DNA of 64,000 bases, taken from NCBI RefSeq assembly GCF_004363235.1, contig NZ_SNYW01000006.1:620001-684000 (forward strand), given 5' to 3'. Shown piece by piece: positions 1 to 64,000 of this stretch (its first letter is position 1; each line of letters begins with the position of its first letter). The notes under the pieces were generated by a model. That model was given only the letters and a program-made list of their open reading frames with translations, searched no databases and was not told where the DNA came from. The DNA is from Dongia mobilis. GTDB taxonomy: Bacteria; Pseudomonadota; Alphaproteobacteria; Dongiales; Dongiaceae. The translations under genes and the position numbers were made by a program.

Positions 1-764
1 GATGGCGCTACGCCCTGCAGACTGAGGCACCGATCCAGGGCCGCGGCGATCTCGCCCCAGAGCGCATCGGCGTGGCGCTCCAGCCCGCCATCCGCCCATT
101 CGATAGCGCAATCGGCCGGGCCCAGCCGGTCGTCGGGAATGAGGAACAGGCGACCCTCGAAGGCGGTCTTCGCGCTGAGCGCGGTCAGGCCCGGCTCCAG
201 CAGCGGCACCAGATCCGGCGCCACGCGCGCGACCAGCCGCGCTTCGTGCCGCTGGTCGCGCAGGCACTGCTCCAGCGCCGCCTCGATCTCGGCAATGCCG
301 CCGCGCCGCGAAAACTCCGGCAGCATCTTGCGCAGGATGGCAAGGGCGAGGGCGCTGGCATCGGCCAGGATGGCAGCACGGTCATGTGCCAGGCCGGCCT
401 GCAGGGCAGCGATCTGGCCGGCAATCGATTCCAGTGCGGCGGCGCTGCGTTGTTCCGCTTCTGCGGCGGCGGCGGCGCGGCCCTTGGCCTCGCCGCTGCG
501 CTGGCCCTCGGCTCGGGCCTTGGCGGCCGCGGCCTTCAATTCGGCCTCGCTGAAGGTGGGTTCGGGCGGTGGCGGCGGTTCGACCGGCTCCGGCGGTGCG
601 GCCTGGGCAGCCTCCTTGGCTGACGGCTTGGCCGACGATTTGGCGGCGGCCTCGGCCGGCGCGTCGGGCCGCGCGGACGCCGAGCCGGCTGCGGCGCCGG
701 CGACGGCGTCGAAGTCGTTCTCGAACATGAATTTCCGCACTGTCGCCACGCTGCGCTCCGTCAT
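1..764 (-). CDS. fliH: Flagellar assembly protein FliH (partial, 3' end outside window)
   Basis: FliH dimers bind and restrain the export ATPase FliI and bring it to the C-ring (family knowledge). The reading frame opens with an ATG at 764, three bases past the fliG stop, and stays open to the window edge (about 254 codons). The N-terminus is MTERSVATVRKFMFENDF. An Ala/Pro-rich linker with a run of prolines follows, then an Ala/Glu/Lys-rich coiled-coil-like stretch (about residues 70-120) and a C-terminal domain with LFLIPDDRLGPADCAIEW, which resembles the FliH/YscL end. It is the third gene of fliF-fliG-fliH on the minus strand. Identity rests on position and on this architecture, because FliH sequences are poorly conserved. 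Confidence 0.85.
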   Translation of the reverse strand, partial: MTERSVATVRKFMFENDFDAVAGAAAGSASARPDAPAEAAAKSSAKPSAKEAAQAAPPEPVEPPPPPEPTFSEAELKAAAAKARAEGQRSGEAKGRAAAAAEAEQRSAAALESIAGQIAALQAGLAHDRAAILADASALALAILRKMLPEFSRRGGIAEIEAALEQCLRDQRHEARLVARVAPDLVPLLEPGLTALSAKTAFEGRLFLIPDDRLGPADCAIEWADGGLERHADALWGEIAAALDRCLSLQGVAP

Positions 765-767
765 TGC

Positions 768-1784
768 CTAGTAGATCAGTTCGTCCTCGCCCTTGGCATC
801 CGCCAGGACCAATTCGCCTTTCGCCGCCAGCTCCTTGGCCAGGTTCACCATGGCCATCTGCGCCTCCTCGACATCCTTGAGACGGACCGGTCCCATTGCC
901 GCCATGTCTTCCTTTAGCATCTTCGATGCGCGTTCCGACATATTGGCGAGGAACAGGTCGCGTACTGCTTCCGAGGCACCCTTGAGGGCGATCGGCAGCT
1001 TGGTCTTGTCGACGCCGCGCATCAGGGTCTGCACGCCGCCCGGGTCGAGCTTGCCGAGGTCGTCGAAGGTGAACATCAGCGACTTGACCTTCTCGGCGGA
1101 ATCGCGGTTCCGCTCCTCCAGTGCCGAGATGAAGCGCTGCTCGGTATTGCGGTCGAGATTGTTGAAGATCTCGGCGATGAGTTCGTGCGCGTCGCGGCGC
1201 GACGACCGGGCAAGGTTCGAGAGGAACTCGTTGCGCAGGGTGCGCTCGACGTCGTCGATGACCTCCTTCTGGATCGATTCCATGCGCAGCATGCGCATGA
1301 TGACTTCCATGGCGAAGGCCTCGGGCAGCAGCGCGAGCACGCGGGCGGCGTGATCCGGCTTGACCTTGGAGAGGACCACGGCGACCGTCTGCGGATACTC
1401 GTTCTTCAGATAGTTCGCCAGCACGCTCTCGTTCACATTGGAGAGCTTGTCCCACATGGTCCGGCCGGCGGGACCGCGGATTTCCTCCATGATCTGGTCG
1501 ACCTTGGACTTGTCCAGCACCTTCATCAGCAGGCGTTCGGTGCTCTCGAAGGTGCCGGTCAGCGTGCCGGTCGAGGAAATGCCGTCGGCGAATTCGACGA
1601 ACAGCCGTTCGACCACGGTCGCTGAAACGGTGCCGAGATTGGCCATGGTCTGCGAGATTTCGCGAATCTCGTCGTCATGCATCAGCGCGAACAGCTTGGA
1701 AGCCGATTCCTCGCCCACGGAGAGGAGCAGGAGGGCCGCCTTCTGCGAGCCGGTCAGCGATCTGTAGTCGTCCTTGACGCGCAT
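768..1784 (-). CDS. fliG: Flagellar motor switch protein FliG
   Basis: FliG is the rotor protein that links the MS ring to FliM and meets the stator. The 338-residue product has the usual family length. The N-terminal domain ([17 protein letters not shown]) should bind FliF. The middle domain has [20 protein letters not shown], the counterpart of the EHPQ motif that contacts FliM. The C-terminal domain carries the charged segment [19 protein letters not shown] that faces the stator. The ATG at 1784 is one base past the fliF stop and three bases separate its end from fliH, so the three genes are probably translationally coupled. Confidence 0.98.
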
Positions 1785-1785
1785 C

Positions 1786-3465
1786 TCAGGCTTCCTGGTA
1801 GATCCACTGGCGCATGATGTTCACCGCCTGCTCGGGGTGCTGGTCGACCAGTTCCGAGATGCGTTTCAGCGACGAAGCGCGGACGCGGCCCTCGACCTGG
1901 TTGATGTCGATCATCTGCTCGATCTCGTTGGCGATATTGGTGATGTCGCCGAGCGTACCGCCATCGGCGCCAGGCAAGGCAGCCAGGTCGGCGCCTCCGG
2001 TGCCGGGCAGGGCCAGCGCCGCGGCGGCGCCCGGCGGCAGCGCTGCGCCGCCGGGTCCAGCCAGGGCGAATTGCTCGGGTGCTGCGCCCGGAATGGCGAG
2101 CACACGGTTGAGCAGGGGGCGCACCACCAGCAGCAGCACCAGGATAGCGACCAGCGACAGCACGACCAGTTCGGCGATGCGCATCAGGTCGGTCTTGTCG
2201 AGGCCCAGGAGGGAAACTTCCTCGGGCAGTTCGGGGGCGACAAACTGCATGTTGATGACCTCGACGACGTCGCCGCGTTCGGCATTGTAGCCGATGGCGG
2301 AGCGCACCAGGGTGGCGATCTTGTCGAGTTCTTCCTGCGGAAGCGGGGCATAGGCCTGGTTGCCGTTGGCATCCGCGGTATAGGTGCCGTCGACCAGGAT
2401 CGCCGCCGAGATCTTGCGCACGTCGCCGCTGTGCTTGACCTCGGTCTGGCTTGTCTTCGAGATCTCGAAATTGACGGTCTCTTCCGTCCGCTGCAGCGTC
2501 GAACTGGCCGAGGTTTCCGCACCGGCGGCGGCACCCGGGGGATTGGGCACGTTGTTGGCGACGGTGACGTTGTTCTGCGGTTCGCGCTCCTGGCTCTGCT
2601 CGTTTTCCTCGACCGTCTGCGTGGAGCGCACCACCTGGCCTTCAGGGTCATAGGTCTCGGTATTGGTGGTGACCTGGTTGAAGTCCAGTTCGGCGGTCAC
2701 CTCGGCGCGTACCTTGCCGGGCCCCAGCGTCCGGCTCAGCAATTCCTCGATCGACTGGGTCAGGCGCAATTCGTAGGAGCGGCGCATTTCCTCGGCATTG
2801 AGCTGAGTCAGCTCGCCCTCGGCGCCGCCACGGGCCAGCAGGCGACCCTTGTCGTCGATGATCGAGACGGCGCTGGTCTTCATGCCGGGAACCGAGGAGG
2901 CGACCAGATGCTGGATCGCGGCGATCTGTTCCTTTTCCAGCGTCCCCTGCAGAGTGACCACCACCGAGGCGGAGGGCTCGGCCCGGTCGCGCGAGAACAA
3001 TTCCCGCTTCGGCATGACCAGATGGACCCGGGCGCCCTTGACCTGGCGCAGCGCGCGGACGGTGCGCGCCAATTCGCCTTCGAGTGCGCGCATCTGATTG
3101 ATTTGCTGAACAAAATTCGTGGTGCCGAGGGCGCCGGGACGATCGAATATCTCGTATCCCACGGTACCGCCATTGGGCAGGCCCTCGCCTGCCATGACCA
3201 GGCGCAGCTGGCCGACGCGATCGGCCGCGACATAAATCTGCGACCCGTCGCCCTTTACCTCGAAGGGCACCTGCTGCTCCTGCAGTCGCGCCGCGATGGC
3301 CGCAGAATCCGTGGAATCGAGGCCACCATAGAGCAGGGACATGCCGGGCGAGGTGAGGCGGGCGCCGATAAAGAAGAAGAAGGCGATGAGGGCCAGCGCA
3401 GTCGCCCCCAAGGCGGCCAGACGCAGGGGGCCGAGATTGCGTAAGGTCTCCAGCAATGGATTCAC
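1786..3465 (-). CDS. fliF: Flagellar MS-ring protein FliF
   Basis: FliF forms the inner-membrane MS ring on which the rotor and export gate assemble. The 559-residue protein has a first membrane segment at about residues 15-37 ([20 protein letters not shown]). Periplasmic ring-building motifs follow ([28 protein letters not shown]). A second membrane segment at roughly residues 430-450 ([20 protein letters not shown]) precedes a C-terminal tail that should contact FliG. The start is GTG at 3465, with a GAGG-rich Shine-Dalgarno just upstream. The gene heads a minus-strand operon whose upstream region contains a perfect CtrA-type box at 3619-3633. Confidence 0.98.
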
Positions 3466-3509
3466 GTTGCCCTCGCTCCTCTAGGCAGTATTTGCCGACT
3501 CGGCCGCAC

Positions 3510-3550
3510 GAATTCGACTAAAATTTTATATACTAAAATTTTCGACGAAT
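3510..3550. repeat. AT-rich duplicated element in the fliF leader
   Basis: CTAAAATTTT occurs twice, separated by ATATA, and is flanked on both sides by TTCGAC/CGACGAA-like sequence. It is strikingly AT-rich in a GC-rich context. It lies between the CtrA-type box and the fliF start, so it may be in the 5' untranslated leader. Function unknown. Confidence 0.5.
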
Positions 3551-3618
3551 TGCTTATGTTCGGGCAAAACTCCCCGGAAAGGCGGCGGGCCGACGGGGGG
3601 AAGTCTAGGGGCGAGGCT

Positions 3619-3633
3619 TTAATGAGAGGTTAA
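3619..3633. promoter_or_regulatory. CtrA-type box upstream of fliF
   Basis: Perfect TTAA-N7-TTAA with spacer TGAGAGG, 154 bp upstream of the fliF start. CtrA sites of this form usually overlap the -35 region, which would place the transcript start near 3590. A second CtrA-like octamer (TTAACCAT read on the minus strand) lies at 3689-3696. Confidence 0.75.
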
Positions 3634-3688
3634 TGGGCGGAAGTTTTTGCCTAGAGGGCTGCAAAAAGTGCCCAGCTAGGTAGCTGAT

Positions 3689-3696
3689 ATGGTTAA
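3689..3696 (-). promoter_or_regulatory. CtrA-like octamer TTAACCAT
   Basis: Minus-strand TTAACCAT about 56 bp upstream of the full CtrA box in the fliF/sciP intergenic region. It overlaps a GTTAAC hexamer. Half-sites of this kind are also used by CtrA, but this one is short and may be fortuitous. Confidence 0.4.
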
Positions 3697-3743
3697 CAAA
3701 ATCTACTTATCCACAGCGCGTTAAGGAATATTACCCGAGCCTC

Positions 3744-4046
3744 TCATGAATGTGGTGACTTTTCGTCCTGTGAACTGCGGTCGATAGACCGATAGTCCTG
3801 AATGCGGGTGGTTCTGAGGCCGCGCAGGCCATGCCGGTCGATCGACCGTTGCCAGGACAGGAACTCCTCAACCGAGAGGGAGTAGCGCTGGCAAGCTTCT
3901 TCCAAGGAAATTAGTCCTGCACGAACGCCAGCGACGACTTCCGCCTTGCGCCGGATGACCCAGCGTCGTGTGCCGGGCGGCGGCAGATCGTCCAAGCTTT
4001 TCGGCAGATCGGCATCTGCGTCGGTAATGTCCGGTCTCTGCGCCAT
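3744..4046 (-). CDS. sciP: SciP-type CtrA inhibitory protein (DUF1153)
   Basis: SciP is a small helix-turn-helix protein that restrains transcription from CtrA-activated promoters in Caulobacter (family knowledge). The hallmark block is present: RRWVIRRKAEVVAGVRAGL, then SLEEACQRYSLSVEEFLSWQ and HGLRGLRTTRIQDYR. The frame is open from an ATG at 4115, but that codon lacks a Shine-Dalgarno and lies just 7 bp from a CtrA-like box. I prefer the ATG at 4046, with GGATAG upstream; it gives 100 residues, close to the usual size. ATG 4058 is also possible. The gene lies between flgD and fliF on the same strand, inside the cluster it probably controls. Confidence 0.9.
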   Translation of the reverse strand: MAQRPDITDADADLPKSLDDLPPPGTRRWVIRRKAEVVAGVRAGLISLEEACQRYSLSVEEFLSWQRSIDRHGLRGLRTTRIQDYRSIDRSSQDEKSPHS

Positions 4047-4121
4047 GGCTATCCGCATATTTCCGTCGGCTACCGCGCCCGGTTGCCGATCCATGTCCGC
4101 CAATTCATACGCCATGGCCGT

Positions 4122-4136
4122 TTAACAAAGTCCTAA
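4122..4136. promoter_or_regulatory. Imperfect CtrA-like box upstream of sciP
   Basis: TTAA-N7-CTAA, one mismatch from the CtrA box, 76 bp upstream of the preferred sciP start. The position fits a CtrA-activated sciP promoter, which would form a negative feedback loop. Inferred from spacing only. Confidence 0.45.
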
Positions 4137-4260
4137 ACTGCATCCGCATTCGCCTCAGTCGAGCAATCATCGCCATGTAAAATAAGGATAAAATGCCGCC
4201 CATCGTCGACGGGGATCCGGTTCCGACGTGGCATCTCCATTGGTCCGAGGAATTCCCTCG

Positions 4261-4968
4261 TCAGGCGGTCTGGCCGGCGCCGCGCATGATCTTCGTCACG
4301 TCGGCAAGGGGAATGCGCAGGCTGCCGATGTTGAGGAGGACCTGCCCGTCGAGGATCTCGGCGGCGTCGACTGTGCCATAGGAGGTGATATCGGCGGTGT
4401 ACGACCTCCCGGCCTGGTCCTCATAGGCGACCGCGACGCGGTATTCGCCGTCCGGCAATTGGTTGCCGAAGTAGTCGGTGCCGTCCCACAGCGCGCGATG
4501 GGTGCCGACGGTCTTGTTGGCGTCCATCACCATCACCAACTGGTTGTTGCTGTTATAGATGTTGAGGACCGCCTTGCTGGCATTGGTATCCAGCGTGTAG
4601 TCGAAGCGGACCTCGCCGTCGCTCAACATCAGCTTGTCGCTGGCAACGGCAACGTCGCTGCCGATGAAGCTGGCGGCGGCATAGGCATTGGTCGAGGATT
4701 GCAGCGAGATGAGCTGGTCCAGCTTGGCGTTCTGCTGGATCATCTGCTCGACCGAGGCGAAGGAGACCAGCTGCTCGGTGAACTGCGCCGTGTCCATGGG
4801 AGACAGCGGGTCCTGGTTCTGCAACTGCTTGGTCAGCAGCAGGAGGAAATTGTCATAGGTCTCGGACAGATCGCCGAGGGCATTGCCGCCGCTGGCCTTG
4901 GCCGCGGCGGCGTTTTCCGCCCGCAGCTTATCGAGCGTATCGCTGATGCTGGGGATTTCCATCGTCAC
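4261..4968 (-). CDS. flgD: Hook-capping protein FlgD
   Basis: FlgD caps the growing hook and lets FlgE subunits insert. The 235-residue product has the diagnostic N-terminal stretch NFLLLLTKQLQNQDPLSPMD followed by TEQLVSFASVEQ. A beta-sandwich region follows with the FLIP/FlgD-type GTHRALWDGTDYFGNQLPDG. The length is typical. It is the last gene of the minus-strand run flgE-flgK-flgL-fliK-flgD and starts 37 bp after the fliK stop, so it is probably transcribed with the hook genes. Confidence 0.97.
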   Translation of the reverse strand: MTMEIPSISDTLDKLRAENAAAAKASGGNALGDLSETYDNFLLLLTKQLQNQDPLSPMDTAQFTEQLVSFASVEQMIQQNAKLDQLISLQSSTNAYAAASFIGSDVAVASDKLMLSDGEVRFDYTLDTNASKAVLNIYNSNNQLVMVMDANKTVGTHRALWDGTDYFGNQLPDGEYRVAVAYEDQAGRSYTADITSYGTVDAAEILDGQVLLNIGSLRIPLADVTKIMRGAGQTA

Positions 4969-5005
4969 TCACTCCCAAGTCCAATGCCGGCAAATCCGAA
5001 CCCGG

Positions 5006-6763
5006 CTAGATCTGCACGTCCACCATGCCGTCGCCGGTCGCCAGCACATCCGTGCGGCCGGCCAGCGGCGTCGGCTCATCCTCGCCCTCGCCAAGGGCGC
5101 CATTGCCACGCGCCGCCTGCTGCCCGCCGTCACTGCCGAATTCCTGGGCAAAGGAGTCACGTTCGCCGCCATGCAGGCTGAAGTTCAAATCGTTCCGGTC
5201 CATCTTCAGCCCGGCCTCTTGCAAGGCGCGTTCCAACGCCCTGCTGTCGCGCTGCAGCAAATCCAGCGTCGCCGGGCGCTCCACCGTTACGCTGGCGCGG
5301 GCGTTGTTTTCCCGGTCGATCTCGAGCTTCACATGGATGCGGCCCAGTTCCGCCGGTGAGAGCTGGAGCGAGATGCGGCCGCCACCCTCGCGGGCGGCTC
5401 GCTGGATGCCAAGCGCCACCTGCTCATGGGCCGGCAGATTCTGCAGGTGCTGGCGCAGATTGGCGACGAAATCCGTCCGCCGCGATGCCGCCCCCTGGGC
5501 GAGATGCAGCTGCCAGCCGGGCAGGCCCGATGACTGGCCGAAGGCCGTATCGAAGGACAGGCCCGGCGGCAGGACCGTGCTCGGCGCCTGGCCAGCCGCG
5601 AGGGGCGAACCGGCAGGAACATTGGCCGCGCCGGCCGGTGAGCCGCTGGCGCCAATCTGGGCCGCATTGCCGGCGGCGCCCTGGCTGGCGGCGCCCTGGC
5701 CGGCGGCCGCACTACGCTGCCGCGCCTCGTGCTGTGCCCCCTGCTGCATTTGGCGAAACATGGCGGCCTGGTCTTCGCTCGGCCTCTGGCCGCGCCTTGA
5801 AAGAAGGCCGGCCTGGGCGGCGGCGTCATCCCAGGAATCGACCGGCAAGACTGTCGGTGTCCCGCCCTCGGCCGATGCCATGCGTCCGGCGGATCTTGGC
5901 GCCGCGGCGATCTCGCCCGGCGCGGCATCCTCAGCCTGTTGCGAACCCGCCGCATCGCCGTCTTCTGCCGCAACCTCGGTATCGGGCAGCGGTTCCCCGG
6001 CAATGTCGCCAGCAAGATCGACCGGCAATCTGCCAGCCAAGCCGGCATCGTCGTCGGCGGCGGCGACTGGTGCCGCAGCTTCGGCAGGGATTGCGGCTGC
6101 GGCGGCTGCCGGTGCCGGCGCCGGCGCCGGTGTACCGGGCTGGGATGGCTGCGGCGTCGGCAGCTGCGCTGCCGCCCACTCGCCGCTGTCACCCATGTCG
6201 GCACCGGAATCCGCCGCGAACGGATCGCCATCCTCCGCCTGGCCCTCTTCGCCTTCGGGCGGCGTGGTGTCGTCCGCTTCCGTGGCCTCGCCTTCGCTCG
6301 CCACGTCGCTGCCGGCTCCGGCCGGCGTTACTTCTTCGTCGGGCTCCGCCGTCTCCGCCGACGCCCGGGTGCCGCGCTCCGTGTCGTCGACGGTGACAGT
6401 CCCGTGTGCCGGCGATCTCTCGCCGGAGGCCGGTACCGCGCCGGTCCGCAAATCAGCCCGGGAATCCGCTCCCGGTGCGCATCGCATCACGCCGCAGCTT
6501 GCCGGGGCGCCGGCGCCCGGGGTTGCAACGGCAGTACCGGCCAATGTCCCAACCGCGCGGTCGCTTGCCAGATAGGGGTTTGCCCGGCTCGGCGCCACCG
6601 GTTGCTGTACCGTGCTGGCCCGCTTGTTCATGATCCCGAACATCAGTTCGGCGAAGCCGCCTCTTTCCGTGCCCGCATTTCCGGAGGCATTGCCGAGGCG
6701 CGGTGCCAGGCCGAAGAACTGGCTGATCTTGCTGCTGTCCATCTGTTCGATCGTCTCTCTCAT
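5006..6763 (-). CDS. fliK: Flagellar hook-length control protein FliK
   Basis: FliK measures the hook and switches export specificity through FlhB. The 585-residue product has a low-complexity Ala/Pro/Glu/Gly-rich ruler region (about residues 50-400). It ends in a conserved Flg_hook domain, with RISLQLSPAELGRIHVKLEI, then LQRDSRALERALQEAGLKMD and a final acidic tail. The ATG at 6763 overlaps the flgL stop (ATGA). An internal ATG at 6742 (MDSSKISQ), with GAGACG upstream, is an alternative start. Ruler length relates to hook length in model species, so the long linker is worth noting beside the enlarged FlgE. Confidence 0.93.
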   Translation of the reverse strand: MRETIEQMDSSKISQFFGLAPRLGNASGNAGTERGGFAELMFGIMNKRASTVQQPVAPSRANPYLASDRAVGTLAGTAVATPGAGAPASCGVMRCAPGADSRADLRTGAVPASGERSPAHGTVTVDDTERGTRASAETAEPDEEVTPAGAGSDVASEGEATEADDTTPPEGEEGQAEDGDPFAADSGADMGDSGEWAAAQLPTPQPSQPGTPAPAPAPAAAAAAIPAEAAAPVAAADDDAGLAGRLPVDLAGDIAGEPLPDTEVAAEDGDAAGSQQAEDAAPGEIAAAPRSAGRMASAEGGTPTVLPVDSWDDAAAQAGLLSRRGQRPSEDQAAMFRQMQQGAQHEARQRSAAAGQGAASQGAAGNAAQIGASGSPAGAANVPAGSPLAAGQAPSTVLPPGLSFDTAFGQSSGLPGWQLHLAQGAASRRTDFVANLRQHLQNLPAHEQVALGIQRAAREGGGRISLQLSPAELGRIHVKLEIDRENNARASVTVERPATLDLLQRDSRALERALQEAGLKMDRNDLNFSLHGGERDSFAQEFGSDGGQQAARGNGALGEGEDEPTPLAGRTDVLATGDGMVDVQI

Positions 6764-9303
6764 GCCAGGAAGTTGACCAGCGACAGCTGGCTGGTGGTGC
6801 CCACGGCGGCGAACACCGCCTGCAGCTGCAGCTGCACACTGGAAAGCTTGGCCGCAACCTCGGCCGCGTCGACCGCCTCGATCTTTGCCGAGCCGTCCTT
6901 GGACAGGTTGATGGTCGTCTGGTGCGACAACAAGGTTGCGCCGATGACCGCGTCGTTGACCGTGTTGTCGGCGTGCAGCGCGCGCAATCCCTCGAGTGCT
7001 TCTCGGGCGAGACCGCGCGCCACCTCGATCTTGTCCTGGTAATTGTCAAGGTCGTTGATGGCCGATTGCGCGTAGCGCAGGGCCAGCTGCAGCTTCTGGA
7101 TCGCGGTCTCGTTGGCCGAGAAGGAACTGCGGATGGTCAGTTGGTCGGCGATCGTCACCCGGCTGCGCTGCCAGGCATTGGCGGAATCACCAGGTTCCTG
7201 GTGTTCGTTGTAGTCCGGGGCAATCGGATTGGGGACCGTGAAGGGCTTGATCACGTTGAGAGTGGTTTCAAGGACCACGCCCGGGGTGGTGGCGGTGATC
7301 GAGAACGAGCCGGAGCCCGTTGCCCCGGCGGTCGCAGTGACTTCCATCGGTGGCGTTGCCGCATTGACCAGCGCGGTCAGATGGATGGCGATGGCATCCA
7401 TGTCCCGCTCGCTGCCATCGGTGACATAGCGTACCGTGCGGCCGTTCACCGTCAGCTCATAGGCATCACCCTTGCGCCCGACCGGGCCGGAGAGGTCGAT
7501 CCGGTCGATCTGCGGCAGCGGGCCTGCCGGAATATTGGCGATGGTGGTCGTTGTCGTCGGCGCCGCCGAGACCTGTCCAACATCGGTGGTCAAGGCCGCC
7601 GTATAGGTGAACGGCGTTCCCGGCGTGTCCGATGTCAGGGTCAGCTTGCCGCTCTTGATCGAGGCGGTTACCCCGATTGCCGCCGCGTTGATGATGCCGA
7701 CGAATTTCTGCGCGACCGACAGCTCGTCGTCGACCGACGTCGTGGTCACGGTGAAGGGGCCAGCCACCGGTGCCGTGAACGTGATCTCGTAGATGTCGCC
7801 GGCATCGCCGAAGGGGCCGTCGAATTCGACCCTTTCCTCCTGGGCCACGGCGACCACCGTGCGTTGGGCAGTCGTCACCTCGGCAGCGTTCTGGACCGCG
7901 GCATGGGCAGTGAAGGCGGTTGCCGAGGAGAGGCGTATCTCGCCATTGCCGGCGAGGCTTGCAGTGACATTGAAGGCCGGCTGGTATTGCGCCAGCTGAT
8001 TGGCCAGCTTCTGCGCGATCTCGTCCAGGCTCTGCTCGTCGCCGGTGGTGCGATAGCTGAGTGTCACCGGCAGCGGATGCGTTGGCGGATCGGTGACTGT
8101 CAGGCTAAAGACCTCGTTGATGATGCCGACCGGACCGGACAGCTGGATGCTGTCGACCTGCGTGGCGCCCAGCGGTACGTTCGGCTGAACCACGTCGACT
8201 GTGGCCGGGGTTGGGTCGGTTCCGGTGATGACCGCGCTGAAGGCCGTGCCGGCGACATCCGCGGTGAGGGTGAGGCCAAAGGCGTCGACATCGCTGACCG
8301 TGACAACGCCGGTCAGCGGCACGTTGGCATTGATCGCGGTGCGCAGCTGGTCGGCGGTTTCCTGGGCCGTCAACGGACCGTTGAGCGTGAATATCTCGGC
8401 GTTGATGGTGAAGGTCTGGGACTGGCCGGCGCCGATGTAATCGGTCGTGATGCGCACCTGCTGGAAGATCGTGCCGGGTGCCAGCTGCTGCAGGGTCGAA
8501 CTGGCGGCAGCATTGGCGCTGCCGGACGGGTCCGGCAGGCGTCGCAAATCGACCACCGGCAGCCGGTCATTGGCCGTGACGCCGCCGAACAGGAAGCGGT
8601 CATTGACCTGCTCGTTGAGCAGCGAGTTGAGATTGGCGAGGGCGCCGTCGACCTGGCCGATGATCGGGGACAGCCGGCTGGCTCGGGTCAATTCCGAGAT
8701 GATAGTGTTCTCGGCACCGCCGGCGACATTGTTGATCGAGGTCGACACCGAATAGGCGTCGCCGGCGACTCGTCCGGTCAGCTTCAGGCTGATGCCGTCG
8801 GCGACCGCCGTGATGCGGGTACCGAAGGCCGCGTTGACCTGGGCGGCGAGGTTCCTGCTCACATCCTCGACGCTGCCCTCGACGCCGGAGGTGACATAGG
8901 TGAACAACTGCCCGTCCACGACCAGTCGATAGACGTCGCCGACGTCGCCGAGATCGCCGTCCAGGGTGATGGTATTCAGCTGCGCCTGCGGCGGCTCGGT
9001 CATCGGGTCGAGAAGTGCCGTGTTCAGATCCGCGGCGATCTTCTCCATGTCGGTGAAGATCCGGTCATAGGCCTTGATGTCGGTCTGCGTCACCTTGACG
9101 GCCTCGATATAGCCCTCGCGCCGCTGGATCTCGGTGCGCAGGCTCAGCAATTGGCTGCCCTGGACGCCGTAATTCACCAGGCTGATCGACTTCTTCTGTG
9201 AACTGAGCTGTTGCGTCAGGTCCGCCAGAGAGGTCTGCAGGTTCTTGAACCCGGCGACATTGCTGAGATAGGTGGCGTAGGTGCTGTATGCGTTCACTGT
9301 CAT
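6760..9303 (-). CDS. flgL: Hook-filament junction protein FlgL with five inserted beta-repeats
   Basis: FlgL (HAP3) joins hook to filament. Flagellin-like helical ends are visible: an N-terminal segment (TSLADLTQQLSSQKKSISLV, then QGSQLLSLRTEIQRREGYIE) and a C-terminal heptad-rich segment (about residues 700-847). At 847 residues it is nearly three times the usual ~300. The extra length is mainly about five imperfect copies of a ~90-residue beta-rich unit, near residues 108-196, 282-370, 381-470, 489-580 and 598-690. Each begins with a phrase like IxLSGPVGxxGDxYxLTV and ends near LTxTxxxPGTPF. The same unit occurs in FlgK and FlgE. The start ATG at 9303 has GAGGTGA upstream. Assignment between FlgL and a flagellin-like protein rests on operon position. 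Confidence 0.9.
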   Translation of the reverse strand: MTVNAYSTYATYLSNVAGFKNLQTSLADLTQQLSSQKKSISLVNYGVQGSQLLSLRTEIQRREGYIEAVKVTQTDIKAYDRIFTDMEKIAADLNTALLDPMTEPPQAQLNTITLDGDLGDVGDVYRLVVDGQLFTYVTSGVEGSVEDVSRNLAAQVNAAFGTRITAVADGISLKLTGRVAGDAYSVSTSINNVAGGAENTIISELTRASRLSPIIGQVDGALANLNSLLNEQVNDRFLFGGVTANDRLPVVDLRRLPDPSGSANAAASSTLQQLAPGTIFQQVRITTDYIGAGQSQTFTINAEIFTLNGPLTAQETADQLRTAINANVPLTGVVTVSDVDAFGLTLTADVAGTAFSAVITGTDPTPATVDVVQPNVPLGATQVDSIQLSGPVGIINEVFSLTVTDPPTHPLPVTLSYRTTGDEQSLDEIAQKLANQLAQYQPAFNVTASLAGNGEIRLSSATAFTAHAAVQNAAEVTTAQRTVVAVAQEERVEFDGPFGDAGDIYEITFTAPVAGPFTVTTTSVDDELSVAQKFVGIINAAAIGVTASIKSGKLTLTSDTPGTPFTYTAALTTDVGQVSAAPTTTTTIANIPAGPLPQIDRIDLSGPVGRKGDAYELTVNGRTVRYVTDGSERDMDAIAIHLTALVNAATPPMEVTATAGATGSGSFSITATTPGVVLETTLNVIKPFTVPNPIAPDYNEHQEPGDSANAWQRSRVTIADQLTIRSSFSANETAIQKLQLALRYAQSAINDLDNYQDKIEVARGLAREALEGLRALHADNTVNDAVIGATLLSHQTTINLSKDGSAKIEAVDAAEVAAKLSSVQLQLQAVFAAVGTTSQLSLVNFLA

Positions 9304-9318
9304 GATTTCACCTCGCCA

Positions 9319-11034
9319 CTAGCGAACCGCTGCCTGCAGCGTATCGAACAGCTGCTGCACCACGGTCATCAAACGGGCGGATGCGGCATAGGCGTTCTGC
9401 AGCACCTGCAGATTGGCGATTTCCTCGTCCAGATTCACCGCGACATCCGCCTGGTAGCGCTGTTCGGTCTGCGTCACGCTTTCGGCGTTGAATTTGCTCT
9501 GGTCCAGGATGAACTTGGCGCCGAGCAGCGAGGTACCTACCATGCCGGTGAAGATGCCCTTGTAGGAAACGCCGGAGAGGGCGATGCCGGCGGCGGTAAA
9601 GGTGCGGTCGGTCGCGTTGAGTGCATTTACCACATCGTTGGCGGCGTTCTTCTTGAGCTGCTGGGTGCCGTCGAGAAGGGCCTGGTTGACCTGGAACGTA
9701 TAGCGGTCCGTGCCGGTGAAGAAGCTGCTGCGCAGTTCCGGCAACTCGCCATTGGCTCGGGACAGGATCGAGAACGGGACGTCGCTGGCATTGGCAACGA
9801 TCTGCAGCGAGGCGACGCCGTTGATCGCGGTCACGCCCAGCGTGGTATCGGTATTGATCCGGGCGGCGAGGCCCGCCGCGATCTGGTCGAGCGAGGTATC
9901 CGTCTCCTGCGCCGTGTAGCTGAAGATCTTGCCGTTGATCTCCACCTCGAAGATGTCACCAGGCCTGAGGTCGCCGGCGAGGAATACGGTCGAGTGCTGG
10001 GCCGAAGCCGGGGTTGCCGCGATCGTGGTCTGGAAGGATGCCTCGATGCGCAGCGAACTGCCGGCCCCGTCATAGGCGGCGCTGAAGGTGGTCGATTGGC
10101 CGATCGTGGTAGTCATCACCGAGACGACCGCATCGAGCTGCGAGCGCATCTTGCGGATGATCTCGGTCGCCGGGTCGGAACTGGCCGGCAATCCCTTGGC
10201 GCTGTTGTCGAGGCGCAGGTCGAGCAGCGCGCGAAGCTTGCCGTCCCGGAACAGCAGGTCGACCGCCTGCGTCGGGTCGTCACTGCGGAAAATGTTGACC
10301 CCGTCATAGGTGAAGCGCGAAGGCGGACCGTCGATCAGGCTGAGGCCGGAGGCGGTGAAGACGGCGATGGCGCCGTTTTCGCGCTCGACCGTCCGCACGT
10401 CGGCGTATTGCGAGATCTGCCGCACGAGAGCATCGCGCTGGTCGATCAGTTCGGTCTGGCCGGCGCTGCCGCTCTGCGAGGAACGCAGGCGCAGATTGAC
10501 CTCGAACAGCTTCTCCAGCAGGCCATTGAAGTCCTCGAGCGATCCCTCGATGTCGGTCTTGATGTCGCGGTCGATGGCATCGACCGCGCCGGCAATCCGG
10601 GCAACCTCGTCGGCCAGCTGGTCGCCGTACTGTATCACCATCTGCTGGGCGGCATCGGAATCCGGCGACGTCTGCAGGTTCTGCCACGCGGTCAGGAACT
10701 GGGTATAGAGCGTGGGCAGGCCGGCCTGGTCGGTACTGGTGCCGAGGACCTGCTGCAACTGCTGCATGTACTTGTTCTGCGCGCTGGTCGTGCCGTCCTT
10801 CGCGATCAGGCTTTCCCATTGCTTGCGCAGGCTGTCGTTGACCGCCGAGGCATAGTTGGCGATGGCCACGCCGCCGACCTGGTTTTCGCCGAGATAGATC
10901 GATTCCCGCGACAGCGACTTCTTGGTGTAATTGGGGTCGTTGGCACGGGCGATGTTGGCCGACAGGACCTGGATGTTGGCCTGATTGACCCGCAGGCTGG
11001 AAATCGCGGCATTGAGGGCGCCGGTCAGTGACAT
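9319..11034 (-). CDS. flgK: Hook-associated protein FlgK with one inserted beta-repeat
   Basis: FlgK (HAP1) is the first junction protein on the hook. The 571-residue product starts with LTGALNAAISSLRVNQANIQ and has the conserved loop ANIARANDPNYTKKS. The C-terminus is EEIANLQVLQNAYAASARLM, as in this family. Residues about 348-425 hold one copy of the beta-repeat shared with FlgL and FlgE (LAGDLRPGDIFEVEINGKIF onward). The gene sits between flgE and flgL with short spacers of 28 and 15 bp. Confidence 0.96.
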   Translation of the reverse strand: MSLTGALNAAISSLRVNQANIQVLSANIARANDPNYTKKSLSRESIYLGENQVGGVAIANYASAVNDSLRKQWESLIAKDGTTSAQNKYMQQLQQVLGTSTDQAGLPTLYTQFLTAWQNLQTSPDSDAAQQMVIQYGDQLADEVARIAGAVDAIDRDIKTDIEGSLEDFNGLLEKLFEVNLRLRSSQSGSAGQTELIDQRDALVRQISQYADVRTVERENGAIAVFTASGLSLIDGPPSRFTYDGVNIFRSDDPTQAVDLLFRDGKLRALLDLRLDNSAKGLPASSDPATEIIRKMRSQLDAVVSVMTTTIGQSTTFSAAYDGAGSSLRIEASFQTTIAATPASAQHSTVFLAGDLRPGDIFEVEINGKIFSYTAQETDTSLDQIAAGLAARINTDTTLGVTAINGVASLQIVANASDVPFSILSRANGELPELRSSFFTGTDRYTFQVNQALLDGTQQLKKNAANDVVNALNATDRTFTAAGIALSGVSYKGIFTGMVGTSLLGAKFILDQSKFNAESVTQTEQRYQADVAVNLDEEIANLQVLQNAYAASARLMTVVQQLFDTLQAAVR

Positions 11035-11062
11035 GGCGGTCTGATCCGTCCTCTAAATCAGG

Positions 11063-13336
11063 TTAACGCTTGATGTTGATGACCTCGGCCAGCATCTCGT
11101 CAGCCGTCGTGATGACGCGGGTATTGGCGGCATAGGATCGTTGCGTCACGATCATCTTCGAGAATTCCTCGGCGATGTCGACGTTCGAACCTTCCACCGC
11201 ACTGGCGCGCAGGCTACCGCCGCCGTTCTCGCCGGCACCGGCAATACGCGCCGAGCCGCTGTCGAAGGTTTCGGTGAAGGCCTGGCCGGTCTCGCGCTTC
11301 AGGCTGTTGGGATCATAGAACTGGGCGAGCGGTATCTTGAAGTAGACCCGGGTATTGCCGTTGTCGTAGTTGAGCTCGACATCGCCGTTGTCACGGATAG
11401 TCAGGTCCTTGAAGATGCCCTGCGGCAGGCCGTCCTGGGTGAAACGGCGGACGTCGATCGTCTCGCCGCCGAACTGCGTGACGCCGACCGTCGTCTGGAA
11501 CTGGCCGAGGTTCAGTTCGATGGTCTGCGGGCCGACGCCGTAATCGACCTGGAAGGTGATGATGGCGTCGTCGCCCTGGCTCTGTGCCGTCGGGGTCGTT
11601 GCGTTGCCGGTAATGTTGTAGGCGTTGCTGAGGCCGACCAGCATGCCGGCCGCCGTGCCGGTGCCGAACTGCACGTCGATGAAGGCATCCGCCGAGCCGT
11701 TGGTGGCGCTTACGGTCGCCGTGAAGGGTGTTCCGGCATCGATCGCCGTCAGCTGGATGGTGCCACCAAGCGCCGTGGCGGTGACGCCAAGGGCGGAATT
11801 GGTATTGATAAGGTTGGCGATGCCCTGGGCTACGTCGTTGAGGCTGGTTTCCGTGCCGTTGGAGACGTAGTTGATCGAAAGCGTGCCCACATTGACGGTC
11901 CAGGTATCGCCGATTTCGCTGGGTCCGACGGTGCCGGCCAAGGTGACCGTGTCGACCTGGGCGGTCGGCAGTCCATTCGGCGTGGTGTTGGCGCTGGAAG
12001 CGCCCAGGAAGTCGGTGTTGGTAACGTTGCCAGAGGTGATCACGGCATCGGTGAAGGCAAAGGCAAAGGTGCCAAGGGGCGCATCGGCATTGATCGAAAG
12101 GGTGTCGCCGTCGACGATGGAGGCGGTCACCAGCGGACCGACGGTGACGTCACCATTGATGGCGGCGATCAGCGCATCGCGCGCCTGGGCCGTGGTGTAG
12201 CCGGCGAGCGGCGCCGTTATCGTGATCGGGTTGCCGTTGATTGTGATGGTCACGTCGTCGCCGGGATTCATGGCACCCGGGAAGTCGACCACGGTCGTCT
12301 GCCCGGAGCCGGTTCCGCCGAGGGTGGCGGTATAGGGCGTGCCTGGATCGTCGGCGGTGACGTCGAAGGTGGTGGCGGTGAGGTTGCCGGCGGTGACCTG
12401 GGCGGCCAGGCCGGGATTGCCGTTGATGGCCGAAACCAGGGCCGCCCCCACCTGGGCCTGGGTATAGCCGCCGACCGGTGCGGTGACGGTGACGGAATTA
12501 GAGCCGATGGTGAAGGAGAGGGTTTGGCCGAAGGCAAGGCCGTCGGCCGGCATGGTAAAGGTGTCGATCTGGGCGACTGCCGGAACATTGGCCGTGGTGT
12601 TGGCGATGGCCATGTTCTGGTCATTGACGCCGACGATGGTACCGGACACCGGGTCCAGCGTGCTGTCAGCGGCGATGATGTCCAGCTGCCAGAGATTGTC
12701 GGCGCGCTTCACCCATTCGAGCGAAATGGTGTGCGGATTGCCGAGCGCGTCATAGACCCGGATGTTGGTGGGCGCCAGCGGCGGCTGCGGGTTCACGACG
12801 GATGAGGCTGGCAGGTTGCCGACGAATTCGAGTTCCGAGGTCGGTTCGGGCGCATCGATCGTCTGGACGATCTGGATCGGTGCCAGGCTGGCGGTGTCGG
12901 GCACGCCGGTATCCTGGTCGACTGCCCAGCCGTTCAGGAAGTAGCCGCCGTTGTTGACCAGATAGCCGTCGCGGTTGACCTCGAAGTCGCCGGCGCGGGT
13001 GTAGTACTGGATCTCGTCGAACAGGGTCTGGTTGGCGTTCTGGATCGTCGGCCGGCTGACGATGAAGAAGCCCTGGCCGCTGATCGCCATGTTCGAGATG
13101 CTTTGGGTCTGATTGACGTTGCCTTGCAGTGCGTTGGCATAGGAGGGCGAGGCGATGACGCCGCCGGGCTGGTGGAGCGCGGCATTCGACACCGTGATCA
13201 GCGTCTCGAAACGGGTGTCGATCTTCTTGTAACCCGTGGTCTGCGAATTGGCGATGTTATCGGAAATATGGCCAAGCGACCGCGACTGCGCGTTGACGCC
13301 GCTGACCGCCGTGAACATGGCCCCGAGAATGCTCAT
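11063..13336 (-). CDS. flgE: Flagellar hook protein FlgE with three inserted beta-repeats
   Basis: FlgE polymerises into the flexible hook. The N-terminus MSILGAMFTAVSGVNAQSRS with DNIANSQTTGYKK, and the C-terminus EEFSKMIVTQRSYAANTRVI with EMLAEVINIKR, are diagnostic. The preferred start is the ATG at 13336 with GAGG 8 bases upstream; a GTG at 13348 would add four residues. The 757-residue length is nearly double a typical hook protein. Residues about 255-550 contain three copies of the beta-rich repeat also found in FlgK and FlgL; the third (VDTVTLAGTVGPSEIGDTWT) is closest to the FlgL copies. The gene heads the hook operon behind a sigma-54-type promoter at 13387-13402. Confidence 0.96.
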   Translation of the reverse strand: MSILGAMFTAVSGVNAQSRSLGHISDNIANSQTTGYKKIDTRFETLITVSNAALHQPGGVIASPSYANALQGNVNQTQSISNMAISGQGFFIVSRPTIQNANQTLFDEIQYYTRAGDFEVNRDGYLVNNGGYFLNGWAVDQDTGVPDTASLAPIQIVQTIDAPEPTSELEFVGNLPASSVVNPQPPLAPTNIRVYDALGNPHTISLEWVKRADNLWQLDIIAADSTLDPVSGTIVGVNDQNMAIANTTANVPAVAQIDTFTMPADGLAFGQTLSFTIGSNSVTVTAPVGGYTQAQVGAALVSAINGNPGLAAQVTAGNLTATTFDVTADDPGTPYTATLGGTGSGQTTVVDFPGAMNPGDDVTITINGNPITITAPLAGYTTAQARDALIAAINGDVTVGPLVTASIVDGDTLSINADAPLGTFAFAFTDAVITSGNVTNTDFLGASSANTTPNGLPTAQVDTVTLAGTVGPSEIGDTWTVNVGTLSINYVSNGTETSLNDVAQGIANLINTNSALGVTATALGGTIQLTAIDAGTPFTATVSATNGSADAFIDVQFGTGTAAGMLVGLSNAYNITGNATTPTAQSQGDDAIITFQVDYGVGPQTIELNLGQFQTTVGVTQFGGETIDVRRFTQDGLPQGIFKDLTIRDNGDVELNYDNGNTRVYFKIPLAQFYDPNSLKRETGQAFTETFDSGSARIAGAGENGGGSLRASAVEGSNVDIAEEFSKMIVTQRSYAANTRVITTADEMLAEVINIKR

Positions 13337-13386
13337 CAGATACCTCACCCGTTTGGCGCAATGGGATTCCTTCTGGGGGCTCGGTA

Positions 13387-13402
13387 TGCAAACAACGGGC
13401 CA
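13387..13402 (-). promoter_or_regulatory. Sigma-54-type (-24/-12) promoter of the flgE operon
   Basis: Minus strand TGGCCCG-TTGT-TTGCA has GG at -24 and GC at -12 with correct spacing and one mismatch to TGGCACG-N4-TTGCA. It lies 51 bp upstream of the flgE start, so a transcript would begin near 13375. No activator site was identified. Confidence 0.7.
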
Positions 13403-13577
13403 AGAAAATTATCGTTGTTTGCCAAAATATTAGTCCTGCTCCGGGAAAGTGAGTGCCAGGCGCGGAGGGTGCCGCCGGGGCGAAAGGTTCCGCGTCGTGG
13501 CACAAACTGCCGGGTGCCCGGCGGCAAGGCGGCTGTGTTAAGAAGATGCCGACTTCAGGTCAAAGTGCAGGAGCAAC

Positions 13578-14645
13578 ATGGCGATCGGCGGCAGACGGGT
13601 CCTGGTGACCGGTGGTGCGGGATTCATCGGTTCGGCGCTCTGCCGCCGCCTGGTGGCGCGGGAAGGGTGCGAGACGCTCAATTTCGACAAACTGACCTAT
13701 GCCGCCAGTCTCGATTCCCTTGCGCCCGTGGCGCATGACAGGCATTACCGGCTTTCGGTCAGCGACATCTGCGACCGCGCCGCACTCGACGCCGCCTTCG
13801 CCGATTTCCGGCCGGAGATCGTCTTTCACCTGGCGGCAGAAAGCCATGTCGACCGCTCGATCGACGGGCCGGAGGCGTTCATCGAAACCAATGTGGTGGG
13901 TACCCAGCGCCTGCTCGCCGCTGCGCTGCAGTACTGGCGCGGGCTCCCCGTCGCGGCGCGGGACGCGTTCCGCTTCGTCCATGTCTCGACCGACGAGGTT
14001 TATGGCAGCCTGGGCCCGACCGGCTGCTTCACCGAGCAAAGCCCCTATCGGCCGAGTTCACCCTATGCCGCCAGCAAGGCGGCGTCCGACCATCTGGCGC
14101 TGGCCTGGCATGCAACCTACGGCCTGCCCGTCATCGTCAGCAATTGCTCGAACAATTACGGCCCTTGCCAGTTTCCGGAAAAGCTCATCCCGCACATGAT
14201 CATCCGGGCGCTGGCCGGCGATACGCTGCCGGTCTATGGAAGCGGCGAAAACGTGCGCGACTGGCTGCATGTCGAGGACCATGTGGCGGCACTGATCGCT
14301 GTCGCGACGGGCGGCCGCGCGGGCGAGAAATACAATATCGGCGGCCATCAGGAGCGGCGCAACATCGACGTGGTCGGGGCGGTTTGCGATGCGCTCGACC
14401 GGCTGCAGCCGCTCGCCGCCGGCTCCTACCGAGACCGCATCGCCTTCGTCAGCGACCGGCCGGGCCACGATTTCCGCTATGCCATCGATCCGGCCAAGGC
14501 CGAGGCGGAAATCGGCTGGCGGTCGACCATCGGGTTCGATGCCGGCATCGACCTGACCGTGCGCTGGTATCTCGACAACCAGGGCTGGTGGCGCAACATT
14601 CTTTCCGGCGGTTATCGCGCCGAGCGGCTCGGCCATAGCGCGTGA
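13578..14645 (+). CDS. rfbB: dTDP-glucose 4,6-dehydratase (RmlB/RfbB)
   Basis: This enzyme converts dTDP-glucose to dTDP-4-keto-6-deoxyglucose, the branch point to deoxysugars such as rhamnose. The 355-residue protein belongs to the extended SDR family. It has a Rossmann motif VTGGAGFIG, the catalytic STDEVYG and SSPYAASKA (Tyr-x3-Lys), and SNCSNNYGPCQFPEKLIP for substrate binding. The ATG at 13578 has AGGAG upstream. No rmlA, rmlC or rmlD is adjacent. Its place between the hook operon and several transferase genes suggests that it feeds a glycan on the flagellum or cell surface, but that is inference. Confidence 0.93.
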   Translation: MAIGGRRVLVTGGAGFIGSALCRRLVAREGCETLNFDKLTYAASLDSLAPVAHDRHYRLSVSDICDRAALDAAFADFRPEIVFHLAAESHVDRSIDGPEAFIETNVVGTQRLLAAALQYWRGLPVAARDAFRFVHVSTDEVYGSLGPTGCFTEQSPYRPSSPYAASKAASDHLALAWHATYGLPVIVSNCSNNYGPCQFPEKLIPHMIIRALAGDTLPVYGSGENVRDWLHVEDHVAALIAVATGGRAGEKYNIGGHQERRNIDVVGAVCDALDRLQPLAAGSYRDRIAFVSDRPGHDFRYAIDPAKAEAEIGWRSTIGFDAGIDLTVRWYLDNQGWWRNILSGGYRAERLGHSA

Positions 14646-14697
14646 GGCACCGCCGGGCGTCCTGACGCCGTTTACGACAAAGCCGTCGGGGCCGGCA

Positions 14698-15435
14698 CTA
14701 TTTCTCCTCCAGCTTGCCCTTCAGGTCGAAAAACAGGATGTCGCGCTGTTTCTTCGGCCCCTTGACCGGCTCGACGCCGTGGAAGCAGGCAGCCGTCTTC
14801 GGAAAGGACACGACCACATTGGGTGCATAGGGTGCCGTGTAGACATGGTCGAAATCCTCGAAGTCGAGGTGCGGCCCGCCTTCCTGGGTGAAGCGCCGGT
14901 CCTTCGGCACATAAAGCGCGGTGCCGAGCTCCTGCGAGGAATCGTCCTCGGCCAGGTAGAACAGCATGGAAACCAGCTTGGTGATGTTGTCGGTATGGGG
15001 GCCGAGGCTGTAGGTTTCCATGTCGCGCATCAGGAAGGTCTCGTGCCAGACCTTCAGCCCGCGCCCGCCGCCCTTGCCGGTGTCGCGAAAGCGCCCCTCG
15101 ATATAGGGGCGGAACAGGTTGAACACCGCGCCGGAAAACTCGCCGTCGCCCAATGTCTCGAACATGTGGCGCCAGAAATCCCGCTGCGCCGGGGCCAGGT
15201 TGGTCTTGTCGAGATCGCTTGGGAACAGGGAGAGGCGGGCGCGGGAATAGCCCGTGCCGACACGGCCCGTATCCGCCAGGACGGCATATTCCTCATGCGC
15301 CGGCAGGTTGCGCCGCAATTCCTGAAAGAAGCCGGCGGGGAAGACGTCGGTGACATAGATGTGTGCGAAGGGATAGGTCCGGATCTGGGCATTGGCGATC
15401 CGGTAGATGAGGTGGAACTTAACGTCGGAAAACAT
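14698..15435 (-). CDS. 2-oxoglutarate/Fe(II)-dependent oxygenase-like protein
   Basis: Predicted soluble, 245 residues from the ATG at 15435 (MFSDVKFHLIYRIANAQIR). A likely facial triad is visible: His147-x-Asp149 in LGPHTDNITKLVSMLFYL and His219 in TAACFHGVEP. Arg231 follows in KKQRDILFFD and could bind 2-oxoglutarate. This pattern matches prolyl-hydroxylase-like (2OG-FeII_Oxy) proteins often found in capsule or modification loci. The start overlaps the end of the FkbM methyltransferase gene by 17 bp, so the two are co-transcribed. The substrate is unknown; a sugar or a protein side chain is possible. Confidence 0.72.
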   Translation of the reverse strand: MFSDVKFHLIYRIANAQIRTYPFAHIYVTDVFPAGFFQELRRNLPAHEEYAVLADTGRVGTGYSRARLSLFPSDLDKTNLAPAQRDFWRHMFETLGDGEFSGAVFNLFRPYIEGRFRDTGKGGGRGLKVWHETFLMRDMETYSLGPHTDNITKLVSMLFYLAEDDSSQELGTALYVPKDRRFTQEGGPHLDFEDFDHVYTAPYAPNVVVSFPKTAACFHGVEPVKGPKKQRDILFFDLKGKLEEK

Positions 15436-16243
15436 ACTCGCCCACTCCGGTAAAGGCGCCCTCGGTGCGTGCCGCCCGCGCGACCTGGGCGGGATCATAG
15501 CTGAAACCCAGTTCCGACAAATGGTCCAGAATGCCGCGGTGCTCGGCCAGATGCGGGTTGATCTCGATGATCAGCGACTTCACGGCGGGATTGCGCAGCG
15601 TCTCGGCGGCGCCGGCGATCACCTTGTGCTCGAAGCCGTCGACGTCGAGCTTGATGTGGCTGGGGACCGGCATCACGCCATCCGCGATCAGTTGGTCGAT
15701 CCGGGCCGAGAAGCAGCCCTGGATGAAGGGCGATTTGCGCTGCTCCAGCTTGAAATCGACCGATTCGTCGAAACTGTGGCAGGAGCCGCCGATGGTGAAG
15801 TCCGAGAGGTGGATGGTGCTGAACTTGGCCTCGTCCGACAGCGCACAGCAGAAGGCGGTCACCCGCTCCGACAGGCTGTTGCTGACGATGTTCCGGCAGA
15901 GCAGGGCGTAGTTCTGCGATTCGGGCTCGAAGGCGAAGACCCGGGCGTCCCGGATGACGGCGGCGAACACCGTATACATGCCGACATTGGCGCCCACATC
16001 CAGCAGCGTCCCGCCCATCTCGATGGATTCCAGCCACTCGATGGTCGAGGGTTCCTTGGTGAACAGCGTCTGCACCCGCCAGAGCGGAGTCTTGCCCGGC
16101 AGGGCATAGCGCAGCTTCTTGCCCTTGTAGGGAATGCCGATCACCGGCATGCCGGCATCGTATCGCTTCACCGCCTCGATGACGCGCGGGTCGATCTGCA
16201 TATTCGGTCGCCTCGGCTCTGTCTCTGCCAGCATCTGGAGCAT
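15419..16243 (-). CDS. FkbM-family SAM-dependent methyltransferase
   Basis: The 274-residue product has the FkbM-type core: LLDVGANVGMYTVFAA (SAM-binding loop, about residues 80-95), VFAFEPESQNYALLCRNI and SHIKLDVDGFEHKVIAGA. Members methylate hydroxyl groups of sugars or lipids. The ATG at 16243 has GAGG seven bases upstream; an internal ATG at 16201 is less well placed. It is first of a two-gene unit with the oxygenase-like gene. The neighbourhood suggests O-methylation of a flagellar or surface glycan, which cannot be shown from sequence. Confidence 0.88.
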   Translation of the reverse strand: MLQMLAETEPRRPNMQIDPRVIEAVKRYDAGMPVIGIPYKGKKLRYALPGKTPLWRVQTLFTKEPSTIEWLESIEMGGTLLDVGANVGMYTVFAAVIRDARVFAFEPESQNYALLCRNIVSNSLSERVTAFCCALSDEAKFSTIHLSDFTIGGSCHSFDESVDFKLEQRKSPFIQGCFSARIDQLIADGVMPVPSHIKLDVDGFEHKVIAGAAETLRNPAVKSLIIEINPHLAEHRGILDHLSELGFSYDPAQVARAARTEGAFTGVGEYVFRR

Positions 16244-16415
16244 GCCATTACCTCAACCGTAGGGGGGCGTTAACAAATTGTCCAGATTTGGTCAGCATAA
16301 TCCGTGCCATCGGGAATCACGGACATTAAATATTGCCGGGCATTAAATGCCGGGCCGTGGCATGCTTCCTGCTTGGTTATCCGGCAGCCTTGGCACGTCA
16401 GAGATGGAGCGACAG

Positions 16416-16979
16416 ATGGCCAGCCCCAGCGGACAGATCAGCGAAGAATACCGGCGCATGCAGGAGAAATTGCACGAGAACCCCAATTACGGGGTGGCTT
16501 CGGTGCAATACGCCCCCGTTGTCGCCAAGATCATGCAGCAGACCGGGACCACCGAATTGCTGGATTACGGCGCCGGCAAGGGGCGCCTCGGCGAGACCCT
16601 GCGCCAGATCATCTCGACGCCGCTCAAAATCCATCATTACGACCCGGCGCGGCCGGAATGGGCGGCCGAGCCCAGCCCCTGCGGCTTCGTCTGCTGCATC
16701 GACGTGCTGGAGCATATCGAGCCGGATTTCCTGGACAATGTACTGGACCACCTGAAACGCCTGGTGATGAAGCGCGGCTTCTTCACCGTCCATACCGGTC
16801 CGGCCATCAAGATCCTGCCGGACGGCCGCAACGCGCATCTGATCCAGGAGCCGCCCTCCTGGTGGCTGCCGAAATTCATGGAACGCTTCGACCTCACGGT
16901 CTTCCAGAAGATGCCCCAGGGATTCTGGGTCCTGGTGGAGCGCAAGCCGGAAAAGCCGGTCCTGGTCGAGCCGGTCTGA
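16416..16979 (+). CDS. Class I SAM-dependent methyltransferase
   Basis: The product is 187 residues from the ATG at 16416, which has GGAG six bases upstream; longer in-frame starts exist at 16347 and 16404. Motif I is LLDYGAGKGRLGE, and an aspartate-containing motif IV follows as CCIDVLEHIEPDFLDNVLDH. A conserved HLIQEPPSWWLPKF segment lies near the C-terminus. Sequences like this are usually annotated only as methyltransferase-domain proteins. It is divergent from the FkbM gene and ends at a strong terminator. Its substrate is unknown; the neighbourhood points to glycan or flagellar modification. Confidence 0.75.
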   Translation: MASPSGQISEEYRRMQEKLHENPNYGVASVQYAPVVAKIMQQTGTTELLDYGAGKGRLGETLRQIISTPLKIHHYDPARPEWAAEPSPCGFVCCIDVLEHIEPDFLDNVLDHLKRLVMKRGFFTVHTGPAIKILPDGRNAHLIQEPPSWWLPKFMERFDLTVFQKMPQGFWVLVERKPEKPVLVEPV

Positions 16980-17002
16980 GCCGGTCGAGCGCTGCCGGAA
17001 CG

Positions 17003-17033
17003 AAAAAAGGGCCCGGAAATCCGGGCCCTTTTT
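17003..17033. terminator. Bidirectional rho-independent terminator
   Basis: An 8-bp perfect GC stem (GGGCCCGG/CCGGGCCC) with an AAAT loop, flanked by an A-tract on the left and a T-tract on the right. It can terminate both the methyltransferase gene ending at 16979 and the minus-strand GT8-like gene ending at 17053. Confidence 0.9.
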
Positions 17034-17052
17034 GTTGCTGCGGGCGTGGCCC

Positions 17053-17778
17053 TCAGTTGCTGAGGATGGCGTCCTTGTGCAGCTTGGCGACGCGGCCGCC
17101 GCCGGCCGTTTTCGCCGAGTGCACCGAATGCGCCATCAGTTCCTGCCAGCCGCGGGTTTGGTTGGCGGCCTGGTGTTCCGCCTTCCATTCCTCGGTGTAT
17201 TCGCTGCCCGCGGTTTCCGGGAAGATCGGCATGCCCTGGGTGTAATGCACCAGCTTGGCGTCGCTGCGCGGCGGGTCATAGCCGACCAGGTGGTTCCATT
17301 CGCGCGGCAGGTCACCGACCAGTTCCTCCGGCAGCCAGTCGAGGCCGTGCGGCGCCTTGCACTGCTTCGGATCCTCGACATAGTCCGGGGTGAGGATGCG
17401 GTTCGCCGGATGGCCGCAATTGAACAGGATCATCGAGGCCCATTCGAACCGCTTCACGTTCTTCGAGACCATGGCGGCGTAGCGGTCGTCGGTCAGGGCA
17501 AACAGCTCGGCCAGATCGGCAAGGCACAGATAGTCGATGTCCATGAACATCGCCCAGCCCTGATAGCCGCCGAGCCAGGGGGTGAGAAAGCGGCTGAAGG
17601 TGAAGGGGGTCAGGCCCTTGCGGGTCATCGGCAGGGTGGGGAGAACCAGTGGCGTGATCGCAACCGGCTTGGAGCAGCGGCGCAGGATGCTGAACTGCAG
17701 CACGTTGTAGGCGACCGCCTGGCGGTGGTCATAGCCGATGAAGATGCGCAGGGGCTGCTCGTAGGTCTGTCCGGACAT
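17053..17778 (-). CDS. GT8-like glycosyltransferase
   Basis: The 241-residue product starts with LRIFIGYDHRQAVAYNVLQF and contains FSRFLTPWLGGYQGWAMFMD followed by IDYLCLADLAELF. The DxD (Asp-Ile-Asp) in that block is the metal/nucleotide-sugar site of GT-A enzymes. The arrangement resembles family 8 (LPS galactosyl/glucosyltransferase-like) but the protein is short. The start ATG at 17778 has GGAG upstream; an upstream TTG at 17802 is unlikely. It is the last gene after flbT-flaF-unknown, so it may add sugar to a flagellar component. Confidence 0.7.
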   Translation of the reverse strand: MSGQTYEQPLRIFIGYDHRQAVAYNVLQFSILRRCSKPVAITPLVLPTLPMTRKGLTPFTFSRFLTPWLGGYQGWAMFMDIDYLCLADLAELFALTDDRYAAMVSKNVKRFEWASMILFNCGHPANRILTPDYVEDPKQCKAPHGLDWLPEELVGDLPREWNHLVGYDPPRSDAKLVHYTQGMPIFPETAGSEYTEEWKAEHQAANQTRGWQELMAHSVHSAKTAGGGRVAKLHKDAILSN

Positions 17779-17798
17779 CGCCGAAACTCCGTTATCTC

Positions 17799-18602
17799 TC
17801 AAAACAACGCGTCGTACAGGGCACCGTTCAGCTTGCTGGTGGCCGAGGTGCCGATCGCCGGCAGGTTGGCGATGAAGGAATAGCTGGAACTGAGGCTGCT
17901 GATCAACGCGTCGGTGCCGGCGCCCAGGCTGGTCGAAAAGCCGAACTGGTCCTGGTTGGGGTTATAGCCCTGTTCGATCGTGTCGTAATCGTTGACATAG
18001 GTGCCCTGGGTCAACTGGACCGCATACTGGATGTTGTTCTTCATGTTGGGATCGGCCCCGGGCATGCGCGACAGGCGCATGATGTAGTCGCCCTGCTTCA
18101 TTTCCAGCCTGCCTTCCCGCAGGACGGTGTAGCGGGCATAGGCGTCGCCGGCCTTGGGATCACTGTCGACCAGCAGCTGGCCGCTCGATTTGGAAAAGAC
18201 CTGGACGCGGAGCTGGTCCTTGTAGGTCGGGTCCGCGATCAGGGTGCCGAGCTTGGTTGCCGCCGTGGTGTTGATGCGAAACTTGAACACATCGACGGCG
18301 TCAGACTGCGACAGCGCGCTGAACAGGTTGAGGCGCGAATTGTTCTTCCGCAGCACGCCGATGTCGCGTGCCGTCATGTTGTTGTCAATCCGGACGTCGT
18401 AGCTGGTCTTCTCGAACTCCTGCACTTGGCCGGATTGGGACAGCTTGATCTGGTCGATGATCTCGGTGATCTCGTCCGTGATGCCGGACAGGTCCGGCCC
18501 GCTGGTCGTCGCCGCGTTATTCGCGCCCGAGGTGGTGTTGAACAGCGACGAGGTGTCGCTGGTCAGCAATCCGGTCGGGGCTGCGGTGATTGCGGTCGAC
18601 AT
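17799..18602 (-). CDS. Unrecognised protein of the flaF/flbT operon
   Basis: The 267-residue product is not a family I recognise. It has no signal peptide or membrane segment. The first ~50 residues are Ser/Thr/Ala-rich and disordered-looking. A helical part follows (ITDEITEIIDQIKLSQSGQV). Then comes a beta-rich part (about residues 100-200) with DVFKFRINTTAATKLGTLIA and a closing segment GRLEMKQGDYIMRLSRMPGA. That alternation weakly resembles a PPC-type beta-sandwich. The C-terminal 60 residues are Ser/Gly-rich. It lies 25 bp after flaF and overlaps the upstream side of the GT8-like gene, so a role with the flagellum is likely but undefined. Confidence 0.6.
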   Translation of the reverse strand: MSTAITAAPTGLLTSDTSSLFNTTSGANNAATTSGPDLSGITDEITEIIDQIKLSQSGQVQEFEKTSYDVRIDNNMTARDIGVLRKNNSRLNLFSALSQSDAVDVFKFRINTTAATKLGTLIADPTYKDQLRVQVFSKSSGQLLVDSDPKAGDAYARYTVLREGRLEMKQGDYIMRLSRMPGADPNMKNNIQYAVQLTQGTYVNDYDTIEQGYNPNQDQFGFSTSLGAGTDALISSLSSSYSFIANLPAIGTSATSKLNGALYDALF

Positions 18603-18627
18603 CGTCGGCTCTCCGGTTCAGTGGCCG

Positions 18628-19077
18628 TCAGGCGGTCACGTTCATGACGGGCCTGGCCTGGCTGCCCACCAAGGGGGCTTCCGTCGATCGCGGCGCCGCC
18701 GGTTGCGCGGAATCCGCCGGCGGGGTCATCGACAGGCCCTCGGCAATGGCGCGGTTGATATCGATGATCGGCTGGATCTTGCTGCCGTCGAGATCGGCCA
18801 GGCGCTGCATGATGTGGCGATCCATCAGGACCGACAGGGCGAGGACGTTGTCCCTGATTTCCTTGGGCAATTCGTTGCCGGGGTCGATCAGCGAGGCCTG
18901 GAAGATCGACCAGAGCCGCTGATTGAGAATGAGGGCCGCGCGCAGGCTCTCGCCGGCGTCATCGATGATCCGCGCGGCCGCCATCAGGCGGCGCGACGCC
19001 TCGGCCAGCGCCCAGGCCTCGGTGCTGCGCGGGTCCATATCCTTCGGCTGACTGGCGTAACCGACCGCTGCCTTCAT
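18628..19077 (-). CDS. flaF: Flagellar biosynthesis regulator FlaF
   Basis: FlaF works with FlbT in alphaproteobacteria to couple flagellin synthesis to assembly; in Caulobacter it is needed for flagellin export. The 149-residue product has the FlaF core TEAWALAEASRRLMAAARII and ALILNQRLWSIFQASLIDPG, followed by NELPKEIRDNVLALSVLMDR. A Pro/Ala-rich tail of about 30 residues is extra. It is located 72 bp after flbT, with a hairpin between them. Confidence 0.93.
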   Translation of the reverse strand: MKAAVGYASQPKDMDPRSTEAWALAEASRRLMAAARIIDDAGESLRAALILNQRLWSIFQASLIDPGNELPKEIRDNVLALSVLMDRHIMQRLADLDGSKIQPIIDINRAIAEGLSMTPPADSAQPAAPRSTEAPLVGSQARPVMNVTA

Positions 19078-19102
19078 TCTTGTTCCCTCCGGGGGTTGCT
19101 CC

Positions 19103-19121
19103 GGCCGGATCTGATCCGGCC
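19103..19121. other. Hairpin between flbT and flaF
   Basis: An inverted repeat GGCCGGAT / ATCCGGCC around a CTG loop in the 72-bp flbT-flaF spacer. There is no T-tract, so it does not look like a simple terminator. It could be an mRNA processing or stability element. FlbT acts post-transcriptionally on flagellin mRNA in Caulobacter, so an RNA role is conceivable but unproven. Confidence 0.45.
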
Positions 19122-19149
19122 AGCGACCCGCTTATCCCTAGAAACTCGT

Positions 19150-19506
19150 CTAGAAGAGCTTCGCCGTCGCTTTGAGGGCCCGGTAATAGTCCCCAGAATG
19201 CACTAACCGTGCCACCTCGGTGAGCTCGGTCAGGGAATCCGGCCGGTGACGCATGGTTTCCGCCAGGATGATCTCGAATTTCTCAAGATTTCCAGGCGCA
19301 TCTTCCGGGAAGAGGTAGATCAACTGAATGATCAGATAGAGCTTCTTCTCGATCGTATCGGCCTTTTCTTCCTTCATGACCTCGCGGCCGCGCAGGAAAT
19401 TGGCCTTGTTGAAGAGATAGAAACTTCCTGGTTCCTCGCCCCGTCCGATGACGGCACCGTTAACAATTACCTTTTCCCCGGGTCGCAGGGTGAACTTGAG
19501 TGGCAA
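19150..19506 (-). CDS. flbT: Flagellin translation regulator FlbT
   Basis: FlbT represses flagellin expression by binding the 5' leader of flagellin mRNA in Caulobacter when hook assembly is blocked. The 118-residue product is typical. It starts MPLKFTLRPGEKVIVNGAVI, then NFLRGREVMKEEKADTIEKK and LYLIIQLIYLFPEDAPGNLE. It is downstream of flagellin 1 on the same strand and upstream of flaF. Confidence 0.97.
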   Translation of the reverse strand: MPLKFTLRPGEKVIVNGAVIGRGEEPGSFYLFNKANFLRGREVMKEEKADTIEKKLYLIIQLIYLFPEDAPGNLEKFEIILAETMRHRPDSLTELTEVARLVHSGDYYRALKATAKLF

Positions 19507-19633
19507 GACAGGCCTCCGGCATTTCTGGCACCTAGCCTGTCACCCCTTTGGTCGTTCTCCTGAAACCCATCGAACGCCACGACGCTCTTCGATGATACCT
19601 CAGTCGGCAGCCATCAGGCTGCCTGGGGGGAGA

Positions 19634-19661
19634 CGGGCAGCGGCGACGCCGCCGCTGCCCG
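19634..19661. terminator. Stable hairpin downstream of flagellin 1
   Basis: A 12-bp GC-rich stem with a 4-base loop (ACGC), 22 bp past the flagellin stop. On the minus strand no clear U-tract follows, so it may be a transcript 3'-end stabiliser or a weak terminator rather than a canonical one. Confidence 0.55.
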
Positions 19662-19682
19662 ATCCTACCCAACCACCGGCGG

Positions 19683-21929
19683 TTAGAACAACCGCAGGAT
19701 GGCCTGCTGCGCCTGGTTGGCCAGAGAAAGCGAGATCGTACCCAACTGCTGCCTGGTCTGCAGCGTCAGGATGTTCGCGCCCTCTTCGTTCTGGTCAGCC
19801 GCGGTCAGCTTGTTGGCACCCTCAATCAGCACGTTCGAGAACTCCGCGGTATAGGTTTCTCGAGTCTGGATGATGTTGAGGTTGGTACTGAGGTTCGACG
19901 ATGCGGCACGCAGTGTCAGCTTTGCAGCATCCAACTGCCTGATCGCATTGTCGATGTCAGCCCGGTCGTTCCAGCCGTTCTGGGCGAAGTCGAGCTTCAA
20001 TCCCTGACCGTTGGTCTGAACGTTCTGACTGATCACCGTGACGTTGCTGGTGTTGTTCTCGTTGAGCTGCACCTGCAGGTTGTTGGCGTCACTGGCATCG
20101 GTCACCTGCTGGGTCTTGATGGTGGCCGTATCGCCGGTATTGGCTTTGCGGACATCGAACAAGACTTCGCGTTCGGCGGTGAATTCGCCGCGGACCTTGT
20201 AGTTGATCTCCTGCCCGGTTTCGACGAGTGTCGTCGCCGAAAGCGAGAAGGCAAAGACCGCGCCGCTGTTCAGGCCGCCCTGGACGCTGAAGGTCAGCGT
20301 GGACGCCGCCGCCAGCGAGAAGCCGGACAGCGTGATGGTCACCGACGCCGTACCGCCGAACTCGTCGGTGTACTGGAAGGTGGCCGAGGTCGAGGTCAGG
20401 TCGGTGACGGCGATGTTGATGCTGGTCACCGTATTGTCGGTAAAGCTGCTGGCGCTCGTGATGCCGATGAGGCCAACATTGATACCGTTGGTTTCGATCG
20501 TGTTGCTGACTTCGGTCAGGTCGGCCGAGGCAGCGGAGGCCACGAACTTCAGCTCGCTGACGTTGAACGCCACCGACGCTTCCGCATCACCCGAGATCAG
20601 GCCGGCGAAGGCGAATTCGCGGCTGGTCTGGCCGACGCTGAAGGCGAGCGACACGGAGGTGCCCGATTCGGTGTCGGTTGCGGTGATGTTGAACTGCGTG
20701 AAGTTGCCGGTCTCGTAGTCGAACGAGGTGCCGACCACGGCAAAGGAAACCGTGGTATTGGCCGAGACCGTCGAAACGCTCGCCACCTTGATTTCGCTGA
20801 TGGCGGTCGCACCGGTACCATAGGCGAGGCCGACCTTGGCGTCGTACTTCGACGATTGCAGCAGGGCGCGCTCGTCGACGGAGACACGGGCCGTGCCGGA
20901 ATCGAACGCGAACGCGTTCTCGCCATTGGCCAGCTTGCTCTGGCCCAGAAGGTTGAGGCCATCACGGGTGATGACTTCGCCGTTCTGGTTGGTCACGATC
21001 AGCTGCAGATCGACGTTCTTCTCGATCACCGAGGTGCCGACGCCGGCGGTATCCGGCACGTCCTCGATGGCGTCGAAATCGACGTCGAAGCTGACATTGG
21101 TGCCCGTGGTGAAGCTGTGCGCGAAGCGCAGCGTGACACCATTGGACTGGGCGATCTGCCAATCCAGCGACGTGAAGGTCTGGGTGACCGTCTCGTTGCC
21201 TTCGGTGACCGTGAAGGTCTTGTCCTTGCCCTGGCCGCCCGTCAGCTTGATCGAAACCGAATCGTAGTTGAAGCGGGTGGTCGAAGCAAAGCCGCTGATC
21301 TCGAGGTTCGAGATGCCGCGGTCGGTCTGCGCGCGGGCGATGTCCGCGGTCGAGCCGGAGACGGTGCCCTCGCCGGTGACCGAGATCTTGTACTCGTCCG
21401 CCGAGACGACGTTGGTGACGCGGGCGCCACCGATGCCGGGCAGGGCGTTGACCAAGGCCTTCGAGGAAGCCGTGGCGTCGAGCGACAGACCGGAACCGAC
21501 CAGCAGGTTCTTGCCCTGGTAGCCCGAATCGGCCGCGAGGCGGTCGATCTGGCGCAGCAGCGAGTTGTACTGGTTGGCAAGGTTGTTGCGCAGTGCGACG
21601 GACGAAGCGTCGGTGCCCAACGAGCCGAGAGCCTGGGTGGTCAGACCGCGGGCCTGTTCAACCAGTTCCTCGATCTTGGTGATGCCGGTATCGGCAGACT
21701 TGATCGTGCTGATCGCCTGGCCGAGGCCGTCCTTGAGGCCGTTCAGATCGCCCGCGCGCTGGGTCAGGCCCTTGGCGGCAAAGAAGCTTGCCGGGCCGTC
21801 GAGTGCGCTGTTGATCTTGTTGCCGGTCGCCAGGCGGAGCTGGGTGCGCTCCAGGCTGACGGTGGTCTGTTGCAGCAGCAGGAGGTTGCTGCGGATGCCA
21901 GCGGTAAGCTGGACGTCGTTGGTTGCCAT
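19683..21929 (-). CDS. fliC: Giant flagellin (first copy)
   Basis: Filament subunit of 748 residues, against a usual 270-500. The polymerising ends are intact: LTAGIRSNLLLLQQTTVSLE with RLATGNKINSALDGPASFFA at the N-terminus, and ADQNEEGANILTLQTRQQLG with SLANQAQQAILRLF at the C-terminus. The central region (about residues 180-600) is Ser/Thr/Val-rich beta sequence, with TEGNETVTQTFTSLDW and DEFGGTASVTITLSGFSLAA; this would be the surface-exposed D2/D3 part. The start ATG at 21929 has AGGGAG upstream, and a sigma-54-type promoter lies at 22012-22027. Its closest relative in the window is the second flagellin. Confidence 0.96.
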   Translation of the reverse strand: MATNDVQLTAGIRSNLLLLQQTTVSLERTQLRLATGNKINSALDGPASFFAAKGLTQRAGDLNGLKDGLGQAISTIKSADTGITKIEELVEQARGLTTQALGSLGTDASSVALRNNLANQYNSLLRQIDRLAADSGYQGKNLLVGSGLSLDATASSKALVNALPGIGGARVTNVVSADEYKISVTGEGTVSGSTADIARAQTDRGISNLEISGFASTTRFNYDSVSIKLTGGQGKDKTFTVTEGNETVTQTFTSLDWQIAQSNGVTLRFAHSFTTGTNVSFDVDFDAIEDVPDTAGVGTSVIEKNVDLQLIVTNQNGEVITRDGLNLLGQSKLANGENAFAFDSGTARVSVDERALLQSSKYDAKVGLAYGTGATAISEIKVASVSTVSANTTVSFAVVGTSFDYETGNFTQFNITATDTESGTSVSLAFSVGQTSREFAFAGLISGDAEASVAFNVSELKFVASAASADLTEVSNTIETNGINVGLIGITSASSFTDNTVTSINIAVTDLTSTSATFQYTDEFGGTASVTITLSGFSLAAASTLTFSVQGGLNSGAVFAFSLSATTLVETGQEINYKVRGEFTAEREVLFDVRKANTGDTATIKTQQVTDASDANNLQVQLNENNTSNVTVISQNVQTNGQGLKLDFAQNGWNDRADIDNAIRQLDAAKLTLRAASSNLSTNLNIIQTRETYTAEFSNVLIEGANKLTAADQNEEGANILTLQTRQQLGTISLSLANQAQQAILRLF

Positions 21930-22011
21930 GAAATTGCTCCCTTTGGAGGCAAATTGCGCTGAAACTTTGTTTCAACGGCCGCAAGCGGAATGCGGGCGGC
22001 TGGATCTAGGA

Positions 22012-22027
22012 AGCAATTTCCCTGCCA
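22012..22027 (-). promoter_or_regulatory. Sigma-54-type promoter of flagellin 1
   Basis: Minus strand TGGCAGG-GAAA-TTGCT retains the invariant GG and GC with correct spacing. It is 83 bp upstream of the flagellin start, leaving an untranslated leader of roughly 70 bases, a possible FlbT target. Confidence 0.7.
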
Positions 22028-22272
22028 GATGGAAAATTCTGCCGAATTCCCGGTATTTGGCGGTTTTTCGGGGGCCAATCCGGCGCTGGCTGGGCAATTG
22101 TTGCCGGGCACGGCAAGAATTGCCTAGGCAAGATCGATCAGGGGGAAAATCCTGCCGATTCTTCAATGACTTAGGATTAACAAAATGTTAATTTTGCCGA
22201 TCTAGACCGGATCCGGCTGGTACAGGATGTGCATGAGGGGTGCAGATTATGCCTGGGCAGGAGCGAAGTGTC
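22028..22272. other. Divergent regulatory region between flagellin 1 and the TPR-glycosyltransferase gene
   Basis: With the promoter at 22012-22027 and the flagellin leader this forms a 343-bp gap between start codons. It contains the perfect CtrA-type box at 22177-22191 and no convincing gene. GGCACG followed by TTGC occurs near 22115-22130 but with the wrong spacing for a sigma-54 promoter. Confidence 0.6.
22177..22191. promoter_or_regulatory. CtrA-type box upstream of the TPR-glycosyltransferase gene
   Basis: Perfect TTAA-N7-TTAA with spacer CAAAATG, 81 bp upstream of the preferred start at 22273. That distance matches the CtrA boxes in front of flgB, cheY and the fliO/fliP operon. Confidence 0.7.
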
Positions 22273-25200
22273 ATGGATGCGATGCTGGACATCATCGATT
22301 TTACCGGCCAGGGAGTGGCCGGCGGCAAGACGGGTGCCCTCGCGCGTCCGGTCCAGCCAGTTGCGGCGGCGCCGAAACCGGCTCCGGCGCTGAGCCGCGA
22401 GGCGCAGGCCAGGGTCCAGAAACTGCTGCAGGATTCGGCCCAGTACCATCGCCAGGGAAAGCTGGCCAAGGTACGCCAGGCACTCGAGCAAGTGCTTGAA
22501 ATCGAACCGGAAAACGATACCGCGCTGTTCAATCTGGGGATCATCTATCGCGACGAGAAGGAGACCGCCAAGGCGGAACTGACCCTGCGCCGGGCGATCA
22601 AGTCCAATCCCGAGCGGATCGAGGCCTATCACGCGCTGGGCGACCTGCTGTTCAATGCCAAGCACGCGCTGACGGCGGTCAAGGCCTATGAATCCGGCCT
22701 CGAGCGCGCGCCGAACCATCTCAAGATCCTGATCAACCTGCTGCGCGCCCGCGTCGCCTTGCGCCAGTTCAGGGAGATCGAGGCGCTCAGCCGCCGCATC
22801 CTGGCGATCGAACCCGACGAGGCGGACATTCTCTGCTATCTGGCGCTGGCCATCCTGCGCCAGGAAAAGAGCCTGTCGGAGGCCCTGCAACTGGTCGACA
22901 AGGCGATCGGGCTGGATCCCAATCATGTGCGCTCGATGGTCGTCAAGGAACGGATCGCTGCGGCGATCCCTGACCCTGCCATGCAGAAGGCGGCGCAGGA
23001 CTGGCTGATGGAACGGGCCAGGACGGGCGACATCACCGATATTCGCGACATGAAGGAATTGTACAACTGGGCCGACGCCGTCAAGGAATGCGCGCCCTAT
23101 ATTCACGAATACCTGCAGCGCCACCCGGATGATTCCGAGGCCGAGAGTGCGCTGATGCATACCATCATCGCCGATGGCGACTTCGAAGAAGCGCACCGCA
23201 TGATCGAAAAGCTGGCGGCGCAGTTTCCGGACAAGCCGCAGCTCGAGATGTCGCGCTGTCTCAATCTGTTCCGGCTCGGCCGCTTCGAAGACGCCATGGC
23301 CAAGATGGAGTGCCGCTGGGCCCGCGACCAGGCCGGCGCCAAGCTGGATTTTCCCTGCCCCGACTGGAAGGGGGAGGATGTCCGGGACGGCAAGCTGGTG
23401 ATCTATGCCGAACAGGGTGTCGGCGACCACATCATGTATGCCGGGCACATGATCCCGGTGCGCGAGCGGGCCAATCACATCGTGTTCGAGGTGACGTCGC
23501 GCCAGACCACCCTGTTCCAGCGCAGTTTCCCCGATTTCGAGATCATCGACCGGGTCAACCTGCCGCCGAACTGGCGCAAGGGCGACGTCAAGGCGAAGGT
23601 GGCGGCCGGCGATCTCGCCTATGTCATGGGCGAGGATTACCGCGACCTGCCGGGCCGCGCCGGCTTCCTTATTCCGCATCCCGGCCTGCTGCAGCGGTTG
23701 CGCAAGAAGTACCAGGCGCAGTTCCCGGGCAAGATCCTGGTCGGAATTTCGTGGCGCTCGGGCAATCGCGACAGTTCTGCCGTCAGGTCGCTGGAGCTCG
23801 AGAACTGGCTGCCGATCCTGAAGAATCCCAATTGCGGCTTCGTCAGCCTGCAATACGGCGATGTCGCGCGCGACATCGAGGACCTGAAGTCCGAATTCGG
23901 CATCGAGGTCCTGCACGACCAGAGCGTCGATGCGATGGGCAACATGGACCCGTTCACCGCCCAGGTGGCGGCGATGGACATCGTCATCTCGGTCGACAAC
24001 AGCACGGTGCATTATGCCGCCGGTCTCGGCAAGCCGGTCTGGGCCATGCTGCCGATCAATTCCGACTGGCGCTGGCTGACCGAGGGCGACAAGTCGATCT
24101 GGTACGATTCCCTGCGCCTGCTCCGGCAGCACAGGGGCGATACCTGGGAAGGCCTAGTCGAGAATGTCGGCAGCATGGTCGCCGGCCTCGATGCCGGCGA
24201 ATTGCAGGCCGCCCATATCGCCATGCTGCGGCGCTGCGCCGAGACGCTGCAGCGCTTTGGGCGCACTTCCGAGAACGAGGATTACTGCAGGATGCTGCTG
24301 GCCGAGGACGCCTGCAAGGATGTCGCCCTGCACGGCATCGCCCAGGCGGCCATGAAGGTGGGCAAGGCCGAGGACGCCGTCGCCATCCTCGCCCGGGCGA
24401 TCGAACTGGCGCCGGATCGCGCGGAACTGCGGGCGGAATTGGCCGTGGCGCTGAATGCCGCCGGCGAGCATGAGCGCGCCGAGCGGCTGGCGCGCGACAC
24501 GCTCCGCCAGTTCGGCGACAGCGAAGCGGCGCTGATTGCGATGGGGCGCGTACTCATGCGCCTGGAGCGTTTCGACGAGGCGAGCGATTTCTTCGCGCGC
24601 GTCCTGCGCATGAAACCCAATCACGTTCAAAGCCGCGTCAACCTGGCCAAGCTGCTGGGAGCCCAGGGCGAATGGGATCTGGCGCGCAGCAACTATGCCA
24701 AGGCGCTGGCCTTTGCCCCCACCTCGGCGGTGGCTCATGTCGGGGCCGCTGAGGCAGCTCTGCGCCAGCGCGACTGGAAAACCGGCTGGCAGCATTTCGG
24801 CTGGCGCTTCGGCGTCGCCCCGGGGCGGCTGCCGCGCCACCTGGAGACCATCGATCCGAAGAACTATCCGCCGGAATGGAACGGCGCCCATCTCAAGCGC
24901 AAGCGCATATTCCTGCGCGCCGAGCGCTCGATGAGCGAGCAATTGCTGTTTGCGCCGCTGCTGAACCAGGCGATGGCCGAAGCGCGCTACATCCTCGCCG
25001 AATGCCATCCCAACCTGTTGCCGCTGTTGCGGACGCTCTTTCCCAAGATCGATTTCGTCCCCCAGGAGACGCTGCAGCCCAAGGATATCGTCGAGAAGCG
25101 CATCCAGATCCAGACCAGTCTCGGCGATCTTGCCGCGCGCTACCGCGCATCGGCGGCCGATTTCGCGTCCAGCGAGAATTTCCGCCTGCCGGTCGACCCT

Positions 25201-25686
25201 GGCCTGGCGCGGCAGTTCGAAACCGAGTATCGCGAGGTCATGCCGGGCCGCCGCCTGATCGGCCTCAGCTGGCGCGGCGGCGACGGCGCGCTGAAGGCCG
25301 CATTGACCGACTGGCTGGGCCTGTTCGATGCCGAGGACGTGGCGGTCGTGGCCTTGCAGCACAGCCCGCGCCAGGCTGAACTCGATGCGCTGGCGGCAAC
25401 CGGGCGCAACATGATCATCGACCCGCGCGGGGCCGAAAGCCTGGCGTCGGCGGCGGCCCAGATTGCGGCCCTCGATGCGGTGATCGCGGTCAATGACGTC
25501 ACCGCCCATCTGGCGGCCCATCTCGGCAAGCGGGTGGTCAAGCCCGTGTCGCGGGTCGACCATTGGTGCTGGGGGGCTCCGGAGACGCCGCAACTGTGGT
25601 ACAAGAACGTCACCACGATCTGCCAGCAGACCGGCGGCGACGATACCATCGCGCGGGCCGTGCGCGCCGCCATCGGCCAGGCCTAG
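22273..25686 (+). CDS. Double TPR-glycosyltransferase protein, probable flagellin glycosyltransferase (FlmG-like)
   Basis: The ATG at 22273 (AGGAG upstream) gives 1137 residues; a GTG at 22240 is less likely. The order is TPR repeats (about 45-230), a glycosyltransferase-B-like domain (about 375-630) with EQGVGDHIMYAGHMIPVRER and SVDNSTVHYAAGLGKPVWAM, a second TPR block (about 680-840), then a second transferase-like domain (about 870-1137). In the second domain the glycine-rich EQGVGDHIMYA motif is replaced by AERSMSEQLLFA, so it is probably degenerate. Caulobacter FlmG is a TPR plus glycosyltransferase protein that sugars flagellin. Placement between two flagellin genes and the CtrA box support that role here. 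Acceptor and donor are unproven. Confidence 0.75.
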   Translation: MDAMLDIIDFTGQGVAGGKTGALARPVQPVAAAPKPAPALSREAQARVQKLLQDSAQYHRQGKLAKVRQALEQVLEIEPENDTALFNLGIIYRDEKETAKAELTLRRAIKSNPERIEAYHALGDLLFNAKHALTAVKAYESGLERAPNHLKILINLLRARVALRQFREIEALSRRILAIEPDEADILCYLALAILRQEKSLSEALQLVDKAIGLDPNHVRSMVVKERIAAAIPDPAMQKAAQDWLMERARTGDITDIRDMKELYNWADAVKECAPYIHEYLQRHPDDSEAESALMHTIIADGDFEEAHRMIEKLAAQFPDKPQLEMSRCLNLFRLGRFEDAMAKMECRWARDQAGAKLDFPCPDWKGEDVRDGKLVIYAEQGVGDHIMYAGHMIPVRERANHIVFEVTSRQTTLFQRSFPDFEIIDRVNLPPNWRKGDVKAKVAAGDLAYVMGEDYRDLPGRAGFLIPHPGLLQRLRKKYQAQFPGKILVGISWRSGNRDSSAVRSLELENWLPILKNPNCGFVSLQYGDVARDIEDLKSEFGIEVLHDQSVDAMGNMDPFTAQVAAMDIVISVDNSTVHYAAGLGKPVWAMLPINSDWRWLTEGDKSIWYDSLRLLRQHRGDTWEGLVENVGSMVAGLDAGELQAAHIAMLRRCAETLQRFGRTSENEDYCRMLLAEDACKDVALHGIAQAAMKVGKAEDAVAILARAIELAPDRAELRAELAVALNAAGEHERAERLARDTLRQFGDSEAALIAMGRVLMRLERFDEASDFFARVLRMKPNHVQSRVNLAKLLGAQGEWDLARSNYAKALAFAPTSAVAHVGAAEAALRQRDWKTGWQHFGWRFGVAPGRLPRHLETIDPKNYPPEWNGAHLKRKRIFLRAERSMSEQLLFAPLLNQAMAEARYILAECHPNLLPLLRTLFPKIDFVPQETLQPKDIVEKRIQIQTSLGDLAARYRASAADFASSENFRLPVDPGLARQFETEYREVMPGRRLIGLSWRGGDGALKAALTDWLGLFDAEDVAVVALQHSPRQAELDALAATGRNMIIDPRGAESLASAAAQIAALDAVIAVNDVTAHLAAHLGKRVVKPVSRVDHWCWGAPETPQLWYKNVTTICQQTGGDDTIARAVRAAIGQA

Positions 25687-25771
25687 GTGGTGACCAGCCG
25701 GGACACGTCACGGGCGGGGTCGGTTGCGCTCTGGCGCCGGCGCAAATTCGTGGGAGCTGAGGTAGGGTGAC

Positions 25772-26914
25772 ATGAATCGCAAATCCCGCCGCACCGCGGC
25801 GAAACACCTGCGGACCGCCGATACCAGGCGCGCCGATGCGGCGACCTCCCAGGTCCTGATCGACCAGGCGGTGGCGGCCGCCCAGTCCGGCCGCTGGCAG
25901 GAGGCCGAGAAGGTCCTCCGCTATCTGCTCTCGGTCGATCCCGACAATGCCGAGGCGCTCCACATGATGGGGATGGCCCTGGGCAGCACGGGCCGCGCCA
26001 CGGAGGGCATCGACATGCTCCGCCGTGCGACCGAACTGAAGCCCTCGGAGGCGCTCTACTGGCAAAATCTTGCGGCCTGCCTCTTGGGTGCCGAACAGCC
26101 GCACAAGGCGGCCGAGGCAGCGCGGCATGCGGTCACGCTGGAGCCGGGCTACGTCGCCGCCTGGAGTCGTCTGGGTGACGCGCTGGCGGAGACCCAGGAT
26201 TTCAACGGCGCCTGCGGCGCCTATGAGCGCGTGCAGGCGCTGGCCGGACAGGAACTTGGCAACCTGAAGCGGATCGCCAATTGCCAGATGAATCTCGGCA
26301 GGCTCGACATTGCCGAAGCGACGTTGAAGAGCGCCGATGCCATGGCGCCGGATGACCCCGAGATCCTCGCCAATCTTGGCGCCGTCTTGGTCGCGCGCAG
26401 CAATTATGTCGACGCCGTCGAAGTACTGGCGAAGGCGGTCGAGCATGACAGCAAGAAATTTACCGTCGTCTATCATTACGCCCGGGCCCTGGCCGGTGCC
26501 GGCAAGGCGGAACCCGCCCTGCTCTGGGCGCGCAAGGCGACGGCACTCGAACACCGCTCGCTCAATGCCTGGGTGCTGCTCGGCAAGCTCGCGCTCGATC
26601 TCGGGCATCTCGCCGAAGCCGAAGTTGCCGCCCGGCGCGCGACGCAGCTGGGGCCCGACACCAGTGAAGCGAGGCAGCTGAACCAGCGGCTGAAAGGCGT
26701 CGCGCCGGCGACCAAGCAGACCCCGGCCTACATGGATTTCCACCTGGGCGATCCGGATGCAGTCGCGCCGGTTCCGGGCGTGCCGCTCAATGTCACCTTC
26801 ACCGACGCGCCGGTTCAGAAAGTTCCGTCTCCGAAGGATCCGATGAAAAAGGACGACGCGAAAGCGCCCGCACCTGACGGCACTTTCGATTTCACCATCC
26901 TGAAAATCGACTGA
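25772..26914 (+). CDS. TPR-repeat protein between the flagellin genes
   Basis: The 380-residue soluble protein starts MNRKSRRTAAKHLRTADTRR, a basic leader common in TPR glycosylation proteins. About seven TPR units follow (residues 25-310), for example WQEAEKVLRYLLSVDPDNAE and LDIAEATLKSADAMAPDDPE. A Pro/Lys/Asp-rich tail (about 310-380) ends in GTFDFTILKID. No catalytic domain is visible. It lies 85 bp after the TPR-glycosyltransferase gene on the same strand and may act as adaptor for flagellin or the transferase. Inferred from neighbours only. Confidence 0.65.
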   Translation: MNRKSRRTAAKHLRTADTRRADAATSQVLIDQAVAAAQSGRWQEAEKVLRYLLSVDPDNAEALHMMGMALGSTGRATEGIDMLRRATELKPSEALYWQNLAACLLGAEQPHKAAEAARHAVTLEPGYVAAWSRLGDALAETQDFNGACGAYERVQALAGQELGNLKRIANCQMNLGRLDIAEATLKSADAMAPDDPEILANLGAVLVARSNYVDAVEVLAKAVEHDSKKFTVVYHYARALAGAGKAEPALLWARKATALEHRSLNAWVLLGKLALDLGHLAEAEVAARRATQLGPDTSEARQLNQRLKGVAPATKQTPAYMDFHLGDPDAVAPVPGVPLNVTFTDAPVQKVPSPKDPMKKDDAKAPAPDGTFDFTILKID

Positions 26915-26936
26915 GCTTCTGCCGGCAGGAATGGAA

Positions 26937-26966
26937 GCGGCCGCCCAGGGATCCCTGGGCGGCCGC
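26937..26966. repeat. Perfect 30-bp palindrome between convergent genes
   Basis: Perfect 15-bp inverted repeat arms with no loop (centre GGATCC; arms contain GCGGCCGC). It lies 23 bp after the TPR gene stop. It could act as a terminator-like cruciform or hairpin for the plus-strand TPR gene, although no T-tract follows. Confidence 0.65.
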
Positions 26967-26988
26967 CTGCCGTTCGGCGCAACAGAAA

Positions 26989-27021
26989 GCCGGCCCGGTG
27001 GGAGCGAATCACCGGGCCGGC
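26989..27021. terminator. Hairpin downstream of flagellin 2
   Basis: A 12-bp stem (GCCGGCCCGGTG / CACCGGGCCGGC) with a 9-base loop, 33 bp past the minus-strand flagellin stop. No clear U-tract. It probably marks the 3' end of the flagellin transcript. Confidence 0.6.
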
Positions 27022-27053
27022 TGCTGGGCGCGTCGCAGGTAACCCGCGACGGC

Positions 27054-29288
27054 CTAGAACAGGCGCAGAATGGCCTGCTGCGCCTGGTTGGCGAGGCTGA
27101 GCGAGATGGTGCCGAGCTGCTGCCTGGTCTGCAGCTGCAGCATGTTGGCGCCTTCCTCGTTCTGGTCGGCCTGGACCAACTTGTTGGCGCCCTCGGCCAG
27201 CACGTCGGTGAACTCCTTGGTGTATTCGAGACGCGTGGTGATGACATCCAGGTTGTTGTTGAGTGCCGAGGCGGTGGATCGCAGCCTGATCTTGGCGGCA
27301 TCCAGCATCGCCTTGGCGTTGTCGATGTCGGCCCGGTCGCGCCACTCGTTCTGCGAGAAGTCGACAGCCAGACCCTGACCATCGGTCCTGACGTTGCGGC
27401 TGACCACGGTCAGCTGATTGGTGTTGGTCTCGTTCAGCTGGACGGTCAGGTTGTTCTGGTCGGTGCCGTCCGTCACCTGGATCGTGTTCAGGGTCGAGGT
27501 GATGCCGGCCTGGGCCGCCCGCACGTCAAAGCGCAGGTCGTCGGGGGCGGTGAAGGCACCGATGGCGTTGTAGGTCAGCGTCGCCTCGGCATCCTCACGC
27601 AGTGACGTGCCGCCGATCGTGATCTGCACCACGGCACCGCTGTTGACGCCGCCCTCGATGACGAAGCTCAAGACCTGGGCGGAATCGAGGGTGCCCGTCA
27701 CCGTCGCCTTGCCGCCATAGCCGTCGTCAAGCACGAAGGTCGAGGCCGAGGCATCCGTCTTCAGCGAGATGGTGATCTTGTGGGCAAGGTTGTCGCCGAG
27801 GCCGGTGATGCTGGTCAGGCCCACATTGCCGGCGGAGATTGCGCCGCCGAGGACCTGCTCGGTCGCGTCGGCCTGGGTTGCATCCGAGGCCGATGCCACG
27901 GTGACGCCGTTGAGCCCGGCCCGCAACAGGTTGATCTCGACGCTGGTGCCGTTATCCGCGATGGAGCTGAAGGTCGCGAGGCCATCGGCGCTGATCGACA
28001 ATGCGGCGGTCGAGAACGGTCCGGTGGCCGCCACCGTATAGGTGTTGAACCGTCCGGAGATGAAGTCGAAATCGGCCGGGTCGGCGGTGGCGGCGACGGT
28101 GTAGGTATAATCGTTGGAGATGCCCGTCGTCGCGATCGACGGCGTGCCGACGATGGCCGACGCGGCCCGGCCATAGGCCTCGCCCACCGCGGCGCTGTAG
28201 GCCGCGGATTGCAGGATGGTGCGTTCGTCGATGGTCAGGCGCGGCGTGCCGGTGTCGAAATTCCAGCTGTTCTCGCCGTTGGCGAGCTTCTCCTGGCCGA
28301 GCAGGTTGTCGGCCGAGCGGGTGATGTTCTGCCCGACGCCGTTGAAATTGGCGACACTGACGCCGAGGTCGACGAACTTCTCGATAATCGACGTGCCAAG
28401 ACCGTTGGTGTCCGGCACATCGTCGATCAGGTCGAAATCGATGTCGAAATTGATGTGGGTGCCGCTGGCAAACTGGTGGTCGAAGTTCAGCAGCTTGCCG
28501 GTCGCCTTGGCGATGTCCCACTGTTCCGTGGTGAAGGTCTTGGTGACGGAAACGCCGCCTTCGGTGACCGTGAACGTCTTGTCCTTGCCCACGCCGCCGG
28601 TATAGCGGACGACCACGGGGTCAAAATTGCCGGACGTCTTGCTCTGGAAGCCGGAGACGCGCAGGTTGGTGATGCCGCGGTCGCGCTCGGCATTGGCGAT
28701 GTCGCTGGCATTCGCGGAAATGGCGCCGTTGCCGCTGATGTCGATGACGTAGTCGTCCGCCTTGGTGACATTCGTCACGCGCGACGCGGTGACGCCGGGC
28801 AGCGCGTTGGTCGCCGATTTGGAGGACGAGGTCGCGTCGAGCCGGATACCGGAGCCGAGCAGCAGGTTCTTGCCCTGGTACTGCGAATCCTCGGCCAGTT
28901 TGTCGATCTGGCGCAGCAGCGTGTTGTACTGCTCGGCCAGGGATTTGCGCAGCTCGACCGAATTCGAATCGCTGCCGAGATTCTGATAGGCGGTGGTGAT
29001 GAGGCCGCTCGCCTGTTCGAGCAAACTCTCGATCTTGGTCATGCCGGTATCGGCGGCCTTGATCGTCGAGATCGACTGGTCGATCGAATCCTTCAGGATG
29101 GAAAGATCATCGGCGCGGCGGTTGAGGCCCTTGGCGGCAAAGAAGGCGACCGGGCCGTCCAGCGCAGAGTTGATCTTGTTGCCGGTCGCCAGGCGCTGCT
29201 GCGTGCGATCGAGCAGCGATGTCGTCTGCTGCAGCAGAAGCAGGTTGCTGCGGATACCCGCCGTCAATTGAATGTCGTTGGTCGCCAT
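27054..29288 (-). CDS. fliC: Giant flagellin (second copy)
   Basis: Filament subunit of 744 residues from the ATG at 29288 (GGGAG upstream); an upstream in-frame start at 29369 would add a non-flagellin leader and lies only 4 bases from the sigma-54 -12 element. Termini closely match flagellin 1: LTAGIRSNLLLLQQTTSLLD with RLATGNKINSALDGPVAFFA, and the final LANQAQQAILRLF. The central region shares a block with flagellin 1 (GGVGKDKTFTVTEG; FDIDFDLIDDVPDTNGLG) but then diverges, with its own Ser/Thr/Ala beta stretch. The pair are clear paralogues with faster change in the exposed part. Confidence 0.96.
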   Translation of the reverse strand: MATNDIQLTAGIRSNLLLLQQTTSLLDRTQQRLATGNKINSALDGPVAFFAAKGLNRRADDLSILKDSIDQSISTIKAADTGMTKIESLLEQASGLITTAYQNLGSDSNSVELRKSLAEQYNTLLRQIDKLAEDSQYQGKNLLLGSGIRLDATSSSKSATNALPGVTASRVTNVTKADDYVIDISGNGAISANASDIANAERDRGITNLRVSGFQSKTSGNFDPVVVRYTGGVGKDKTFTVTEGGVSVTKTFTTEQWDIAKATGKLLNFDHQFASGTHINFDIDFDLIDDVPDTNGLGTSIIEKFVDLGVSVANFNGVGQNITRSADNLLGQEKLANGENSWNFDTGTPRLTIDERTILQSAAYSAAVGEAYGRAASAIVGTPSIATTGISNDYTYTVAATADPADFDFISGRFNTYTVAATGPFSTAALSISADGLATFSSIADNGTSVEINLLRAGLNGVTVASASDATQADATEQVLGGAISAGNVGLTSITGLGDNLAHKITISLKTDASASTFVLDDGYGGKATVTGTLDSAQVLSFVIEGGVNSGAVVQITIGGTSLREDAEATLTYNAIGAFTAPDDLRFDVRAAQAGITSTLNTIQVTDGTDQNNLTVQLNETNTNQLTVVSRNVRTDGQGLAVDFSQNEWRDRADIDNAKAMLDAAKIRLRSTASALNNNLDVITTRLEYTKEFTDVLAEGANKLVQADQNEEGANMLQLQTRQQLGTISLSLANQAQQAILRLF

Positions 29289-29372
29289 CTGGGTTCTCCC
29301 GAATGTGTTTGCGACGCAGGCGGCCTTTTTGACCGCCCAGGCGGCGATATCGCCACGTCTCGGAAGCACTAA

Positions 29373-29388
29373 TGCAGGGCGCGTGCCA
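29373..29388 (-). promoter_or_regulatory. Sigma-54-type promoter of flagellin 2
   Basis: Minus strand TGGCACG-CGCC-CTGCA: the -24 half is a perfect consensus and the -12 half has the invariant GC. It is 85 bp upstream of the flagellin start, nearly the same as for flagellin 1 (83 bp). Confidence 0.75.
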
Positions 29389-29853
29389 ACTCATAAATTA
29401 TTGATTTAAAACAAAAAAAATGAATTTTTGGCTCGTGCGGCGGGCTGCAGAGTCTGCGCGGCGCGGCATCTTCCGCCGGGTTTGACCGGCATTTTCTGCA
29501 GTTTTGTGGCAGTGGCGGCACCTGCCGGCGGCGGCGGCGTGGGGCGATGGTCGGGATGGCGCCGGCCGGCGACGCGCCTTGGCTTTACCTGAAAGGTGAA
29601 CGGCCAGGGCTAACCGAATATGGGGCCGTCATATCCAGAGGTGAGCAAAAAGGAATAGGCATCGACGCCTATTGAATTTTTTGACGGCAATACCTATGCT
29701 GGAATCTGGGTAACTTTAAGCTGCGCCAAGTGGGCCCTGCCAACCGCCCCTGTGCGTGGTATCGATCTGGTTTTGTGGTGATGCCTGGATCGATGACCGG
29801 AATGGTCGATGTGGAGACTTCCGGCCATATACCTAGGCGAGGAATGTTGCTGA
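29389..29853. other. Long non-coding stretch upstream of flagellin 2 and the FlaG-like gene
   Basis: 465 bp without a convincing gene. An AT-rich tract near 29395-29430 directly behind the flagellin 2 promoter could be a bending or activator-binding site. No perfect CtrA box, tRNA or repeat was seen. Longer open frames here are shadows. Confidence 0.5.
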
Positions 29854-30384
29854 ATGGTAAACGCTGCGGCGGCAATTGACACAGGGTCGGGCGGGTTCGC
29901 GCGGGTCGCGGCGGCCGATGCTGTCTTGCCGTCGGCGGCGGTGGACAGTGGGGCCGAGGTTTTGTCCGCCCAACCGGCCGAGACGCCGGCCAATCTGCTC
30001 CAATCCTTCCGCTACAACAGCTTCGAATTCTCCTACCGCCAGGATTTTGGCAAGATCGTGCTGTTGCGCCAGGAGCCGCAGACGGGCGAAGTCGTCCAGC
30101 AATTCCCCACCGATTACTATCTTGAGCGCTATGCCCAGAGCGAGCGCGCGTCTCGCCAGCTGGCGCAGGGTGCCAACCAGGCCGAGACGGGCGGATCCCG
30201 GACGGCCGAGGCGACCACGGCGGATGGAGAGGGCGCTGTCGCGCTGGCATCGGTCGGCTCCACGCCGGCGTCCGGCAGCGTTCCCGCGGCACCGGCTGCC
30301 GGCGGCGTTGCCGCGGCGTCACCCAGTGCCCCTGCCTTGCCGGGTGGTGGAGCAGGCGGTGGCCGGGTGGACATTACGATCTGA
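29854..30384 (+). CDS. FlaG-like small flagellar protein
   Basis: 176 residues. Residues about 55-90 (FEFSYRQDFGKIVLLRQEPQ, then TGEVVQQFPTDYYLERY) recall the FlaG core, in which a short beta strand is followed by the TGEVxxQxP phrase. The rest is Ala/Gly/Ser/Pro-rich, and the end (GGGAGGGRVDITI) is low complexity. FlaG proteins influence filament length in other bacteria. It lies between flagellin 2 and flgN, with its own terminator at 30411-30433. The FlaG assignment rests on one motif and on context. Confidence 0.55.
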   Translation: MVNAAAAIDTGSGGFARVAAADAVLPSAAVDSGAEVLSAQPAETPANLLQSFRYNSFEFSYRQDFGKIVLLRQEPQTGEVVQQFPTDYYLERYAQSERASRQLAQGANQAETGGSRTAEATTADGEGAVALASVGSTPASGSVPAAPAAGGVAAASPSAPALPGGGAGGGRVDITI

Positions 30385-30410
30385 CGCTGTCGACGTGATT
30401 GCGCGGGGCG

Positions 30411-30433
30411 GCCGGCTTGATGCCGGTTTTTTT
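30411..30433 (+). terminator. Rho-independent terminator after the FlaG-like gene
   Basis: CCGGC / GCCGG stem with a TTGAT loop followed by seven T residues on the plus strand. It overlaps the end of the convergent flgN gene by two bases. Confidence 0.8.
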
Positions 30434-30869
30434 ATGCCCGCTGCTGAACGGCGACCGGGCAGGAAGCTGGCTGACGACGCGACTTGGTCACCGAGCCGCG
30501 GGCGTTGTAGCCGGTGACCGCCGCGCGCTTTTCCTCCAGCGCCTGCACCACGGCACGCATCACGCGCTCGTTGACGTCCCGCATCGCCTTGAGGGCGCGC
30601 AGATTGTCCTGCACGGCGCCCTGGAATCGCTCGGTCGCTTCGGTCAGTTCATCGCGCAGCGCCTGATTGACCGAGGCCAGGTCCTCGCCCGGCTCCTTTA
30701 GCGCCATGGTGAATGCCTGATAGGCATCGGCCAGCGCCACCTTGTCCAGTTGCAGTTGCTTAAGCTCGGTCGGCTTCAGGCTGCGCAGCAACTCAAGCTC
30801 ACGTTCCATGCAGCCGATCAGCTGGGAGGTAATGGCCAGCAGTTCGGTCACCCGGGTTGACTTGTTCAT
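30432..30869 (-). CDS. flgN: Flagellar export chaperone FlgN-like protein
   Basis: FlgN chaperones FlgK and FlgL to the export gate. The 145-residue, mostly helical product begins MNKSTRVTELLAITSQLIGC and has LRSLKPTELKQLQLDKVALA, then ATERFQGAVQDNLRALKAMR. The ATG at 30869 overlaps the stop of the rod-binding gene (ATGA), so it belongs to flgI-flgJ-flgN. FlgN proteins are divergent; helical composition and operon position support the call. Confidence 0.8.
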   Translation of the reverse strand: MNKSTRVTELLAITSQLIGCMERELELLRSLKPTELKQLQLDKVALADAYQAFTMALKEPGEDLASVNQALRDELTEATERFQGAVQDNLRALKAMRDVNERVMRAVVQALEEKRAAVTGYNARGSVTKSRRQPASCPVAVQQRA

Positions 30870-31189
30870 GAACCAATCTCCTGAAGCTGAAGCAACTGGC
30901 GCTGCACGACGTCGGCGATGCCGAGCGAGCCGTTGCGCGCGACGCTCTTGCCGAATTCCTGGTTGAGCAGCGACCGGAACATATCCTCGCCGATACCGCC
31001 GCCGGTCAGCGGATCCGGCTCCAGCCCGGCGGTCATCTCGTCGAACACCAGGCCGGCGAAGAAGGCCTCGAAATCCTCTGCCAGCTTGCGGATTTCGCCG
31101 GCATTGCGGTCGCCTGCCTGCGGCGCCGGCGGCTTTGGGCTGCCGACCAGATTGGGGACCAGATGGCTGGGCAGGTTGATCTCGCTCAT
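30866..31189 (-). CDS. flgJ: Rod-binding protein (FlgJ N-terminal domain type)
   Basis: The 107-residue product corresponds only to the rod-binding half of FlgJ: AGEIRKLAEDFEAFFAGLVF with DEMTAGLEPDPLTGGGIGED and MFRSLLNQEFGKSVA. No muramidase domain follows, as is normal in alphaproteobacteria, where a separate lytic enzyme opens the peptidoglycan. Tandem ATGs at 31192 and 31189 overlap the flgI stop; the second was chosen. Confidence 0.92.
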   Translation of the reverse strand: MSEINLPSHLVPNLVGSPKPPAPQAGDRNAGEIRKLAEDFEAFFAGLVFDEMTAGLEPDPLTGGGIGEDMFRSLLNQEFGKSVARNGSLGIADVVQRQLLQLQEIGS

Positions 31190-32373
31190 CATTGCACCGT
31201 GATGTCGGCTTGCATCGCGCCGGCTGTCTTGATCGATTGCAGGATCGAGATGAGATCGCGCGGCCCGACGCCGAGCGAATTGAGACCGGCGACCAGTTCC
31301 TCGAGGGTGACGCTGTCCTCGAGGATGGCCAGCTTTCGGTCCGGGTCTTCTTCGACATCGATATTCGTGCGCGGCACGACCGTGGTCACGCCGGTATTGG
31401 AGAAGGGCGAGGGCTGCGAGACCTGCGGCGTCTCGGTGATGCGGATCGTGAGGTTGCCCTGTGCGATCGCCACCTTGCTGATGCGGACATTCTGGCCGAT
31501 CACAACGACACCGGTATTCTCGTCGATCACGACCCGCGCCTGCTGGTCGGGCACCACCGGCAATTGCTCGATATCGGTCAGCAGGGCGGCTGGGTCGCCG
31601 CCGTAATTGGCAAGGTTTAGCTGCACCGTGCCGGGATCGGTGGCGTAGGCGGTGCCGCTGCCAATGAAATCGTTGATCGCTTCGGCGACGCGGCGCGACG
31701 TGGTGAAGTCGGGATTGCGCAGCGCGATCCGGATCGATTGCAGCTGGGCCAGGGCGAACGGCACTTCGCGTTCGACGATGCCGCCTCGGGTGATGCGACC
31801 GGACGTCGGAACGCCGCGCACCACCGTTTCGGCATCGCCCTGCGCCTTGAAGCCGCCGATGGTGATCTGGCCCTGGCCCACGGCGTAGATTTCGCCATCG
31901 GCACCCAGCATCGGCGTCGCCAGCAGCGTGCCGCCCTGCAGGCTGGTGGCATCGCCCAGCGACGAGACCGTGATGTCGATCTCGCTGCCCTGGCGCGCGA
32001 AGGGCGGCAGGGTGGCGGTTACCATGACGGCCGCGACATTCTTCGGCTCGAGATCGGCATTGGCCTGGTTCACCTTGACACCCAGGCGCTCCAGCATGCC
32101 GATCAGGCTCTCACGGGTGAACGGCGCCTTCTTCTTGACGTCGTCGCCGGTCCCGTCCAGTCCGACTACCAGGCCATAGCCCACCAGCTGGTTTTCGCGG
32201 ACCCCCTCGAACTCGGCAATATCCTTGATGCGCGACAGGGCCAGGGCGCCATCCGGGCGCAACAGGGTCAGCGCCGTAACCAGGGCGAGGGCAAGCCGCG
32301 CCCCGCGCCGGCAATGACGGCCGAGACGGGGGAGGAATCCGGAATTTGCTGTCGCTTTGAACATGACCGGCAT
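31189..32373 (-). CDS. flgI: Flagellar P-ring protein FlgI
   Basis: FlgI forms the periplasmic P ring around the rod. The 394-residue product has a basic N-terminus and hydrophobic signal segment (LALALVTALTLLRPDGALA), then RIKDIAEFEGVRENQLVGYG and VGLDGTGDD typical of the family. It ends with LEELVAGLNSLGVGPRDLIS and ILQSIKTAGAMQADITVQ. The operon flgI-flgJ-flgN follows a sigma-54-type promoter at 32413-32428 and is divergent from fliX, an arrangement also known in Caulobacter. Confidence 0.98.
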   Translation of the reverse strand: MPVMFKATANSGFLPRLGRHCRRGARLALALVTALTLLRPDGALALSRIKDIAEFEGVRENQLVGYGLVVGLDGTGDDVKKKAPFTRESLIGMLERLGVKVNQANADLEPKNVAAVMVTATLPPFARQGSEIDITVSSLGDATSLQGGTLLATPMLGADGEIYAVGQGQITIGGFKAQGDAETVVRGVPTSGRITRGGIVEREVPFALAQLQSIRIALRNPDFTTSRRVAEAINDFIGSGTAYATDPGTVQLNLANYGGDPAALLTDIEQLPVVPDQQARVVIDENTGVVVIGQNVRISKVAIAQGNLTIRITETPQVSQPSPFSNTGVTTVVPRTNIDVEEDPDRKLAILEDSVTLEELVAGLNSLGVGPRDLISILQSIKTAGAMQADITVQ

Positions 32374-32412
32374 CTGCCTGTTTAGGCGTGGTTATCCTTG
32401 GCAATCCAGGGA

Positions 32413-32428
32413 TGCGAGTTCCGTGCCA
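32413..32428 (-). promoter_or_regulatory. Sigma-54-type promoter of flgI
   Basis: Minus strand TGGCACG-GAAC-TCGCA: perfect -24 half, invariant GC in the -12 half, 40 bp upstream of the flgI start. Confidence 0.7.
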
Positions 32429-32654
32429 GTCGCCACAGGATATAAGAATAAATAAAATCAATGTATTGGGTGGGGCAGAAGGCGGCCGGCCGGCGGCAGC
32501 TTGTCGCCGCATTGCGAACCTGGCGGGCAAAAAATGCCGTCGTGAACCTTGCATTGCCGCCATGCATCAAGGGATTAATTCTGTTTAATCTTTCATTAGC
32601 GCCGGGTGGTATTATATGTGGGCTGCCATGATCGAACCCAGCGGATGAACCAGC

Positions 32655-33086
32655 GTGCCGATCAAGATTGATCCCATTGCTCCAAAGCCAGTGGCAGCCG
32701 GTCGGCGGGTCGGCCAGGCCACCGCGCCCGGTTCCGGGACGGAATTTGCCCGTGCCCTCGGCGACAGCCATGCCGCTCAGGGCCAGCAGGTTTCGAGCAG
32801 CCTCAGCGTCAGTTCCCTGTCGGTTGTTCTGGCGGTGCAGGAAACGCCGGATTCCACCCAGGGCCGGGCACGGCAGCGGGCGCGCGAGCGTGGTTTCAAG
32901 ATGCTCGACTATCTTGAGGAGATCCGACTGGGTCTGCTGCTCGGCATGGTGCCGCGGGACAAATTGGAGCAGCTGGCGCAGATGGTCAGGGCCCGCCGCG
33001 AGCAGGTGGATGATCCCCGGCTGACGGCGATCCTGGATGATATCGAATTGCGAGCGGCGGTCGAATTGGCCAAGCTGAGCCGCTGA
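32655..33086 (+). CDS. fliX: Flagellar assembly regulator FliX
   Basis: FliX in Caulobacter links early basal-body assembly to the sigma-54 activator FlbD. The 143-residue product has a disordered N-terminus and a conserved helical end: RGFKMLDYLEEIRLGLLLGM with VPRDKLEQLAQMVRARREQV and LTAILDDIELRAAVELAKL. The start appears to be GTG at 32655 (VPIKIDPIAPK). The gene is divergent from flgI. No FlbD is in the window, so the partner is presumably elsewhere. Confidence 0.93.
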   Translation: MPIKIDPIAPKPVAAGRRVGQATAPGSGTEFARALGDSHAAQGQQVSSSLSVSSLSVVLAVQETPDSTQGRARQRARERGFKMLDYLEEIRLGLLLGMVPRDKLEQLAQMVRARREQVDDPRLTAILDDIELRAAVELAKLSR

Positions 33087-33289
33087 GAAGCTGACAAAGT
33101 TCTGCGGCCCGTCACGAGAATTTAATTTTTTCAATGGGTTGGAATGTAGCCCAAGGCGTAAATCGCGCTTGCGGGTGGCGCCCTTTTGCCTATACTCCGC
33201 GCCAAATTCGCCCTGCCGAATCCGGCCAAGTGATTGAGTTATTGGGCGGGCGGGCGCGGCGGAGTGGCAACGATCAGTCGAGACCACGC

Positions 33290-33706
33290 ATGAAGCCTTT
33301 GCTGTCGCCAGATTACCGTCCTACCGACAAAGAACCCTTTATGAATCCAGTCCAGCTCGAGTACTTCCGCCAGAAGCTGCTGGCCTGGAAGGGCGAGTTG
33401 CTGCGGGAATCGGGCGAAACGCTGAGCCATCTGCAGGAAGAAAGCCTGTCCGAGCCGGATCTTGCCGACCGGGCCTCGCTCGAAACCGACCGCTCGCTCG
33501 AATTGCGTACCCGCGACCGCGAACGCAAGCTGATCCAGAAGATCGACGAGGCCCTCGGCCGCATCGAGGACGGTACCTATGGTTATTGCGAGGAAACCGG
33601 CGAGCCTATCTCGCTGAAGCGCCTGGAGGCCCGGCCGATCGCGACATTGTCGCTGGAAGCCCAGGAGCGTCACGAGCGCATGGAGCGGACCCACCGCGAC
33701 GACTGA
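33290..33706 (+). CDS. dksA: RNA polymerase-binding transcription factor DksA
   Basis: DksA binds the polymerase secondary channel and mediates ppGpp control. The 138-residue product starts MKPLLSPDYRPTDKEPFMNP at 33290; an ATG-free upstream extension to 33134 is spurious. The coiled coil is near residues 25-80, with the tip DLADRASLETDR. The zinc region has only one cysteine (GYCEETGEPISLKRLEARPI), a pattern known for alphaproteobacterial DksA. It is an ordinary gene next to fliX and ends at a strong terminator. Confidence 0.96.
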   Translation: MKPLLSPDYRPTDKEPFMNPVQLEYFRQKLLAWKGELLRESGETLSHLQEESLSEPDLADRASLETDRSLELRTRDRERKLIQKIDEALGRIEDGTYGYCEETGEPISLKRLEARPIATLSLEAQERHERMERTHRDD

Positions 33707-33732
33707 CGTCGATCGCAAGGAATTTCCGGCGA

Positions 33733-33758
33733 CGGCGGGCCGAAGGGCCCGCCGTTTT
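33733..33758 (+). terminator. Rho-independent terminator after dksA
   Basis: A 9-bp GC stem (CGGCGGGCC / GGCCCGCCG) with a GAAG loop, followed by TTTT on the plus strand. Confidence 0.85.
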
Positions 33759-34327
33759 CATGTCCGCCCTGTCTCGGGGATGACGAGCCAGGGCCAGCGC
33801 GCGCGAAGGCTCTCCGCCTTCTCCCGGAATCCGTTTCTGGCGGGGCAGGCATCATTGGCGGCAAGGACGCCCCTTTCCAGTTCGTCGATTCCGTAGGGTG
33901 CGTGCAGTTCGAGGGTGCCGTCCGGCAGCGGCTGCAGGCCGACGCAAGTACAGCGAATCTGAAACCGCCCGATGGCCGCGCGCGCCGAGGCGACCGGCGG
34001 CCACTCGGCGCCAAAACGATCATGATACCACAGATGCACACGCGCCTGATTCTTGACATCGATGATGGCGTCGAGATCGGCGAAGACCAGCGCCGCGCGT
34101 TTCACCACGGCGTCCTCGGCCGCATATGAAAGGTCGCGATCGTCGAAGTAGAAGATATCGTAATCCTTGATGCCCGAGGTAGGCGGTCGGCCGCCCAACG
34201 CATTCCAATAGGATTGATAGACGGCGCCGGCAACCAGCCAGGCATCCCCGATTCCCAGCATCGGCAGGCGGGTCAGGATGGCGCGGTTGATCGGATTGGC
34301 CAAGGCGGCGGCGGCGAGGTCGGTCAT
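33758..34327 (-). CDS. Nucleotidyltransferase-family protein (DUF925-type)
   Basis: 189 residues from the ATG at 34327 (a GTG one codon earlier is possible). Family features are LVAGAVYQSYWNALGGRPPT followed by GIKDYDIFYFDDRDLSYAAE; the DYDIFYFD acidic cluster is the likely metal site. WPWLVIPETGR closes the protein. Proteins of this family are of unknown substrate. It is convergent with dksA and shows no link to motility. Confidence 0.8.
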   Translation of the reverse strand: MTDLAAAALANPINRAILTRLPMLGIGDAWLVAGAVYQSYWNALGGRPPTSGIKDYDIFYFDDRDLSYAAEDAVVKRAALVFADLDAIIDVKNQARVHLWYHDRFGAEWPPVASARAAIGRFQIRCTCVGLQPLPDGTLELHAPYGIDELERGVLAANDACPARNGFREKAESLRARWPWLVIPETGRT

Positions 34328-34348
34328 CACACCAGTCTAGCAGAGCGG

Positions 34349-34385
34349 CAAAAAAAGTGCCCTTCCACCGGATGGGTGGAAGGGC
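34349..34385 (-). terminator. Terminator of the flgF-flgG-flgA-flgH operon
   Basis: An 11-bp stem (GCCCTTCCACC / GGTGGAAGGGC) with a 5-base loop; on the minus strand a run of six U follows. It is 110 bp beyond the flgH stop. Confidence 0.85.
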
Positions 34386-34495
34386 GCGAGTTGCCGTCAT
34401 GAAACGGTCGTCCGTCGTCGGTCCCAGCCCGGACCGTCGCGGCAGTTCTTGGCCTCGAGATGAAGCTGGTTCCTGGCGCCCCTTAGCTGCTGGTC

Positions 34496-35266
34496 TCAGA
34501 ACGGAAAGAAGATGTCGTAGACCTGCTGGCCATAGCGTGGCTGCTGGATGTCCGACAGTGTTCCCTTGCCGCCATAGGCGATGCGCGCCTCGGCGATCTT
34601 GTCATAGTTGATCTCGTTGACGTTGTTGATGTCCTCCGGGCGGATCACGCCGCCTACGGTCAGTGCGCGCAATTCGTAGTTCACGCGCACCTGCTGCGTA
34701 CCCTGCAGCACCATGTTGCCATTGGGCAGGACCTGGGTGATGACCGCGGCGACGCGCAGGCGAATGGCCTCGGAGCGGTTGACGGAGCCGGTGCCGCTGG
34801 TGCTCGACTCGCTGTCGGAATTGACCAGGTTGCCGGCATCGATACCGTCCGGGAACAGGTCGCTCAGCAATTGCTCGTAGCCCAGCAGATTGTCGAGGCC
34901 GGCGCTGTTGCTGCCGTCGCGCTCCTGCGTCGTGCCGTTGCTCAGCGTCGCCTGGTCCTGGATCTCGATCACCACGGTGAGGATATCGCCGACCTTGCCG
35001 GCGCGCTGGTCCTTGAAAAAGGCGCGGCTGCCCTGGCGCCAGAGCGAGGCCGGCTGCCGAATGTCCTGCATCGGAGCCGGCATCGGCAGGCTGACCGGCT
35101 GGTAGCCGACCTGCTGCGTCGGGTTCTCGATCGGGTCCATGCTCGGCTCCTTGCCGATCTCGGACACCCGGTCGATCAAATTGCCGCAGCCGGCCAGCGG
35201 CAGCGCGAGGGCAAGGGCGAGGAGCCCGGCCTTCCGCCCGTGCGAGGCGATGCTATGTCGGTTCAT
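34496..35266 (-). CDS. flgH: Flagellar L-ring lipoprotein FlgH
   Basis: FlgH forms the outer-membrane L ring. The 256-residue product has a lipoprotein signal: LLALALALPLAGCGNLID with lipobox LAGC (acylated Cys about residue 27). Conserved segments include SLWRQGSRAFFKDQRAGKVG with DILTVVIEIQDQATLSN. The end is LTVGGVIRPEDINNVNEINY then AYGGKGTLSDIQQPRYGQQ. It is last in the minus-strand flgF-flgG-flgA-flgH unit. Confidence 0.98.
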   Translation of the reverse strand: MNRHSIASHGRKAGLLALALALPLAGCGNLIDRVSEIGKEPSMDPIENPTQQVGYQPVSLPMPAPMQDIRQPASLWRQGSRAFFKDQRAGKVGDILTVVIEIQDQATLSNGTTQERDGSNSAGLDNLLGYEQLLSDLFPDGIDAGNLVNSDSESSTSGTGSVNRSEAIRLRVAAVITQVLPNGNMVLQGTQQVRVNYELRALTVGGVIRPEDINNVNEINYDKIAEARIAYGGKGTLSDIQQPRYGQQVYDIFFPF

Positions 35267-35281
35267 CGCGGCTTCCTTTCC

Positions 35282-36304
35282 TCAGTTCAGGGTCAAATGG
35301 CCGACCAGCGGGATTTCGATCGTTCCCGCGTCGCGCACCACGCCGACCAGTTCCTTCTTGCTCTTGACGTTGAGGACCCGCACCGGCTGGCCGATTGCCG
35401 CGTCCTCCAATACCTTCCCGGTCAGGGACAGGCTCATCGCCCCGCTCTGCAGGGCCAGCGTCACCAGGCTGTTCTTGCGTACCGCCGGCGTCATCACCAG
35501 ATCGCTGGCGCGCAGGATCTGGTTCGAGCGCAGCGGGCGCCGCGTGCTCATGCCGATCAACTGGCGCGCATCCGTCACCACATTGCCGACCAGGCGCTCC
35601 GCCCGGACCGACAGCCAGTCGAGATCGCCCTGCTGCACGGTGGTGCCGGCGGGCAGGGCGCGATTGAGAACGGGAATCTCGACGGTCTCATACGCCCAGC
35701 CGGTGACCGACCGTTGCAGCGCGGTCGGGCCCTCGGCCGGCACCACCAGCATGGCGGCAAAGCGCCGGCTGGCCGGATCGTATTGCAGGTTCCGGATGCC
35801 GATATCGGCCGCAACATTGGTCGGCAGCACGAATTCGAACTCGCCGCCGTCGAACATTACGTCCAGGCCGCCGGCATGGCCGCCGCGATCGCGCAATGCT
35901 TCCGCCACGGCGGCGGTGATCTCGGGCGCGGCGATATGATGGCTGAGACGGCCGACCAGGACGCGTTCGAGCCTCGTTTCCGGTTCCCAGTCCAGCCGGT
36001 AGGCCCGCGCCACCTGGCGCAGGAAGCGCGCATCGAGCGAGATGGTCTGGCCCGGCGCCGGCGCCCGTGCCACCGGTGTGTCGCCCAGCGACAGGGTTTC
36101 CATGAACAGATCGCCCAGCCGGACGACGTCGTCGTCGACCATGATGCTGCTGCGCAGGGTCAGCGGGCTGGATTCCTGCCATTCATAGCCGAAGACGTCG
36201 GCTGACGCGGTTTCCTGGGCGCGTGCGGCATCGGCGGCGAAACCAGCCAGCAGGGAACTGGCCATCAGATAGGCGAGTCGGCGCGAGGGGGGACGGCGGA
36301 TCAT
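35282..36304 (-). CDS. flgA: Flagellar P-ring assembly chaperone FlgA
   Basis: FlgA is a periplasmic chaperone for P-ring formation. The 340-residue product begins with a signal peptide (LAYLMASSLLAGFAADAARA). The SAF-like C-terminal part has RALPAGTTVQQGDLDWLSVR and MSTRRPLRSNQILRASDLVM, then LVTLALQSGAMSLSLTGKVL. Longer than enterobacterial FlgA (~220) because of an extra N-terminal half, as is common in this class. It lies 11 bp after flgG. Confidence 0.95.
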   Translation of the reverse strand: MIRRPPSRRLAYLMASSLLAGFAADAARAQETASADVFGYEWQESSPLTLRSSIMVDDDVVRLGDLFMETLSLGDTPVARAPAPGQTISLDARFLRQVARAYRLDWEPETRLERVLVGRLSHHIAAPEITAAVAEALRDRGGHAGGLDVMFDGGEFEFVLPTNVAADIGIRNLQYDPASRRFAAMLVVPAEGPTALQRSVTGWAYETVEIPVLNRALPAGTTVQQGDLDWLSVRAERLVGNVVTDARQLIGMSTRRPLRSNQILRASDLVMTPAVRKNSLVTLALQSGAMSLSLTGKVLEDAAIGQPVRVLNVKSKKELVGVVRDAGTIEIPLVGHLTLN

Positions 36305-36315
36305 GGTGCCACTCC

Positions 36316-37101
36316 TCAGCGGATGTTGGTGGTGGTCTGCATCATGTCGTCCGATGCCTGGATCACCTTGGAGTTGATTTCATAGGCGCGCTGCGCGGTG
36401 ATGAGATCGGTCATCTCGCTCACCATGTTGACGTTCGACTGCTCGAGGAAGTTCTGCTGCAGCGTGCCGAATCCGATGGCGCCGGGATTGCCGACCACCG
36501 GCCCGCCGGAGGCCTCGGTCTCCAGCAGCAGGTTGTCGCCGGACTGTTCCATGCCGGCCTCGTTGATGAAGGTGGCGAGCTGCAACTGGCCCAGCAGGGT
36601 CGGCGCAATCTGGCCCGGGATGGTCACCTCGACCTGGCCGTTCGCGTTGATGCTGATGCCGGTGGCGTTGTCGGGTACCACGATGTTGGGAATGAGGGCG
36701 AACCCGTCCGCCGTCACGATGGTGCCGTCATTGGAAAGGCGCAGGGCACCGTCGCGGGTATAGGCCGTGGTGCCGTCCGGCAGCGTTACCTGGAAATAGC
36801 CGCGCCCCTTGATGGCGACGTCGAGCGGATTGTTGGTCGGGATGAGCGAGCCCTGCTCGGTGATGCGGTAGATGGCGATCGGCTTCACGCCGACGCCGAC
36901 GCGTACGCCGGCCGGTACGATCGTGGCGGTATCGGAGGATTGCGTGCCGACGCGGCGCAGGTCCTGGTACAACAGGTCCGCGAATTCGGTGCGGCTGCGC
37001 TTGAAGCCGGTCGTCGTCACGTTCGCGATATTGTGCGCGATGACGTCGACGTTGAGCTGCTGGGCCATCATGCCGGTGGCGGCGGTGGTCAAGGATCGCA
37101 T
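36316..37101 (-). CDS. flgG: Flagellar distal rod protein FlgG
   Basis: FlgG builds the distal rod. The 261-residue product has the typical ends MRSLTTAATGMMAQQLNVDV with IAHNIANVTTTGFKRSRTEF, and EQSNVNMVSEMTDLITAQRA with YEINSKVIQASDDMMQTTTN. The length is standard. It lies 29 bp after flgF. Confidence 0.98.
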   Translation of the reverse strand: MRSLTTAATGMMAQQLNVDVIAHNIANVTTTGFKRSRTEFADLLYQDLRRVGTQSSDTATIVPAGVRVGVGVKPIAIYRITEQGSLIPTNNPLDVAIKGRGYFQVTLPDGTTAYTRDGALRLSNDGTIVTADGFALIPNIVVPDNATGISINANGQVEVTIPGQIAPTLLGQLQLATFINEAGMEQSGDNLLLETEASGGPVVGNPGAIGFGTLQQNFLEQSNVNMVSEMTDLITAQRAYEINSKVIQASDDMMQTTTNIR

Positions 37102-37130
37102 CTTTCTCTCCCGTTCTCGGGTCGCGGCTC

Positions 37131-37874
37131 TTATGAGCTGGGAATGATGTAGTTGACGGCCCGGCGCATGCGGTCGTGCTCGCCTTCAAGGAAACGCTGG
37201 ATGGATTGATAGGAGCGCTGCACCTGGATCATGCTGGTCATCTCCAGGATCGTGCGCACGTTCGAGCCTTCCAGCATGCGCTGCTGGACCTTGAACGTGT
37301 TGGCGACCGCCGGCTGGGCCGGCTGCTCGCTGGTGAAGCCGCTGGCGCCAACCGGCTTGAGCAACTGGTCGTCGGCGAAGGTGACGACGTCGAGCTGCCC
37401 ATAGATGACCGGCACATTGCCGCCCTGGGTGACGTCGGCCGAGAGCATGCCGTCGGCGGAAACGTTGAGCGGGCCATCCTCCGGGTTGACGATGACGGGG
37501 GCGCCCCCGGCCAGGACCGGATAGCCGGCCTGGTTCACCACTTCGCCGGCGGCGTTCAGCTGGAAGCGGCCGTTCCGGGTATAGATCGGCCCTTCGGGGC
37601 CCTGGACGACGAACCAGCCCTCGCCCTGGATGGCAAGGTCGAGATCATTGCCGGTCGGCTGCAATTCGCCTTCGCGTTGATCCCGCCAGGTGGCGAGATC
37701 CTGCACATAGGACAATTCGACCGGTCGCTCGGCGGGGATCAGGTACTCGCTGAACACCATTCCCTCGGCCTTGAAGCCGTTGGTATTGGCGTTGGCCAGA
37801 TTGTTGGCCACGACTTCCATATTCCTTACCAGACCGAGCTGCCGGGACAGCGCGATATAGGTCGGTGTTTCCAT
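37131..37874 (-). CDS. flgF: Flagellar proximal rod protein FlgF
   Basis: FlgF is a rod protein of the basal body. The 247-residue product starts METPTYIALSRQLGLVRNME with NNLANANTNGFKAEGMVFSE. The C-terminus has MLEGSNVRTILEMTSMIQVQ then RSYQSIQRFLEGEHDRMRRA. It heads the flgF-flgG-flgA-flgH operon behind a sigma-54-type promoter at 37933-37948. Confidence 0.97.
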   Translation of the reverse strand: METPTYIALSRQLGLVRNMEVVANNLANANTNGFKAEGMVFSEYLIPAERPVELSYVQDLATWRDQREGELQPTGNDLDLAIQGEGWFVVQGPEGPIYTRNGRFQLNAAGEVVNQAGYPVLAGGAPVIVNPEDGPLNVSADGMLSADVTQGGNVPVIYGQLDVVTFADDQLLKPVGASGFTSEQPAQPAVANTFKVQQRMLEGSNVRTILEMTSMIQVQRSYQSIQRFLEGEHDRMRRAVNYIIPSS

Positions 37875-37932
37875 GACGGTGCCCTCGATGGGGTCGGTTC
37901 AATCCGGCTCTGCGGCCGGTCGGACATCGTCA

Positions 37933-37948
37933 TGCACCTTGCGTGCCA
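37933..37948 (-). promoter_or_regulatory. Sigma-54-type promoter of the flgF operon
   Basis: Minus strand TGGCACG-CAAG-GTGCA: perfect -24 half and the invariant GC at -12, 59 bp upstream of the flgF start. An AT-rich tract lies just behind it (37949-37985). The rest of the 335-bp flgF/fliL gap contains no gene. Confidence 0.72.
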
Positions 37949-38079
37949 CAAAAAATAATTGATTATTTACAATAAGTTAAATGATACGCGGACGCTGGTC
38001 GCGCAGATTGTGCCGGGTCGCCATGCGGTGACTGCCGGGCATGAAGTGCAGGGTTGCATCGCGGGTGTTTTATGGGATG

Positions 38080-38133
38080 TTAACCATCCCGACCTATTGT
38101 CCCTCCGGTCGCAGGGTATGCGAAGCGGTTAAC
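38080..38133 (+). promoter_or_regulatory. CtrA-like half-sites upstream of fliL
   Basis: TTAACCAT at 38080-38087 and GTTAAC at 38128-38133, 130 and 77 bp upstream of fliL. Neither forms a full TTAA-N7-TTAA box. Weak evidence for CtrA control of fliL-fliM. Confidence 0.4.
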
Positions 38134-38209
38134 TGGGGGCGCCTTTTTTGCCTCTGGCACGCTTTGCGCATTGGGTGGCGCGAGGATCGAACAGGGAATT
38201 GGATGATTC

Positions 38210-38728
38210 ATGGCTGAGGCAGAAGGCGCAAGCGAGCCGCAAGCAACCAAGAAGAAGATGAGCGGCAAGAAACTGGTGCTGTTCATTGTCCTGCCGCTGC
38301 TGCTGCTGGCCGGCGGCGGCGCGGCGGCATTCCTGCTGCTGGGCTCGGAGGAGCCGGAGAAGGCGGTGGCAGATGGCGAGGAGGCGGCCGAGGAAGAACA
38401 TGCCGCTGATCCTGGCGCGCCGCCAATCTTTGTCGAATTGCCGGAAATGACCGCCAACCTGATTTCGAACGGCAAGAAGGGAGCGTTCCTGCGCACGACC
38501 CTGGTGCTTGAATTGGGCAACCCTGAGGATCAGCCGGTCTTCGAAGGCGTACAGCCCCGGGTGGAGAACGAGATTCAAACCTATCTGCGTTCGCTGCGTC
38601 CCGAGGACCTCCAGGGTGCCGAGGGCATGAAGCGCCTGCGCGATGAACTCATGCTGCGGGTGAAAGACGCCGCAAAACCTGCTAGGGTAAAAGACATTCT
38701 GTTCAAGCAGATCCTGGTTCAGCAATAG
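38210..38728 (+). CDS. fliL: Flagellar basal-body-associated protein FliL
   Basis: FliL surrounds the stator and helps torque generation. The 172-residue product has one membrane anchor (residues about 20-45, KLVLFIVLPLLLLAGGGAAA), an acidic linker, then the periplasmic domain with PIFVELPEMTANLISNGKKG and FLRTTLVLEL. It ends with VKDAAKPARVKDILFKQILV. Length and layout are typical. It heads a plus-strand run with fliM, a DUF6468 gene and motE. Confidence 0.96.
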   Translation: MAEAEGASEPQATKKKMSGKKLVLFIVLPLLLLAGGGAAAFLLLGSEEPEKAVADGEEAAEEEHAADPGAPPIFVELPEMTANLISNGKKGAFLRTTLVLELGNPEDQPVFEGVQPRVENEIQTYLRSLRPEDLQGAEGMKRLRDELMLRVKDAAKPARVKDILFKQILVQQ

Positions 38729-38799
38729 CCGGCGGAAGGGCCGGCACCGAGCGTCGTACGGCGATGGTTGCCCCGATTTTCGAGCCCGGATTTTTGCCA

Positions 38800-38843
38800 C
38801 CGGAAGTTTGACCCCGGGAGTTTGACCCCCGGGAGTTTGATAA
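38800..38843 (+). repeat. Short tandem repeat between fliL and fliM
   Basis: Three near-identical units of 14-15 bp built on CCGGGAGTTTGACC, with a degenerate fourth upstream near 38785. They end at the fliM Shine-Dalgarno region. Slipped-strand replication is the likely origin; copy-number change could alter fliM translation. Confidence 0.75.
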
Positions 38844-38852
38844 GGCGCAGTG

Positions 38853-39920
38853 ATGATCGACGACCCCGAAGAGGAAATGTCCGAGGAAGAGAAGGCCGCT
38901 GCCGCCGCCTGGGAGGCGATGGGCGACGAAGCCGCCGCGGAGGAACCGGCCGCTGCCGGACCGATGTCCAACCGCGTCCTCGACCAGGACGAGATCGACA
39001 GCCTGCTCGGCATTTCCAAAGGGGATGCCGGCGAAGAGAAGCAGTCCGGCATCCAGGCAATGCTCAACAGCGCGCTCGTTTCCTACGAGCGCCTGCCGAT
39101 GCTGGAGATCATCTTTGATCGCCTGGTGCGCATGCTTTCGACCAGCCTGCGCAACTTCACGACCGACAATGTCGAGGTCAGCCTCGACAACATCACGGCG
39201 ATCCGCTTCGGCGACTATCTGAATTCGATTCCGCTGCCAGCCATGATGGGCGTCTTCAAGGCCGAGGAATGGGACAATTACGGCCTGCTGATGGTCGATT
39301 CCTCGCTCACCTACTCGATCGTCGACGTGCTGCTGGGCGGCCGTCGCGGCACGGCAGCGATGCGCATCGAGGGCCGGCCCTATACCACGATCGAGCGCAA
39401 CCTGGTCGAGCGCCTGATCAGCGTCGTTCTCAACGACCTCACCGCCACTTTCGATGTGATCTCGCCGGTCACCTTCCGCTTCGAGCGGCTGGAAACCAAT
39501 CCGCGCTTTGCCGCCATTGCGCGGCCGGCCAACGCCGCCATCCTGGCGCGGCTGCGGGTCGACATGGAGGATCGCGGCGGACGGCTCGAACTGATGTTGC
39601 CGTATGCGACGCTGGAGCCGGTCCGCGAATTGCTGCTGCAGATGTTCATGGGCGAGAAGTTCGGCCGCGATTCGATCTGGGAGACGCATCTCTCCGGCGA
39701 GCTCTGGCAGACCGAGGTCAATATCAATGCCGTGCTGGACGAGGTCCAGGTGTCGCTCAACGACGTCCTCAACTGGAAGCCGGGCAGCCGGCTCGACCTC
39801 GAGGTGACGCCTGATTCGCTCGTCGAATTGCGCTGCGGCGATGTGCAACTCTTCCGCGGCCAGATGGGTCGCAAGGGCCAGCATATCGCGGTCAAGATCC
39901 AGGACCGACTGATCAAATAG
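38853..39920 (+). CDS. fliM: Flagellar motor switch protein FliM
   Basis: FliM forms the C-ring and binds phospho-CheY. The ATG at 38853, seven bases after AAGG, is preferred to a GTG at 38850. The N-terminus is acidic, then LDQDEIDSLLGISKG is the CheY-binding motif (about residues 42-55). The middle domain has VSYERLPMLEIIFDRLVRML and LTYSIVDVLLGGRRG. A FliN-like end follows (DVQVSLNDVLNWKPGSRLDL). 355 residues is normal. Confidence 0.98.
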   Translation: MIDDPEEEMSEEEKAAAAAWEAMGDEAAAEEPAAAGPMSNRVLDQDEIDSLLGISKGDAGEEKQSGIQAMLNSALVSYERLPMLEIIFDRLVRMLSTSLRNFTTDNVEVSLDNITAIRFGDYLNSIPLPAMMGVFKAEEWDNYGLLMVDSSLTYSIVDVLLGGRRGTAAMRIEGRPYTTIERNLVERLISVVLNDLTATFDVISPVTFRFERLETNPRFAAIARPANAAILARLRVDMEDRGGRLELMLPYATLEPVRELLLQMFMGEKFGRDSIWETHLSGELWQTEVNINAVLDEVQVSLNDVLNWKPGSRLDLEVTPDSLVELRCGDVQLFRGQMGRKGQHIAVKIQDRLIK

Positions 39921-39927
39921 GCCTGCC

Positions 39928-40407
39928 ATGCTGAATTGGGGCTTCATTGCCGACGCGGTGCTGATCGTCCTCCTCGTGGCGACGCTGTTGCATGTGGTGC
40001 GCCTGTCGCGCCGGCTGGCGGAACTGCGCAAGGATCGTGCCGCCTTCGAGGGATTGATCGCGGATTTTGCCAAGGCGACTGCCGACGCCCAGCGCGGCGT
40101 CGCCGAGTTGCGCCAGAGCAGCGAGGGAATTGGCCGCGATCTCACTCACCATATCGAGCGCGGCCAGGGCGTCGTCGGCGAGTTGCAGCACAGCGCCGAC
40201 GATCTCAGGATGCTGATCAACCGTGCCGAAGCCGCCGCAGGCCGGCTGGAAGCGGCAATCGGCGCGGCGCGCCCGCTCGCCGCCGGAGCCACCACGCCGC
40301 GGGGTGGCGGGACCGAGGCCAAGGCCGCCGCCGAAAACCCGGCCGGGGGCTTGACCGACGATCCGCAGACCCGTGCCCTGCTGTCGGCACTGGGCCGCAT
40401 TCGCTAG
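39928..40407 (+). CDS. DUF6468-type membrane protein of the flagellar cluster
   Basis: The 159-residue product has an N-terminal membrane segment (IADAVLIVLLVATLLHVVRL, residues about 7-26) followed by a coiled coil (about 30-95, LSRRLAELRKDRAAFEGLIA). A Gly/Thr/Ala-rich linker and the end DDPQTRALLSALGRIR complete it. Such proteins recur between fliM and motE in alphaproteobacteria and are annotated DUF6468. Function unknown; by layout a small bitopic protein near the C-ring. Confidence 0.75.
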   Translation: MLNWGFIADAVLIVLLVATLLHVVRLSRRLAELRKDRAAFEGLIADFAKATADAQRGVAELRQSSEGIGRDLTHHIERGQGVVGELQHSADDLRMLINRAEAAAGRLEAAIGAARPLAAGATTPRGGGTEAKAAAENPAGGLTDDPQTRALLSALGRIR

Positions 40408-40416
40408 GAAGGCAAC

Positions 40417-41193
40417 ATGACCACATCTACATCCAGTCAGCCGCAGAACGAGGCCGCTCGCCCGGCGCCGCAGCGCGGTCCGCGCCTGCTGCCGTTGCTG
40501 GCGTTGATGCTTGGCCTGGTGATCTCAATCCGGGTGGGCGACATGTGGCAGGACGTCACCCTTGGCATCGGCGGCGAATTGCAGGCCCAGGAGGGCCAGC
40601 CCCAGGAAGGTCAGCCCCAGGAAGGCCAGGCCCAGGAAGAAAATACGGCCGGAAACGGCACTGTACCAGCGCCGGCGGAGGCGGTTCCCGGCGAGACCCA
40701 GGAGGCGGCAACCGATGGCGGTGAGCCCACGGCGGAGGCCGGGGCGGCTCCCGCGGCGCCGACGCCGGATCCGCTCGATTTCACTGACGAGGAAGTCGAG
40801 GTGCTGCAGCAACTGGCCAAGCGACGCGAGGAACTGGAAGTGCGGGCGCGGCAACTCGACGAGCGCGAGGCGATCGTTGCCGCGGCGGAGCAGCGCATGG
40901 AACAGAAAATGGCCGAACTCCGCGCTTTGCAGACGATCGTCGAAGACCTCCTGGCGAAACGGTCCGAACAGGAGGAGGCGACGCTGCAGACTCTCGTCCA
41001 GACCTACGAGAAGATGAAGCCGAAGGATGCCGCCCAGGTGTTCGAGGAGATGGACATGGACCTGCTCAAGGACCTGGTGAGCCGGATGAAGACCAGCCGG
41101 GCGGCGCCGATCCTGGCCCTGGTTTCGCCCACCAAGGTCAAGGAACTGACCCTTGAACTCGCCGAGAAGGATACCCTGCCTTTCGCCCCCTGA
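40417..41193 (+). CDS. motE: MotE-family protein (MgtE N-terminal-like domain)
   Basis: MotE is a periplasmic chaperone for the motor protein MotC in rhizobia. The 258-residue product has an N-terminal membrane/signal segment (LLPLLALMLGLVISIRVGDM), then a low-complexity run in which QEGQP repeats three times. A long helical region follows, and the C-terminal domain is ETxVQTYEKMKPKDAAQVFEEMDMD-like (residues about 185-250: TYEKMKPKDAAQVFEEMD, then LVSRMKTSRAAPILALVSPT). The repeat is also visible at DNA level near 40590-40640. No motC is present. Confidence 0.85.
   Translation: MTTSTSSQPQNEAARPAPQRGPRLLPLLALMLGLVISIRVGDMWQDVTLGIGGELQAQEGQPQEGQPQEGQAQEENTAGNGTVPAPAEAVPGETQEAATDGGEPTAEAGAAPAAPTPDPLDFTDEEVEVLQQLAKRREELEVRARQLDEREAIVAAAEQRMEQKMAELRALQTIVEDLLAKRSEQEEATLQTLVQTYEKMKPKDAAQVFEEMDMDLLKDLVSRMKTSRAAPILALVSPTKVKELTLELAEKDTLPFAP
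40585..40638 (+). repeat. In-frame 15-bp tandem repeat inside motE
   Basis: About three copies of a CAGGA(A/G)GGxCAGCCC-type unit encode QEGQP repeats in the linker after the membrane segment. Suitable for length variation without a frameshift. Confidence 0.7.
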
Positions 41194-41314
41194 CGGGTTT
41201 CCCCGTCACGGTGCCGTTCGCCAGTCGGCGCGGCCCTGATATGTCCGGCCGGGTGAGGTTTTGCCGGATGTATTTGAGCGAGGGGTGAAAAATTAACCTT
41301 TATGTCCGGTCGGC

Positions 41315-41329
41315 TTAACCCCGACTTAA
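41315..41329. promoter_or_regulatory. CtrA-type box upstream of cheY
   Basis: Perfect TTAA-N7-TTAA with spacer CCCCGAC, followed by CC, 98 bp upstream of the preferred cheY start. A further TTAACC half-site lies near 41293. Probably drives cheY-cheZ and the motor-like genes. Confidence 0.75.
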
Positions 41330-41427
41330 CCTATTTGTCCCAGATTTGAGCCGGTTACGAGTTGTCGCTCGCCTGGAATCCCGCTGTGCCGGGGGCGAGA
41401 CTGACGCGGATGAGCGAGAGGGTAAGA

Positions 41428-41814
41428 ATGGCGGTCGATCTCAACATGAATGTTCTCATCGTCGACGACTACAAGACGATGCTGCGGATCATTCGGAATT
41501 TGCTCAAGCAATTGGGCTTCAACAATGTCGACGAGGCGACGGACGGTTCCGCCGCCCTGCAAAAGCTGCGTGACAAGGAATACGGCCTCGTCATCTCGGA
41601 CTGGAACATGGAGCCGATGACCGGAATCCAGCTGCTGCGCGAGGTGCGCGCGGACGCCAAGCTGAAGAACATGCCGTTCATCATGATCACGGCCGAAAGC
41701 AAGACCGAGAACGTCATCGCGGCCAAGGAAGCCGGCGTCAACAACTACATCGTGAAGCCGTTCAACGCCGCCACGCTGAAGACCAAGCTGGTTACCGTTC
41801 TGGGCAATTTCTGA
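41428..41814 (+). CDS. cheY: Chemotaxis response regulator CheY
   Basis: Phospho-CheY binds FliM and changes motor rotation. The ATG at 41428 (GAGAGG upstream) gives 128 residues; upstream starts at 41362 and 41410 are less consistent. Features: VLIVDDYKTMLRIIRNLLKQ (acidic pair), VISDWNMEPMTG with the phosphoryl Asp, MITAESKTENV (conserved Thr/Ala) and VKPFNAATL (conserved Lys). The single-domain form directly upstream of cheZ fits. Confidence 0.97.
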   Translation: MAVDLNMNVLIVDDYKTMLRIIRNLLKQLGFNNVDEATDGSAALQKLRDKEYGLVISDWNMEPMTGIQLLREVRADAKLKNMPFIMITAESKTENVIAAKEAGVNNYIVKPFNAATLKTKLVTVLGNF

Positions 41815-41855
41815 CGCCGAGGGCCGCGCGCCAATCGATCGAAAGGGCCGCCAAC

Positions 41856-42518
41856 ATGACCGCAACCGTGCCCGCCGAGCTGATCGGTCGCCTGAGTGAA
41901 TTGCAGGGTCGCATGCAGACTGTGAGCCGAGCCGAAATCGCCGAAGTCGTATCCACCCTGCTGGCGGAAATGGAAGGCGATCTGTCGGAAGACAATCTCA
42001 AGCTCTATGCCGAGCTGGAATCCCTCTCTCGCTATATCCTCGCGGCAAAATCCGAGATCGCCGCCCTGCGCCCGGACGAAATTACGGCGCAGCACCTGCC
42101 CAAGGCCACCGACGAGCTCGATGCCATTGTTGGCGCCACCGAAGAGGCGACCAATTCGATCCTGGCGGCAATGGAAACGCTGGAGACACTGGCCGGCGAA
42201 TTGCCGCCGGAACAGGGCGACAAGGTAACGGAGGCCGTGACTCAGGTCTATGAAGCCTGTAATTTCCAGGACATCACCGGCCAGCGCATTACCAAGGTCG
42301 TGCGGACGCTGAAGCATATCGAGGAGAAGGTCGAGGCTCTGGTCGCGGCCTTCGGGGACGAGATCGCAAAATACAAGGCGACCCATCCCGAAGCGGCGGA
42401 AGAACCGGAGCAAAAGCCGGCCAAGCCGACCGATGCCGATCTTCTCAACGGGCCGCAATTGCCGGATGATGCGTCCAAGCAGGCCGAGATCGACGCCTTG
42501 CTGGCCAGTTTCGATTAA
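41856..42518 (+). CDS. cheZ: CheY phosphatase CheZ
   Basis: CheZ dephosphorylates CheY-P. The 220-residue helical product has the signature ACNFQDITGQRITKVVRTLK, where Asp and Gln in FQDITGQ are the catalytic pair. The C-terminus DASKQAEIDALLASFD is the CheY-binding peptide. CheZ is less widespread in alphaproteobacteria, so the adjacent cheY-cheZ pair is informative. It lies 41 bp after cheY. Confidence 0.95.
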   Translation: MTATVPAELIGRLSELQGRMQTVSRAEIAEVVSTLLAEMEGDLSEDNLKLYAELESLSRYILAAKSEIAALRPDEITAQHLPKATDELDAIVGATEEATNSILAAMETLETLAGELPPEQGDKVTEAVTQVYEACNFQDITGQRITKVVRTLKHIEEKVEALVAAFGDEIAKYKATHPEAAEEPEQKPAKPTDADLLNGPQLPDDASKQAEIDALLASFD

Positions 42519-42576
42519 GCGCTCCTGACGGCGGCGTCACCGCCTCAGGGTGAGCGCGCCGGAAGGAGGGGCTGTC

Positions 42577-43293
42577 ATGGCTGCGCCGCCGCGGGCGGAT
42601 TCCAATGGAGGCACCGATCGCGTGGCAGTCGGGCGTCAGGGCACCAGGGCGCCCGCGCTGCCACCGTCGCTGCTGGGGCCCCTGCCTGCGCCACCCCGGC
42701 GCGATCCCAGCCTGATGCCGTTCCTCTCCATCATGCTGCTGGTACTGGCCTTCTTCATCATTCTCACCTCGAAGGCTAGTTTCGATGCAGACAAGGCGCG
42801 CGCCGTGACCGAAAGCGTGCAGCGCAAGTTCGCCGGGCAGCAGGCCGCGGTGGTCGACGGGCCACAGGGCGGTGCCCTGCAACCTGAGGCGCGCGACGTG
42901 CTGGAGAATGTGCGGGTGCTGTTCCAGGGATTGGTCCCGCTTGACCGCAACGCGCGCCAGATCGGCGCGCATGAAATGGCCCTCTCGTTGCCGGTCGACC
43001 TGTTCTTTGCGGCGGACACGGCCGATGTTCTGCCGGCCCGCCGCAGCCTGATGGACGAGGTCATGCGCGCGATCGCCTTGCGCCCGGCGGGCTGGGAATA
43101 TGAACTCGAGATCCGCCTGCAGGGCGATCCGCCGGGGCCGCTGACGCTCGACCGGGCGGCCAACCTTGCCGCCACCCTGGCGGGCGAGCGGCCGGCCGAG
43201 CCCGGCATCCTCGTGGCGCTGGGCCCGGGCAGTCCCGACTGGATGGCGCTGATGATCCGGCTGCGGCCGACGCCGGGCGAGTCGCTTCCATGA
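42577..43293 (+). CDS. MotB-like membrane protein without the stator aspartate
   Basis: 238 residues from the ATG at 42577 (GGAGG upstream). A Pro-rich N-terminus leads to one membrane helix (RRDPSLMPFLSIMLLVLAFF then IILTSKAS, residues about 45-70). The periplasmic part has a weak OmpA-like trace (LSLPVDLFFAADTADVLPAR). The helix lacks the proton-binding Asp seen in MotB, so it is unlikely to conduct alone. It overlaps the next MotB-like gene (ATGA). No motA accompanies it; role uncertain. Confidence 0.6.
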   Translation: MAAPPRADSNGGTDRVAVGRQGTRAPALPPSLLGPLPAPPRRDPSLMPFLSIMLLVLAFFIILTSKASFDADKARAVTESVQRKFAGQQAAVVDGPQGGALQPEARDVLENVRVLFQGLVPLDRNARQIGAHEMALSLPVDLFFAADTADVLPARRSLMDEVMRAIALRPAGWEYELEIRLQGDPPGPLTLDRAANLAATLAGERPAEPGILVALGPGSPDWMALMIRLRPTPGESLP

Positions 43294-44036
43294 AGCTGGA
43301 CCGGGACTTCCTGAAGGCCGTCTATCCCAAGGTCGACGAGGGCCGCACACCGCCCTGGCTGATCACCTTTGCCGATCTCGTCTCGCTGATGCTGGTCTTT
43401 TTTGTGATGTTGTTCGCGATGTCCAGCCTGGAACGCGAGGAATGGCAACAGATCCTCGGCCGCGATCCGGTCCCCCAGGTGATCGAAGTTCCCGATCCGC
43501 TGGAAAGCGAACGTTCGCTGGAGCGGGCACAGGTGGAACAGGCGCGCGATCCGGATTATCTTCTCTCCGTGTTCAAGACCAAACTGGAGTCGGAGCCGTT
43601 GCTGAAGGACCTGCCGCTGCGCAGCATGGGCGATCGAATCGTCCTGACGATTTCAGCCGATCGCTTGGCCGCGGACCTTGCCGCCGGAGCGCCCGGCGGG
43701 GCTGATTCGCTGGTACATGCCCTGGGCGGCGCCCTGCAGACATTGCCGAACCAGATCGTGGTCGACGGTTTTGCGCCGGCCGATGCCGCGGGGAATGCCT
43801 GGCGGACCGCCTTGCGCCTCGCCTATTTCGTTGCCAGCGGCCTCGAGACATCCGGCGTCAACGGTCCGGTGCTGGCGCGTGGCCAGGTTGCGCCGCGGCT
43901 AGCCGGCCAGGGGAATTCCGGCCAGGAAACCTCGGGCCAGAATGGTTCCGGTCTGGATGGCGGCGGGGTCGAAGTGGTGCTGCTGGACAATACGACGCCG
44001 ATCCTGGCTCCGGTCGGCGCCGCGCCGGCGCCCTGA
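43290..44036 (+). CDS. MotB-like protein with stator aspartate
   Basis: 248 residues. Residues about 22-46 (WLITFADLVSLMLVFFVMLF) form a MotB-type helix with an Asp at about 28, matching the ion-binding Asp of MotB. The C-terminal half has only a faint peptidoglycan-binding OmpA motif (IVVDGFAPADAAGNAWRTAL) and then a Gly/Ser/Gln-rich tail. The start overlaps the upstream MotB-like gene. It could be a stator subunit paired with an unlinked MotA, or a diverged motor accessory. Confidence 0.7.
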   Translation: MKLDRDFLKAVYPKVDEGRTPPWLITFADLVSLMLVFFVMLFAMSSLEREEWQQILGRDPVPQVIEVPDPLESERSLERAQVEQARDPDYLLSVFKTKLESEPLLKDLPLRSMGDRIVLTISADRLAADLAAGAPGGADSLVHALGGALQTLPNQIVVDGFAPADAAGNAWRTALRLAYFVASGLETSGVNGPVLARGQVAPRLAGQGNSGQETSGQNGSGLDGGGVEVVLLDNTTPILAPVGAAPAP

Positions 44037-44038
44037 CC

Positions 44039-47000
44039 ATGCGCCCCTGCGCGATGCGTACCATGCCGCTTGCCCTGTTGCGGTTCGCCTTGTGCCAGTT
44101 GCTGGCGGTGACCTTCTTCTTCTGCACGGCCAGTGCTTTCGCCCAGGACGCCGCTTCGGTTCGCGGCGAGTTGCGCGACGATTTCGGCCGCCTGGTAATG
44201 GATTGGGGGAGTGTGGCCCCACCGGCCATGGCGATCGAGTTGCAGCCGAACCAGATGGTTCTGCGATTCGACCGGCCGGTGCGCATCGACACGGCGGCCC
44301 TGCGCGCCAATCTAAAAGCCTATTTTCGCGACGCGACACTTTCCGGCGACAGCCGTTCCCTTCTGCTCGGGCTGAAAAAGCCCGTGACCTATCGCGCCAG
44401 AACCGAGGGCAATCGCATCACGCTTGATGTCGGCCAGCCCGGCGAGGCCGTATTCGCGAACGAGAACAACAGCGCCGCAATACCGGCCGCCCCGGCCCCG
44501 GCAACGGCAGAGCTTCCTCCTGCGGTGCCGTCTCCGTTACCGCCAGAAACCACGGCGGCAGCTGAAACACCGCCCGCCGGCGCGCCTGCCGTGCGCGTCC
44601 GGACCGGCGAGCATGACGGCTATTCGCGCCTGGCGATCGATTGGCCGGGGGTGGATTTTTCCATCAGCCAGGATGGACGCGCGGTCGAACTGGTCTTTGA
44701 CGGGGTGGCCGATATCGACCTGGCGGCGTTGCAGCGCCGCCAGCCGAAGCGACTTGCCGAAGCCGTGCTGCGGCGGGATGCGGCCGGCAAGCAGGTCCTT
44801 GCCCTGCGCGTGCCGGACAATGTGACGGCAATCAGCTTCCGCAACGGCGATACCATTGTACTCGACCTCAAGGACGGTGCGCCCCCACCTGCAACGGCAC
44901 CGTCCGTATCGGCGCCGGACCTGGTGGCGACCGCACCGGCCGGCGCCGTAGCACAGCCGGCGGCACCGGTCATGGCCTCGCCGGGCGAGCCGCCGCCGGC
45001 GCAGGCCGGGACGCCGCCGGCGCAGGCCGAGACGCCGCCCGCACAGGCCGAGGTGCCGGCACAGCAGCCCACACCACCGGCCGGGCTGGCGACCCTCGGC
45101 GGCGACCCGCTGCAGCCCGACCTGCAATCGGCGCCGCCGGTGGGCGATGGCGCAGGGGATGGCGCCGCGCCACCGGTTGCTCAGGCGCCGGTGCCGCAGA
45201 TCGTGACGCCCGTCGTAATCACCAAGGAACCGGCAGCGACCCCAGCCGCCGCGCCACCGGCGCCGGTTGCCATCAGCGCCAGTGCGGTCCCTGCCGACAA
45301 TGGCGCCGTGCTGCGTTTCGCCTTCCCGCAAGCGACGGCACTTGCCGCCTTTCGCCGAGGCGACGCCTTCTGGCTGGTCTTTGCCCGGCCCGGAGAGGTC
45401 GATCCAGCGGCCCTGGTGCGTGCTGCGCCGATCCTCACCGGATTGGCGCGCATCGATACGCCCTATGGCACCGTCTTGCGCCTGCCAGCGACCGGTCGGC
45501 TGGGCGGCGCCAATATGGGCGCCGACATCATCGGCGACGGACGCAGCTGGCAGATCAGCCTTGGCCCGGGGCGCAATCTGCGACCGGCGACCGAGCTTGG
45601 CCAGCGCCGCGAGACCCTGGGCAATGGCGGCACCTCGCTGCTGTTCCAGGTGCCGGAGCCGGGGGCCGCCATTGCTCTGGTGGATCCGGAAGGCGGCGAT
45701 CGCCTCGCGGTGATCCCGGTCCTGGAGCCGGGGCTCGGCCTGGCCACCGGCGCCGACTGGCCGGATTTCCGGGTTCTTGGCAGCTTCCAGGGCGTGGCGG
45801 TGATCCCGGTCAGCGACCGCGCGCGGGTGGAATCGCTGCCCAACGGCGTTGTCGTCACGACGGTGGGTGACATGTCACCGCCCTTGATGGCCGAGACGGC
45901 GCCACCACCCCTGGACGAAACCACAGCCCCGCCCGGCGAGGCGGTGGTCCCGCAGGATGCGACTTCCCCGGCTGCGGCGCCGGTCGAGGCCGTGGCGCCA
46001 GCGGGAGAAGTCGCGGGTCTGTTCGATCTGCCGGCCTGGCGGCGCGGCGGGGAGGCAACCTATGCCGCGGACGATGCGGCACTGCGGGCGGCGGTCGAGG
46101 CCGCGCCGCCTTCGCAGAAGCCGGCCGCCAACCTGGCGCTGGCACAATTCCGGTTTGCCCATGGCCGCAATGCCGAAGCGGTCGAGGCACTCGATCAACT
46201 GCGTGGAACGCCGCTCGGCGGCGATCCACTGGCGCAGACATTGCGCGGCGCGGCACTGGCCCTTATGGGCCGCGACCAGGATGCGGCCGAAACCCTGTCG
46301 GACCAGCGTCTGGCCGCTATTCCCGAGGCCCGTCTGTTCCGCGGCTATCTGGCGGCGCGCGCCCGCGACTGGCCGGCTGCCGCCGATGCCTTCAAGGCGG
46401 TGCTGCCGAAACTCGACGACTATCCCAAGCCGGCGCGCATGACCCTGCGCCGTGCCGGCGCCGAGGCGCTGATCGTCGCGGGCGACCCGCTCACCGCGCA
46501 GACCTTCCTCGACGGCATGCGCCTCGATTCTCCCAATTCGGAAGAGCGCGCCTATCACGACTATCTCAGCGGGCGCCAGCAATTGCGTCTGGGGGCGAGG
46601 GACAAGGCGGCCGAGGTCTGGCAGGGCCTGGCGCAAAGCCCGGTGCCGGAAGTGCGCGCCCGCTCGCAATTCGACCTCACCGAGATGCTGCTTGAAGACG
46701 GTGCCATCGACGCGCGCGCGGCTGCGGCCAATCTCGAGGCGCTGCGTTTCGTCTGGCGTGGTGATGATTTCGAGTTCGACTTGCTCAATCGCCTGGGGCA
46801 GCTCTATCTCGCCTCCGACCAGCCGCGGCGCGGCCTCACCACGCTGCGCCAGGCGGCGACGAATTTCCCCACCAACCCGGGCGCCAAATCGGCCACCGAT
46901 GCAATGTCCCAGGCGTTCCACGATCTCTATCTCGGCAATCGGGCCGACCGGCTGCCGCCGCTGACTGCGGTCGCTCTCTATGACGAGTTCCGCGAACTCA

Positions 47001-47827
47001 CCCCGAGCGGAAGCGAGGGGGACCGCATGATCACCGCGCTGGCCGACCGGCTGGTGAAGGTTGACTTGCTCGACAACGCCGCACGTCTGCTGGAGAATCA
47101 GGTGACCAAGCGCCTCTCCGGCCTCGACAAGGCGCGTGCCGGCACGCGCTGGGCGGCGGTCTCGCTGCTCAACGGACAGCCCGGCCAGGCGCTGGTCGCG
47201 ATCCAAGAGAGCGAGATGCCGGATATGCCGCCGGAACTAATGCGCGAACGCCGCCGCCTTCAGGCGCGCGCGCTGTTCGAGACCGGCGATACGCTGCGCG
47301 GCCTTGCCCTCGTGCGCGACGACAGCAGTCTCGACGGGCTGTGGCTGAAGGCGGATCTGCAATGGCGGCTGCGCGAATGGCCGGCGGCGGCGGTGGCGCT
47401 GGATGACCTGGTTCGCGCCGAGGCGGCGCGGCTGCGGCTGGCCCTGCCCAGTGAACCGACGGCCGAGGATTTGGCCGATGATCCCGCCACTGCGCTGACC
47501 GATCCCGGCGATGCCGAGGCGATCGCAGCGCAGCGTGACAATTCGTTCAACGAAGTGCTGGCGCCGCTCATTCTCAACCAGGCGACGGCGCTTTCGCTTG
47601 CCAACGACCGCGCCGGCCTGCGGCGCCTCGCCCGGCTGCACGGCCAGCAGATGGCCAAGGGACCCTATGCCACCGCCTTCGCCACGCTGACCTCGCCGCG
47701 CACCAATCTGGCCGACAGCATTACAGCGGCGATGGAAAGCGTGGACCAGCTGGGCGCCTTCGTCGAGGATTACCGTGCCAGACTGCGCGCGTCCTCCCTC
47801 AGCGCACCGGGTGAACCGGCCCTGTGA
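44039..47827 (+). CDS. Large secreted AMIN-like/TPR protein
   Basis: 1262 residues with a signal peptide (FALCQLLAVTFFFCTASAFA, residues about 16-36). Three AMIN-like beta units follow: near 40-140 (LRDDFGRLVMDWG), 185-280 (GYSRLAIDWPGVDFSISQDG) and 405-505 (NGAVLRFAFPQATALAAF). They are joined by Pro/Ala-rich linkers. Residues about 660-1220 are TPR-like helical repeats (AALRAAVEAAPPSQKPAANL onward). It starts two bases past the second MotB-like stop, so it is co-expressed with the motor-like pair. Probably a periplasmic scaffold, but no known function can be assigned. Confidence 0.65.
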   Translation: MRPCAMRTMPLALLRFALCQLLAVTFFFCTASAFAQDAASVRGELRDDFGRLVMDWGSVAPPAMAIELQPNQMVLRFDRPVRIDTAALRANLKAYFRDATLSGDSRSLLLGLKKPVTYRARTEGNRITLDVGQPGEAVFANENNSAAIPAAPAPATAELPPAVPSPLPPETTAAAETPPAGAPAVRVRTGEHDGYSRLAIDWPGVDFSISQDGRAVELVFDGVADIDLAALQRRQPKRLAEAVLRRDAAGKQVLALRVPDNVTAISFRNGDTIVLDLKDGAPPPATAPSVSAPDLVATAPAGAVAQPAAPVMASPGEPPPAQAGTPPAQAETPPAQAEVPAQQPTPPAGLATLGGDPLQPDLQSAPPVGDGAGDGAAPPVAQAPVPQIVTPVVITKEPAATPAAAPPAPVAISASAVPADNGAVLRFAFPQATALAAFRRGDAFWLVFARPGEVDPAALVRAAPILTGLARIDTPYGTVLRLPATGRLGGANMGADIIGDGRSWQISLGPGRNLRPATELGQRRETLGNGGTSLLFQVPEPGAAIALVDPEGGDRLAVIPVLEPGLGLATGADWPDFRVLGSFQGVAVIPVSDRARVESLPNGVVVTTVGDMSPPLMAETAPPPLDETTAPPGEAVVPQDATSPAAAPVEAVAPAGEVAGLFDLPAWRRGGEATYAADDAALRAAVEAAPPSQKPAANLALAQFRFAHGRNAEAVEALDQLRGTPLGGDPLAQTLRGAALALMGRDQDAAETLSDQRLAAIPEARLFRGYLAARARDWPAAADAFKAVLPKLDDYPKPARMTLRRAGAEALIVAGDPLTAQTFLDGMRLDSPNSEERAYHDYLSGRQQLRLGARDKAAEVWQGLAQSPVPEVRARSQFDLTEMLLEDGAIDARAAAANLEALRFVWRGDDFEFDLLNRLGQLYLASDQPRRGLTTLRQAATNFPTNPGAKSATDAMSQAFHDLYLGNRADRLPPLTAVALYDEFRELTPSGSEGDRMITALADRLVKVDLLDNAARLLENQVTKRLSGLDKARAGTRWAAVSLLNGQPGQALVAIQESEMPDMPPELMRERRRLQARALFETGDTLRGLALVRDDSSLDGLWLKADLQWRLREWPAAAVALDDLVRAEAARLRLALPSEPTAEDLADDPATALTDPGDAEAIAAQRDNSFNEVLAPLILNQATALSLANDRAGLRRLARLHGQQMAKGPYATAFATLTSPRTNLADSITAAMESVDQLGAFVEDYRARLRASSLSAPGEPAL

Positions 47828-47828
47828 C

Positions 47829-47856
47829 GCTGGACTTGTGAAGCTGGACTTGTGAA
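47829..47856 (+). repeat. 14-bp perfect tandem duplication
   Basis: GCTGGACTTGTGAA occurs twice head to tail immediately after the stop of the TPR gene. Small slippage product in the convergent gap before fliP. Confidence 0.85.
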
Positions 47857-47901
47857 GCAGACCCAGTAACGCGCGCGCCGCGATGCGATGGCGCGGCGGC
47901 G

Positions 47902-48660
47902 CTATCCGCCGAGGCTGAAGCTCCGCACCAGGCTGCCGGCGACAAGATACCAGCCGTCTACCATGACGAAGAAGATCAGCTTGAAGGGCAGGGCGATCAT
48001 CACCGGCGGCAGCATCATCATGCCCATCGACATGAGGACCGAGGCTACCACCATGTCGATGATCAGGAACGGCAGAAAGACCAGAAAGCCGATTTCGAAG
48101 GCACGCCGCAATTCCGAGATCATGAAGGCCGGGATCAGCACCTGAAAGGGCGTGTCGGCCGGCGTCGCCACCTCGTCGATATCGGCGATGTCCATGAACA
48201 GGGTGAGGTCCTTTTCGCGCACCTGACTCAGCATGAAGGTGTGGAACGGGGCGGTGGCCGCGGCAAAGGCCTGCTCCTCGGTGATCTCCTCGGCGATCAG
48301 CGGCGCGATGCCGTCCTCATAGGCCCTCTGGAAGGTGGGCGCCATGACGAAGCTGGTCAGGAACAGGGCAAGGCTGACCAGCACCATGTTGGGCGGCGTC
48401 TGCTGGGCGCCGAGTGCCGCGCGCAGCAGCGACAGAACGACGACGATGCGGGTGAAGCTGGTCACCGTGATGAGGATGCCGGGTGCCACCGAAAGCACGG
48501 TGATCAGCGCGACGAGTTGGATGATGCGGCCGGTCGTTCCGCCGCCCGGATCGTCGCCGAGGTCGAAGGTGAAGCTCTGGGCCAGGGCTGGCGCAGTCAG
48601 GAGCGCCGCCAGCGCGGCCAGTGACAGGGCGGCGAGGAGCGATCGCTGCACGAGGGGCAT
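47902..48660 (-). CDS. fliP: Flagellar export gate protein FliP
   Basis: FliP forms the core of the type III export gate. The 252-residue product has a cleavable signal (LAALLTAPALA) and membrane segments, with ITVLSVAPGILITVTSFTRI, LRAALGAQQTPPNMVLVSLA and MGMMMLPPVMIALPFKLIFF. The ATG at 48660 overlaps the fliO stop. Last of a four-gene minus-strand unit. Confidence 0.98.
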   Translation of the reverse strand: MPLVQRSLLAALSLAALAALLTAPALAQSFTFDLGDDPGGGTTGRIIQLVALITVLSVAPGILITVTSFTRIVVVLSLLRAALGAQQTPPNMVLVSLALFLTSFVMAPTFQRAYEDGIAPLIAEEITEEQAFAAATAPFHTFMLSQVREKDLTLFMDIADIDEVATPADTPFQVLIPAFMISELRRAFEIGFLVFLPFLIIDMVVASVLMSMGMMMLPPVMIALPFKLIFFVMVDGWYLVAGSLVRSFSLGG

Positions 48661-49031
48661 CAGACATCGCCCCCTTTCGGCGGCAAATTGTCCGGCCGTT
48701 CTGCCCGCAAGGTCGGGCCCTCGCTCCTGTGGCGGCCAAGCTCGTCGCCGAAACTCAGGGACGCGGCGACGCCGCCATTGCGAATGCCGCGTTCCACCAC
48801 GAGGTCGCCATTCGGTCCCATGAGGATGAGATGCTCGGTGTCGTCGCGTCGCACCAGCATCAGGCGGTGGCGCGGGCCCGCCATGGCGCTCTCGACGACA
48901 TGGAGGCGACGCCGGCCGCCGGGTCTGACCAGACCGCCCGCGCCGAACCGGCGCAGCACCCAGGCGAGCAGCAGGATGAGGCCGAGGACCAGGACGAGCG
49001 CCAGTATGAAACGCAGATATTCGGAATCCAT
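48660..49031 (-). CDS. fliO: Flagellar biosynthesis protein FliO
   Basis: FliO helps assemble the FliP ring. The 123-residue product from the ATG at 49031 has an N-terminal membrane helix (FILALVLVLGLILLLAWVLR) and a small cytoplasmic beta domain with GGRRRLHVVESAMAGPRHRL and MLVRRDDTEHLILMGP. Longer upstream frames are shadows of the neighbouring gene. Confidence 0.92.
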   Translation of the reverse strand: MDSEYLRFILALVLVLGLILLLAWVLRRFGAGGLVRPGGRRRLHVVESAMAGPRHRLMLVRRDDTEHLILMGPNGDLVVERGIRNGGVAASLSFGDELGRHRSEGPTLRAERPDNLPPKGGDV

Positions 49032-49080
49032 GGCGGGCTGTCTCGGTCCTTGTTGGCAGGCCTTATTGGCAGGCAGCGAT

Positions 49081-49419
49081 TTATTTCTTGTCAGGCTTGG
49101 CACCATAGACCGCCTGGGCGCGCAGGCGGCGTTCGGCTTCGGCCATATCCAGCGACAGATCGACATTGCGTCGCCGCAGCGCGAAGTCGAGGGCGTCCAG
49201 TTCCTGCATGACGGCGCCGAGGGCAGGGCGCAGTGGCCGCGCGATGGATGGGTCCAGGCCACCGACGGCATCGCATAACACGGCGATTCGCATGGCAACG
49301 ATGTCCAGTTCGACCAACTCGCCGGCTTCCGTGGCCTGGCGCGCGGCAGCGATCAGCCCGGCCAGATCGGCGATGGCGGCCGGGAGATCGTCGTGCTTAT
49401 GGCCGGCGGGCGTGCTCAC
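49081..49419 (-). CDS. Small helical protein of unknown function in the fliO/fliP operon
   Basis: 112 residues, predicted helical, no membrane segment. It has an acidic N-terminus (HKHDDLPAAIADLAGLIAAA) and a conserved-looking part (LVELDIVAMRIAVLCDAVGG, then LGAVMQELDALDFALRRRNV). The start overlaps the stop of the FlhB-C-like gene. By size and layout it could be an export chaperone, but I do not recognise the family. Confidence 0.65.
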   Translation of the reverse strand: MSTPAGHKHDDLPAAIADLAGLIAAARQATEAGELVELDIVAMRIAVLCDAVGGLDPSIARPLRPALGAVMQELDALDFALRRRNVDLSLDMAEAERRLRAQAVYGAKPDKK

Positions 49420-49805
49420 AGCCCGGCTCCCCGCGGCGGGCCGTCATCCCGCGCGGAATCGCCGGCGGCGGCGCGGTTGGCGCGATAGACATAACTCAGG
49501 ATCTCGGCGACCGCGGCGATGGCGTCGATCGGCACTTCGGCATCGAGTTCGAGAGTGGCCAGCAATTCAACCAGATCCGGGTCTTCGCGCACCGGGACGC
49601 CCTGGGCGAAGGCGATGGCGAGGATCTGCTCGGCCACCGCACCGCGGCCGGTCGCGACCACGCGCGGCGCGCCGGGTCGGGGATTCGCCGCCGCATCCGG
49701 CCGGGGCTTCTGGTCGAGCGCCACGGCCAGCGGGACGCGCTCCCTGGGTTGTGGCCAGCGCGGACGCCGTGGGCCAATCTCGTCCTCGTCGCTGTGGCGG
49801 GCCAT
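49416..49805 (-). CDS. FlhB C-terminal-like protein
   Basis: 129 residues related to the cytoplasmic C-terminal domain of FlhB: VVATGRGAVAEQILAIAFAQ with GVPVREDPDLVELLATLELD and AIAAVAEILSYVYRANR. The NPTH autocleavage motif is absent. In other bacteria such free-standing domains (FlhX) can partly replace the FlhB C-domain. First gene of the minus-strand unit with the small gene, fliO and fliP; a CtrA-type box lies 74 bp upstream. Confidence 0.85.
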   Translation of the reverse strand: MARHSDEDEIGPRRPRWPQPRERVPLAVALDQKPRPDAAANPRPGAPRVVATGRGAVAEQILAIAFAQGVPVREDPDLVELLATLELDAEVPIDAIAAVAEILSYVYRANRAAAGDSARDDGPPRGAGL

Positions 49806-49878
49806 CCGGCTCTCCCCATCGAATCGCCCGGGCCGACGCCCGAGCCTTGCCGAAGCCTTATACTATGGGTCGGCGAGC

Positions 49879-49893
49879 TTAACGAGGTCTTAA
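49879..49893. promoter_or_regulatory. CtrA-type box for the fliO/fliP operon
   Basis: Perfect TTAA-N7-TTAA with spacer CGAGGTC, 74 bp upstream of the first minus-strand gene (49805). The 290-bp divergent gap also holds the flgB box. Confidence 0.75.
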
Positions 49894-49987
49894 CGGGTGC
49901 GCTAAATATGATGGAAAATCAATATGTTCTGCCGCAGACCCGGCTTCCGGAGAATTTGTCGAGATTTTTCATAGCATTTTAGACAAT

Positions 49988-50002
49988 TTAACTGGATGTT
50001 AA
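49988..50002. promoter_or_regulatory. CtrA-type box for the flgB operon
   Basis: Perfect TTAA-N7-TTAA with spacer CTGGATG, 94 bp upstream of the flgB start. Confidence 0.78.
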
Positions 50003-50095
50003 GACGTGGCCCCGACAATCGGGCCCTGATGCCGTAATGGCCGGCGGGCGGTTCCGACCCGGCTGGGCCCGATCGGCATGAATGGAGCGAAGCGG

Positions 50096-50500
50096 ATGGA
50101 TATCAGCAACATCCCGTTGTTCGAGCGGATTTCGCAGCGCATGGCCTGGCTGGGCGAGCGCACCCGCGTATTGTCGCAGAACATTGCCAATGCCGATACC
50201 CCCGGCTATCGCCCGAAGGATGTCGTGCCGCTCGATTTCGACGCCGAGATGCGCCGGCTCGAGCCGGTGGAGCCGCGCCGCACCAGCGAGCGCCATCTCA
50301 CCGGCACCGTGCCGCCGGCGGGTGGTTTCGACGCCAGAAAATCAAAGAAGTTCTATGAGCAGGCGCGCGAGGAGAATGCGGTGGTGATCGAGGAGCAGAT
50401 GATGAAGCTCTCCGAGACGCAGGTGACTTACAACATGATGGTCAATCTCTACCGCAAGCATATCGATATGTTCAAATCGGCGATCGGCCGCAATGTTTGA
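50096..50500 (+). CDS. flgB: Flagellar proximal rod protein FlgB
   Basis: FlgB is a proximal rod protein. The ATG at 50096 has GGAG eight bases upstream and gives 134 residues; a start at 50078 would add six. The N-terminus MDISNIPLFERISQRMAWLG with LSQNIANADTPGYRPKDVVP and the end SETQVTYNMMVNLYRKHIDM are diagnostic. First gene of flgB-flgC-fliE-fliQ-fliR-flhB. Confidence 0.97.
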   Translation: MDISNIPLFERISQRMAWLGERTRVLSQNIANADTPGYRPKDVVPLDFDAEMRRLEPVEPRRTSERHLTGTVPPAGGFDARKSKKFYEQAREENAVVIEEQMMKLSETQVTYNMMVNLYRKHIDMFKSAIGRNV

Positions 50501-50561
50501 CCCGGGTACTTCCGGGGTGTGATCTGGCAGCGGCCGCGTTCGGCCGCCATGGGAGCGAGCC

Positions 50562-50969
50562 ATGGAGTTTTTCGATTCGATGTTTATCTCGGCATCAGGC
50601 ATGCGCGCCCAGGGCCAGCGCCTGCGCGTCATCGCCGAGAACATCGCCAACGCCGAATCCGTGGGCGAAACCCCGGGCCAGGATCCCTATCGCCGCAAGG
50701 TGATCGCCTTCAAGAACTACCTCGACCGCGGCCTGCAGGCGGACGTGGTCAAGGTCTCCAAGGTCGGCACCGATCCCAGCGAATTCCGCCGCCGCTACGA
50801 GCCGGGCCATCCGGCCGCGGATGACCAGGGTTATGTCAGCTATCCCAACGTGAATTCGCTGGTCGAGATGACCGACATGCGCGAGGCGCAGCGCTCCTAC
50901 GAAGCCAATCTGAAGGTCATCGAGACGTCGCGCGCAATGCTGTCGCGCGCCATCGACATTCTGCGCTGA
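50562..50969 (+). CDS. flgC: Flagellar proximal rod protein FlgC
   Basis: The 135-residue rod protein starts MEFFDSMFISASGMRAQGQR with RVIAENIANAESVGETPGQD. The end is GYVSYPNVNSLVEMTDMREA then QRSYEANLKVIETSRAMLSR. GGGAG is upstream of the ATG. Confidence 0.97.
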   Translation: MEFFDSMFISASGMRAQGQRLRVIAENIANAESVGETPGQDPYRRKVIAFKNYLDRGLQADVVKVSKVGTDPSEFRRRYEPGHPAADDQGYVSYPNVNSLVEMTDMREAQRSYEANLKVIETSRAMLSRAIDILR

Positions 50970-51017
50970 TGCGCGCGCCGGAAAGCGGCCCAGAAAGCTA
51001 CAAGGAGCCGATAAGCC

Positions 51018-51332
51018 ATGGCTGATCCGATTACCGCCGGCAATGCCGTCAGCGCCTACAACGCGGCGGCAAAATCGATGGGCGTTCGCGGCATGGAGCC
51101 GCGCGAGGAAATCGGCGTCAGCTTCGGCGAGTTGCTGCAGAGCGTCAAGGACAAGGCGATCGCGACCGGCAAGGCCGACGAGCAGCAGGCCATGAAGGCG
51201 ACGGCGGGCGACGCCAATGTGACCGACGTGGTGAGCGCGGTGTCTGCCGCCGAGGTGACGCTCCAGGCGGTCACGGCGGTACGCGACCGGGTGATTTCCG
51301 CCTATCAGGAAATCCTGCGCATGCCCATATGA
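51018..51332 (+). CDS. fliE: Hook-basal body complex protein FliE
   Basis: FliE is the adapter between MS ring and rod. The 104-residue product has GVSFGELLQSVKDKAIATGK and the conserved end VVSAVSAAEVTLQAVTAVRD with RVISAYQEILRMPI. It lies 48 bp after flgC. Confidence 0.96.
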   Translation: MADPITAGNAVSAYNAAAKSMGVRGMEPREEIGVSFGELLQSVKDKAIATGKADEQQAMKATAGDANVTDVVSAVSAAEVTLQAVTAVRDRVISAYQEILRMPI

Positions 51333-51428
51333 TCGCGCCGGATGTCGTTCCGTCCGCGGTTGATGCTATAGTGAATTTTTGAGGCGACGGCGACCGGTGC
51401 CGGCGCGGGCAAGCGCGGAACGCGTGTC

Positions 51429-51689
51429 ATGGATGAGGCGGCACTTCTCGAGATCACCCGGCAGTCGGTCATTACGCTGCTGAAGATCGCCACGCCGATC
51501 ATGCTGGTGGCGCTGGTGGTCGGCCTCATCATATCGCTGTTCCAGGCACTGACCCAGATCCAGGAAGCGACGCTCACCTTCGTGCCGAAGATCCTGGTGG
51601 TCTTCGTCTCGCTGCTGCTGTTCGCGCCATTCATGCTGCATACCCTGGTCGATTTCGCCGAGGAACTGATGGCGCGGGTTACCGGCTGA
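51429..51689 (+). CDS. fliQ: Flagellar export gate protein FliQ
   Basis: The 86-residue, two-helix gate protein starts MDEAALLEITRQSVITLLKI. Helices are TPIMLVALVVGLIISLFQAL and VPKILVVFVSLLLFAPFMLH, with TQIQEATLTFVPK between. Standard length. Confidence 0.97.
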   Translation: MDEAALLEITRQSVITLLKIATPIMLVALVVGLIISLFQALTQIQEATLTFVPKILVVFVSLLLFAPFMLHTLVDFAEELMARVTG

Positions 51690-51699
51690 ACGGGCGGCG

Positions 51700-52461
51700 A
51701 TGTCGATCACCGAATTCCTGACCGCCTCGGTCTTCCAGTATTTCCTGGTTTTCGCGCGGGTCGGCGGCGCCATCGCGTTCCTGCCTGGCTTCGGCGAAGG
51801 CTATGTGGCGGTCCGGGCTCGTCTGGTCTTCGCGCTGTTCTTCACGCTGGTCCTCTTTCCCATGCTGCGCGACAGTGTGCCGCCGACACCGACCCATCCG
51901 ACGGCACTCGGCCTGTTGGTCCTTGGCGAGGTTACGATCGGCGTGTTCTTCGGGCTGATCTGCCGGGTGTTGCTGATGGCGGCCCTCGCTGCCGGCATGG
52001 TGATCGCTCTCCAGATCGGCATCGCCAATGCCTTCACCAATGACCCGACAACGGCGCAGCAGGGCGCCGTCACGGGCAATTTCCTGGTCGCGGCGGCGGT
52101 GGTGCTGATCTTCGCGACCGGACTCGATCACGTCACCCTGCGCGCCTTGGTCGGGACCTATGGCGTCTTTCCGGTCGGCGAAATGCCCAATCTCGGCGAC
52201 ATGGCCGACATGTTCACGCGCATCGCCGGAGACAGTTTTCTGCTGGCCCTGCAGATGACGGCCCCGTTCCTGGTCTATGGCCTCATCGTTCAGGTCGGCA
52301 TGGGATTGCTGGCACGATTGATGCCGACGCTGCAGGTTTTCTTCGTCATCATGCCGCTGCAGCTCCTGGTCGGCTTCGGTCTGATGTCGGTCACCGTTTC
52401 GGCATCGCTGATCTGGCTGCTCAACGTCTATCAGGACCGGCTGTCGCCGTTCCTGAACTGA
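51700..52461 (+). CDS. fliR: Flagellar export gate protein FliR
   Basis: The 253-residue membrane protein belongs to the FliPQR gate. Characteristic parts are FLVFARVGGAIAFLPGFGEG, LGLLVLGEVTIGVFFGLICR and LQMTAPFLVYGLIVQVGMGL. Last part MPTLQVFFVIMPLQLLVGFG. It lies 10 bp after fliQ and before flhB. Confidence 0.97.
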   Translation: MSITEFLTASVFQYFLVFARVGGAIAFLPGFGEGYVAVRARLVFALFFTLVLFPMLRDSVPPTPTHPTALGLLVLGEVTIGVFFGLICRVLLMAALAAGMVIALQIGIANAFTNDPTTAQQGAVTGNFLVAAAVVLIFATGLDHVTLRALVGTYGVFPVGEMPNLGDMADMFTRIAGDSFLLALQMTAPFLVYGLIVQVGMGLLARLMPTLQVFFVIMPLQLLVGFGLMSVTVSASLIWLLNVYQDRLSPFLN

Positions 52462-52470
52462 GAGGACGTC

Positions 52471-53541
52471 GTGGCGGAAGATACCGACGACTCACAAAAA
52501 ACCGAGGACCCGACCAGCAAGCGCCTGGACGAAGCACGGACCGAGGGCAATGTCGCGCGCTCGCAGGAGGTCAACCATCTCCTGATGATCCTGGCCTTCA
52601 CGATCTCCATCATCATGTTCTCGGCAATGGTGGCTGGCGCCATCCGCGACGCCTCCATGCCGTTCCTGGCCTCGCCGGACCAGGTGCCGAGCGACCTCGG
52701 CCACCTGATCGACACAGCCTGGAAGCTGCTTGGCCTGATCATGCTGGCCGGCATCGGCCCGCTGGTGCTGGCCGTGCTGGCGGCCTTCGGCTCCAGCTAT
52801 CTGCAATTCGGCCTGCTCTGGTCGCCGGCTAATTTGATGCCAAAGCTCAGCAAGATCTCGCTCCTGGCCGGCTTCAAGCGCATGTTCTCGCTGCGTTCGG
52901 TGACCGAGTTGCTCAAGGGCGTGCTCAAGCTCAGCATCGTCGCCGCCATCATCGGCTATCTGGTCATGCCCTCCATCGGCGATCTGCATGCGCTGATTGG
53001 CATGGAAATCGTGCAGCTGCTGGCGGCGATGCGCGACAATGTCTATATCGTCCTGATCGGCGTCACCGCGGTCATGGCGGCGGTAGCCGGCGCCGATTTT
53101 CTCTATCAGCGCTACGAGTACATCAAGGGCCTGCGCATGTCGCGCCAGGAACTGAAGGACGAGTTCAAGCAGACCGAGGGCGATCCGCTGGTCAAGGGCA
53201 GGCTGCGCCAGTTGCGCATGGAGCGCGCGCGCCGGCGCATGATGGGCGAGGTGCCGAAGGCCGATGTGGTGGTGACCAACCCGACGCATTTCGCCGTGGC
53301 GCTGAAGTACAGCCAGCTGGAGATGGCCGCCCCGAAGGTCATCGCCAAGGGCGTTGACAAGATGGCACAGCGCATCCGCGAGGTGGCGAAGGAGGCGGAT
53401 GTGCCGGTGATCGAGAATCCGCCGCTGGCGCGCGGCCTCTACGCCGCGGTCGATATCGATGAGGAGATTCCGGCCGAATATTACAAGGCGGTCGCCGAGA
53501 TCATCTCCTATGTCTACAAGCTGAAAAAACGGCGATACTGA
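52471..53541 (+). CDS. flhB: Flagellar export switch protein FlhB
   Basis: FlhB is the export gate subunit that changes substrate specificity after autocleavage. The start is GTG at 52471 (AEDTDDSQKTEDPTSKRLDE). Four membrane segments lie in the first ~210 residues. The cleavage motif NPTH is at VVVTNPTHFAVALKY (about residue 270), and the C-domain ends VAEIISYVYKLKKRRY. 356 residues is normal. It differs from the free FlhB-C-like gene at 49416 by retaining NPTH. Confidence 0.98.
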   Translation: MAEDTDDSQKTEDPTSKRLDEARTEGNVARSQEVNHLLMILAFTISIIMFSAMVAGAIRDASMPFLASPDQVPSDLGHLIDTAWKLLGLIMLAGIGPLVLAVLAAFGSSYLQFGLLWSPANLMPKLSKISLLAGFKRMFSLRSVTELLKGVLKLSIVAAIIGYLVMPSIGDLHALIGMEIVQLLAAMRDNVYIVLIGVTAVMAAVAGADFLYQRYEYIKGLRMSRQELKDEFKQTEGDPLVKGRLRQLRMERARRRMMGEVPKADVVVTNPTHFAVALKYSQLEMAAPKVIAKGVDKMAQRIREVAKEADVPVIENPPLARGLYAAVDIDEEIPAEYYKAVAEIISYVYKLKKRRY

Positions 53542-53627
53542 TCGTCGGCATTGCTGCCGGCACCCTGTGGACGCCGCGGCGGGATCGGTTAAACTCGCGG
53601 ACCGATCATGACCAACCGGGGCGGTGC

Positions 53628-56108
53628 ATGGCATCCAGATCCAGCTTTTGTCGCAACCGCGTGCTGCTTGCGGGATCGATCGGCTGCTGCGTCGCGACCG
53701 TTCCGCTGACGGCCATCGGCCAGGACGGCCCGGGAGCCTTGGCGACCGAGACCGGGCCCGTCGTCCCGCTGGTCCTTTTCCTGGCCGTGATCGGGGCTGC
53801 ATTGCTGGCTGGGGGAGCTCTTGCTCTGGCCTGGTGGCGGGCTATGCGCCGGCGCGACCTGGTCCTTGCCAGCCTGAATGCGACCGGCCGGGCGCGGCAG
53901 CTGGTGGATGCGCGCGGGCGCGTACTGCTGGCCAATCTTGCCTTCGAGCGGCTGTTCGGCCGCCGCGACGAGCCCCTGCCGCGCCTGCTGGAAAGCCGCC
54001 TGGCGCCGGAATCCGACGCCGCCGAGATCCTGCGCCAGCTCAAGCGCAGCGTGGTCGAGGGGGGGCGCGGCCGCAGCGAGATCGAGATCGCCGGCAGCGA
54101 CGGCAACAGCGACTGGTACGACGTATCCGCCCGCGCGATCGCCGAATTTCCGGGCCACATCTTGTGGGGCGCCGAACTGGTCACCGCGCAGCGCCAGATC
54201 GAGGAATTCATCCGCTCCGACCACGAGAAATTCGCCGATCTCATCGAACATGCGCCGATCGGCTTCTATTCCGTGGACGAGGCCGGCCGCTTCCTGTTCG
54301 TCAATTCGACCCTGGCCAGCTGGCTGGGTTTCCTGCCGAGTGACGACGGCGGCTATCGCCAGTGCCTGCACGATCTGGTCGCGGAACCGCTGCCGCCGGG
54401 GCATCCGCCCCATAGCCCGTTTCGCGACCCCAAGGCCAGTAGCGGCGAGGTGGTTCTGTGCGGACCCAACGGGCGCAGCTTCCAGGCCTTCGTCCGTCAC
54501 GACGTCGCCACCATGCAATCCGCGCCGAGCGGGCAGCCGCGCCTGCGCACACGCTCGGTGGTGCACGATCTCTCCCGCGAACGCGAGCTGGAAAGTGCGG
54601 TCCAGGTCTCCGAACAGTATTTCCAGCGCTTTTTCGAAGAGGCGCCGGCCAGCATCGTGATGCTGGATTCGGCCGGCCGGATCGAACAGGCAAACCCGGC
54701 CTTCCAGCAGCTGATCATCGGCGCCGAGTGGGCGCAGGCACGTTTCGTCGATCTGGTGCAGCCGGAGGAACGCGCGCTCGCGGAGGCGCATCTGACCCAG
54801 GTTATGGAGAAGGGGCGCGCTGGGCAGCCACTCACCGTGCGCCTGGTCGGCGATACGCCACGATCGGTAACGATTTATGCCTCACGCCGCGAGGACAAGG
54901 GGCGCGCCATCGGCCAGATTCTGCACCTGATCGATGCCACCGAGCAGAAGCGGCTCGAGGCGCAATTCGCCCAGTCACAGAAGATGCAGGCCGTCGGACT
55001 TTTGGCCGGCGGCATTGCGCATGATTTCAACAACCTGCTGACCGCGATGATCGGGTTCTGCGACCTGCTGCTGCTGCGGCACAAGGCCGGCGACCAGTCC
55101 TTCGCCGACATCATGCAGATCAAGCAGAATGCCAACCGTGCGGCCAACCTGGTGCGACAGCTGCTGGCCTTCTCGCGGCAACAGACCCTGCAGCCGCGCG
55201 TGCTTGATGTCACCGACGTTCTGGCCGAGCTGTCGCATCTCATCCGGCGATTGATCGGCGAGAATATCGAGCTTGCCATGGAGCATGGCCGCGACCTAGC
55301 TTCGGTGCGTGCCGATGCCGGCCAGTTGGAACAGGTCATCATCAATCTCGCGGTCAATGCGCGCGATGCCATGCCGGATGGCGGCCGTCTGCTGATCAGG
55401 ACCCGCAACACGACGACGACCGAGCCGATCAGCCGCGGCGTTGAGGTAATGCCGCCCGGCACCTACGTGCTGATCGAGATGGCTGATACCGGTTCCGGTA
55501 TCCCGCCAGAGATACTCGACCGCATTTTCGAACCGTTCTTCTCCACCAAGGCGGTGGGCTCCGGCACCGGCCTCGGCCTGTCCACGGTCTATGGCATCGT
55601 GCGGCAGACCGGTGGCTTCGTCTTCGTCGACAGCCAGCTGGGCCGCGGCACCACCTTCCGCATCTATCTGCCGCAGCACGCCGCGAACGGCGCCGCGACG
55701 ACGCGGCTCGACCATGCCGAGGACCAGCCCCGCGACCTCACCGGCATTGGCACCGTGCTGCTGGTGGAGGACGAGGATGCCGTGCGCCTGTTCTCGGCCC
55801 GCGCGCTGCGGAACAAGGGCTACAAGGTGCTGGAAGCGCGCAGCGGCGAGGCGGCGCTGGAGATCATGAACGAGCAGGTCGACGGTATCGATCTTATCAT
55901 CAGCGATGTGGTCATGCCCAACATGGACGGGCCGACGCTGATCAAGCTGGTGCGCCAGAGACGGCCGGATCTCAAGGTGATCTTCATCTCTGGCTATGCC
56001 GAGGACGACTTCCGGCGCAAGATCGACGCCGGCGAGGAGGCCCATTTCCTGATGAAGCCGTTCACGCTGAAGCAACTCGCCGCCAAGGTGAAGGACGTGC
56101 TTGAGTGA
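53628..56108 (+). CDS. cckA: Hybrid sensor histidine kinase CckA
   Basis: CckA phosphorylates ChpT and so controls CtrA. The 826-residue product has two N-terminal hydrophobic stretches (about 12-30 and 44-70). PAS-like parts follow (about 90-190, 205-310, 330-435). The kinase core has the H-box [17 protein letters not shown] (His about 465), N-box [13 protein letters not shown], and G-boxes [20 protein letters not shown] and [14 protein letters not shown] receiver domain ends the protein ([10 protein letters not shown]; phosphoryl Asp about 760 in [14 protein letters not shown]). It follows flhB by 86 bp, placing a CtrA-pathway kinase next to CtrA-type promoters. Confidence 0.93.
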
Positions 56109-56141
56109 TCCTGGCCGGCGATGATCCATCCCCCAAAAGAC

Positions 56142-56169
56142 AACGCCGCGCCCGGTGGGGCGCGGCGTT
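56142..56169. terminator. Terminator between cckA and hup
   Basis: A 12-bp GC stem (AACGCCGCGCCC / GGGCGCGGCGTT) with a GGTG loop. On the minus strand a short U-rich run (TCTTTT) follows, so it serves hup best and may also end cckA. Confidence 0.75.
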
Positions 56170-56199
56170 ATCGAAAGACCTGATCGGCCGGGGGAACTG

Positions 56200-56493
56200 T
56201 TAGATCGAGTCCTTCAGTTCCTTGGCGGCGCGGAAGGCGATCTTCTTCGAGGCCTTGATCTTGATGGCTTCGCCGGTCGCCGGATTGCGGCCCATGCGCG
56301 CCGGACGCTTGCGCACCTGGAAGATGCCGAGGCCGGGAATGCGAATCTTGTCGCCCTTCTTCAGGTGCTTGCCGACGGCGGCGATCAGGTCGCCCAGCAG
56401 CTCGTTGGCCGCCTTCTTCGACAATTCATGCTTTTCGGCGAGATCGTTGCCGAGCTGTTTCAGGGTGACGGTCTTTTGCGGTGCAGTAGCCAT
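56200..56493 (-). CDS. hup: HU-family DNA-binding protein
   Basis: 97 residues from the ATG at 56493. The HU fold is evident: VTLKQLGNDLAEKHELSKKA, ANELLGDLIAAVGKHLKKGD, RIPGLGIFQVRKRPARMGRN and PATGEAIKIKASKKIAFRAA. It ends ELKDSI. An upstream in-frame extension to 56577 is not supported. A nucleoid protein, convergent with cckA. Confidence 0.95.
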   Translation of the reverse strand: MATAPQKTVTLKQLGNDLAEKHELSKKAANELLGDLIAAVGKHLKKGDKIRIPGLGIFQVRKRPARMGRNPATGEAIKIKASKKIAFRAAKELKDSI

Positions 56494-56766
56494 GATAAGC
56501 CCCTCTGTCTCCAATGATGCCCAAACGGGTGGTCCCGAGGATCGAGCATAAACGCCGTCAGAATGAGTCGCAAACAAAGAAAGCGCTGCCTACGCGACAG
56601 AAATGCGCTTGACGCGGGGCTTTCTGATGGGGCGAGGGGTGGGCGGGAATCGGCCGTGGCGTGGGCGCTGCGGGCGAATCGATGTCTGGCACGGCCATCC
56701 GAAATCCGCCTTTGCACTTTGCTCGCGGTTTGATAAAAGGGCCCGAAATGCTTGATTTTGCGGGAT

Positions 56767-56843
56767 CGGGGTGTAGCTCAGCCTGGTAGAGTACCTGCTT
56801 TGGGAGCAGGGTGTCGCTGGTTCGAATCCAGTCACCCCGACCA
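56767..56843 (+). tRNA. tRNA-Pro (anticodon UGG)
   Basis: A 77-nt cloverleaf: acceptor CGGGGTG pairs with CACCCCG, D-loop GCTCAGCCTGGTAGAGT, anticodon stem CCTGC/GCAGG around TTTGGGA (anticodon TGG), T-loop GGTTCGAATCC, encoded CCA end. Confidence 0.97.
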
Positions 56844-57074
56844 TTCCGGGTCAAGCATGCGGCGTTGGCCGTTGGCCACGGAGCAAAGGGAACGGTCAGG
56901 TTTTCCGGCATTTGATGGCTGGCATTCCGACGCTCCGCGATGCAACAAATCTGTGACGGGCGGGGCCCGGTGCGACTGCGTAGGATCAGGGGCGACCGCT
57001 TCGGATCAGTTGCGACCGGGCCGGATGGCCAGACAGCGCGGTCGGCGGGGCAAGGACAAGGAACGAGGTGGATC

Positions 57075-57383
57075 ATGGTGGCGCGCATCTTTCGGCCGGC
57101 GAAATCGGCCATGCAATCGGGCCGCGGCGGACGCGGCGCCGACTGGGTGCTGGAATTTGCCCCGCAATCCCGGCGCGAGGCCGATCCGCTGATGGGCTGG
57201 ACGTCGAGCAATGACACGCGCCGCCAGGTGCGGCTGACCTTTGCCAGCAAGGACGAGGCGGTGGCCTATGCGACGCGCGAGGGCATCGCCTTCGAGATAC
57301 AGGAGCCCAAGGAGCGCGGCGTGGCGCCGAAAGCCTATGCCGACAATTTCCGCTTCGACCGCATCGGCCGCTGGACCCATTGA
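57075..57383 (+). CDS. NDUFS4-like NADH dehydrogenase accessory subunit
   Basis: 102 residues from the ATG at 57075 (GAGGTGG upstream). The family core is MVARIFRPAKSAMQSGRGG, then DPLMGWTSSNDTRRQVRLTF and ASKDEAVAYATREGIAFEIQ. This is the ETC complex I NDUFS4 (18 kDa) domain, found in mitochondria and alphaproteobacteria as an accessory subunit of complex I. It lies alone between two tRNA genes, as is common in this class. Confidence 0.93.
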   Translation: MVARIFRPAKSAMQSGRGGRGADWVLEFAPQSRREADPLMGWTSSNDTRRQVRLTFASKDEAVAYATREGIAFEIQEPKERGVAPKAYADNFRFDRIGRWTH

Positions 57384-57441
57384 AACCGTCGCGCCGACAG
57401 CGGATGGCCCCAGTGGCCGATCCTTTGGCCGATCAAGCGCC

Positions 57442-57518
57442 GACCCCGTAGCTCAGCTGGATAGAGCAATTGCCTTCTAAGCAATAGGTCGCAGGTTCGA
57501 ATCCTGCCGGGGTCGCCA
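57442..57518 (+). tRNA. tRNA-Arg (anticodon UCU)
   Basis: A 77-nt cloverleaf: acceptor GACCCCG pairs with CGGGGTC, anticodon stem ATTGC/GCAAT around CTTCTAA (anticodon TCT), T-loop GGTTCGAATCC, encoded CCA. Confidence 0.97.
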
Positions 57519-57651
57519 ATGCCCGCAAGATCGGAGGTTCCGGTACTTGCCGGGCAGGTGGGCAATACTCGGGGCAACCCGGGTTCGGATCCACCTGATG
57601 AGAAACCCGGCCAGGCCCTCCGGCAGGTGCGATCCCGGGCTCCCCGCTCGC

Positions 57652-58632
57652 CTAATGCGTCGTTCCGGCGCGGCTCTTCCAGAGTGAAAACACGACACCG
57701 CCGGCGATCAGGGCGAGCGTGATGCTGAGCGAGATCCCCGGATCGAGTTTGCCGACGATCTGGTTCCAGAAGATCTTGATGCCGATGAAGATCAGCACGA
57801 TGGCAAGCGCGTATTTCAGATATTCAAAGCGGTGCACCATGGCAGCGAGTGCGAAGTAGAGCGCGCGCAGGCCCAGGATCGCCATGATGTTGGCGGTAAA
57901 GACGATGTAGGTGTCGGTCGTGATGGCGAAGATCGCCGGCACGGAATCAACCGCGAAGATGAGGTCGGCAACGTTGATGACCACCAGCGCGAGGAAGAGC
58001 GGCGTCGCGCAGCGGACCAGTTTGCCGGTCTGCGGATCCGGCTTGCGGACGAAGAAATGCGATCCATGCAGCTCGCTGGAGATCGGCATGCGCTTGGAGA
58101 GAAAGCGCACGATGGGGTTCTTCGAGACGTCCATGTCCCCTTCGCCGACGACGAGGATCTTGATTCCCGTGGCGATCAGGAAGACCCCGAAAATATAGAG
58201 GATCCACTCATATTGCTGAACGAGGGCGGCGCCCAGCCCGATCATGATGCCGCGCAGCACCAATACGGCGATGATCCCCCAGAGCAGCGCGCGATATTGA
58301 TACCGGGCAGGAATGGCAAAATAGCTGAAGATCAGCGAAATGACGAAGACATTGTCGATCGACAGGGCTTTCTCGAGGGCATAGCCGGTAAAGTACTCCA
58401 TGCCTGACTTGGGCCCCATCGACCACCATAGCCACCCACCGAAAACGAGCGCGATCGCGATATAGAAGGCCGAAAGGATCAGGCTCTCGACAACGCCGAG
58501 TTCCTTGTCCTGGCGGTGCAGAACGCCAAGATCGAAGGCGAGCAGGGCACCGACAATGGCCAGGAAGGTGAGCCAGAGCCAGACCGACTTTCCGAGGAAG
58601 CTGCTGGTCAGGAATTCAACGAGTAGTTCCAT
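57652..58632 (-). CDS. terC: TerC-family integral membrane protein
   Basis: 326 residues with about eight to nine membrane helices. Family features are GYALEKALSIDNVFVISLIF, VVINVADLIFAVDSVPAIFA and NIMAILGLRALYFALAAMVH; the acidic residues in SIDNVF and FAVDSVPA are typical of TerC/Alx proteins, linked to metal-ion (notably Mn) export. Minus strand, 64 bp downstream of the universal stress gene. Confidence 0.93.
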   Translation of the reverse strand: MELLVEFLTSSFLGKSVWLWLTFLAIVGALLAFDLGVLHRQDKELGVVESLILSAFYIAIALVFGGWLWWSMGPKSGMEYFTGYALEKALSIDNVFVISLIFSYFAIPARYQYRALLWGIIAVLVLRGIMIGLGAALVQQYEWILYIFGVFLIATGIKILVVGEGDMDVSKNPIVRFLSKRMPISSELHGSHFFVRKPDPQTGKLVRCATPLFLALVVINVADLIFAVDSVPAIFAITTDTYIVFTANIMAILGLRALYFALAAMVHRFEYLKYALAIVLIFIGIKIFWNQIVGKLDPGISLSITLALIAGGVVFSLWKSRAGTTH

Positions 58633-58696
58633 GGAAAAATCCTTGCTTTCCTATGCCCGTCAACGCGCGATGGCGCATGGCGGTGTCCGCTGCTGC

Positions 58697-59536
58697 TCAG
58701 TGCGACAGGAGTACCGGCAGTTTCGGGTGGGAGATGACCGATTTCGTCGCCCCGCCCAGGATGAAATTGCGCAGGCGCGAGTGGCCGTAGGCGCCCATCA
58801 CGAGCAGGTCGATGCGATGCCGGGCTACATATTCATCGAACACCTGCCCGATGCTCCGCCCACCGGCCTGCTCCTCGTCCAGGATGATTTCGATACCGTG
58901 ACGGGCGAAATGCTGGCTGAGTTCGACGCCCGAGCGCTTGGTCTCAATCGTCTTCTCCTGCGTGACCGTCATCACGCGTATGGATTTGGCGCGCTGCAGG
59001 ATCGGCATGGCATCCGCGATTGCCCGGGCCGCAGGCCGGCTAAAATCCCATGCCACGCCGATGACGTCGGCAGAAAGGGCGCCGTGGGATTCCGGAAGGA
59101 TGATCGTCGGCCTGCCGGAACCGAAGACGACGTTCTCGGCGATGTATTGCTGGAGCCCCAACTCGGCGCCGATCGGGATCAGCGTGATATCGTGCAGCCT
59201 GGCGTGCTCGGTGACGATGCCGGCGACTTCGGACGTCGTGCATGTTTCGACGATATGCTCGTGCGGAAGGCCGCGCTTCGTCGCCGCGGCCTCAAATGCG
59301 GCAATGAGTTTTTCCGTATTCGCCACGCTCTTCTGCCGCTCGGCCGCGACCATCCCGGACAGGTTCAGCAGAGAGCTGGCCAGAGGATTGCCGGCACTTG
59401 GAATTTCGATCTTGAAGGCCAGTGCCGTGAGGTGAGCCCCGCATGTCGCGGCGAAATCGACCGCCTGCTCGATGACGGCATCAGGGGTTGCGGTCGGATA
59501 GCTGTTGAGCTGGAGCAGGACATCCTTGATGGCCAT
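58697..59536 (-). CDS. Universal stress protein (tandem UspA domains)
   Basis: 279 residues from the ATG at 59536 (GGAGAA upstream). The first UspA-like half is MAIKDVLLQLNSYPTATPDA onward. The second has VIGVAWDFSRPAARAIADAM and the nucleotide-loop-like end LLVMGAYGHSRLRNFILGGA then TKSVISHPKLPVLLSH. Two-domain Usp proteins of this type respond to stress or redox state. Divergent from the NhaR-like regulator. Confidence 0.9.
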   Translation of the reverse strand: MAIKDVLLQLNSYPTATPDAVIEQAVDFAATCGAHLTALAFKIEIPSAGNPLASSLLNLSGMVAAERQKSVANTEKLIAAFEAAATKRGLPHEHIVETCTTSEVAGIVTEHARLHDITLIPIGAELGLQQYIAENVVFGSGRPTIILPESHGALSADVIGVAWDFSRPAARAIADAMPILQRAKSIRVMTVTQEKTIETKRSGVELSQHFARHGIEIILDEEQAGGRSIGQVFDEYVARHRIDLLVMGAYGHSRLRNFILGGATKSVISHPKLPVLLSH

Positions 59537-59854
59537 TCTATGTTCTCCTTGATTGACCCGGCGCCGCACGAGCCAGCGCCGCTGCCGAGACACTGACGTA
59601 GTTCATTCTGTCTGCCAGGAATACCTGCTGCAATTGGGCCATGCGGCCGAGAAAGGCACCCGGATGCCGCTGCCCATGGGTGTGTCCGGGCCAACCGCAT
59701 GGGGCGGGTTGCCGGGGCAAGACCTATCTCTGCTTTGATGGCAGTCCCGCCGCGCGCCAAGCCGACGCGGTATGTAGGCTTGATCGAAACCCAGAAAAAG
59801 CAGATAATTTGCAGCAGAAAGTTCGGAAAAAACTGCGATTCACACTGGTTGGAC
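59537..59854. other. Divergent promoter region, usp / NhaR-like regulator
   Basis: 318 bp with no convincing gene. It should contain promoters for both divergent genes and probably the regulator's own operator, but no clear inverted repeat or -35/-10 was picked out by eye. Confidence 0.45.
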
Positions 59855-60772
59855 GTGCTCAACTACCGGCAGCTTCATTACTTCTGGAAGGTGGCAAGGG
59901 CTGGCAGCATTGCCCGCGCCGCCGAACAGCTGAACCTTGCCCCCCAGACCATCAGCGCGCAGATCGACACGCTGGAGGAAGGGCTGGGAACGGAATTGTT
60001 CCGGCGTGTTGGGCGCCGGCTGGAATTGACGGCGGCGGGTCAACTGACGCTTTCCTATGCCGACGAGATATTCCAGATCGGCAGGGAACTCGAGGAGACC
60101 GTGCGCAACCGCCCGGGCCGGGGCGATATGCTCTTCCGGGTAGGGATCGCGGATGTCGTGCCAAAGTCGATCGCCTATCGGCTGCTGGCGCCGGCTCTGG
60201 GCAGTGCCGGGCGGGTGCGCCTGATCTGCCGCGAAGACAAGCTGGATCGGTTGTTTGGCGAACTGGCAATTCACAAACTCGATCTCGTGATCGCCGACCG
60301 GCCGCTGCCGTCCGGCCTGGGTGTCAAGGGGTACAGCCACGTTCTGGGAAGCACGCCGATGGCTTTTTTTGCGGTCCGCAGCCTCGCCGCGCGCTATCGC
60401 GGGGAGTTTCCGCAATCCCTTCGTGGTGCTCCCATGTTGATCCCGGGTGACGGCGCGGCGGTGCGCGGCGCGCTCATCCGCTGGTTCAGCGAGTATGCGG
60501 TGGATCCGCATATCGTCGGCGAGTTCGACGACACGGCGCTGATGAATGCCTTCGGCAAGGCCGGCGCCGGCCTGTTTCCGGCACCGACGATCCTGGCGGA
60601 GGAAATGGACCGCCAATATAACGGCGAGCTTGTCGGCCAGGCCGAGGGTGTCAGCGCGAAGTACTTCGCCATCTCGGTCGAGCGCAGGCTGACCCACCCT
60701 GCCGTCGTCGCGATCACCGCGGCGGCAAAGACGGACCTCTTCGTCGAGGCCAAGCCGGCCAACTCATCTTGA
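59855..60772 (+). CDS. LysR-family regulator, NhaR-like
   Basis: The start is probably GTG at 59855 (VLNYRQLHYFWKVARAGSIA), matching the LNYxxLHYFW start of NhaR; longer frames to 59699 look spurious. It gives 305 residues. The HTH is SIARAAEQLNLAPQTISAQI then LEEGLGTELFRRVGRRLELT. A LysR ligand domain follows (LDLVIADRPLPSGLGVKGYS; NAFGKAGAGLFPAPTILAEE). Adjacent divergent usp and terC are candidate targets, not proven. Confidence 0.85.
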   Translation: MLNYRQLHYFWKVARAGSIARAAEQLNLAPQTISAQIDTLEEGLGTELFRRVGRRLELTAAGQLTLSYADEIFQIGRELEETVRNRPGRGDMLFRVGIADVVPKSIAYRLLAPALGSAGRVRLICREDKLDRLFGELAIHKLDLVIADRPLPSGLGVKGYSHVLGSTPMAFFAVRSLAARYRGEFPQSLRGAPMLIPGDGAAVRGALIRWFSEYAVDPHIVGEFDDTALMNAFGKAGAGLFPAPTILAEEMDRQYNGELVGQAEGVSAKYFAISVERRLTHPAVVAITAAAKTDLFVEAKPANSS

Positions 60773-60868
60773 GTGTGTGAGGCAGCCTGCGCGGTTGCCG
60801 ATGGCACCGGGCGACAAGGGACGCCGGTGGCATGGCGCCGGTGCCCCTTTGCCGAGGTCGCCGATCGG

Positions 60869-61303
60869 TCAGGCCCGGGCCGCCTGCGACGCTGCCTTGA
60901 CCTTGCCCGACACGTTGTCGAGCGCATAGGCGCCGCTGCCAAGGAGCGCAGCCGCCAGCGACACGACAATCAGGAAAATCGGATATTCCCAGCCGCCATT
61001 GGCTGCGCTGAAAACCCAGCCATTGCCGATATGGACCCAAGTAGCGCCGAGAAGGACCGGCAGCAAAGCGAGGGCAACGAGCCGGGTGCGGAAACCGAGG
61101 ATGAGGGCGATACCGCCCAGCGTCTCGGCGGCGAAGGTGAGATAGGCGAGAAAGGCCGGAAGCCCGATCGATTCGAAGAACTGGGCGGTGCCGGCCAGGG
61201 TGAAGGTCAGGTATTTCAGGATGAAGCCGTGGGCAAGAAACATGATGCCGAGGGAGACCCGCAGCAGCAGGGCGGCGAGGTCGGCTTTGCTGATAGCATT
61301 CAT
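60869..61303 (-). CDS. DoxX-family membrane protein
   Basis: 144 residues from the ATG at 61303 (AAAGGA upstream). Four membrane helices with family features: ALLLRVSLGIMFLAHGFILK, FFESIGLPAFLAYLTFAAET, LILGFRTRLVALALLPVLLG and FLIVVSLAAALLGSGAYALD. Usually of unclear enzymatic role in bacteria, associated with redox stress. Divergent from the LysR gene at 61458, its likely regulator. Confidence 0.9.
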   Translation of the reverse strand: MNAISKADLAALLLRVSLGIMFLAHGFILKYLTFTLAGTAQFFESIGLPAFLAYLTFAAETLGGIALILGFRTRLVALALLPVLLGATWVHIGNGWVFSAANGGWEYPIFLIVVSLAAALLGSGAYALDNVSGKVKAASQAARA

Positions 61304-61457
61304 GGGTTGTGGTCCTTTCCAGGTCGTTGGCTGCAACGGATGGGGCCGTCGGAAGTGAAACCCGTGCAGTAAGTCACCGCAGCAATATCGTGCGTTGTGT
61401 TTTCGCGATGAACTGGCCATAAATGGGCATCTGTCATTGCAATAGCGCACAGGTCGA

Positions 61458-62351
61458 ATGGCCAACGCACTGGAATGGAACGATTACCGGGTCGTGCTGG
61501 CAATTCAGCGGACCGGTGGCCTGGCGCCCGCGGCACGCTTGCTGGGCGTCAACCATGCGACGGTCTTCCGCCAGGTGAATGCGATGGAGGCGCGGCTGGG
61601 TGCGCGGCTTTTCGACCGGCACCGCAGCGGCTATGGCCTCACCGCCGTGGGCGAGGTGGCACTGGCCGCGGCCGAGGTGATGGAGACCCAGGTCCTGGCC
61701 GCCGAGCGCCGCATGGCTGGCGGCGATCTCAGCCTAAACGGCACCATCCGCGTCACCGCGCCCGACGACATGGTTGAGCATCTGCTGCTGCCCATCTTTG
61801 CCGATTTCCAGGGGCGCTACCCGCAGATCGAGTTGGAGATCATTGTCGACAATCGCTTTCTCAACCTCTCCCGGCGCGAAGCGGACATCGCGATCCGGCC
61901 TACCGCCGCGGCGCCCGAAGCGATGGTCGGCGTCAATGTGGGGCCGCTGGCCATGGCGATCTATGGCGCGGCTGCGCTGGCGGACCGCGCCGCAGCCGGT
62001 GCGCGCGTGACGGATCTGCCCTGGGTCGGATGGGAGGATGGCGCCGATTCAATTGCTTTCGGCGGCTACTTCCGGCGTCTCGATCCGCGTCCTGCGTTTC
62101 TCTACCGCGCCAATTCGCTGCTGGCCCAGATTTCCGCCGTGGAACGTGGCCTCGGCGTCGCCTTGTTGCCGTGCTTTGCCGGCGATTCGATCGCTGGGCT
62201 GGTGCGGATCGGTCCGCCCGACAGCAGCACGGGATCCTTCCTGTGGCTGCTGACGCATCCGGATCTGCGCCGCGCGGCACGCATCCGCGCCTTTATCGAC
62301 TTCGTTGCGGCGGCGTTGCGCCGCAAGCGTCGCCTGCTGGCGGGTAGTTGA
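61458..62351 (+). CDS. LysR-family transcriptional regulator
   Basis: 297 residues. N-terminal HTH LEWNDYRVVLAIQRTGGLAP then ARLLGVNHATVFRQVNAMEA and RLFDRHRSGYGLTAVGE; ligand domain with LSLNGTIRVTAPDDMVEHLL, RREADIAIRPTAAAP and AVERGLGVALLPCFAGD. Divergent from doxX across 154 bp, the typical arrangement of a LysR regulator and its target. Confidence 0.9.
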   Translation: MANALEWNDYRVVLAIQRTGGLAPAARLLGVNHATVFRQVNAMEARLGARLFDRHRSGYGLTAVGEVALAAAEVMETQVLAAERRMAGGDLSLNGTIRVTAPDDMVEHLLLPIFADFQGRYPQIELEIIVDNRFLNLSRREADIAIRPTAAAPEAMVGVNVGPLAMAIYGAAALADRAAAGARVTDLPWVGWEDGADSIAFGGYFRRLDPRPAFLYRANSLLAQISAVERGLGVALLPCFAGDSIAGLVRIGPPDSSTGSFLWLLTHPDLRRAARIRAFIDFVAAALRRKRRLLAGS

Positions 62352-62363
62352 CGGGGGAGCCAG

Positions 62364-62603
62364 CTATCTGATGCCGCAGGTTCCGATCGCCTGTACCGGG
62401 CAATCGGGAAATTCCGGCAGATCGATCGGCGCGCTTTCATAGATCGCGAAAATGGCGAACCCGGCGAGGAACAGGCCGAACAAGGCAGCGCCGCCGCGCT
62501 CGTGCCGCACATTCTCCTCCCGGGGCTCCGGGCGCAGGAGATCGTCCCGTCTTCCTTCCTGCGGGCGGGCATCGCGGGTCAGCACATCCAATCTTGCGGC
62601 CAT
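62364..62603 (-). CDS. Small membrane protein of unknown function
   Basis: 79 residues from the ATG at 62603. A charged N-terminal half (LTRDARPQEGRRDDLLRPEP) leads to one membrane helix (GAALFGLFLAGFAIFAIYES) and a short end containing two cysteines (FPDCPVQAIGTCGIR). Not recognised. It is convergent with the LysR gene, 12 bp away. Coding status is supported by the membrane segment and codon pattern only. Confidence 0.5.
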   Translation of the reverse strand: MAARLDVLTRDARPQEGRRDDLLRPEPREENVRHERGGAALFGLFLAGFAIFAIYESAPIDLPEFPDCPVQAIGTCGIR

Positions 62604-62868
62604 GGCTTGGCTTTCGTCAGGTCTTTCGGTCAGGGTCCGGATTACTCCGGGCACTCTTGGGATATATGGCGTCGGCCGGCCGAATCTGGTAGCGGCAAGG
62701 CGTCACAGGGGGGCATTCTGGGCAACGCGCAGCAAGGAGCGGGCCGGCACCTCAAGCCGGCCGAATTCTTGCCAAGAACGGAGCGATCGGGCAGTTTTCT
62801 TGCCAATCCCGGCAGCTCCGTTGCGGCAGCCGCAAGGACGAAAAACGACCAACAGGGAGCAAGGCACC
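62604..62868. other. Non-coding gap before the dienelactone hydrolase gene
   Basis: 265 bp between divergent genes. No tRNA, clear terminator or repeat found. Presumed promoter of the hydrolase gene. Confidence 0.4.
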
Positions 62869-64000
62869 ATGGCGGGCACCTACATCACCATCGACGCACC
62901 CGGCGGCGGCCAGTTCCGCGCCTATCTGGCTGAGCCGAGGGGGAAGAAGGGCAAGGCGCCAGGCATCGTGCTGTGCCAGGAAATCTTCGGTATCAATGCC
63001 TATGTACGCGAGACGGCGGATTATTATGCTGAGGAGGGCTATGTCGTCCTTGCCCCCGATCTCTTCTGGCGCATGGAGCCCGGTGTCGACATGGGCTATT
63101 CGCCCGAGGAATGGCAGCGCGCCTTCGGCTTCTTCCAGAAATTCGACGTCGACCAGGGCATCGAGGATGTCCGCGCCACGGTGAAGGCGCTGCGTGCGCG
63201 TGCCGATTGCAGCGGCAAGGTCGGCGTGCTCGGTCATTGCCTCGGCGGCAAGCTGGCCTATCTGACGGCGGCCCGCGTCGATGTCGATGCCGCGGTCGGC
63301 TATTACGGCGTCGGCATCGAGGCGGCGCTGGACGAGGCGAAGAACATCAAATGCCCGACCGTCCTGCATTTCGCCGAACTTGACCAGTATTGCGGCAACG
63401 AGGCGCGCGACCAGATCTATGCCGCGCTCAAGGACCGGCCGGAGATCGAACTCTATACCTATCCCGGCGTCGACCACGCCTTTGCCCGTACCATGGGCGA
63501 TCACTACGACAAGCCCAGCAGCATCATGGCGCATTCGCGCTCGATTGCCGTGTTCCGCAAGGCGATCGGGCCGCGTTACGATCTCTCTGGCCTGTGGGAC
63601 CAGCACTGCTATCACGAATTCGCCACGCGCGATGTCGCCGCCACCATGAAGACCATGGTGGATGAGCCCTATGTCAACCACATCCCGACCATGACCGGCG
63701 GTGTCGGGGCGAAGGAACTGGCGCGCTTCTATCAGCACCATTTTGTCAACGCCAATCCGGCCGACACCAAGCTCATTCCGATTTCGCGGACCATTGGCGC
63801 TGACCGTGTCGTCGACGAGATGCTGTTCTGCTTTACTCACGACCGCGAGATAGACTGGATGCTGCCGGGCGTAAAACCCACCGGCAAGTACGTCGAAATT
63901 CCCCTGGTCGCCATCGTCTGCTTTCGCGGCGACAAGCTCTATAACGAGCACATCTATTGGGACCAGGCCTCGGTCCTGGTTCAGATCGGTCTTCTGGACC
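62869..64000 (+). CDS. Dienelactone hydrolase fused to a SnoaL-like domain (3' end outside window)
   Basis: At least 377 codons, open at the right edge. Residues 1-235 are an alpha/beta hydrolase of the dienelactone hydrolase type: GIVLCQEIFGINAYVRETAD, nucleophile GHCLGGK (Cys), Asp in FAELDQYCG and His in YPGVDHAFARTMG. From about 245 a second domain follows with LWDQHCYHEFATRDVAATMK and LIPISRTIGADRVVDEMLFC, resembling SnoaL/NTF2-like folds. Hydrolase plus SnoaL fusions of about 390-410 residues are seen in proteobacteria. The substrate is unknown. Confidence 0.88.
   Translation, partial: MAGTYITIDAPGGGQFRAYLAEPRGKKGKAPGIVLCQEIFGINAYVRETADYYAEEGYVVLAPDLFWRMEPGVDMGYSPEEWQRAFGFFQKFDVDQGIEDVRATVKALRARADCSGKVGVLGHCLGGKLAYLTAARVDVDAAVGYYGVGIEAALDEAKNIKCPTVLHFAELDQYCGNEARDQIYAALKDRPEIELYTYPGVDHAFARTMGDHYDKPSSIMAHSRSIAVFRKAIGPRYDLSGLWDQHCYHEFATRDVAATMKTMVDEPYVNHIPTMTGGVGAKELARFYQHHFVNANPADTKLIPISRTIGADRVVDEMLFCFTHDREIDWMLPGVKPTGKYVEIPLVAIVCFRGDKLYNEHIYWDQASVLVQIGLLD

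Follow-up and report, generated by a model that had tools for sequence, protein, structure and literature searches.

The flgE-flgK-flgL locus

The window, by which is meant the whole 64-kb stretch of Dongia mobilis DNA that was analysed, carries three consecutive minus-strand genes, flgE, flgK and flgL, in that order along the strand (Table 1). FlgE passes the FlgEFG_subfam model with 253 bits against a cut-off of 70.25, and FlgK passes the flgK_ends model with 206.6 bits against a cut-off of 170.75. FlgL scores 31.7 bits with its family model, below the cut-off of 127.2, and its identity was therefore taken from the ends of the protein and the gene order. Pfam matches to FlgE_D2, Flg_bbr_C and FlgK_D1 mark conserved core domains that flank a series of inserted units. 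The core of FlgE is canonical, and its three inserted units follow the FlgE_D2 match.

The region on the other side of flgE contains genes for a sugar-nucleotide dehydratase and two methyltransferases, a weak 2OG-oxygenase match, and two ORFs without a Pfam match between flgE and flaF. Look-alikes of these two ORFs lie upstream of flgE in Dongia deserti (L077, 304-1914), together with glycosyltransferase- and methyltransferase-like genes. Judged from its gene content, the region 13578-18602 is possibly a flagellar modification cluster. Two genes for large flagellins are also present, the first beside flaF and flbT, and a short ORF elsewhere in the window may resemble DUF1153/SciP-type regulators.

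Table 1. Features of the window and positions of the nine units (FlgE residues numbered with M = 1)
Feature	Position	Strand	Remarks
flgE, hook protein	11063..13336	-	757 aa, start MSILGAMFTAVSG; FlgE_D2 189-267, Flg_bbr_C 711-754
flgK, first junction protein	9319..11034	-	571 aa; TIGR02492 8.5e-61
flgL, second junction protein	6760..9303	-	847 aa; TIGR02550 9.7e-8, under cut-off; conserved across the family
FlgE unit 1	12299..12574	-	aa 255-346; profile match and predicted fold
FlgE unit 2	12017..12298	-	aa 347-440; best match to sheath domain II (8kee, Z 13.9)
FlgE unit 3	11672..11962	-	aa 459-555; profile match and predicted fold
FlgK unit	9733..10002	-	aa 345-434; between FlgK_D1 (90-313) and the C-terminal region; profile match
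FlgL unit 1	8707..8985	-	aa 107-199; separate insert in the N-terminal part
FlgL unit 2	8179..8472	-	aa 278-375; profile match and predicted fold
FlgL unit 3	7864..8163	-	aa 381-480; weak against FlgE profile (0.02)
FlgL unit 4	7555..7845	-	aa 487-583; profile match and predicted fold
FlgL unit 5	7240..7515	-	aa 597-688; profile match and predicted fold
Short ORF	3744-4115		possible likeness to DUF1153/SciP-type regulators
Putative modification genes	13578-16979		dehydratase, two methyltransferases (one FkbM-type), weak 2OG-oxygenase match
ORF without Pfam match	17053-17802
ORF without Pfam match	17799-18602
FlaF	18628-19077		beside flagellin 19683-21929
FlbT	19150-19506		beside flagellin 19683-21929
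Flagellin	19683-21929		748 aa
Flagellin	27057-29390		open frame, 778 aa

A repeated module in three axial proteins

A sequence-only reading of this DNA had claimed imperfect units of about 90 residues, three in FlgE, one in FlgK and about five in FlgL. The counts proved to be exactly three, one and five, and each unit spans 90-100 residues. Profiles built from the units of one protein were searched against the other proteins, with 6000 composition-preserving shuffled decoys for each profile. The FlgL-only profile was found to match FlgE at 1.3e-17 and FlgK at 1.5e-12, the FlgE-only profile matched FlgL at 2.1e-22 and FlgK at 8e-15, and the combined FlgL and FlgE profile matched FlgK at 8.7e-18. 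The top decoy for each profile reached 2.4e-5 to 4.8e-4, so that the similarity proposed across the three proteins is significant and far beyond that of shuffled sequences. Scored singly with the profile of the other protein, FlgE unit 2 (0.0039) and FlgL unit 3 (0.02) were the weakest, and these two still show the common strand/helix order in AlphaFold predictions. In the 4.19 Mb genome only these nine units are convincing profile matches, the tenth match having an E of 0.56. Overall, the nine units are homologous copies of one diverged beta-rich module, and their pairwise identity of 9-34% indicates that they are old. It is scarcely credible that alanine/threonine-rich beta segments came to resemble one another without common descent: identity is low and composition is biased, as convergence would have it, but the composition-preserving shuffles fall short of the observed scores, the motif is ordered over its whole length, and FlgE and FlgL have a common strand/helix order.

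The inserts had also been held to explain the large sizes of the proteins. In FlgE and FlgL they make up much of the added length, but FlgK shows no apparent enlargement at 571 aa. Neither of the two flagellins of the window has a significant unit match (best E 0.047); by sequence, the surface proposed for the units thus stops short of the filament.

Predicted fold and structural relatives

AlphaFold models of FlgE and FlgL were built with nine orthologues per alignment, and the FlgK unit was assigned by sequence. All five FlgL units are predicted to have the order b-b-b-a-b-b-b, with pLDDT mostly 70-90. FlgE units 1-3 have essentially the same predicted order, with pLDDT mostly 60-87 and a weak last strand in unit 2. 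The FlgE model is poor outside the units (core pLDDT <50), and so informs on the fold of the units rather than on their orientation relative to the core. The units of FlgE and FlgL thus have one predicted fold in common, as the sequence-only reading anticipated, and not a set of unrelated ones.

Structural relatives were taken from per-domain alignments; Foldseek searches against viral models and the PDB gave many long, poor tandem Ig-like alignments. FlgE unit 2 aligned with domain II of a cyanophage sheath protein (8kee) at 1.6 A over 93 aa, with 26% identity and the Z score given in Table 1, and FlgL unit 2 aligned with the same domain with a Z of 13.3. Both models also matched an outer domain of the Stenotrophomonas maltophilia flagellin (S. 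maltophilia, 9atl; Z 9.3 for FlgE and 10.3 for FlgL), domain 2 of GbpA (Z 9.7 and 9.3, respectively), other phage sheaths and a T7-type tail domain. A match to FliD (5h5v, Z 7-8) is not decisive by itself. The FlgL and FlgK D2 structures of other bacteria were absent among the matches listed, an absence without weight for or against kinship. The fold is therefore known already from flagellins and phage tail sheaths, and it is its use across three axial proteins that is unusually systematic.

How does the unit relate to known domains? The nearest named motif is Flagellin_IN (PF07196), which has a hydrophobic strand, a short helix ending in IN, a V-T-A-S strand and an L-x-L-T strand, and which is likewise inserted within flagellar axial proteins. 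The unit has a longer helix and, in addition, a strand at its opening and another at its close. In hhalign, a profile made from 91 unit segments in ten genomes aligned with one made from 30 Flagellin_IN segments of the class to which these genomes belong, with a score of 36.3 and a probability of 91.8, against a maximum of 14.4 in 200 column-permuted controls. The Pfam cut-off for Flagellin_IN was not reached (9.2 bits for FlgL against 22.7; best single unit E 0.0083), and the organism's own genome has no Flagellin_IN match at E up to 10. Domain II of phage tail sheaths (PF17481; PDB 8kee, 9cba, 8foy) resembles the unit in fold over its whole length. The PF17481 model was absent from the listed matches of all nine units at E up to 10, and tblastn of the FlgK unit against phages gave no match. 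In phages this domain is appended to a contractile sheath protein, whereas here it stands in tandem in hook and junction proteins; the unit-bearing proteins are FlgE, FlgK and FlgL and not contractile sheath proteins. The unit is thus kin to the Flagellin_IN motif but longer, and it folds like domain II of phage tail sheaths; the module itself is not new.

The outer domains of flagellins (9atl, 4nx9) and FliD (5h5v) are alike in fold class and in their outer position in an axial protein, but here one domain family serves the hook, FlgK and FlgL together. Domain 2 of GbpA (2xwx, 8gul) has the same fold, with Z 9.2-9.7 over about 90 residues, but belongs to a secreted chitin-binding protein without a flagellar role. 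The D2 domains of FlgL from Xanthomonas campestris (X. campestris) and FlgK from Burkholderia pseudomallei (B. pseudomallei) have a common beta-sandwich (PMC6155364) and provide a precedent for one outer domain in both junction proteins, although that sandwich has 5+3 strands, occurs in a single copy and does not extend to FlgE. This precedent and the kinship with the widespread Flagellin_IN tell against the premise that such proteins normally have only their helical termini in common.

Distribution and history of the copies

Exactly nine unit matches, placed 5+1+3 in FlgL, FlgK and FlgE, are carried by 10 of the 17 family genomes (G000-G016). The other seven are without units; a good FlgK is present in five of them (G007, G008, G010, G011 and G014), with weak matches in G002 and none in G004. 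A contig profile search with the FlgL family alignment found eight relatives, including Dongia deserti and an uncultured Dongia (Dongiaceae); the same search with FlgL alone found nothing. In one carrier (G012; L045, 1026-3362), one unit is apparently nested inside another at residues 266-459 of the FlgE frame, where profile positions 1-64 are followed by a whole unit and then by positions 59-85.

In trees, the sequences of each unit position from three genera make up a clade of their own, and most of these clades have starred support. The 5+1+3 arrangement is therefore older than these genera, and the copies have diverged independently from the time of the carriers' common ancestor. Thus, the duplication is ancient and the arrangement is fixed. 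FlgL unit 2 is grouped with FlgE units 1-2 by one split at 96% SH-aLRT, but a single clade for each protein is not rejected in AU tests (p 0.085 and 0.109), so that ancient copying between the genes is suggested only. The sequence-only reading had named repeat copying or conversion among adjacent genes as the likely origin; of this, ancient copying stands as possible from the sequences, and recent or ongoing conversion does not stand. Ongoing gene conversion that homogenises the units would draw on the adjacency of the genes and on a 59-nt stretch, 75% identical, at the starts of FlgE units 1 and 3. The units nevertheless cluster by position across genera and not by genome, and long DNA repeats were not found, on which grounds this highly improbable explanation was rejected.

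In the class, 23 of 385 sampled genomes were found to have unit matches in a profile search, and selected matching loci were read further and classified by Pfam or by likeness to the ends of the window proteins. In another family (f51), FlgE bears four to five units, FlgL two to three and a flagellin one. Elsewhere in the class there are flagellins with one to five units, a FlgE with a single unit (L146) and an Ig/cadherin-like protein of 1786 residues with a unit match. In one flagellin frame of 1033 residues (L143, 1274-4372), five units lie between typical flagellin termini. The unit profile also matches four ORFs of about 490 aa at 4e-5 to 5e-9; the one of them that was tested (L151) encodes a phage tail sheath, and its unit match falls inside PF17481. 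A tree of units across families (90 columns) resolves only a minority of the deep forks.

A proposed role at the hook and junction

What could the units do? The reading that we favour, with a probability of roughly 60%, is that they are independently folding outer (D2/D3-type) modules that would provide the hook and the rings of FlgK and FlgL with one kind of outer surface, most likely reinforcing the hook and junction by lateral contacts. The b-b-b-a-b-b-b modules, which are inserted into the hook protein and the two junction proteins of a single flagellar system in the Dongia family, would serve as outer domains and, after export and assembly, would face outward, a placement suggested by the insertion sites and by the architecture of solved flagella, in which FlgK and FlgL expose their D2 domains (PMC12221982). 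The hook and the two rings would thereby gain one continuous kind of outer surface. This surface would most likely add lateral contacts between neighbouring subunits and so reinforce the structure, with adhesion as a secondary possibility. By analogy, the outer domain of X. campestris FlgL was modelled as touching its neighbour through a D2-D1' contact, and reinforcement of the junction was proposed (PMC6155364); Campylobacter FlgK is thought to be adapted to a hook protein that carries additional outer domains (PMC5691160). Stiffening, adhesion and neutral bulk are alike compatible with the present evidence.

The units could instead be mainly binding modules, with which the hook and junction would attach to polysaccharide, to surfaces or to another cell-surface protein, as with GbpA domain 2 or flagellin p5. 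Besides the fold in common with GbpA domain 2, this draws on the observations that GbpA domains 2 and 3 are needed to bind the V. cholerae surface and that domain 2 has been likened to the p5 beta-domain of flagellin (PMC3257281); an aid to adhesion has also been proposed for sheath add-on domains (PMC9230969). A common fold demonstrates no function, however, and the area of the hook and junction is small relative to that of the filament, and no units are detectable in the flagellins of this organism. We regard binding as the main function as unlikely.

A role as putative glycan carriers, modified by the sugar- and methyl-transfer genes beside flgE, is distinctly unlikely. Such genes do adjoin flgE here and in D. 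deserti, and the serine plus threonine content of the units is 16-25%, but this is near the level of the whole proteins (17-19%), and the flagellins lie in the same cluster. Flagellins are the more usual targets of glycans.

The proposed outer layer may also belong to a particular type of flagellum. Three of the carriers (G001, G003 and G006) have a second, unit-free FlgK elsewhere in the genome. Among the 17 family genomes, FliD_C is present in these three and in four non-carriers, and it was not found in any of the seven, D. mobilis included, whose only clear FlgK bears the unit. This pattern fits, but does not prove, a unit-bearing flagellum without a FliD cap, as one family was sampled and offers little independent replication. 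A fuller scheme, possible but on balance doubtful, is that one duplicated module with the sheath-domain-II fold, fixed as 5+1+3 and exchanged between adjacent axial genes in the ancestor, clads the hook and both junction rings as a matched layer that spans the hook-FlgK-FlgL boundaries, the flagellum being of a type whose genomes have no detectable FliD cap gene.

Significance

The outer domains of different axial flagellar proteins can derive from one duplicated module. Flagellar proteins and phage tail sheaths have this module in common, by fold and, via intermediates, by sequence. Flagellin_IN, a Pfam motif of 55 positions, becomes linked to a complete domain of about 90 residues. With their fixed copy number and diverging sequence, the units of this family offer a natural test of whether matched outer domains matter mechanically across the hook, FlgK and FlgL.

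Follow-up and report, generated by a model that had tools for sequence, protein, structure and literature searches.

The locus and the question it raises

Work on FlmG left open how a cytoplasmic O-glycosyltransferase selects its acceptors, and a locus in the flagellar cluster of Dongia mobilis raises this question again. Between two large flagellins lies a protein in which a TPR part and a glycosyltransferase (GT) domain occur twice, with the second GT having lost a motif that the first retains. This degeneration, conserved across a family, is the interesting part of the locus, and we asked what the altered half might do.

The window analysed is a stretch of 64,000 nucleotides from a genome of 4.19 Mb whose nearest relatives are Dongia and Rhodospirillaceae MAGs. 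The region is part of a large flagellar cluster, with FliG, FliF, FliK, FlgK and FlgE on its low side and FlgH, basal-body rod proteins and FliP on its high side. Two flagellins, with the lengths and positions given in a preliminary description of this DNA (748 and 744 residues), bracket the TPR-GT-TPR-GT gene and then a TPR-only gene, the second TPR protein that the same description had placed between them. The features of the locus are:

15419-16243, minus strand: FkbM-type methyltransferase, possible glycan modifier (TIGR01444)
16347-16979, plus strand: Methyltransf_23 methyltransferase, possible glycan modifier (domain match; conserved neighbour)
17053-17802, minus strand: GT8-like protein (weak Pfam match; relatives adjoin TPR-GT genes in unrelated genomes)
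18628-19077, minus strand: FlaF (PF07309)
19150-19506, minus strand: FlbT (PF07378)
19683-21929, minus strand: large flagellin A (flaA), 748 aa (Flagellin_N and Flagellin_C matches; orthologs at syntenic loci)
22249-25686, plus strand: TPR-GT-TPR-GT protein, 1145 aa (Pfam TPRs, ortholog alignment, AlphaFold model with pLDDT 82)
22393-23274, plus strand: TPR1 domain (Pfam TPRs, AlphaFold model)
23275-24159, plus strand: GT1, presumed catalytic (ortholog conservation, structural match to GT9 3tov)
23410-23427, plus strand: GT1 motif EQGVGD (ortholog alignment, motif scoring)
24232-24819, plus strand: TPR2 domain (Pfam TPRs, AlphaFold model)
24823-25623, plus strand: GT2, degenerate transferase half (alignments, motif scoring, tree, GT2-profile search)
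24922-24939, plus strand: ERSMSE, GT2 counterpart of the GT1 motif (ortholog alignment, motif scoring)
25772-26914, plus strand: TPR-only protein, 380 aa (domain search; orthologs at syntenic loci)
27054-29288, minus strand: large flagellin B (flaB), 744 aa (Flagellin_N match, syntenic orthologs, AlphaFold)

The large flagellins

Over their full length the two flagellins share 54% identity. Each exceeds the Flagellin_N cut-off and falls just short of the one for Flagellin_C (21.0 and 21.7 versus 23 bits), and the AlphaFold model of the 744-residue protein has helical ends (residues 10-133 and 652-743) and a beta-rich core of approximately 435 residues. The polymerising ends are intact, as had been proposed. 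The cores had also been described as Ser/Thr-rich over some 400 residues. The core is indeed of about this size, and Ser and Thr make up 25% and 20% of it in the two proteins, compared with 10.5% in neighbouring proteins, but in other flagellins the region between the ends contains 22-47% Ser+Thr. The content seen here is thus ordinary, and we rejected it as special evidence of glycosylation. Nor does the label "giant" suit proteins of this length, as published giant flagellins exceed 1000 residues (PMC6248924); what the Dongia pair shares with them is the combination of intact polymerising ends and enlarged outer domains.

Architecture and fold of the TPR-GT protein

A search of the genome found one TPR-GT gene. 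Its open reading frame (22240-25686) opens at GTG 22240, and the aligned starts of the orthologs make the conserved ATG at 22249 the probable start. Pfam matches and the AlphaFold model agree that TPRs and GTs alternate twice along the chain, in the order originally read from the translation, and the two GT halves can be aligned to each other. The full-length model (pTM 0.67, such that the relative placement of the domains is uncertain) has TPRs at residues 50-342 and 649-854 and GTs at residues 382-645 and 886-1144. Modelling of the two GT halves had been suggested as a check, and both are predicted to be GT-B-like.

GT1 matches the GT9 structure 3tov (Z 17.5, 260 residues, rmsd 3.4), and OGT and SPINDLY (GT41) are also among the top structural matches. 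Its sequence has no significant match to solved structures, these two included, and the relation to GT9 and GT41 is by fold only. OGT and SPINDLY likewise join a TPR superhelix to a GT-B transferase, but with one GT per chain and nucleocytoplasmic eukaryotic targets. Foldseek matches to the whole chain were mostly driven by the TPRs, with low TM-scores, and so carry little information on GT2. Among 10 orthologs 83 of the 295 GT1 positions are invariant, and the EQGxGD and DNST-H motifs of GT1 are intact. GT2 has changed more quickly than GT1 (0.41 versus 0.57 in mean pairwise identity) and is, together with TPR1, the fastest-diverging part of the protein.

Motif loss and retention of GT2

In the window protein EQGVGD of GT1 becomes ERSMSE in GT2. 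The motif was scored in an alignment of 135 TPR-GT domains, comprising 11 GT1, 9 GT2 and 115 others, with named genomes of several phyla included. The first glycine of EQGxGD is present in 11/11 GT1, 111/115 other domains and 1/9 GT2, and the second in 11/11, 112/115 and 0/9, respectively, leaving GxG intact in none of the GT2s. The loss of the glycine motif, initially noticed in the window protein, is therefore consistent across all nine orthologs scored, and GT2 lacks motif residues that its relatives conserve, one mark of a pseudo-glycosyltransferase. The acidic residue of the motif, Asp in GT1, is Glu in eight of the nine GT2s, a substitution also found in 9/115 other domains. This Asp may be the counterpart of the heptosyltransferase catalytic base, a point on which no argument here rests; a literature search on the GT9 catalytic aspartate found nothing. 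At the DNST motif, every GT2 has Leu or Val in place of Ser and Asp at the place of Asn, while the conserved His that follows is present in 4/9. At the sequence level GT2 is consistently altered, with fixed residues of its own.

Differences between GT2s fall at codon positions in the order 3 > 1 > 2, the same as in GT1, which indicates purifying selection on the GT2 frame. In the tree the GT1s and the GT2s each make up a supported group of their own, which dates the duplication to before the radiation of the family; a clade uniting GT1 with GT2, as expected from intragenic duplication, was not rejected (p = 0.85), a result that does not establish it. When 385 alphaproteobacterial genomes were sampled with a GT2 profile, scores of 361-407 bits were obtained only within Dongiaceae, and the next-best match scored 179 bits, little more than Dongia's own GT1 (about 146-160 bits); among these genomes the GT2 signature was absent outside the family.

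Retention of the fold together with family-wide loss of the catalytic signature suggests that GT2 helps GT1 rather than catalysing. This help might consist of dimerisation or stability, with no specific role in acceptor choice. Many conserved GT2 residues do look structural (Trp, Gly, Leu), and the faster divergence of this half would suit such a module. However, all members of the family retain GT2 along with the TPR2 that belongs to it, and a plain stabiliser does not obviously explain a derived Asp fixed in all orthologs; we consider this explanation doubtful. Alternatively, GT2 could still be active with a changed donor or acceptor preference, making the protein a two-step enzyme that adds two sugars. 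The Glu at the acidic position would allow for residual activity, the invariant Asp of the altered DNST motif is a conserved feature of its own, and frame and fold are kept. Against this, the glycines are nearly all lost, the DNST Ser is replaced throughout and the His is kept in fewer than half, and in other multi-GT relatives, for example that of Azospirillum soli, none of the domains has lost EQGxGD. An active GT2 therefore seems unlikely to us.

Conservation and synteny in Dongiaceae

Proteins matching across both TPR-GT halves were sought in 41 related genomes and found in 11, all of the same family and including the window's own (G000, G001, G002, G003, G005, G006, G009, G012, G013, G015 and G016). 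Where contigs permit, these genomes share a syntenic block of flaB, the TPR-only and TPR-GT genes and flaA, then FlbT, FlaF, a 267-residue protein and the GT8-like gene, with TPR-GT identities of 33-71%. In G002 the locus is split across contigs, and this genome seems to have more than one TPR-GT gene. All 11 carriers have large flagellins (G002 has one, at the contig break), and identity to the 744-residue flagellin stays at 50-84% while that of the TPR-GT protein drops to 33%. It could be argued that the TPR-GT protein does not serve flagellin and that its position is a historical neighbourhood, given that such genes are common (GT2-profile matches in 142/385 alphaproteobacterial genomes) and that many of the TPR-GT loci fetched have no flagellin nearby, but this is improbable in view of the strict synteny despite such divergence and the absence of the double TPR-GT from those Dongiaceae in which the pair of large flagellins is missing.

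Two family members without the large flagellin pair (G010 and G014) carry arrays of TPR-GT genes (L046 and L048), in which single open reading frames of approximately 2400-2500 residues hold several GT units. The short hydrophobic C-terminus of the TPR-only protein (FDFTILKID in the window) resembles that of most orthologs (VDLTVLKIG and LDQIFIR, for instance) and is a possible docking motif. The 267-residue protein (17799-18602, minus strand) between FlaF and the GT8-like gene is conserved in the Dongiaceae loci and matches nothing in Pfam or NCBIfam; it is a flagellar-cluster protein without a name.

Sugar pathway and glycan-related neighbours

PseB, PseC, PseG and PseI, the four pathway enzymes scored, are above curated cut-offs in the window's genome, whose PseG carries a fused cytidylyltransferase-like stretch. 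From the presence of this pathway the donor is most likely CMP-pseudaminic acid. PseI (pseudaminic acid synthase) is above cut-off in 11/11 double TPR-GT genomes and in 1/6 of the rest of the family (Fisher p about 0.001, kinship ignored). The single exception, G004, has PseI and no detectable flagellin, so that the use of pseudaminic acid is not confined to flagella; the PseG and PseI genes of the window's genome adjoin a surface-carbohydrate gene, and the sugar may serve a surface polysaccharide. In G001 only a few genes separate a third large flagellin, of 784 residues (L117:1522-13843), from genes for NeuB-like, NeuC and surface-carbohydrate functions, which again connects large flagellins with nonulosonic acids.

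Relatives of the GT8-like protein lie directly beside TPR-GT genes at 12 of 52 loci outside Dongiaceae (32-43% identity, with gaps of less than 20 bases or overlaps). This ties the GT8-like protein to TPR-GT glycosylation independently of the Dongia synteny, and to judge from such neighbourhoods it is likely to belong to a general toolkit for glycosylation by TPR-GT proteins. The FkbM-type and other nearby methyltransferases may modify the glycan.

Comparison with known systems

FlmG of Caulobacter crescentus (CCNA_01524), the published biochemistry of which (PMC7591256) favours reading the Dongia protein as a flagellin glycosyltransferase, has an N-terminal TPR part and a C-terminal GT-B-like domain, a unit that the Dongia protein has twice. 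FlmG-type loci of Caulobacter relatives adjoin flagellins, FlaF and FlbT, as in Dongia; Phenylobacterium and other alphaproteobacterial loci have a single TPR-GT beside the same genes. The pseudaminic acid pathway is likewise present in both genomes. FlmG, however, has 596 residues, a single unit and small flagellins, compared with 1145 residues, two units and flagellins of 744-748 residues in Dongia, and the GT domain of FlmG-type proteins falls on a different branch from GT1. Orthology to FlmG was rejected (AU p = 0.01 for GT1 joining the FlmG-syntenic loci), the tree being a quick one with long branches and Caulobacter FlmG itself lying outside the set. FlmG-like O-glycosylation by a duplicated enzyme, as originally envisaged, is plausible from synteny, sugar pathway, neighbourhood and duplication; orthology to FlmG is not supported.

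Synteny with flagellins, FlaF and FlbT, the pseudaminic acid pathway and the FlmG-type neighbourhood together support O-glycosylation of flagellin, and the Dongia TPR-GT protein probably attaches sugars to both large flagellins. With modest confidence, we lean towards an FlmG-like cytoplasmic system for the two large Dongiaceae flagellins in which a catalytic GT1 is joined to a retained, non-catalytic GT2. TPR1 would bind flagellin monomers before export, like the TPR part of FlmG in Caulobacter, and GT1 would move the sugar onto Ser/Thr residues within the outer, beta-rich domains. TPR2-GT2, born of an old duplication, would have been kept as a non-catalytic half, more likely to hold the acceptor or act as a scaffold than to be a second transferase. 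The position of GT1 outside the FlmG-type group, the PseI of flagellin-less G004 and the Glu retained at the acidic motif position in eight of nine GT2s count against this explanation.

A parallel is offered by GtfA-GtfB of the accessory Sec system, in which a catalytic GT and an inactive, acceptor-binding partner carry out Ser/Thr O-glycosylation of an exported protein (PMC12809243). These are two separate proteins from Gram-positives, GtfA being of GT4 type and the sugar GlcNAc, whereas the Dongia protein is one chain with TPRs, and the parallel is one of analogy, not homology. Tentatively, the duplicated TPR-GT unit might be a single-chain, Gram-negative counterpart, an acceptor-positioning pseudoenzyme for its catalytic twin that occurs family-wide with large flagellins. 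If so, a pseudo-glycosyltransferase would have arisen inside a duplicated, fused bacterial TPR-GT protein, and with intact and degenerate copies in one chain throughout the family, catalysis could be separated from acceptor recognition by simple mutants. A literature search for double TPR-GT flagellin enzymes found no paper.

Repeated TPR-GT units beside a flagellin and FlbT are also present in Azospirillum soli (L081:2124-10513), where a 632-residue flagellin accompanies a 1976-residue protein whose three listed GT units all keep EQGxGD, unlike Dongia GT2. Elsewhere in the window, an 847-residue protein between FliK and FlgK (6760-9303, minus strand) has a sub-threshold Flagellin_C match and may be an enlarged FlgL; FlgE (11063-13348) is likewise large, at 761 residues.
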